Below are positions 1 to 28,381 of a DNA stretch of 28,381 nt, piece after piece; within the stretch, counting starts at the first letter, position 1; each line of letters starts with the position of its first letter. The position numbers were made by a program, and so were the translations under genes. The notes below the pieces were generated by a model. That model was given only the letters and a program-made list of their open reading frames with translations, did no database searches and was not told where the DNA came from. This DNA is from Bacteroidales bacterium (GTDB taxonomy: Bacteria > Bacteroidota > Bacteroidia > Bacteroidales > Dysgonomonadaceae), in the NCBI GenBank assembly GCA_012799155.1, contig JAAZLV010000079.1, positions 1 through 28,381 of the forward strand, in the 5' to 3' direction.

Positions 1-1204
1 CATACTCCACGATCTTCACCCCATTGAGCCAGTGCTCCACATGGTTTCCCTCTACCACCACCATGGCAGTGTTGAAGAAACCGTTGCGGAAAGGCTTGTC
101 GGCCGATGCAGGAATCAGGTCGTAGAGCGATCCAAGGGTACGATTGCCATCCTTACCCGCTTTTGCATCGGGATGACGTCTGTCATCCAGTATCTGGTAT
201 TCACAACCGATGGCCGATCCTTGACCCTTGTTCAGATTGGTATCCACAAAATATTTAATGCCGCTGTTGGCTCCCTCGGTGATCCGGAAATCGACCTTCA
301 ACATGAAATTCTTGTAGGGTTTTGTGGTCACGATGTCACCTCCGTTGGTGGACTCTCCCCCATCGCTCTTGTGTACCTTGAGGATGCCCTCCTCCATGGA
401 CCATCCCTTTTCAGGGAAGCCATCCAGTTTGGCACCCCGCCAGCCTTCGCTGCTTTTCCCATCCCAAAGGAGCTTCCACCCTTCGGCAGCCTCTTTTTCA
501 GAGATGGTGTTGGCAATCTGGTTGATCTGTTTCACTTCGCTGTTTTCCGGCATTTTGTATTGCTCCAGCTCATCGGTAAGGATACGGATGTTGCGCCATG
601 CCACCGTTTTCCCCTCCTGTTCGGCACTCCCTATGGAATGTACCTGCAGTGCGATAAAGCCTGAAGCGGTGGTGTTGTCGAGCAGGTCGGTGCAAGGAAC
701 GTCGTTTACCCAGGTACGAATGCTGTTACCAATAGCCTCGACACGCGCCTTGTTCCACTCACCGTTTTTGAATGCTTTTTGCCCTTCGGGGTTGTAATTC
801 AACGGGTAGAGCCATCCGCGGCGCGCTTCGTCGTAAACACCACCGGTCCAGGCTCGTTCTGAGGGATCGATCTCGAACTGATAACCGTGTACCCTTCCCT
901 CGTGAAATTCCGGCAGACTGTTGCTGCGAAACTGCACACCTGAGTTGAGGCCATCGTCCACTTTGAATTCAAATTCGAGGATAAAATCGTCATACACTTC
1001 ATTGGTTGCAAGGAAGGTATTGGGGGTGTTCAGTTGGGAAATGCCCACGATGGCACCATCCTCCACCTTGTATTCGGCGGTACCGTTTAACTTTTCCCAT
1101 CCTTCCAGGTTCTCTCCGTTAAACAGATCCTGCCATTGCGGCCCCTGCGCACAGGAGGTGAGCAACGCGACAATTGTCAATAGCAGTAAACTTCTCTTTT
1201 TCAT
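1..1204 (-). CDS. Tandem DUF1080 (3-keto-glycoside hydrolase/lyase-type) lipoprotein, 3' partial
   Basis: About 401 codons are visible; the stop lies beyond the left edge. The ATG at 1204 gives a lipoprotein signal peptide with lipobox LLTSC (Cys18), so the mature protein should be membrane-anchored in the periplasm or at the outer membrane. Two DUF1080 units are seen: one starts near residue 25 with [11 protein letters not shown], the second near residue 243 with [11 protein letters not shown]. Each continues with a concanavalin-like pattern ([15 protein letters not shown] and [16 protein letters not shown]). Known family members act on 3-keto-sugars or 3-keto-glycosides, including 3-keto-disaccharide hydrolysis and lyase activity. 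It follows the Tat-exported Gfo/Idh/MocA oxidoreductase by 61 bp on the same strand, consistent with an oxidise-then-cleave pair. The substrate is unknown. The family call is firm; the reaction here is inferred. Confidence 0.85.
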
Positions 1205-1265
1205 GTTGCTTATCTTTTTGTTAAAAAAACTCTGTTACAATTTATATGATTCTACCTAATTAATT

Positions 1266-2687
1266 TCATATCCGGTAGAAATCTTCCCATCCTTTCCTGG
1301 GTGGTTCACCCGTCAAATAGGCATCGGCAAAGGCATCGTTGGTCACCCGCTTGGTTTCCCTGTCGAAGAGAATCTTTCGGTTGAGTCGCTGTGCGGCAAC
1401 ACCCATGCTGAATACCTGGCTAAGTGGAGCCGAGATTTCAAATGGTGAACGGGTTTTCTCCTTACCCTGACAGGCCAGCAGGAAGTTGGCAAAGTGGTTG
1501 GAAGGGCTTTGCAGCACTTCCGGTAGATGCTTCTCCATCTCTTTTGCCTTCTCATCGGGAATGATGCTGAGGGTGCTGCCATGTGATCCGCCTTTGAAGG
1601 TAAGTTCCTTGCTGTATATCTCCTTGCCGGGGTTCAGCTTCGTGGGTTGAATCGTTCCGCCTGCAACTGAAGGAATGTTGGGATCGATTTCTGAAACACC
1701 GTAGCCATCCGGTACAGCAGGGATGTTGTCCAAGCCGTCGTACCAGGTAATCACCAGCGGCGGCATATCACCTCGGGCGGGGAACTTGAACTCGATGGTA
1801 CTCGACATCGGGAAGAAGAAGTCGTTGTGACCGCTTAGTCGCACGGGGTTGACCTCTTCGGGCAACCCCAGATCGAGAAACTCATGGGCTGTATCGATGA
1901 TGTGTGCTCCCCAGTCGCCCAGGGCTCCCATGCCAAAATCGTACCAGCAACGCCACTGGCCGTAGTGGAAGTCCTTATTATAATCATGGTGATTGCGAGA
2001 CATCAGCCAGAGATCCCAGTCGAGTGTTTCGGGGATTGCTTCGGCCGGGGGAAACTGTTTGATGTTGGGATCCCAGCCGTGCCAGCGACGCGGGTTGTTC
2101 ATATGGGCGGTAATGGCAGTAACATCCTTGATGATTCCAGCCTCCTTCCATGCCTTGAACTGGAAGTAGTTGGCCTCGGAGTGTCCCTGGTTACCCATCT
2201 GGGTTACAACGTTGGGATACTTCCTTGTGGCCTTGAGCAGTAGCTCCGACTCATGAAAGGTGCGTGCCAGGGGCTTCTCCACATAGACATGCTTCCCTTC
2301 TGCCATCGACATCATCACGGCGGGAAAGTGGGCGAAGTCGGGAGTGGCGATGGCCACCGCCTCAATCTCGTTGCCCATCTTGTCGAACATTTCCCGGAAG
2401 TCCTTGAATCGTTTCGCATTGGGGAATTTGGCAAGGGCCTTTTGTGTATGTTCAGCCCCCAAATCCACATCACAGAGAGCCACCACGTTGGCCAGTCCCG
2501 TCTTGTCGAAATCATTGATGATTTCCCATCCCCGGTTTCCGATGCCGATATGGGCCAGGTTCACCTTCTTGTTGGCACCGTGCACCCGGTTGTAACTGGC
2601 TGCACTAACTCCCGTGTGAATTCCACCCAGCGCCAGTCCGGCGGAGGCGAGGGCTGCACTTCTCAGAAAATCTCTTCTTGTTGTCAT
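1266..2687 (-). CDS. Tat-exported Gfo/Idh/MocA family NAD(P)-dependent oxidoreductase
   Basis: The 473-residue protein opens with a twin-arginine signal (TRRDFLRSAALASAGLALGG), so it is predicted to be exported folded, probably with its nicotinamide cofactor bound as in periplasmic glucose-fructose oxidoreductase. A Rossmann fold follows, with the glycine motif GIGNRGW near residue 50 and the family signature EKPLA near residue 138. The C-terminal part matches the long Bacteroidota branch of this family (ending GWEDFYRI). These enzymes oxidise or reduce sugar hydroxyls, often at C3. The gene lies 18 bp after the LarA-like gene and 61 bp before the DUF1080 lipoprotein. That neighbourhood suggests a periplasmic sugar or glycoside dehydrogenase feeding the DUF1080 protein. 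The actual substrate cannot be read from sequence. Confidence 0.88.
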   Translation of the reverse strand: MTTRRDFLRSAALASAGLALGGIHTGVSAASYNRVHGANKKVNLAHIGIGNRGWEIINDFDKTGLANVVALCDVDLGAEHTQKALAKFPNAKRFKDFREMFDKMGNEIEAVAIATPDFAHFPAVMMSMAEGKHVYVEKPLARTFHESELLLKATRKYPNVVTQMGNQGHSEANYFQFKAWKEAGIIKDVTAITAHMNNPRRWHGWDPNIKQFPPAEAIPETLDWDLWLMSRNHHDYNKDFHYGQWRCWYDFGMGALGDWGAHIIDTAHEFLDLGLPEEVNPVRLSGHNDFFFPMSSTIEFKFPARGDMPPLVITWYDGLDNIPAVPDGYGVSEIDPNIPSVAGGTIQPTKLNPGKEIYSKELTFKGGSHGSTLSIIPDEKAKEMEKHLPEVLQSPSNHFANFLLACQGKEKTRSPFEISAPLSQVFSMGVAAQRLNRKILFDRETKRVTNDAFADAYLTGEPPRKGWEDFYRI

Positions 2688-2705
2688 GCAATATAAGATT
2701 TATAG

Positions 2706-4004
2706 TTATTCAATGTCATTATACTCAAACCTATCTTTGTATGCCCATAATCCAAGTGCCGGGCTGGAGATATAATAGATCTCCTCTCCGTCGGGAAGGA
2801 TATTGAACCCTTCGTTGAGCCGGGCAGGATCGTAGCGTTGCATCACGCGATCGATGTCATCCCACTGAAAACCTACACTTTCAATCTCGTCGCGGGTGAG
2901 GTTATCAACTTCTTTCCCGGGACAGTAGGTCACTGAAAAACGACCTTCTGAAGAACCGTGTATAAGGTGGGCAGCTGCTCCCAGGTTATCCCGCAACTCT
3001 GCATTCTCCTCCACCGCCTTCAGGGTGTGGGGGGTGCCGAAATAGCCATATTTGCGGATCAATCGATCGATGGTCTTGTCCTCACCGAATTCCTTGAGTG
3101 CAGGAGCCAGGACAATCAGTTCGCCTCCGTCGGCAATAGCCATGCGGGTACGGTAAATCGACTTGTTTCCCAGCCAGGTGCTCTTGAACTCGGTGGGATC
3201 GAGCCAGACCACCACTTTATGAAGCGGTTTCTCAACCATTACGAAGTTCACCTCCAAAGAGAGCCTGGCAGCCCGGTCGAACACATCAAAGTCGTCACCC
3301 ACAAAGAGTCCGTAGGTCTGCTGTTCACCATTGCCATTCACACCTACCACCGTCAACACATAGACGATGGGCAGATGGGTGGCAAAGTTGTCGGTGGCGT
3401 AGTTGAAGACACGCCGTACCGGTGTATCGGCACGACCCATCATCCGTTCCATGCCATAAACAGCACCAATGTAGTGACTCTTGTTGATTCCCTCACTACC
3501 ACCTGTTCCCACAAAGATGTTCTTGTTGTAGTTGGCCATCCCCACCACCTCGTGGGGTACAACCTGGCCGATGGAAAGGATCAGATCGAAGTCGCCCTCC
3601 ACCAGCAAACGGTTTACCTGGGCAGGCCATGAGAAATTGACCTTCCCTTCCGAAACCTCATGGATGTAGCTTTCAGGTACCTCCCCCAGGGTAACCACGT
3701 CGTTGCGCCAGTCATGCTCCCTGAAGAGCGTTTTGGGTGTCCGACCGAACATATGGTTGATCTGCGGCTCCGTCATGGGGGTATGGGTGCCCAGTGCCGG
3801 CAGGATATCGGTCAGCTTCTCCCCGTAATATTCCCAGGCCATCTCTGTCAGCTCACCTGCCCTACTGGGAAGACGGGTATAATCGGGCGGAACGGCAAGT
3901 ACCTTCTGCCGTTCGCCCAATTTACCAAATGCTTCATTGAGACCTTTCTTCAGATCATCGCGCGAGAGAGCAATATCGGAAGAACCTTTCTCGTAATAAA
4001 TCAT
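2706..4004 (-). CDS. LarA-like nickel-dependent 2-hydroxyacid racemase/epimerase (DUF2088)
   Basis: 432 residues from the ATG at 4004; an in-frame ATG at 4070 would add 22 residues encoded by the spacer hairpin and is not preferred. Motifs match lactate racemase LarA: PDYTR (residues 40-44), GTH (His74, like His108), PH (His151, like His174), Lys161 exactly ten residues on (like cofactor-bearing Lys184) and His177 sixteen further (like nickel ligand His200). A Lys in LGNKS may match Lys298, but the Gln at the Gln295 position is not evident. LarA uses a nickel-pincer nucleotide made by LarB, LarC and LarE, none of which is in the window. Characterised homologues racemise or epimerise various 2-hydroxyacids, including D-gluconate at C2. 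Among uronate genes and 97 bp after gnd, D-mannonate/D-gluconate 2-epimerase is the most attractive role, as an inference. Confidence 0.87.
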   Translation of the reverse strand: MIYYEKGSSDIALSRDDLKKGLNEAFGKLGERQKVLAVPPDYTRLPSRAGELTEMAWEYYGEKLTDILPALGTHTPMTEPQINHMFGRTPKTLFREHDWRNDVVTLGEVPESYIHEVSEGKVNFSWPAQVNRLLVEGDFDLILSIGQVVPHEVVGMANYNKNIFVGTGGSEGINKSHYIGAVYGMERMMGRADTPVRRVFNYATDNFATHLPIVYVLTVVGVNGNGEQQTYGLFVGDDFDVFDRAARLSLEVNFVMVEKPLHKVVVWLDPTEFKSTWLGNKSIYRTRMAIADGGELIVLAPALKEFGEDKTIDRLIRKYGYFGTPHTLKAVEENAELRDNLGAAAHLIHGSSEGRFSVTYCPGKEVDNLTRDEIESVGFQWDDIDRVMQRYDPARLNEGFNILPDGEEIYYISSPALGLWAYKDRFEYNDIE

Positions 4005-4027
4005 TCTATTTCCAATTTGGGATGTGA

Positions 4028-4073
4028 GATGTGGGTTTTGAGATATCAGATCGAATCTACAAAACCTCACATC
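4028..4073 (-). other. Hairpin in gnd / LarA-like spacer
   Basis: The arms at 4028-4040 and 4060-4073 pair over 13 bp with a one-base bulge (GATGTG plus GGTTTTG against its complement). An inner AGAT/ATCT pairing (4041-4044 with 4055-4058) lengthens the stem. No T-tract follows on the minus strand, so it does not look like a simple terminator. It may affect mRNA processing or stability between gnd and the LarA-like gene. Confidence 0.5.
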
Positions 4074-4101
4074 AGCTCATCAGTGAATCTTCACATCATC
4101 A

Positions 4102-5556
4102 TTACACATCATAGGTGGTGGAGGCAGTATCACCTCCATGACCTGTCCAGTTGGTATGGAAGAATTCACCTCTGTTTCTATCCACACGCTCATACTGGTG
4201 GGCACCGAAATAGTCACGTTGTGCCTGTAGCAGGTTTGCCGGCAGTCGTTCGCTACGGAAGCCATCGAAATAACTGAGTGCGGAAGTGAGTGCCGGCACC
4301 GGTATGCCGTTCATCAGTGCGGTAGCACACACCCTGCGCCAGCTCTCCTGGGCATCTTCCACCGCCTCTTTGAAGAAAGGATCGAGCAACAGGTTCTCCA
4401 GCGAAGGGTTGTTGTCGAAGGCTTTCTTGATATCTCCCAGGAAGCGGGAACGAATGATGCATCCGCCACGCCACATCAGGGCAATACCACCATAATTGAG
4501 GTTCCAGTCATGCTCTTTGGCCGCTTCCATCATCAGGTCGTACCCCTGGGCATAGGAGATGATCTTGGCACCGTAGATTGCTTTTTCCAGGTCGTTGATA
4601 AACTGCTGCTTATCACCCTCGAATGAGGCTTTCTTGCCGCCAATCACTTTCGATGCTTTCACCCTTAAATCCTTTTGAGCCGAGAGGCAGCGAGAGAAGA
4701 CAGACTCACCGATCAGTGTGAGGGGTATGCCCAGGTCGAGTGCCGAGACAGCGGTCCACTTACCGGTTCCTTTTTGTCCCGCGGTATCGAGGATTTTTTC
4801 CACCAACGGGGATCCATCTTCATCACGATATGCCATGATATCGGTGGTGATTTCGATCAGATAGGAATCGAGGACGCCCTGGTTCCACTTCTTGAACACT
4901 TCATGCTGTTCGAATGCATCCATTCCCAATAAATCTTTCATCAGGTGATACGCTTCGTTAATGATCTGCATGTCACCATATTCAATGCCATTGTGCACCA
5001 TCTTCACAAAGTGACCGGCACCGTTCTCTCCTACCCAGTCGCAACAGGGTACGCCACCGTCGACCTTGGCCGAGACTGCCTGGAAGATCTCCTTCACATG
5101 GGGCCATGCTGCGGGGGAACCACCCGGCATCATGGAGGGTCCTTTCAGGGCTCCTTCTTCACCGCCCGAAACGCCGGTACCCACATAAAGCAAGCCTTTG
5201 CTTTCCACATATTTCGTGCGACGGATGGTGTCGGGGAAGTGGCTGTTACCACCGTCGATGATGATGTCTCCCGGCTCCAGCAATGGAAGCAACAGCTCGA
5301 TGAAGTCATCCACCGGCTTACCGGCTTTCACCAGCATCATCACCTTGCGGGGACGTTCTATGGATGCCACAAACTCCTCCAGTGAGCGGGCACCGATGAA
5401 ATTCTTCCCTTTCCCTCTTCCGTCAAGGAATTGATCCACCTTTGCTACCGTTCTGTTGTAGACGGCTACTGTGTATCCTTTACTCTCCATATTCAAGACC
5501 AGATTCTCTCCCATGACGGCGAGTCCGATCAAACCAATATCTGCTTTTTCTTTCAT
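4102..5556 (-). CDS. gnd: 6-phosphogluconate dehydrogenase, decarboxylating
   Basis: Cytoplasmic enzyme converting 6-phosphogluconate to ribulose-5-phosphate and CO2 with NAD(P)+. It is 484 residues, the usual length. The N-terminal Rossmann motif GLAVMGENL (residues 11-19) and NRT at 34-36 fit the NADP-preferring type. Other signatures are GVSGGEEGALKGPSMMPGG, the catalytic segment HFVKMVHNGIEYGDMQ near residue 190, and the C-terminal GEFFHTNWTGHGGDT. The start ATG at 5556 lies 24 bp after the sugar-kinase stop, and the LarA-like gene follows after 97 bp. Gnd normally serves the pentose phosphate pathway; here it sits inside a uronate operon, implying that 6-phosphogluconate is an intermediate when this locus is induced. 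The assignment is secure; the reason for its placement is inferred. Confidence 0.96.
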   Translation of the reverse strand: MKEKADIGLIGLAVMGENLVLNMESKGYTVAVYNRTVAKVDQFLDGRGKGKNFIGARSLEEFVASIERPRKVMMLVKAGKPVDDFIELLLPLLEPGDIIIDGGNSHFPDTIRRTKYVESKGLLYVGTGVSGGEEGALKGPSMMPGGSPAAWPHVKEIFQAVSAKVDGGVPCCDWVGENGAGHFVKMVHNGIEYGDMQIINEAYHLMKDLLGMDAFEQHEVFKKWNQGVLDSYLIEITTDIMAYRDEDGSPLVEKILDTAGQKGTGKWTAVSALDLGIPLTLIGESVFSRCLSAQKDLRVKASKVIGGKKASFEGDKQQFINDLEKAIYGAKIISYAQGYDLMMEAAKEHDWNLNYGGIALMWRGGCIIRSRFLGDIKKAFDNNPSLENLLLDPFFKEAVEDAQESWRRVCATALMNGIPVPALTSALSYFDGFRSERLPANLLQAQRDYFGAHQYERVDRNRGEFFHTNWTGHGGDTASTTYDV

Positions 5557-5580
5557 TTATATCAATTGTTTATTTGAAAC

Positions 5581-6660
5581 TTATCTCTTCACACGGGCAT
5601 TTCCCTTCCAGATGCTCCAGATCACCTCCTCATCGGCGGGCTGGGCATAATCGGTAAGGAAGGTTGTAGCCAGCGCACCGCTAGCCCAGGCAAACTGGAT
5701 CCATCTGGCAGGCTCCATCTGCCGGAGGATGCTGTAGAGCAAGCCCCCTACAAAACCATCACCGCCACCTATACGGTCCATGACGTTGATCTTGCGCAGG
5801 GGTGCTTCATGCCAGTTGCCGTTCTCATAAACAATGGCGCCCCAGAGATGTTCGTTGGCACTGATCACCTCCCGCAAGGTGTTGGCAAAGACCGAGACAT
5901 TGGGGAAAGACCTACCAGCGTTGAGTATCATCCCCTTGAATGCATCAAAGGTATCACCAATATTTTCACCTCCCGCCTTGGGGCCTTCTATTCCGAGACA
6001 GAGCTGGAAATCCTCCTCATTGCCGATCAGTATATCGGAGAGGGAAGCGATCTCGGTGAAGGCCTCTTTCAACTCTTTTTCTCTTCCTTTCCAGAAGGTT
6101 GCCCTGTAGTTGAGATCGAACGAGATCAATGTGCCATGTTTCTTGGCAAAGCGGGCAATCTCCAGGCAGAAATGACTCGTATCAGGCGACAGGGCTGCGA
6201 TCAGACCTGAGAGATGCACAATCTGCACGCCCTCATTTCCGAAGATGCGTTCCAGATCGAAATCTTTCACATTGAGGGTTCTGCCTACCTCACCGGCACG
6301 GTCGTTCTGCACGCGGGGACCGCGCAGTCCGAAGCCGCTGTCGGCAATATTAAACTGGTGGCGGTAGCCCCAGGGATCCCCCTGCGGCACCTCGGGACCC
6401 TCAACGTCCATGTGCCGTGCCCGCAGATCGGATTTGATGAACGCAGCGATGGGGCTCTCTTTCACAAAGGTAGTGAGTACCTTCACCGGCAGCCCCAAAT
6501 AGGAAGAGATGCTTGCTACGTTGGTCTCGGCACTGGTAGCCTGCATCTGAAACATATTCGAACTTTGTACCGGTTGTGCGTTCACCGGAGTGATGCGTAC
6601 TCCCATGCTGGTAGGCACCAGCAATGCATATTTGCAATTTTGTTTTAATTTGAGCGACAT
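5581..6660 (-). CDS. PfkB-family sugar kinase, KdgK-like but divergent
   Basis: About 359 residues from the ATG at 6660. An upstream in-frame ATG at 6699 adds 13 residues encoded by a repeated spacer and looks unlikely. PfkB/ribokinase features are the anion-hole and catalytic motif GGGDG (Asp301), FDLNYRATFW near residue 184 as in 2-keto-3-deoxygluconate (KDG) kinases, and GNEED near 213. Two departures are visible. The N-terminal diglycine region, usually of the form GGxxxNVA, reads ATSAETNVA (41-49). The substrate-loop segment, recalled as YDRxxSA-like in many KDG kinases, reads QNDRAGEV (118-125). KDG kinase is the default call from uronate context. No mannonate dehydratase is present, while gnd follows 24 bp downstream, so gluconate 6-kinase activity is a testable alternative. 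Confidence 0.82.
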   Translation of the reverse strand: MSLKLKQNCKYALLVPTSMGVRITPVNAQPVQSSNMFQMQATSAETNVASISSYLGLPVKVLTTFVKESPIAAFIKSDLRARHMDVEGPEVPQGDPWGYRHQFNIADSGFGLRGPRVQNDRAGEVGRTLNVKDFDLERIFGNEGVQIVHLSGLIAALSPDTSHFCLEIARFAKKHGTLISFDLNYRATFWKGREKELKEAFTEIASLSDILIGNEEDFQLCLGIEGPKAGGENIGDTFDAFKGMILNAGRSFPNVSVFANTLREVISANEHLWGAIVYENGNWHEAPLRKINVMDRIGGGDGFVGGLLYSILRQMEPARWIQFAWASGALATTFLTDYAQPADEEVIWSIWKGNARVKR

Positions 6661-6669
6661 GTTTGATTG

Positions 6670-6697
6670 ATTTGTTGATTCGATAATTTGTTGATTC
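6670..6697. repeat. Two 12-bp direct repeats in SDR / kinase spacer
   Basis: ATTTGTTGATTC occurs at 6670-6681 and again at 6686-6697. A second short duplication (GCTGAC, GCTGAC) sits at 6706-6718. The spacer looks like low-complexity slipped repeat rather than a recognisable operator. It overlaps the possible 13-residue N-terminal extension of the kinase, which argues against that longer start. Confidence 0.5.
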
Positions 6698-6725
6698 AAT
6701 GTTTAGCTGACTGCTGACCGCTTAA

Positions 6726-7538
6726 TCAAATACTAAACGAATCGAAACCACCATCGACGATTGCAACCGTACCGGTGACAAAACGGGATGCATCACTGAC
6801 CAGGTAATGGAGCGTTCCGAGCAAATCCTCCGGATCACCGAAGCGGCGGAACGGTGTGTGGGCAATGATCGTGTTGCCTCTGTCGGAGAAGGAACCGTCA
6901 GGGTTGGTAAGCAGTGCCCTATTTTGTTCAGTGATGAAGAATCCCGGACAGAGTGCATTCACACGGAAACTCTCCCCGAACTTTGTAGCCAGCTCACCGG
7001 CCAAGTACTTGGTGAAGTTGGTCACGGCTGCCTTGGCAGCTCCATAACCGGCTACACGTGTCAATGGTCGCAAAGCAGAAGCCGAGGAGACATTGATGAT
7101 GTTACCCTTTTTCTGTTCAACCATATACTCAGCAAATACCACGGAAGGAATCACGGTCCCCATCAGGTTCAGATCGACAACCTTACGGAAGTCATCCATC
7201 TTTAGGTCGAAGATGTTGTTGTTGGGCCCAATGGTGGCACCGGGCATGTTGCCCCCCGCACCGTTGATCAGTACATCGATCTTTCCATATGCCGCCACTA
7301 TATCACGTGCATTCTGTTGCAGCACCGCCTCGTCAGAGACATCGGTCTGCAGGAACATCGCCTGACCACCGGCAGCTTTCACTTTTGCTGTCAGTTGATC
7401 ACCTTTCTCCTTGTTTCTGGCCAGCACGGCTACCTTGGCGCCATGTGCCGCCAGGTACTCCACCATGGAGGTACCAAGTACGCCGGTACCTCCAGTGATG
7501 ACGATTACCTTATCCTTTATGTTAAATAATTCGTACAT
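6726..7538 (-). CDS. uxuB: SDR-family D-fructuronate reductase / D-mannonate oxidoreductase
   Basis: A 270-residue classical short-chain dehydrogenase. The cofactor motif TGGTGVLG is at 15-22, NGAGG at 92-96, catalytic Ser at 151/152, and Tyr165-x-x-x-Lys169 in GYGAAKA. The insertion NPDGSFSDRGNTIIAHTP and the ending VDGGFDSFSI resemble the SDR-type UxuB of Bacillus rather than KduD or a generic ketoacyl reductase. The expected reaction is NAD(P)H-dependent reduction of D-fructuronate to D-mannonate in the cytoplasm. It lies between uxaE (102 bp upstream) and the PfkB kinase (65 bp downstream). The longer upstream gap carries a promoter-like TAAATTTG element, so it may also start its own transcript. 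KduD is the main alternative, but no KduI partner is present. Confidence 0.85.
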   Translation of the reverse strand: MYELFNIKDKVIVITGGTGVLGTSMVEYLAAHGAKVAVLARNKEKGDQLTAKVKAAGGQAMFLQTDVSDEAVLQQNARDIVAAYGKIDVLINGAGGNMPGATIGPNNNIFDLKMDDFRKVVDLNLMGTVIPSVVFAEYMVEQKKGNIINVSSASALRPLTRVAGYGAAKAAVTNFTKYLAGELATKFGESFRVNALCPGFFITEQNRALLTNPDGSFSDRGNTIIAHTPFRRFGDPEDLLGTLHYLVSDASRFVTGTVAIVDGGFDSFSI

Positions 7539-7640
7539 AGTATTTTTAGTTTGGACAAATTTATACGATCAATTCATCGTGTGAAAGTGATTTTACGTAA
7601 ATCTCATTTCAAATAACGCTAAATTGAATCACGATCAATC
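7539..7640 (-). promoter_or_regulatory. Spacer upstream of uxuB-type SDR with TTTC-19-TAAATTTG
   Basis: Within this 102-bp gap, the minus strand carries TAAATTTG at 7563-7556 (matches TAnnTTTG), preceded by TTTC at a 19-nt spacing (three of four bases of the -33 TTTG box). Transcription would start only about a dozen bases before the ATG. It may be an internal promoter for uxuB and the genes after it, or chance in AT-rich DNA. Confidence 0.35.
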
Positions 7641-8888
7641 TTAAATGGTGAACAATCTTCTCAGATGGCGCTCGTAAATGTTCTCTTCCACGCATGAACC
7701 GACCACATCAGCATATTTCTCCAACATGGATGTATAGGTAGTTCCCATCTCGGCAGCCACCTTGTAAGCCACATGGATCAACTGCCGGAAGTTGGCATTG
7801 TAGTCAGGATGTCCCGGGATATGACGCAATGTGTTGGCATACTTCTCACTACTCCATCCGTTCACCTCTTCTACCGAGGGCAGCTTGGATCCATCGATGT
7901 CAATCACATCTGCATAGGGACCACAGAGCTCCTCCTGTCGGTTGTAAGAGCTTTCATAGATCTTCTTTGCCAGCTCAAGGCCTTCGCCACCGGCGACAGC
8001 CAGTCCGATCACCTCTTCCAGCCAGGTAGTACCGGCCGTTTTCAGGTGCAATCCTTTGTCGTAGCGAAGAATGATATCTGCCATGATGGGGTAGATGGAA
8101 AACTTGTCGCTGCCGGAGTGAACGCTGAGTTTCAATTCCTGTGGCAATCCAAATTCGCGAACGGCATAGTCGATCACCAGCACATCCTCTTCGAACTCTT
8201 TCTCAAACTGTTCCAGGTCACCCACATAGTCAACACCCTTGTTGAAGCGACCGGTGAACTTTGGGGCGATTGTCTGTGCAGGAACGCCCTTGTCTGCCAG
8301 CATCTTGAGGATAAAGAGCAGCTCTACCGGAGTCTGTGGTGATTCCACTTCATCCATAGAGACCTCCGTGATGAAGTTCCCTTCTCCCTTCTCTTTTTTC
8401 AGAAAAGCGTAAATTTCCGAAGCATGCTGAGTGGCAGCCAGAAACTTGGATGCAATGGTTTCCAGGAGCTCTTTTGTCACCTGCAAGGGAGCTTCCATGC
8501 CGGGAATCTGCAATTCGCCCATATACTTCTCACAAGAAGCAACAAATGCATCCACCTCATCCTTGCTGCTTTCCTTACCAATAAAGGAGGCCACATCGAG
8601 GGTGAAGAAGTCTGATACCTCCACATATTTGGCCACGGTGCTGAGGTTGATATGATCGGCATCCACGAAATAGAGGCCCTTGAAGTCAAGCGCTTTCACC
8701 GCTGCATCGGCCTCTTTACGGGTGTCTGCGGGAACGGTACCCACGTAGATATGTTCACGGTTGGATTTGTTCCAAACAGGGCTAATATCCAGTCCCTTTT
8801 CATTTGCCTTCATGATGGCTTTCAACTGTGCCTTGCCCTGATAGGTGAAACGGTCACCCACACCAATACTGTATTTACCTAATTTCAT
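7641..8888 (-). CDS. uxaE: Tagaturonate 3-epimerase
   Basis: 415 residues from the ATG at 8888; a TTG three codons upstream is in frame but is a poorer start. The whole sequence matches the UxaE family first described in Thermotoga, which interconverts D-tagaturonate and D-fructuronate and so merges galacturonate into the glucuronate branch. Recognisable segments are the N-terminal KLGKYSIGVGDRFTYQGKAQ, the conserved HSGSDKFSIYPIM near residue 257, and HVAYKVAAEMG near the C-terminus. The gene starts 12 bp after uxaC, so the two are almost certainly co-transcribed. UxaE replaces the UxaB/UxaA branch (tagaturonate reductase, altronate dehydratase) of enterobacteria, and neither gene is seen here. 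Confidence 0.9.
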   Translation of the reverse strand: MKLGKYSIGVGDRFTYQGKAQLKAIMKANEKGLDISPVWNKSNREHIYVGTVPADTRKEADAAVKALDFKGLYFVDADHINLSTVAKYVEVSDFFTLDVASFIGKESSKDEVDAFVASCEKYMGELQIPGMEAPLQVTKELLETIASKFLAATQHASEIYAFLKKEKGEGNFITEVSMDEVESPQTPVELLFILKMLADKGVPAQTIAPKFTGRFNKGVDYVGDLEQFEKEFEEDVLVIDYAVREFGLPQELKLSVHSGSDKFSIYPIMADIILRYDKGLHLKTAGTTWLEEVIGLAVAGGEGLELAKKIYESSYNRQEELCGPYADVIDIDGSKLPSVEEVNGWSSEKYANTLRHIPGHPDYNANFRQLIHVAYKVAAEMGTTYTSMLEKYADVVGSCVEENIYERHLRRLFTI

Positions 8889-8900
8889 CTTATACAAATA

Positions 8901-10307
8901 TTAAAAGTTAAAAAATTTGTTCGCATTTTGATAGGAGATGTTCTCCACCATCTCACCGAGAAAGGCCATTTCAGAGGCAGGGAGCAATCCTTTTTCCAGA
9001 TCGTCGCCAATCAGGTTGCAAAGGATCCGGCGGAAATATTCGTGGCGCGGGTAGGAGAGGAAACTGCGCGAGTCGGTGAGCATCCCCACAAAACGACTCA
9101 ACAGCCCCAGGTTAGAGAGTGAGTTCATCTGAGCCTCCATTCCTGTCTTCTGATCGAGGAACCACCAACCGGAACCGAACTGTATCTTGCCGGCTACGGA
9201 ACCATCCTGGAAATTACCGATCATGGTGGCAATCATATCGTTGTCACGCGGGTTGAGATTGTAAATGATGGTCTTTGCCAGCTTGTTGTCCGTGTCAAGC
9301 TTGTCGAAGAATCGGCTCATAGCCTTTGCCACGGTGAAGTCACCAATTGAGTCGAAGCCGGTATCGGGGCCCAGCTTGTTAAAGAGACGTGTGTTGTTGT
9401 TGCGGATGGCGCCATAGTGGAACTGCTGGGTCCACCCTTTCTCCCAGTCCATAAGGGCTCCTTCGTGCAGCATGGCCGATTTAAATTTTCTGATCTCCGC
9501 TCCTGTCAGCTCGTTCCCGCCATACACCTTGTCAAAGATAGTTTCGATCTCTTTTTCTGTATACTCTTCGGCATAAAACTCTTCAATCCCGTGATCAGAA
9601 AGCTTGCAGCCCACCGAAGCGAAGAAGTCGTGTCGGATGCGCAGTGCTTCAATCAGATCACCGAATTTGCTGATGGTGACACTGGACACTTCTGATAGTT
9701 TCTCAAGATAGGCCCGGTATTCTTTCGCGTTTTCCACCGCCATTGCTTTGTCGGGACGCCAGGTGGGCAGAACTTTGATACCAAAACCCTCCTCTTTGAG
9801 CGAGAGATGATGCTCAAGCGAGTCTACAGGATCATCGGTGGTACATACCACCTTCACGTTGAACATCTTCATCAGACCCCTGGCTGAATATTCCGGTGTC
9901 CGCAATTTTTCAGTACATTGATCATAAATCTCCCTGGCGGTAGTGGGGGTCAATAATTTCTCCACACCGAATGCCGACTTCAGCTCGAGGTGTGTCCAGT
10001 GATACAATGGGTTTCGCATGGTGTAAGGTACCGTTTCGGCCCATTTCTCAAATTTCTCCCAATCGCTCGTATCCTTACCGGTGCAGTATTTTTCATCCAC
10101 ACCGTTGGTGCGCATCGCCCGCCATTTGTAATGATCACCTTCGAGCCATATTTGCCCGAGGTTGTCGAACCGGTGATTATCTGCGATATAGGCAGGGTTC
10201 AAATGACAATGGTAATCAATGATGGGCTGTTTTGCCGCATGCTCGTGATAGAGCTGACGTGCAGCATCACTTTGCAATAAAAAATCTTCGTGAATAAATG
10301 GTTTCAT
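8901..10307 (-). CDS. uxaC: Uronate isomerase
   Basis: A 468-residue amidohydrolase-fold enzyme converting D-galacturonate to D-tagaturonate and D-glucuronate to D-fructuronate. The N-terminal metal motif His33-x-His35 lies in IIDYHCHLNP. Family signatures further along are VVCTTDDPVDSLEHH, RHDFFASVGCKLSDHG, FGSGWWFLDQK and MLTDSRSFLSYPRHEYFRR. Length is as expected for UxaC. It is the first catabolic gene of the left arm, 117 bp downstream of the regulator gene. A promoter-like TATCTTTG lies about 90 bp before its ATG, so it can plausibly start its own transcript. It begins a cytoplasmic route continued by uxaE and uxuB. Confidence 0.97.
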   Translation of the reverse strand: MKPFIHEDFLLQSDAARQLYHEHAAKQPIIDYHCHLNPAYIADNHRFDNLGQIWLEGDHYKWRAMRTNGVDEKYCTGKDTSDWEKFEKWAETVPYTMRNPLYHWTHLELKSAFGVEKLLTPTTAREIYDQCTEKLRTPEYSARGLMKMFNVKVVCTTDDPVDSLEHHLSLKEEGFGIKVLPTWRPDKAMAVENAKEYRAYLEKLSEVSSVTISKFGDLIEALRIRHDFFASVGCKLSDHGIEEFYAEEYTEKEIETIFDKVYGGNELTGAEIRKFKSAMLHEGALMDWEKGWTQQFHYGAIRNNNTRLFNKLGPDTGFDSIGDFTVAKAMSRFFDKLDTDNKLAKTIIYNLNPRDNDMIATMIGNFQDGSVAGKIQFGSGWWFLDQKTGMEAQMNSLSNLGLLSRFVGMLTDSRSFLSYPRHEYFRRILCNLIGDDLEKGLLPASEMAFLGEMVENISYQNANKFFNF

Positions 10308-10424
10308 ATCGTCTGCTTAATGTGAATTATATCTCTGTATCCGAAACGGGGAGTATTTGAACGAACCTCTGCGACAGGAAGGAATATCCGAATCTCAAAG
10401 ATACCACTTTTTAATTTAACTTTT
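10308..10424 (-). promoter_or_regulatory. Spacer upstream of uxaC with TATCTTTG promoter-like element
   Basis: The 117-bp gap between the regulator stop and uxaC holds, on the minus strand, TATCTTTG at 10403-10396, an exact match to the Bacteroidota -7 consensus TAnnTTTG. No TTTG box sits at the usual 19-21 nt spacing; one lies about 27 nt upstream. The predicted leader would be about 80 nt. No terminator-like hairpin was seen after the regulator. Assignment is by motif only. Confidence 0.45.
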
Positions 10425-13400
10425 TCACTCCAAATCATATTCTTTAGTTGCCGGTATCGGACTAATATTCATTCTTCTGTATGCTGTTGGCGTCATCTGG
10501 TACTTATTCTTGAAACATCTGGAGAAGTACTTGGCATCATTCATTCCCACCATGTAAGAGATCTCCTTGATGGTGTAATCTTCCTGTAACAGTAACACGG
10601 CAGCATGCTGCATCAACACATCGCGTACATACTCCACCGGCGCCAAGCCGGTGAGTCCTTTCACCTTCTTGAAAAAAACAGATCGGCTCATCCCCATCTC
10701 CACCGCCAGGTCTTCAATCACATAATCGTTGTTACCCAGGTGCGCTTCAATGAACCTGTTGATTGACTGGATAAATACCAGATCCTTATCGTTGGCAACT
10801 GTTTCATTGTTGCTGGCCTCCTCCGACAACATACCGGGTGAGTGGTAGACCCTGTTGCGATAAAAATTCTGCAATTCATTTCTCCTTTGCAACAGGCTTT
10901 TCACTCTCGCCTTGAAGAATGAGACGCTGAAAGGTTTGGAAATGTACTCATCGGCCCCTTGTTCAAATCCCTCCAGCTTACTCTCAAGCGTTGTTTTGGC
11001 CGTGAGCAACAGAAAAAGAATGTGACTGGTCTGCACATTCTTTCGGACATTCTCAAGCAGCTCCATGCCATCTGCTTCAGGCATCATGATATCACTCACA
11101 ATGAAATCGGGTATCAACTCCTGTGCTTTCTCAAATCCCTCCACGCCGTTTGATGCTTCATGCACTTCATAGTCTTCCTCCAGGATGGAGCGAATGAACT
11201 GACGCAGATCCTCATCATCTTCCACAACCAATACCAGGGGATGTTCGTTCATATGGGTGAACGATTCACACGGAGCAACCGAACCATTTTGTACCTCCTC
11301 ATTTTCTGACACTCTCCCGCTGACGGTAGTTTCATCGATGGTGACCTCGGGGCCAAGATGTGCAATCCCCTTCTTGAAGAAGAGGGTGAAGCAGCTGCCC
11401 TGGTTCACCTCGCTCTCCACTGCTATGCGTGCCATATGCTTGTCGGCCAATTCTTTTACAATGGAGAGGCCTATGCCGGTACTGGGCTTGCTCTTGTCTT
11501 CGTTGAACGACTCAAAACGCCTGAACAACCGTGCCTGTTTCTCCTTCGAGATTCCGGAGCCGGTATCCCTGATCTCAACAGCAAACTCATTGTTTAGGTT
11601 GTAGAGGGTTACAGTTATTGATTTTCCAGACGGAGTATACTTGAACGCATTCGAAAGCAGGTTCAGAATGATCTTCTCCAATGCTTCACCATCGGCCCAG
11701 ATAATTGCATCGCCAGCTCGGTTCACGAACCGGTAGTCGATCTTCCTGATCTCCGCATTTTTGACATATCCCTCGAAAAGGTTCTCAATAAACGGGGCTG
11801 CCTCAATCCTGTGTACAGTGAGTGGCAACTGTGACATCTTCTGGAAATCTAGGATCTGGTTCACCATGTTCAGCAACCGGTTGGTATTCTTAGAGACTAG
11901 CTTGAGCTGATTCTTCACAAGTGTTGGAGTGCTGCTACTGGAGAGAAGATTCTCAATGGGCGAGACAATCATGGTGAGCGGGGTGCGGATCTCATGTGAG
12001 ATGTTGGTGAAGAACCGTGTCTTGATCTCCGATTCACGTTTCTCCAGGATAATCTTGTTGCGCATCCGGTAAAAGGTATAGAGTATCCTGTAGGCAAAAT
12101 AAAGTATCAACAACAGCAATAGCACGTAGATTAAATACGCCCATCCGGTGGCCCAGAATGGCGGCATCACTTCGATGGTCAGCAGTCGCTCGTTATCAGC
12201 CCATACGCCGTCGCTGTTTGTCGATCTCACCCGGAAGAGATACTTGCCCGGGGATAGATTGGTGTAGTTGGCAATCCGTTGGTTACCGGAAAAGATCCAC
12301 TCCTTATCAAACCCATCCAACTTATAGGCGTAAAAGATATTCTCAGGATCGATGTAATCGAGTGCTGCAAACTCAATACTGAAAAAATTCTGGTTGTGCT
12401 TCAACTGCAACCTGTCAGTCAGATGAATGTCACGTTTCAGCGGACCATCAGGCGTGATGGGAACGGAACGGTTGAATAGCCTGAACTGCACCAATGCCAG
12501 GTAGGGATTAAAAGTGTTGTTCCTCACCTGATCGGGATCAAAAAGAATCATTCCGTGTGAGTACCCGAATAGCATTCTCCCGTCACGCAGCCGGCACCTG
12601 GAGTCTTCAGAGAAATTATTTCGTTTCAACAGCCGTTTCATCTCACTGAAGTTCTCAAATGTCTCATCGCTACGGTTGAATTTGGTCAGCCCACCTTCGC
12701 TGCCAACCCAGATGTTACCGAGCCGGTCCTCCTGTAAAGAAAGAATGATGTTGGAGGGGAGTCCATGGTTGCTATCGTATGTCTCGAATAGAATCGGGAA
12801 TCCCATACTATCGGTTTCCGACACCCGGCTGATCCCCCCCCCGAAGCTACCGATGAAAGTCTCTCCATCCTCAGTGGTACAAATGTCGATGATATCATTG
12901 GCACCCACAGTGCCGGGATCATCGCTGTTGTGAACGTAGGTCTTGTAAGAGATCGCATCGGCGCTTCTGAAATCGGGGTCAAACATAATCAAGCCTAAAG
13001 TTGTTCCCACACAAATATTCCCGTAGCGGTCCTCGTTGATGATTCGCACCTGATCACCCAGGCTGAAGGGATAGCCTGTTAGTCCGTTTCCATGGTGAAT
13101 CACCCTCTCACCACCGGTACCATGGAGTATCAGGTTGATTCCACCTCCAAATGTTCCAACCCAGATATTCCCATTCTTGTCTTCATAGATGGAATAAACG
13201 TGGTTGTCACTCAGCGAGTGGATATCTCCCGGGCTATGTTGTATCCGGTGGATCGCATAGGTCTCACCACCCTCATCCGGTGTCAAACGGTAAATACCTT
13301 CTCCCTTGGTGCCAATCCATATGTTCTGTTGGGAATCTTCTGTGATGCAATAGGCGATGCCTCTCAACGGATTGCCCTTGCCGATAGTTCCCTTCTCGGT

Positions 13401-14855
13401 GAGAATACCCTTTTCCTTTAGTGAAGCGTCGTAGAGATGGATCATCCCATCTTTGGTGGCAGCCCAAATGGTACCTTGTGAGTCCTCAAAGATGGGACGC
13501 ACATCATTGCTGATGGTGGAATGGATATTGTCGTTCAGTAATATAGACCGAAACTGACTATCATCAAAGAAGATCACCTTCTCCAGTCCGTGTGACCGGG
13601 TACACATCCAGAGGTTTCCTTGCCTGTCGGAGTAGGCTGAGTGCATCATGTTGGAAAACAACCAGGAAGGAGAGAAAGGCTCGTTGTAGAAGGGGACCAG
13701 ATGGTCAGTCTCTGGATCATAAAGTGAGAATCCTCCCCCCCGGGGATGAATCCAAAGACGATCCTCAATGTCTTCAAAGATAAAAAAGTTGGGGGGGAAT
13801 ACACTCGTTTCGGTACTCTCAATAAATGGCTTGTAATGAAGATATTGACGAGAATAGGGATTGAACCTTGCGACCCCGAGGTGATCTGTTTCGAACCACA
13901 GATTTCTGTTCTTATCCAGGTAATAGGAAAATATCTGAGCAGAAGCCATTTCAGGGAGAGTTTGCCGGTTATAAATCTCCACGCTGCCATCGTGAGTGTT
14001 GTATATAACGAAACCGCTATGAGATGAGATCACTGCAATCTTATCTGTTGAGATTTCATCGATGGCAATCACATCGGTGGTCAAACCTGTGTGCAATGGA
14101 TGAAAGCTCCCTTTCTTCTTGTCGTAACGCCAGATGACACCTTTATCAGCACCAAACCAAATCTCCTCGTTCAGTTCTAAGACGCAGAAAAAGGAAAACT
14201 CATCGGAAAAAGGTGTATTGGTCGCCGGATGGAAGTAAAAAATGGGCACACTGCTTCCGGCCTCAAGGAAAGTAAGACCTCTGCCGGTAAGGAACCAGCA
14301 ATTCCCCTCACTGTCTTCATGCACCCCGTTCACCCGGTTGTCGGTAAGATTGTGATTGCGCGTATGATACTGATTGGCATGAAACAGTGAGTCCGTGACA
14401 ACGATGCATCCATCTTCTTCAGACAGAAGCCAGACATTCCCATTTGATGAAGAAATGATACCGGATGCAGCAAAGGGATGACCCTCGAGACCCGAAATAG
14501 CTCCTGTACCGGTAAAGGTCTCTGTGCGGACATCAAAACGATAAGCATGGTTGTCGTATGTCAGGGTCCAGATGTTACGGTAACGATCCTCAAAGAGGTG
14601 ATCAATCCTACTGCTCTGTGATGCGATATCTGTGCTACCGGGCAGGTGGTAGGTTTTGAAGGTATAACCATCGAACCTGCTCAGGCCATCCCAGGTGCTG
14701 AACCACATAAATCCACTCCGGTCTTGCAGGATATCGGTGATGGTATGTTGCGGGAGTCCGTCCTCTGGACCATAATGAACAAAGTAAGCCTCCGGTTGTG
14801 CCTTGAGGGGAACCACAACCACGAGAATTAAAAACAGCAGAATTTTTATGTTCAT
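10425..14855 (-). CDS. Hybrid two-component system regulator (HTCS): sensor, kinase, receiver, AraC output
   Basis: 1476 residues from the ATG at 14855 (an in-frame ATG 33 bp upstream precedes a poor signal). Domain order: signal peptide (1-19); about fourteen Reg_prop beta-propeller repeats to about residue 790; a Y_Y_Y domain (about 820-895); a transmembrane helix (about 900-925); a HisKA dimerisation domain with His954 in NISHEIRTPL; a HATPase with N-box LLNAF-type and STGIGLS; a receiver with Asp1255 in VSDIMMP; and a C-terminal AraC double helix-turn-helix (about 1356-1462). All catalytic positions are intact. HTCS proteins bind an oligosaccharide in the periplasm and activate their PUL directly. 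It is divergent from susC and upstream of the uronate operon, so it probably senses a pectic oligosaccharide and controls both arms. Confidence 0.96.
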   Translation of the reverse strand: MNIKILLFLILVVVVPLKAQPEAYFVHYGPEDGLPQHTITDILQDRSGFMWFSTWDGLSRFDGYTFKTYHLPGSTDIASQSSRIDHLFEDRYRNIWTLTYDNHAYRFDVRTETFTGTGAISGLEGHPFAASGIISSSNGNVWLLSEEDGCIVVTDSLFHANQYHTRNHNLTDNRVNGVHEDSEGNCWFLTGRGLTFLEAGSSVPIFYFHPATNTPFSDEFSFFCVLELNEEIWFGADKGVIWRYDKKKGSFHPLHTGLTTDVIAIDEISTDKIAVISSHSGFVIYNTHDGSVEIYNRQTLPEMASAQIFSYYLDKNRNLWFETDHLGVARFNPYSRQYLHYKPFIESTETSVFPPNFFIFEDIEDRLWIHPRGGGFSLYDPETDHLVPFYNEPFSPSWLFSNMMHSAYSDRQGNLWMCTRSHGLEKVIFFDDSQFRSILLNDNIHSTISNDVRPIFEDSQGTIWAATKDGMIHLYDASLKEKGILTEKGTIGKGNPLRGIAYCITEDSQQNIWIGTKGEGIYRLTPDEGGETYAIHRIQHSPGDIHSLSDNHVYSIYEDKNGNIWVGTFGGGINLILHGTGGERVIHHGNGLTGYPFSLGDQVRIINEDRYGNICVGTTLGLIMFDPDFRSADAISYKTYVHNSDDPGTVGANDIIDICTTEDGETFIGSFGGGISRVSETDSMGFPILFETYDSNHGLPSNIILSLQEDRLGNIWVGSEGGLTKFNRSDETFENFSEMKRLLKRNNFSEDSRCRLRDGRMLFGYSHGMILFDPDQVRNNTFNPYLALVQFRLFNRSVPITPDGPLKRDIHLTDRLQLKHNQNFFSIEFAALDYIDPENIFYAYKLDGFDKEWIFSGNQRIANYTNLSPGKYLFRVRSTNSDGVWADNERLLTIEVMPPFWATGWAYLIYVLLLLLILYFAYRILYTFYRMRNKIILEKRESEIKTRFFTNISHEIRTPLTMIVSPIENLLSSSSTPTLVKNQLKLVSKNTNRLLNMVNQILDFQKMSQLPLTVHRIEAAPFIENLFEGYVKNAEIRKIDYRFVNRAGDAIIWADGEALEKIILNLLSNAFKYTPSGKSITVTLYNLNNEFAVEIRDTGSGISKEKQARLFRRFESFNEDKSKPSTGIGLSIVKELADKHMARIAVESEVNQGSCFTLFFKKGIAHLGPEVTIDETTVSGRVSENEEVQNGSVAPCESFTHMNEHPLVLVVEDDEDLRQFIRSILEEDYEVHEASNGVEGFEKAQELIPDFIVSDIMMPEADGMELLENVRKNVQTSHILFLLLTAKTTLESKLEGFEQGADEYISKPFSVSFFKARVKSLLQRRNELQNFYRNRVYHSPGMLSEEASNNETVANDKDLVFIQSINRFIEAHLGNNDYVIEDLAVEMGMSRSVFFKKVKGLTGLAPVEYVRDVLMQHAAVLLLQEDYTIKEISYMVGMNDAKYFSRCFKNKYQMTPTAYRRMNISPIPATKEYDLE
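12834..12842. repeat. Nine-base homopolymer C/G tract inside the HTCS sensor
   Basis: A run of nine C on the plus strand (nine G in the coding strand) encodes three glycines in SFGGGISR of the propeller. Seven-base runs lie at 13735-13741 (C on the plus strand) and 13791-13797 (G on the plus strand) in the same gene. The reading frame is open here. Long G tracts can slip during replication. Confidence 0.9.
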
Positions 14856-15194
14856 TACACTTATATTTTGCTCCCTACAAATATACATTTATTTGCTCTT
14901 TCCCTTCAGCATTTTCGATCTTATAACAATATATCACCCCTTAAAAACCAATTTATCACCTCCAGTTCCATTCTAATACATTATCATTGTAATTAGAAAA
15001 TGCCAAAACACTGAATACGAACTATTATGTCAGCGATAAAAGCAAAAACAAATGAATGTTAACTATTTAAACAGTAAGCAACACTTAAATTGAAACTCGA
15101 TACGCATGAAAAAAAAAGTACCTTGAAAGAGAGAGATGGATGAGCCTCCATCTAATATGATGAACAATTATTTACTCACTTATTTTTAATAAAC
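14856..15194. promoter_or_regulatory. Divergent intergenic regulatory region between HTCS and susC
   Basis: 339 bp, AT-rich, with no credible gene; a six-codon ATG-to-stop run at 15106-15126 is probably chance. On the minus strand, TATATTTG at 14885-14878 matches the TAnnTTTG -7 element and would give a short leader for the regulator. On the plus strand I find no TAnnTTTG before susC, which fits a promoter that depends on the AraC-type activator. A dyad lies at 15134-15153. The regulator's operator should lie here but could not be identified. Confidence 0.7.
15134..15153 (+). other. Perfect 7-bp dyad in susC leader
   Basis: AGATGGA and TCCATCT flank a six-base spacer, 41 bp before the first susC ATG. 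It could be a leader-RNA hairpin or a protein-binding dyad. It has no T-tract. Confidence 0.5.
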
Positions 15195-18100
15195 ATGACA
15201 AATATGAATGAAACAGGAATGAAAAGAAAAGTAACCATCGGTTTACTACTCCTACTTCTCTTTTCAATGGGTATTTCAGCCCAAGAGAGAACGATTCGTG
15301 GGGTTGTGGAAGACTCCAACGGCGAACCAATTATTGGTGCCAATGTGATGGTGAAAGGTACGAGCATCGGTGCTGCCACGGATCTGGAAGGAAATTACAC
15401 ACTTTCCGTTCCCACTTCAGCAACCACACTCTACGTATCCTACATCGGTATGAAGGAAGCAGAAGCACCCATCACCGGTAACGTGGTCAATTTCACCCTC
15501 GAAGAAGATATATCCAACCTTGATGAGGTTGTGGTAATCGGTTATGGAACGATGCGAAAACGTGACCTTACCGGATCTGTGTCCTCGGTGAATGCCGAGA
15601 CACTGGCCGCAGTACCGGTAGCCTCCGCCGTGGAGGCTATAACCGGTAAGATGGCCGGGGTGCAGGTACTCACCACAGAGGGTTCACCCGATGCCGAGAT
15701 GCGCATTCGTGTTCGTGGTGGAGGCTCGATCACGCAGAGTAACGATCCTCTCTTCATTGTGGATGGTTTCCCCGTAAGTACCATCTCAGACATCCCGCCT
15801 ACCGATATTGAGTCGATTGATGTACTGAAAGATGCTTCCTCGACCGCCATATACGGATCACGTGGCGCCAACGGGGTTGTCATCGTAACAACTAAGTCGG
15901 GACAAGCTGGCAAACTTCGGCTAAGTTACAATGCATACTTCGGTGTGAAGCAGATCGCGAAAACAATGGAAGTGCTCTCACCCTATGATTATGCATCTTG
16001 GCAGTATGAACTGGCAGCCCTCAAAGGCAACGATGCCATAGAGAATTACAATTCTTTCTTCGGCAACTACCAGGACATCGATCTCTACCGCAATGTACCT
16101 TACAACGATTGGCAGGATCTCACTTTCGGACGTCCCGGCAGCTCCATGAACCACAGCCTGAGCCTCAACGGCGGAAGTGAAAAGATGACCTACGCATTCA
16201 ACTTCTCACATCTCTCCGACAAGGCTATCATGGAAGATTCCGACTACCGTCGCAACAGCATGAGCCTGAAGCTTAACAACAAGGCTACAGACCGTATCGC
16301 ACTCGATTTCTCGGTACGCTACACCGACACCAAGATCAACGGGGGTGGTGCCAACGATGCCAATAGTACGCTCGATACCGACAAGCGGTTAAAGTACTCA
16401 GTGATATACACTCCCATACCGCTGAAGAACCTCGATGCTTCTGCCGGTAGTGCCGACGACGACCTGGGGAACCTCTACAACCCACTGGTATCCATCAGCG
16501 ACAACGCCCGTGAGAAGACTCAGAAGCGTCTCAACATGGCAGGAAGTGCCACCTGGGAGATGATCGACAACCTGAAACTTCGCTCAGAGGTTGGAATGGA
16601 CAGCCAGAACGACGGAGACCAACGCTACTGGGGTCTAACTACATATTATATCAAGAACTACCCCTCGGTCGACAATCAGGGTAAGCCCGCCATCCGTCTG
16701 GTTAACCGTGAACGACAGGCATTGCGAAATACCAACACCATCAACTACGATTTCGAGAATCATCTTGGAGAGGACCACAGCCTGAACATGATGGCGGGTC
16801 ACGAATACATCATACGCAAAGGAATCACGCTTACCGATGAGGTTCACGGCTTCCCAGCAACCTTTACAGCCAATGATGCCTGGCGGCTCTCCTCGCAGGG
16901 GGTACCCTACACCATCGACAACTATTACAACGAGGATGACAAGCTACTCTCCTACTTCGGTCGTATCAACTACGATTACATGAGCAAGTACCTGGTGAGC
17001 GCCACCTTCCGTGCCGATGCCTCCTCCAAGTTCAGCAAAGAAAACAGATGGGGTTATTTCCCTTCAGCTGCCGCTGCCTGGCGCATCTCCTCTGAACCAT
17101 TCATGGAGGGAACCAAGGGATGGCTTGAGGACCTGAAGCTGAGAGCCAGCTTCGGTACCGCCGGCAACAACAACATCCCTTCCGGACAGCTGGTTCAAAT
17201 GTTTGAATCGAAAGCCACTTCATGGATCAACGGCTTCTCAAGTTACTGGGCACCTTCAAAAGTGATGGCCAACCCAGACCTGAAATGGGAGACCACCATC
17301 ACACGTAACTTAGGACTCGATTTCTCTCTTTTGGGAGGACGTTTGAGTGGTACGGTGGAAGCTTATCGCAACACCACCAGTGACCTGCTGATCGAGTTCC
17401 CCGTTGCTGGTACCGGTTACGACACACAGTACCGCAACATGGGTGAGAACCAAAACCAGGGGATTGAAGCAACACTTAACTGGTATGCTGTCAACAGGAA
17501 GAACTTCACACTCAGCTTCAGTGGTAACATTGGCTTCAATAAAACTGAGATCCAGAGCCTGGGTATCATGAACGACTTTGGATATGAGACCTATTGGGCC
17601 TCATCCGAGATTGGATATGATTACTGGATTGCCAAGGGAGGTGCCGTTGGCCAGATGTTCGGATATCATTCCGACGGTCGATATGAGGTGGATGACTTCA
17701 TCGATTATAACGAAACAACAAACCGTTGGAACCTCAAGGAAGGGGTTGCAGATGCCTCCGGCGTGGTGGGTACCATACGACCGGGATCGATGAAACTGAA
17801 AGACCTCGACGGTGACGACATCATCAGCGTAGATGACCGTGAGATCATCGGCGACGCAAACCCAGTTCACACCGGCGGATTCACGCTCAACTCCACTTTT
17901 TACGGCTTTGACCTCGCTGCTGCCTTTAACTGGAGCTACGGCAATGACATTTACAATGCCAACAAGATTGAGTTCTCCCACACCGGGAAGTACCAATACC
18001 GAAACATGATCACCACCATGGAGCCGGGCAAGCGTTGGACCAACCTGCGCGAAGATGGCACAATCAGCAATGATCCCGCAGAACTAGCGGCCATGAATGT

Positions 18101-18410
18101 CAACACCACGATGTGGTCGCCCTACACCTCTCGTATGATCTTCAGCGACTGGGCAGTTGAAGACGGCAGTTTCCTCCGTCTCAATACCCTCACATTGGGT
18201 TATACCCTCCCGAAACACCTGTTAACCAAGGCGAAGATTGAGAATCTTCGATTCTACGTGACCGGCTACAACGTGGCACTCTGGACCAACTACAGTGGTT
18301 ATGATCCCGAAGTATCCACAATCAGAAGGACCAACCTCTCACCGGGTGTCGACTACTCAGCATATCCGAGAAGCCGTCAACTTGTTTTTGGTGTGAACCT
18401 TAATTTTTAA
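15195..18410 (+). CDS. SusC/RagA-family TonB-dependent outer-membrane transporter
   Basis: 1071 residues. Three in-frame ATGs (15195, 15204, 15219) precede the signal peptide; the last gives the cleanest one (MKRKVTIGLL... to ISAQ), so the true start may be 15219. A carboxypeptidase-regulatory-like domain follows (IRGVVEDSNGEPIIGANV), then the SusC plug signature LDEVVVIGYGTMRKRDLTGS with IESIDVLKDASSTAIYGSRG, then a 22-strand-type barrel ending in the aromatic NLNF. It forms the import channel that SusD caps and is energised by TonB. It is the first gene of the right arm, 18 bp before susD. The substrate is inferred from the linked enzymes: pectic oligogalacturonides. Confidence 0.96.
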   Translation: MTNMNETGMKRKVTIGLLLLLLFSMGISAQERTIRGVVEDSNGEPIIGANVMVKGTSIGAATDLEGNYTLSVPTSATTLYVSYIGMKEAEAPITGNVVNFTLEEDISNLDEVVVIGYGTMRKRDLTGSVSSVNAETLAAVPVASAVEAITGKMAGVQVLTTEGSPDAEMRIRVRGGGSITQSNDPLFIVDGFPVSTISDIPPTDIESIDVLKDASSTAIYGSRGANGVVIVTTKSGQAGKLRLSYNAYFGVKQIAKTMEVLSPYDYASWQYELAALKGNDAIENYNSFFGNYQDIDLYRNVPYNDWQDLTFGRPGSSMNHSLSLNGGSEKMTYAFNFSHLSDKAIMEDSDYRRNSMSLKLNNKATDRIALDFSVRYTDTKINGGGANDANSTLDTDKRLKYSVIYTPIPLKNLDASAGSADDDLGNLYNPLVSISDNAREKTQKRLNMAGSATWEMIDNLKLRSEVGMDSQNDGDQRYWGLTTYYIKNYPSVDNQGKPAIRLVNRERQALRNTNTINYDFENHLGEDHSLNMMAGHEYIIRKGITLTDEVHGFPATFTANDAWRLSSQGVPYTIDNYYNEDDKLLSYFGRINYDYMSKYLVSATFRADASSKFSKENRWGYFPSAAAAWRISSEPFMEGTKGWLEDLKLRASFGTAGNNNIPSGQLVQMFESKATSWINGFSSYWAPSKVMANPDLKWETTITRNLGLDFSLLGGRLSGTVEAYRNTTSDLLIEFPVAGTGYDTQYRNMGENQNQGIEATLNWYAVNRKNFTLSFSGNIGFNKTEIQSLGIMNDFGYETYWASSEIGYDYWIAKGGAVGQMFGYHSDGRYEVDDFIDYNETTNRWNLKEGVADASGVVGTIRPGSMKLKDLDGDDIISVDDREIIGDANPVHTGGFTLNSTFYGFDLAAAFNWSYGNDIYNANKIEFSHTGKYQYRNMITTMEPGKRWTNLREDGTISNDPAELAAMNVNTTMWSPYTSRMIFSDWAVEDGSFLRLNTLTLGYTLPKHLLTKAKIENLRFYVTGYNVALWTNYSGYDPEVSTIRRTNLSPGVDYSAYPRSRQLVFGVNLNF

Positions 18411-18428
18411 CCCTCAAAGATTAACTGT

Positions 18429-20195
18429 ATGAAAAAATATATCAATATCTGTCTGATTCTTCTGACATTCGGACTTTTCTTCAGCTCCTGCGACCTGGAT
18501 GCACCATCCCAGTCAGCAGCCGAAGGATCGGTCGTCCTCTCCATTGAGGCACTGGCCGAAGGAGCGGTAATGGGCATCCACCAGTCGTTCGGGGAGACCA
18601 ACTCCTACCGCGGACGTTTTTTACCCTACTACGGCATCAACAGCGATGTGGAGTGGATCAACGGCATCAACCCCACCCAATTAAACGATGCAGGCAAGTA
18701 CGAACTCTCTACCTACGCCGCCTCCCCCGGAAACACGCAGATGAACACAGACAACAATGCCTGGGCCAAGTTCTATGAAGGAATTGAACGAGCCAACAAA
18801 GCTATCGAAGGGCTGCGCGACTTCGGCAACGTGGAGGAAAACCCACGTATGGCACAACTGCTTGGTGAAGCACTCACTTTACGGGCAGTGATTTACCTCG
18901 ACCTGGTGAAAGCATGGGGTGATGTACCGGCACGCTTTGAGCCGATCACCACTGAGACACTCTACCTCCCGCGAAGTGACCGCGATGTCATTTACAAACA
19001 GCTGTTGGCTGACCTGGATGAGGCAGAAGAGCTAGTGGCATGGCCGAACGAAACCAACATCACTGCCAGTACTGAGCGAGTCAACAAGGCGTTCGTGAAG
19101 GGACTGATGGCACGCGTCGCCCTCTATGCCGGCGGATACTCACAGCGAGCCGATGGTGTGCGCCGCAGCACAGACCCCGAGCTGAGTGTCGATAAGATGT
19201 ATGCTCTCGCAAAAGAAAAAACCATCGAGGTGATTCAACAGGGATCCAACACACTGGGATCCTTCGAACAGAACTTCCGTCTGCTATGCCAGGATGATGT
19301 GACCGCCGGAAAGGAGTCACTCTGGGAAATTCCCTTCTCCGCAGGCCGCGGACGAGTGCTCTACACCCTGGGTGTGCAACACAGGGCTGTTGACCAGTAT
19401 ACCGCTCAAAACAGGGGCGGCACCAACGGTCCCCTGCCTTACCTTTTCTACGACTACGACGTAGAGGACTTGCGGCGTGACGTTACCTGCGTACCCTACG
19501 AGTGGTCTAACTCAAATCCGAGTCACCAGCAGCTCAGGAGCATCGACAACTGGTGCTTCGGCAAACTGCGCTATGAATGGATGAATCGCAGAGTAACCTC
19601 CACCAACGACGACGGCATTAACTGGCAATACATGCGCCTGGCTGATGTCTACCTGATGGCTGCCGAAGCGATCAATGAGCTGGAGGGTCCCGCTGCAGCG
19701 GCACCCTACCTGAAGCCAATCCTCGACAGGGCACTGCCGGCAGAGAAGGTGACCGCCTACATGTCGCAGGCTACCGCCAGCAAGGATTCCTTCTTCAATG
19801 CGATCGTCGACCAGCGCGCCCTGGAGTTTGCAGGCGAAAGTCTTCGCAAGGCAGACCTGATTCGCTGGAACATGCTCAAAACAAAGCTTGATGAGGCCAA
19901 GATGAAGATGACACAGCTTATCAACCGAGAAGGGCCCTACGCTGATCTACCCGAGAAGCTCTATTTCAAGACTGCAGACGACAACGAGACTCTGATCATC
20001 TACGGACTGAACCACGGAGACAGCGATGAAATCGGAGCCAGCCTCGGTTACGAGGGCAGCACCACCTGGTTCGACACTGACGATCTGACACCGGAACTGA
20101 TCAATGCGCTCTACCAGAACGATCCTGATCAGAACCAATTCTGGCCCATCTGGCAGACATTCATCGACAGTAGTAACGGACAATTAACGAACTAA
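18429..20195 (+). CDS. SusD/RagB-family surface glycan-binding lipoprotein
   Basis: 588 residues with a lipobox at FFSSC (Cys21) followed by acidic DLD, compatible with export to the cell surface. The alpha-helical SusD fold is recognisable from ANKAIEGLRDFGN, the tetratricopeptide-like LLGEALTLRAVIYLDLVKAWGDVP and, near the C-terminus, MRLADVYLMAAEAINEL and QRALEFAGESLRKADLIRW. It lies 18 bp after susC and 5 bp before the next lipoprotein gene, so it is certainly in the same transcript. It binds oligosaccharide and acts as the lid of the SusC channel. The likely ligand is a pectic glycan. Confidence 0.95.
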   Translation: MKKYINICLILLTFGLFFSSCDLDAPSQSAAEGSVVLSIEALAEGAVMGIHQSFGETNSYRGRFLPYYGINSDVEWINGINPTQLNDAGKYELSTYAASPGNTQMNTDNNAWAKFYEGIERANKAIEGLRDFGNVEENPRMAQLLGEALTLRAVIYLDLVKAWGDVPARFEPITTETLYLPRSDRDVIYKQLLADLDEAEELVAWPNETNITASTERVNKAFVKGLMARVALYAGGYSQRADGVRRSTDPELSVDKMYALAKEKTIEVIQQGSNTLGSFEQNFRLLCQDDVTAGKESLWEIPFSAGRGRVLYTLGVQHRAVDQYTAQNRGGTNGPLPYLFYDYDVEDLRRDVTCVPYEWSNSNPSHQQLRSIDNWCFGKLRYEWMNRRVTSTNDDGINWQYMRLADVYLMAAEAINELEGPAAAAPYLKPILDRALPAEKVTAYMSQATASKDSFFNAIVDQRALEFAGESLRKADLIRWNMLKTKLDEAKMKMTQLINREGPYADLPEKLYFKTADDNETLIIYGLNHGDSDEIGASLGYEGSTTWFDTDDLTPELINALYQNDPDQNQFWPIWQTFIDSSNGQLTN

Positions 20196-20200
20196 TCATT

Positions 20201-21757
20201 ATGGAAAGAAAACAGAAATACAGTATCGCACTACTCGCCTTCCTGGCAGCAGCGTTGTTCAATTTCAGCTGTACCGATGACAGAGCTGAGGAGCTTTCAT
20301 CGATCGATTACGAGAGACTCTTCTCTCCCATCAAGATTGAAGCGTTCGTGATCAACCGCACCGACGCACGGCTGAGCTGGACACTCAACTCGAATGTAGA
20401 GTCTTACTCGCTGGAAGTTTTTGCCGACGACAGCCTCACTTTTGCCGGCACACCGGTGAGGACCTACAACGATGTGACTGGTGATCAGCTCCCCTATTAC
20501 ATTCGCGAACTCGACGGCGAGACGCAGTACTCGGTGCGGATCAAATCAGTGGCTGCCGGCAAGACTGAATCTAAATGGAGTGGCGTGTCTTTCAAGACCG
20601 GTACGGAGAATATCTTCCTTCCTTTCCAGGATGGTGATGTGAAAGCTACTTCGGCAACCCTTCGCTGGACACCGGGCAAAACGCTCACCACAATCATGCT
20701 CGAGCCGGGAGGCATCCAGCATACGGTGACTGCCGGTGAGATTGCTGCCGGCATCGCTACCATCGAAGGCTTAACAGCTGAGACAACCTACACGGCGACC
20801 CTGAAGAACGGGGCAAAAACAAGGGGTATCGTAGAGTTCATGACACTGGTGGATATCGGCAACGCTATTGCCGTTTATCCGGAAGACGACCTCCTGGCCC
20901 TGCTGGCCGCCGCCAACGACGGCGATGCATTCGCCCTCTTCCCCGGCAGCTACGGCGCAGGTGACATGTTTGTGGTGAACAAAACCATTGAGATCAAGGG
21001 TGTCTATCCTTACGACAAGCCAGTACTGAACGGCTACATCTCGTTGGAAGATGGAGCAGGCCTGCTGCTCAAAGATGTGACACTCGACGGTGGTGCATCA
21101 CAGGGACAAAGCATTGTCTTCAACACCGGTGAAGTTACCTACAACGCCCTTACCGTGGAAGGATGCGAGATCAGGAACTTTGTGAAAGGGGTTTATTACC
21201 TGAACGTTGCATCCCTGGTGGAATCAATCACCTATCACAACAACCTCATTTATAACATTGTCTGTGACGGAGGCGACTTTATGGATTCCCGTAAGGGTGC
21301 ATTCAACAGCCTGACCTTGACCAACAACACCATTTACAACAGTGCAACGGGACGTGATCTGATTCGCTATGACGATGCTTCAGGCAGCTTCCCGGGAATG
21401 ACTTCTACCATCCTGGTGGATCACAACACCTTGCATGGTGTCTGCAACAGTTCATCCAAGCGGTTGTTCTACGTACGATTCAAGGAGAATAAGATTACCT
21501 TCACCAACAACATTGTGGCAGAAACAGCTGCCATCTTCACCAACCAGAACAACACCGATCCTTCTCCCACCTTCGGCGGAAACAACTTCTTCAATGCCCC
21601 GAACCTCTTCTCGGCATCAGGAAGCTCATCGAAATTTTATGATGACTCTGCCGACAGCGAAGATCCGGGCTTTGTAAATGCGGCCAACGGAGACTTCACC
21701 GTCACCAATGAATTGCTGAAAGCGAAAGGGACCGGTGACCCCCGCTGGATAAACTAA
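20201..21757 (+). CDS. FN3 / DUF4957-DUF5123-like beta-helix lipoprotein, putative surface glycan-binding protein
   Basis: 518 residues with lipobox FNFSC (Cys24) and an acidic TDDRAEE tail typical of surface-exported lipoproteins. Two FN3-like beta-sandwich units lie at roughly 40-125 (ARLSWTLNSNVESYSLEVFA) and 130-210 (ATLRWTPGKTLTTIMLEPGG). The C-terminal 300 residues carry short repeated strands such as LTLTNNTIYNSATG, VDHNTLHGVCNSS and ITFTNNIVAETA. This is a right-handed beta-helix pattern like DUF4957 plus DUF5123. No pectate-lyase-type catalytic motif was recognised. Its place 5 bp after susD is the usual slot for a SusE-like binding protein, so it probably binds polygalacturonate at the surface. 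A weak or cryptic lyase is an alternative. Confidence 0.8.
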   Translation: MERKQKYSIALLAFLAAALFNFSCTDDRAEELSSIDYERLFSPIKIEAFVINRTDARLSWTLNSNVESYSLEVFADDSLTFAGTPVRTYNDVTGDQLPYYIRELDGETQYSVRIKSVAAGKTESKWSGVSFKTGTENIFLPFQDGDVKATSATLRWTPGKTLTTIMLEPGGIQHTVTAGEIAAGIATIEGLTAETTYTATLKNGAKTRGIVEFMTLVDIGNAIAVYPEDDLLALLAAANDGDAFALFPGSYGAGDMFVVNKTIEIKGVYPYDKPVLNGYISLEDGAGLLLKDVTLDGGASQGQSIVFNTGEVTYNALTVEGCEIRNFVKGVYYLNVASLVESITYHNNLIYNIVCDGGDFMDSRKGAFNSLTLTNNTIYNSATGRDLIRYDDASGSFPGMTSTILVDHNTLHGVCNSSSKRLFYVRFKENKITFTNNIVAETAAIFTNQNNTDPSPTFGGNNFFNAPNLFSASGSSSKFYDDSADSEDPGFVNAANGDFTVTNELLKAKGTGDPRWIN

Positions 21758-21768
21758 CCCAAGACCCT

Positions 21769-21815
21769 ATACCAGTTTACGTGACTCTTTTTTAAAGAGT
21801 TACGCAAACTGGTAT
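21769..21815 (+). other. Long near-perfect hairpin between binding-protein and enzyme genes
   Basis: 22-nt arms at 21769-21790 and 21794-21815 enclose a TTT loop. They pair with 20 Watson-Crick pairs, one G-U and one A-C mismatch; the outer ten bases are ATACCAGTTT. The hairpin sits in the only long gap (86 bp) of the right arm, 28 bp before the GH28 ATG. The arm is followed by TGTGACT, not a T-run, so it is not a typical intrinsic terminator. Partial attenuation or an mRNA processing site is likely. Confidence 0.8.
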
Positions 21816-21843
21816 TGTGACTAAAACTGTAACAACTGAAAGA

Positions 21844-23520
21844 ATGAAGAATTATTTTTCGATTCTCCTGCTGATTTCCCTTCTGATTTCCTGCAAGGAA
21901 AATGCTCCGGACAATCGTACCTACCCTTATGCTCATCTCTATGATGGGCTCCCTTTCGAAATGCCACAGGTCGAAATCCCAACCTTTCCCGAAAACCATG
22001 TCAGTGTGGCCGACCATGGTGGCAAACCTGACGGTATCACCCTCAACACCAAAGCCTTTGAAGATGCCATGCAGGCACTCTCAGAGAAAGGAGGTGGTAC
22101 ACTGACCGTACCGAAAGGGGTCTGGTTCACCGGGCCTATCGTCTTCCGCTCGAACATCAACATGCATCTTGAAAAAGGAGCACTGATTCTTTTCTCCCCC
22201 GACAAGGATCTATACCCGCTGGTGGAGACCGTCTTCGAAGGTCTCGACACCCGCCGCTGCCAATCGCCCATCTCAGGACGTAACCTTGAAAACATCGCCA
22301 TCACAGGTGAAGGATCCATCAACGGTTCGGGTGAGGCATGGCGACCCCTAAAAAGAGAGAAGGTGACTGAGAGCCACTGGAAAAAGGTGGTTCAATCTGG
22401 TGGTGTGGTGCAGAACGACAATTACTGGTTTCCTTCAACCGCCTCGTTAAAAGGCCATGAGATGAGCGACATGAACGTACCGCGACAAGATCTCACAGAG
22501 GAGCAATGGCAGGAGATCAAGGATTTCCTGCGCCCCGTGATGATTAGCTTCATGGAGTGTAAGAACGTATACTTGCAGGGGGTACTGTTTGAAAACTCGC
22601 CGGCTTGGAACATCCACCCGCTGATGTGCGAGAATGTGATCGTGGATGGCATCCTGGTGCGCAATCCCAGCTACTCACAGAATGGCGATGGTATCGACCT
22701 GGAGTCATGTGTCAATTCTCTAATCGTAAACTCGGTGTTTGATGTGGGCGATGACGCCATCTGCATCAAGTCGGGAAAGGATGAGGACGGAAGGCGGCGC
22801 GGGCGCCCCACCGAAAACCTGATTGTGGACAACTGCAAGGTATTCAACGGTCACGGCGGCTTCATCGTGGGCAGTGAAATGTCAGGAGGTGTACGCAATA
22901 TTTCAGTAAGCAACTGTCTGTTCCTGGGTACCGACGTAGGACTGCGCTTCAAGAGCAACCGTGGCCGTGGAGGCGTGGTGGAGAACATTTACATCTCCGA
23001 CATCTACATGTTCGACATTGCGACCGACTCGTTTCTCTTCGATCTCTACTACGGTGGCAAGTCGGCATCTGAATCTCTTGCAGACGGGGATACCATGCCG
23101 ACCGATCAACCTACCTTCCCCGTTACCGAGGAGACTCCTGTATTCCGAAACATCTTCGTGAAGAACCTGGTATCACGCAATGCCCGCAGGGCAATGTTCT
23201 TCAACGGTCTGCCAGAGATGAACATCGAAAACATAAACCTGGAGAATGCCTTTGTAACAGCTCGTTACGGCGCTGAATTCTCAGAGTCGAAAGATATAAC
23301 CTTTAAAAATGTGACCGTGATCCCGGAAGAAGGCCCGGCCTACATGTTCCACAACGTAAAAAACTTCAAAACGGAAAATCTATCATACGAAATCGGTGAA
23401 AGACAAAAGGCAGCAGTGATCACCGGACGTGAGACATCAGGACTTCAACTCTCCGGTCTGCAGGAAGAGCTTGCTGAGATCGCACCGGAAGTGGAGAGCG
23501 ACAAGGTTGTCTTCAAATAA
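21844..23520 (+). CDS. GH28 polygalacturonase lipoprotein
   Basis: 558 residues from the ATG at 21844, which gives lipobox LLISC (Cys17); an in-frame start at 21817 precedes a poorer signal. The GH28 beta-helix residues are all present: Asn280/Asp282 in NGDGID, Asp303-Asp304 in VGDDAICIKSGKD, His337 in NGHGGF and Arg368-x-Lys370 in LRFKSN. The enzyme hydrolyses alpha-1,4-galacturonosyl linkages by inversion. The closest type looks like Bacteroidota exo-acting or oligogalacturonide-active members, but endo/exo mode cannot be settled from sequence. It starts the enzyme block, 15 bp before the acetylesterase gene, and likely acts in the periplasm. It yields saturated galacturonate, the substrate for UxaC. 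Confidence 0.94.
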   Translation: MKNYFSILLLISLLISCKENAPDNRTYPYAHLYDGLPFEMPQVEIPTFPENHVSVADHGGKPDGITLNTKAFEDAMQALSEKGGGTLTVPKGVWFTGPIVFRSNINMHLEKGALILFSPDKDLYPLVETVFEGLDTRRCQSPISGRNLENIAITGEGSINGSGEAWRPLKREKVTESHWKKVVQSGGVVQNDNYWFPSTASLKGHEMSDMNVPRQDLTEEQWQEIKDFLRPVMISFMECKNVYLQGVLFENSPAWNIHPLMCENVIVDGILVRNPSYSQNGDGIDLESCVNSLIVNSVFDVGDDAICIKSGKDEDGRRRGRPTENLIVDNCKVFNGHGGFIVGSEMSGGVRNISVSNCLFLGTDVGLRFKSNRGRGGVVENIYISDIYMFDIATDSFLFDLYYGGKSASESLADGDTMPTDQPTFPVTEETPVFRNIFVKNLVSRNARRAMFFNGLPEMNIENINLENAFVTARYGAEFSESKDITFKNVTVIPEEGPAYMFHNVKNFKTENLSYEIGERQKAAVITGRETSGLQLSGLQEELAEIAPEVESDKVVFK

Positions 23521-23535
23521 AAAGCAGAGGTAGTG

Positions 23536-24327
23536 ATGAAAATAACAATGAAACCTGTAATACTCTTCACATTGCTGTCTTTATCTATGTCGTTGGGGTG
23601 CACAGGACCCAAGCCGGCAAAGATACTGATGGCAGGCGACTCTACCATGGCAGACAAGCCGCTATCCAAACAGCTAGTGGATAGCCTGACCGGGGAGTCG
23701 ACAGAAGAGCCGTTTCTGGAAAGAGGCTGGGGACAATTGTTGCCTGAGATGATTTCCAATATGGGGAGAGTCCTCAATTTTGCCCGCAATGGCCGCAGCA
23801 CACGCACCTTCGTGGAAGAGGGACTCTGGGGTGAATTGTACGATCAGATTGCACCTGGCGATGTGGTCATCATCCAGTTCGGTCATAATGATGGGGTAAT
23901 CACCAAAAGAAGTTACACCAACCCGGCTCAGTTCAGGCTGAACTTTGTGGCTTTCGTCAACGAAGTGAATGCCAGGGGAGCCTACCCGATCCTATGCACC
24001 CCCGTCGCACGTCGCAAGTTCGATGAAAAGGGAGTACTACAACCAACTCATGGGGAGTATCCCGATATCATTCGCTCAGTGGCCACTCAGGAGAAGGTGC
24101 TCCTTATCGACATGGAAGTACTTACCTCAAAATGGTTACAGGATGCCGGCATGGAGGGATCAAAACAGTTTTTCCACAAGCTCCCTCCCGGTGTCAGCAA
24201 GCTCTACCCTGAAGGGCTTGACGACAACACCCACTTCAACGAGCAGGGAGCCAGGGAGGTAGCCCGAATGTTTGTCGACGCGGTCAAAAAACAGAATGTT
24301 GAACCACTGACTCATTTACTCAAATAA
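23536..24327 (+). CDS. CE12-type SGNH pectin/rhamnogalacturonan acetylesterase lipoprotein
   Basis: 263 residues. ATG at 23536 is preferred over the overlapping GTG at 23533, with AGAGG six bases upstream. Lipobox MSLGC (Cys22). SGNH blocks: GDSTMAD with nucleophile Ser36, block II glycine in ARNGRSTRTF, block III QFGHND with Asn118, and Asp230-x-x-His233 in DNTHFNEQGA. This order and the STMAD context match CE12 rhamnogalacturonan/pectin acetylesterases. It removes O-acetyl groups from galacturonosyl residues, exposing the chain to GH28, PL1 and GH105. It is tightly packed (15 bp after GH28, 9 bp before GH105). Confidence 0.92.
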   Translation: MKITMKPVILFTLLSLSMSLGCTGPKPAKILMAGDSTMADKPLSKQLVDSLTGESTEEPFLERGWGQLLPEMISNMGRVLNFARNGRSTRTFVEEGLWGELYDQIAPGDVVIIQFGHNDGVITKRSYTNPAQFRLNFVAFVNEVNARGAYPILCTPVARRKFDEKGVLQPTHGEYPDIIRSVATQEKVLLIDMEVLTSKWLQDAGMEGSKQFFHKLPPGVSKLYPEGLDDNTHFNEQGAREVARMFVDAVKKQNVEPLTHLLK

Positions 24328-24336
24328 CAAATCCCG

Positions 24337-25518
24337 ATGAAAAAATTATTCACATTCCTTTTCCCATTCATCTCTTTGTTGCTTAGCTGCACGGGAGAGA
24401 AAGAGGTAACAGCAGATCCCTATTACCTAAGGATGGCTGAGTCGGAAATGCAACGTTACCCTGAGAGCTGGATGGTAGACTTCTCAGAGAAAATCAAATG
24501 GAACTACACCCATGGGCTGGAGCTGCAGGCAATGATACAGGTATCGGAGAAAAGTGGCGATGAAAAATACTTCCGTTATGCCGAAGCCTATGCCGATACG
24601 ATGGTCAATGAAGATGGGACCATCAAGACCTATGTACTTGAAAAATACAACATCGACCACATTAACCCCGGTAAGATGCTCTTTCCAATCTATGAGAAGA
24701 CGCAAAACCCCAAGTACCTGAAAGCCCTTCAGCTACTCAGAAGCCAGATGGAAACCCACCCGCGCATCTCCAACGGTGGCTTCTGGCACAAGCAGATCTA
24801 CCCCCACCAGGTGTGGCTCGACGGTCTTTACATGGCAGGCCCCTTTTTGGCGGAATACGGCAAACGTTTCGACGAGCCGTCACTCTTCGACGAGGCAGCG
24901 TTGCAACTCACCACCGCCTGGGACGACCTGATTGACGAGGAGAGCGGTCTGCTCTACCACGGTTGGGATGAGAGCCGCGAACAGCGGTGGGCCGACCCGG
25001 TCACCGGGCGCTCACCCCACTTCTGGTCACGAAGTATCGGTTGGTACATGATGGCAATGATCGATGTGCTGGACTTCTTGCCGGAAGACCATCACCAGAG
25101 GGCTGAAATCATCGAACAACTGAACCATATTGCTACTGCCATAGAAAAATATCGTGACCCTGTAACGGGGATGTGGTATCAGGTAACCGACCTGGGCGAA
25201 AGAGAGGGCAACTACCTGGAATCGTCCGGCTCCATCATGTTTATCTACAGCTGGGTGAAAGGCGCACAAAAAGGCTACCTTCCTGATGCTTTCCTGCAAA
25301 AGGGTACAGAGGCATATGATCAATTTCTGGAACAGTTTATCCGTGAAAACGAAGACGGCACCATTTCGGTCACCGACGTCTGCTCCGTAGCCGGCCTGGG
25401 GGGTGAAAAGCGGTACCGTGATGGCAGTTTCGAATATTACATCTCGGAACCGATACGGGATGACGATCCCAAAGCCATAGGTCCTTTCATCATGACAAGC
25501 ATATTGTTGGAGCGATAA
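24337..25518 (+). CDS. GH105 unsaturated rhamnogalacturonyl/galacturonyl hydrolase lipoprotein
   Basis: 393 residues, lipobox LLLSC (Cys18), (alpha/alpha)6-barrel family like YteR. Asp107 (in NIDHINPGK) and Asp162 (in VWLDGLYM) are 55 residues apart, the same spacing as catalytic Asp88 and Asp143 of YteR. Other family signatures are LLYHGWDES, SPHFWSRSIGWYMMAMIDVL and GSIMFIYSWVKGA. GH105 removes the 4,5-unsaturated uronic acid left at the non-reducing end by pectate or rhamnogalacturonan lyases, so it pairs with the PL1 domain encoded 23 bp downstream. The released unsaturated sugar would need KduI/KduD, not found here. Specificity for homogalacturonan versus rhamnogalacturonan I is unresolved. 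Confidence 0.94.
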   Translation: MKKLFTFLFPFISLLLSCTGEKEVTADPYYLRMAESEMQRYPESWMVDFSEKIKWNYTHGLELQAMIQVSEKSGDEKYFRYAEAYADTMVNEDGTIKTYVLEKYNIDHINPGKMLFPIYEKTQNPKYLKALQLLRSQMETHPRISNGGFWHKQIYPHQVWLDGLYMAGPFLAEYGKRFDEPSLFDEAALQLTTAWDDLIDEESGLLYHGWDESREQRWADPVTGRSPHFWSRSIGWYMMAMIDVLDFLPEDHHQRAEIIEQLNHIATAIEKYRDPVTGMWYQVTDLGEREGNYLESSGSIMFIYSWVKGAQKGYLPDAFLQKGTEAYDQFLEQFIRENEDGTISVTDVCSVAGLGGEKRYRDGSFEYYISEPIRDDDPKAIGPFIMTSILLER

Positions 25519-25541
25519 TAAAAAAAATATAACTTTGACAC

Positions 25542-27884
25542 ATGACGCACAAACCAACCATCCTACTGATAATCTCAGTATTGATATCTACTGCCAACTG
25601 GGTGGCGGCACAGACACCAGCCTTTCCCGGCGCCGGGGGGGCCGGCATGTTCACAACCGGTGGGCGTGGAGGAGAAGTGCTCTATGTCACCTCCCTCGAT
25701 GACTCCGAAGAGCCTGGCACACTACGTTGGGCCATACGTAAGAAAGGTCCCCGTATCATCTTATTCAAGGTGTCCGGGGAGATACGTCTTAATAGCCCGC
25801 TGAAGATCAACAACGGCGACTTGACCATCGCCGGCCAATCGGCTCCTGGTGATGGCATCTGCATCAGCAACCACGAGACGGTGATCAGTGCCGACAACGT
25901 AGTCATCCGCTTCATCCGCTTCCGGCTGGGAGACAGGGCTCAGAAGGCGGTTGATGCGTTATCAGGGTTCAGGAACGAGAACATCATCATCGACCACTGT
26001 AGCATGAGCTGGGGAGTAGATGAACTCTCCTCTTTTTACGACAACCGTAACTTCACCATGCAATGGTGCTTCATCACCGAAAGTCTCAGAAACTCGGTAC
26101 ATACCAAGGGAAGACATGGCTACGGCGGCATATGGGGCGGCCAGAACGCATCGTTCCACCACAATCTGCTTGCTCACAACGACAGCCGCAATCCGCGCTT
26201 CTGTGGCAGCCGTTACTCCAACCAACCCGATCTGGAGAAGGTGGATTTCCGCAATAACTTGATTTACAATTGGGGAGCTAACAACATCTACGCCGGTGAA
26301 GGTGGCGAATACAACCTGGTAGGGAATTATTTCAAGCCGGGGCCTGCCACCGGGAACAGTGCCTCTAAACGAATCCTGAACCCCGATGCGGACAACGGCA
26401 AAAACAACCAGCCGTCAGGCATCCATGGTCGATTCTATCTCGAGGGTAATATCCTGGAGGGTAATGAGTCGGTCAGCAGCGACAACACGCTTGGAGTGGA
26501 AATGGGAAGTACTTTTGCTCAATTTGCCCCACAGGTAAAGCGAGAGAATATCTTTGCTACGGAGCCCTTTCCAATGGTCCCGGTCACTACCGATGAGGCA
26601 ACACAATCCTACGAAAAGGTGTTGCGCTTCGGTGGCTGCTCACTGGTCAGAGATATTCATGACGAACGGTATGTGGAAGATGTGAAAGCTGGTTCCTACA
26701 CCTTTGAGGGCTCTGGCGGTAGCACCGGGGGACTGATCGACAGTCAGGAGGATGTGGGAGGATGGCCTGAGTACCGTACCTACAATTCCTATTTGGACGG
26801 AGATGAGGATGGTATTCCCGACGGATGGTTGGAGCAGCACTTTCCCGGTAAAAAGGCGGATGAATTGAATGAGGAGGGATACACCTACCTGGAGCTCTAT
26901 CTCCACAGCCTGGTAGCCCATCTGATGGGTGAGGATACGGATGAGTCAACAGACAACCAACAGCACCCCCCCACAGCCATCAAAAAAATCGTCGTCGACC
27001 AACAAGGCGAAGGCGATTTCCTTTCGTTACAGGAGGCAATCGATGCGGTAAGGGCATTCGATCCCGATTACAGCACTGTGATCTACCTGAAAGAGGGAAT
27101 CTACTATGAAAAGGTGGTGATTCCAGAATATCTGCGTAACCTGAAGATTGTAGGTGAAAACAGGGATAAGACCATCATCTCCTACAATGACCATGCCCGG
27201 TTGAACAATATGGGTACTTTTCGAACCTACACCCTGATGATCAGGGGGAGCAATATCATCCTGGAAAATCTGACAATCGAGAACAACGCCCCCATGGTAG
27301 CGCAGGCGGTGGCCCTCCATACCGAAGGAGACCGCATCATACTGAAGAACTGCCGGCTACTGGGCAACCAGGACACCCTCTATACAGGTAGGGAGAAGGG
27401 GAGGCTCTTCTTCCATAACTGCTACATTGAAGGAACCACCGATTTTATTTTCGGTCCCTCTACGGCATGGTTTGAAGCATGCACCCTTCACGGGAAAAAG
27501 AACTCCTACATTACCGCGGCCAGTACCCCTCAGGATGCCGCATTTGGATACATCTTCAACCGGTGTCACATCACCGCTGCCGAGAATGTAACCTCCCTCT
27601 ACCTGGGCCGTCCCTGGCGCCCCTACGCAATGACGCTCTTCATGCACTGCACACTTCCGGCGGCTATCAACCCTTCCGGGTGGGACAACTGGCGCAACCC
27701 GGACAACGAACAAACGGCACGTTATGCAGAGTTTAATAACAGTGGAAAAGGAAGCAGACCGGCAGAGAGAGTAGCATGGAGTAAAATCCTTACCCAGGGT
27801 GAGGGCGCGTCCATCACCCTTGAAAAGGTGATGGGTGATTTTTATCCTGCAATCATTGCTGAAACAAATCATCTCGAACCATAA
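25542..27884 (+). CDS. PL1 pectate lyase - CE8 pectin methylesterase fusion
   Basis: 780 residues with a cleavable signal peptide (to WVAAQ) and no lipobox. PL1 half, about 25-400: FPGAGGAGMFTTGGRGGE, Asp151-His152 in IIIDHCSMSWG, and SRNPR with the presumed catalytic Arg216. A calcium-site-like DGDEDGIPDGWLEQ near residue 420 and a short polar linker (DESTDNQQ) follow. CE8 half, about 480-775: Gln610-Asp611 in GNQDTLY, Asp634 in TTDFIFG and Arg690 in LGRPW, the full catalytic set. CE8 removes methyl esters and PL1 cuts the resulting polygalacturonate by beta-elimination, so the fusion couples both steps. The frame is open throughout, so it is a true fusion. Confidence 0.94.
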   Translation: MTHKPTILLIISVLISTANWVAAQTPAFPGAGGAGMFTTGGRGGEVLYVTSLDDSEEPGTLRWAIRKKGPRIILFKVSGEIRLNSPLKINNGDLTIAGQSAPGDGICISNHETVISADNVVIRFIRFRLGDRAQKAVDALSGFRNENIIIDHCSMSWGVDELSSFYDNRNFTMQWCFITESLRNSVHTKGRHGYGGIWGGQNASFHHNLLAHNDSRNPRFCGSRYSNQPDLEKVDFRNNLIYNWGANNIYAGEGGEYNLVGNYFKPGPATGNSASKRILNPDADNGKNNQPSGIHGRFYLEGNILEGNESVSSDNTLGVEMGSTFAQFAPQVKRENIFATEPFPMVPVTTDEATQSYEKVLRFGGCSLVRDIHDERYVEDVKAGSYTFEGSGGSTGGLIDSQEDVGGWPEYRTYNSYLDGDEDGIPDGWLEQHFPGKKADELNEEGYTYLELYLHSLVAHLMGEDTDESTDNQQHPPTAIKKIVVDQQGEGDFLSLQEAIDAVRAFDPDYSTVIYLKEGIYYEKVVIPEYLRNLKIVGENRDKTIISYNDHARLNNMGTFRTYTLMIRGSNIILENLTIENNAPMVAQAVALHTEGDRIILKNCRLLGNQDTLYTGREKGRLFFHNCYIEGTTDFIFGPSTAWFEACTLHGKKNSYITAASTPQDAAFGYIFNRCHITAAENVTSLYLGRPWRPYAMTLFMHCTLPAAINPSGWDNWRNPDNEQTARYAEFNNSGKGSRPAERVAWSKILTQGEGASITLEKVMGDFYPAIIAETNHLEP

Positions 27885-27893
27885 ACAATCAAG

Positions 27894-28381
27894 ATGAGAA
27901 AGACAGAGTACATCCTCATTCCAGCGCTGCTGCTGACAATGCTATTCCTCAGCTGTAAACAAGCTCGACATACAGAGGTGACCTTTAAGGAAGATCCCGA
28001 ACGGACGAAAATAGACGTCTTTATAGGCGAACACTACTTCACCTCACTGATCTATACCGACAGCCTGGAAAAGCCATTCCTCTTTCCCATCCTTACCGCC
28101 TCCGGTAAAACAGTTACCAGGGGCTATCCCATCGATCCCCGTCCACATGAACGAATCGATCATCCCCATCAGATGGGTCTGTGGCTCAACTTCGGAGATG
28201 TGAACGGACTCGACTTCTGGAACAACTCTTCAGCCATCTCACCGGAAAGAAAAAGCCACTACGGTCATATTCAACTCGATTCCATCATTGATCTTGATCC
28301 TGATGCTGGAGAACTGATAACCCTCTCTACCTGGAAAGACTACCAGAAAAACAGGCTTCTGGAAGAAAGAACAACCTATCG
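27894..28381 (+). CDS. DUF6807 (PmoA-like) family lipoprotein, 3' partial
   Basis: 162 codons are visible before the right edge. The ATG at 27894, 9 bp after the PL1-CE8 stop, gives lipobox MLFLSC (Cys21). The segment HPHQMGLWLNFGDVNGLDFW matches the conserved HPH...GLW...VNG.DFW core of DUF6807, often annotated PmoA. The function of this family is not established; it is commonly found near Gfo/Idh/MocA oxidoreductases and DUF1080 proteins, both of which occur at the far end of this locus. It is probably co-transcribed with the pectinases. The remainder and any following genes lie outside the window. Confidence 0.8.
   Translation, partial: MRKTEYILIPALLLTMLFLSCKQARHTEVTFKEDPERTKIDVFIGEHYFTSLIYTDSLEKPFLFPILTASGKTVTRGYPIDPRPHERIDHPHQMGLWLNFGDVNGLDFWNNSSAISPERKSHYGHIQLDSIIDLDPDAGELITLSTWKDYQKNRLLEERTTY

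Follow-up and report, generated by a model that had tools for sequence, protein, structure and literature searches.

The window analysed here, a stretch of 28,381 nucleotides at the start of contig JAAZLV010000079.1, comes from a member of the Dysgonomonadaceae whose draft genome is in 444 contigs and 85.2% complete; the nearest named LarA loci are those of Proteiniphilum, among the best 80 of at least 552 relatives. Its minus strand carries an operon of six genes. They encode the uronate isomerase UxaC (8901-10307; PF02614, 680 bits; NF002794, 663 bits), the tagaturonate/fructuronate epimerase UxaE (7641-8897; PF16257, 187 bits), a UxuB-type SDR annotated as D-mannonate oxidoreductase (6726-7538; NF006132, 370 bits, cut-off 281), a PfkB kinase that is a probable hexonate (gluconate or mannonate) kinase (5581-6699; PF00294, 71 bits), the decarboxylating 6-phosphogluconate dehydrogenase Gnd (4102-5556; TIGR00873, 754 bits) and a LarA-family group-18 putative hexonate 2-epimerase (2706-4070; NF052594, 655 bits, cut-off 500; PF09861, 34 bits, cut-off 23). 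Judged from homologues, the LarA-like protein probably starts at an ATG near 4004 and the kinase near 6660. The Pfam and NCBIfam matches bear out the six genes that an earlier note had named from the letters of the sequence, in strand and position, and they bear out its statement that the operon has neither a mannonate dehydratase nor a KDPG aldolase, which were not found among the window proteins scanned. Nor was a GntK-family gluconokinase found in the cluster, where the kinase belongs to the PfkB family. A Gfo/Idh oxidoreductase gene (1266-2687, minus strand; PF01408, with NF058561 below cut-off) starts 18 bp past the LarA gene, and a 3-keto-disaccharide hydrolase truncated at the window edge (2-1204, minus strand; PF06439, 276 bits) comes next in the same run, so that both are linked to the operon by position. 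On the other side lie a hybrid two-component sensor/AraC regulator (10425-14888, minus strand; Pfam) and a divergent pectin locus (15195-27884, plus strand; Pfam) with a TonB receptor, SusD, a DUF4957/DUF5123 protein, GH28, a GDSL esterase, GH88 and a pectinesterase, which is the likely source of galacturonate.

How such a set of genes could act together can be proposed from their families. UxaC, UxaE and the SDR would turn galacturonate into D-mannonate, the LarA-family protein would invert C2 and the PfkB kinase would phosphorylate C6, in either order, to yield 6-phosphogluconate, and Gnd would decarboxylate the latter to ribulose-5-phosphate. When the LarA protein was used as query, at least 552 relatives came up, and the best 80 loci were kept; these overlap some of the genomes surveyed, and the counts of 74, 21, 131 and 53 used below include relatives and repeats. 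A LarA ORF is present in 79 of these best 80 loci (L055 is without one), and within six ORFs of it we find Gnd in 71, PfkB in 68, SDR in 62, UxaE in 27, UxaC in 23, UxuA in 9 and KdgA in 4, the 'SDR' and 'UxaE' tags taking in distant matches (about 27-30% identity) here and in the following counts. With 16 phylum loci added there are 96 LarA-type loci, a best-hit selection whose members are not independent of one another; 94 of them contain a LarA ORF, and in 53 of those it is flanked by 6 kb or more on either side. Within 6 kb of LarA and on its strand, SDR is present in 51 of these 53 full loci, PfkB in 46, PdxB in 25, UxaE in 21, UxaC in 18, KdgA in 10 and UxuA in 6, while Gnd is a near-constant partner (52 loci). 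The constant core is SDR-kinase-LarA-Gnd and the uronate steps are variable. The operon is a conserved Bacteroidota gene set and its linkage is not due to chance. The place of the kinase is sometimes filled by another PfkB type (six sequences) or by a phosphofructokinase-family protein (L117, L114).

The LarA-like protein scores above the curated cut-off of the NCBIfam group-18 LarA family NF052594, named 'putative hexonate epimerase'. We compared a type A set of 131 rows, relatives and repeats included, that holds 114 unique sequences and leaves out L125 and L156 (other LarA types) and L157 and L158 (canonical LarA). All type A sequences keep the equivalents of LarA D72, R75, H108, H174, K184, H200 and K298, and every NPN and catalytic residue checked is retained, including the cofactor-linking lysine and the nickel-ligand histidine. 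A loss of the catalytic Lys298 was considered when Met310 was first placed there, and is rejected, structure alignments putting K298 at the kept K303. E174, V175 and W299, which make up the E-V loop and the tryptophan of alpha 11, occur in 114 of the 114 unique sequences, W299 being assigned by hand to the Y294 position from LarA structure alignments. The accessible text of PMC7583248 describes an E-V/S loop with a tryptophan as the signature of the LarA hexonate groups 18-20; there D-mannonate is epimerised by group 19 and 20 enzymes and the mannonate/gluconate epimerase activity of T. maritima is assayed, the hexonate of group 18 being hypothesised only. The predicted structure of the LarA-like protein (mean pLDDT 85, ten sequences) has its best match in T. 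maritima 4nar (TM 0.77/0.82, 23% identity), followed by lactate and malate racemases. The fold match and the signature residues thus support its predicted role as a hexonate C2-epimerase, which the earlier note had supposed.

Whether the epimerase or the kinase would act first is a separate matter. It is possible that PfkB is a mannonate kinase and LarA a 6-phosphomannonate 2-epimerase, as in Lactobacillus suebicus, where both activities are described in extracts and the genes are not known (PMC6978723, accessible text), and the arginines R307 and R309, invariant in types A and B in place of the Lys and Gln of T. maritima GntE, would suit such a substrate. However, the assayed relatives use unphosphorylated D-mannonate, as far as the accessible text of PMC7583248 goes, and we obtained no structural support for a site that binds phosphate. 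We consider a kinase-first order unlikely.

The LarA protein raises a second problem, that of its cofactor. The group-18 protein is over cut-off in 53 of 101 family genomes, while LarC is found in 0 of 101 at E 0.001 and LarE and LarB are each over cut-off in 3 of 101, the same three type B carriers, from which larC is absent as well by two models. None of larB, larE and larC is over cut-off in 50 of the 53 family carriers, nor in the source draft genome, and a lack of larBCE is what the earlier note had said would tell against its own proposal. An even sampling of the phylum, 325 genomes in all, adds 16 carriers of the group-18 protein, five with LarB, LarC and LarE (G114, G139, G178, G343, G359) and 11 with none of the three. 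Positive controls for the three models rang, T. maritima among them with all three, and since all three genes are detected in 5 of the 16 phylum carriers, the models work in this phylum. A mere loss from draft genomes is ruled out because the same models are over cut-off in those five genomes and the gap is seen in genomes of one contig (G041, G049, G050, G054, G224, G288, G402). As a genomic fact, the gap is well supported. On a tree, the state of the lar genes needs four changes (by a quick method, with several deep forks open), and the gap covers two clades, one with 35 family rows and one with 10 rows, besides one single row. Among 45 unique sequences whose genomes are counted as larBCE-less, none of the seven cofactor or catalytic positions varies, the chance of which is 4e-4 given 141 of 422 invariant columns; tree and invariance set alike count as larBCE-less the type A copy of G053, a genome with larB and larE beside type B. 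Judged by this invariance, the NPN and catalytic site is under selection although the known supply genes are missing.

It is possible that the group-18 type A proteins have dropped NPN and hold another cofactor in the same site, as the lack of larB, larE and larC in most family carriers and in 11 of the 16 phylum-sample carriers might suggest. However, the seven positions would then have stayed invariant in larBCE-less genomes, and in four of the five phylum carriers with larB, larC and larE the group-18 protein is the sole Lar_N match. We regard a changed cofactor as improbable, to about the same degree as the reversed order above. Most likely, type A LarA continues to depend on the nickel-pincer nucleotide or on something closely similar to it, and since larB, larE and larC are missing in most carriers, the cofactor would be taken up or made by other genes. 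The gap itself implies uptake, an undiscovered assembly route or another cofactor. A 296-aa protein (L114, L117, L118) came under suspicion as a cofactor gene, but nothing related to it lies in the larB-larC-larE stretch of L119, and its copy in L117 matches HAD_2 weakly. The guess that larB in L088 would be followed by ABC transporter genes did not hold. The accessible text of PMC11796402 mentions genomes that have larB, larE and larC and lack larA; of larA without larB, larE or larC, or of NPN sharing, we found no mention in the accessible text of the open-licence literature.

An exchange of one LarA type for another is recorded in the operon of G040, which carries a type B LarA, 43-45% identical to type A, followed by larE and larB, and, in the interval from Gnd to the Gfo/Idh gene, retains a remnant of a type A gene. 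Type B also occurs together with larE and larB in G053 and G084, there in surroundings other than the operon. From the exchange we infer that the two types are equivalent in function within the operon.

The kinase carries a public annotation, sugar kinase or 2-dehydro-3-deoxygluconokinase, that may mislead, and its closest solved structures are KDG kinases. We compared the positions taken to bind KDG in the solved structures of KDG kinases. There, Gly is replaced by Ser and Tyr by Asn in 74 of 74 slot kinases, while both are retained in 21 of 21 KdgK-like kinases (relatives and repeats included in both counts); the argument does not extend to six slot kinases of the other PfkB type, in which the second Gly and the Tyr remain. 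Both arginines of the sugar-acid site and the catalytic Asp are retained in all 74, and separate KdgK genes adjoin kdgA in L082-L084. The operon kinase is probably not a KDG kinase, and we read it, from these residues, as acting on another sugar acid, gluconate or mannonate. To that extent the replaced Gly and Tyr support the earlier note, which had supposed that the kinase acts on gluconate. The KDG kinase label is a probable widespread misnaming.

The earlier note had also called the pathway dehydratase-free, and had named a co-regulated uxuA and kdgA elsewhere as contrary evidence. While the description fits the operon, it does not fit the source genome, in which both genes are found elsewhere, uxuA as part of a GH67-uxuA-SDR cluster (L001), kdgA on a different contig; this bears on their presence and not on their co-regulation. 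Pfam UxuA is present in 21 of 33 high-quality carriers; the 12 without it compare with 5 of 29 non-carriers (p = 0.15), so the anti-correlation of LarA and UxuA in these genomes is not significant. KdgA is missing as well in 7 of those 12. The one-contig genomes G049 and G050 keep SDR-kinase-Gnd-LarA and have no UxuA (PF03786) or KdgA (PF01081), but their core is not accompanied by UxaC or UxaE, and the one-contig genome G053 has the six-gene operon and KdgA and lacks UxuA by Pfam. That UxuA elsewhere makes KDG for a KDG kinase in the operon, leaving Gnd and LarA to serve external gluconate, would accord with uxuA and kdgA in the source genome, with the annotation and nearest structures of the kinase and with uxuA inside the operon at some loci (e.g. 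L028, L030, L071, L075), but the replaced KDG-site residues, the separate KdgK beside kdgA and the carriers without UxuA or KdgA make it the least probable of the three alternatives.

We favour, with a probability of about 0.62, degradation of galacturonate by the operon via mannonate and gluconate/6-phosphogluconate to ribulose-5-phosphate, every substrate and the flux being read from observed gene identities, linkage and residues. The proposal is favoured by the company of Gnd, SDR and PfkB at the full loci, by the type A residues together with the 4nar match, by the replacement in G040 of a type A gene by type B with its larE and larB, and by the kinase residues and the core of G049 and G050 without UxuA and KdgA. 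It is weakened by uxuA and kdgA in the source genome and, at low frequency, at the full loci, by the many high-quality carriers with uxuA, by the lack of UxaC and UxaE beside the core in G049 and G050, by the sparseness of UxaE near the core in general, by the missing larB, larE and larC in most carriers, and by the fact that no activity is reported for group 18 in the accessible literature. In the source genome the route would run in parallel with a branch through uxuA and kdgA, a layout that T. maritima has too. The gene set fits the route that the earlier note had drawn, although the route is not original, having been published as a proposal for T. maritima in 2012. What is new is its occurrence in this form in Bacteroidota, the PfkB family of the kinase and, most of all, the lack of cofactor genes; a Bacteroidota version was not found in the open-licence literature, which is no proof of absence. 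The operon supplies the genes for a galacturonate route predicted to be redox-neutral to ribulose-5-phosphate, a property deemed interesting for pectin-waste fermentation (PMC6978723, in its accessible part).

If the conserved residues mean the same as in lactate racemase, the enzyme has outlived its cofactor-making genes, which would point to cofactor sharing or to an undiscovered synthesis route in common Bacteroidota. It is appealing to propose, tentatively and at slightly less than even odds, that two large Bacteroidota groups run a pincer or pincer-like epimerase without the three assembly genes, with a cofactor shared like a vitamin or derived from an undiscovered pathway, and with a PfkB hexonate kinase that goes under a KDG label.

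The closest precedent is T. maritima, for which Rodionova 2012 is reported to have proposed the epimerisation of mannonate to gluconate, followed by gluconokinase and Gnd (PMC6978723, PMC3750489, PMC7583248). As described in the accessible text of these papers, its locus reads aldH-pelB-gnd-uxaRED-gntEK, with a separate kdgAK-uxuBA (PMC3750489), and like the source genome it has a single pectin-linked cluster with UxaE, a UxuB-type reductase, Gnd and a GntE of the LarA family, and keeps a second uxuA/kdgA branch elsewhere. The two differ in that T. maritima has GntK where the operon has a PfkB kinase, that UxaC lies inside the operon here, and that the LarA protein belongs to group 20 there and to group 18 here; moreover, T. 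maritima has larB, larE and larC, whereas most carriers here have none. GntE1 and GntE2 (groups 19 and 20) have the LarA fold, the NPN residues, the E-V loop and the tryptophan in common with group 18, but they have been assayed, while the substrate of group 18 is hypothesised only (PMC7583248, accessible text). L. suebicus, as far as the accessible part of PMC6978723 describes it, resembles the operon in passing through UxaC, UxaE and UxuB to mannonate and then through 6-phosphogluconate and Gnd, redox-neutral to ribulose-5-phosphate; in its extracts, from which the genes were not identified, the kinase comes first and the epimerase second, where the genes of the operon would fit either order. 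With the canonical UxaC-UxuB-UxuA-KdgK-KdgA pathway the operon has the first steps to mannonate in common, but where that pathway continues with a dehydratase and KDPG aldolase, the operon has an epimerase and Gnd instead.

A gene for a PdxB-type 4-phosphoerythronate dehydrogenase lies between LarA and Gnd in two of the compared loci (L033:12288-13418 and L052:11297-12430), the two copies covered by our NF001309 scan and both over its cut-off, and in loci similar to these a PdxB-type gene is likewise flanked by LarA and Gnd. Such a gene occurs within 6 kb in 25 of the 53 full loci (those with at least 6 kb on both sides of LarA, from best-hit selection, relatives and repeats included). Since 4-phosphoerythronate strongly inhibits Gnd, the PdxB-type enzyme of LarA-Gnd loci may serve in metabolite repair. 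The same repair role might fall to a 296-aa HAD-type hydrolase encoded immediately before LarA (L117:7439-8329), assigned by a weak PF13419 match of this one copy, with 296-aa counterparts in the same position at L114:9638-10528 and L118:7872-8762. Where the kinase would otherwise stand, with SDR on one side and LarA on the other, L117 (6138-7418) and L114 (10616-11896) encode a phosphofructokinase-family protein.

Three loci carry larB and larE (L087:9156-10674, L088:9846-11365 and L089:7345-9008), and two LarC models found no larC in their genomes. Thus, nickel must be inserted there by other means, or not at all. In L088, larB is directly adjoined downstream by genes for a TonB-receptor-like and a DUF5074 protein (11649-15148), a pair possibly involved in nickel uptake. 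Additional canonical-looking LarA proteins (about 194 bits against Lar_N) occur in genomes G053, G058 and G042, such proteins being represented by L157:1803-3089 and L158; profile searches found no larC in these three genomes, and likewise neither larB nor larE in G058 and G042.

A Gfo/Idh oxidoreductase gene keeps its position after LarA across many family loci. In the window (1266-2687) it adjoins a 3-keto-disaccharide hydrolase gene, and its product is akin to the glycoside 3-dehydrogenase BT_2158, with a score far under the cut-off.
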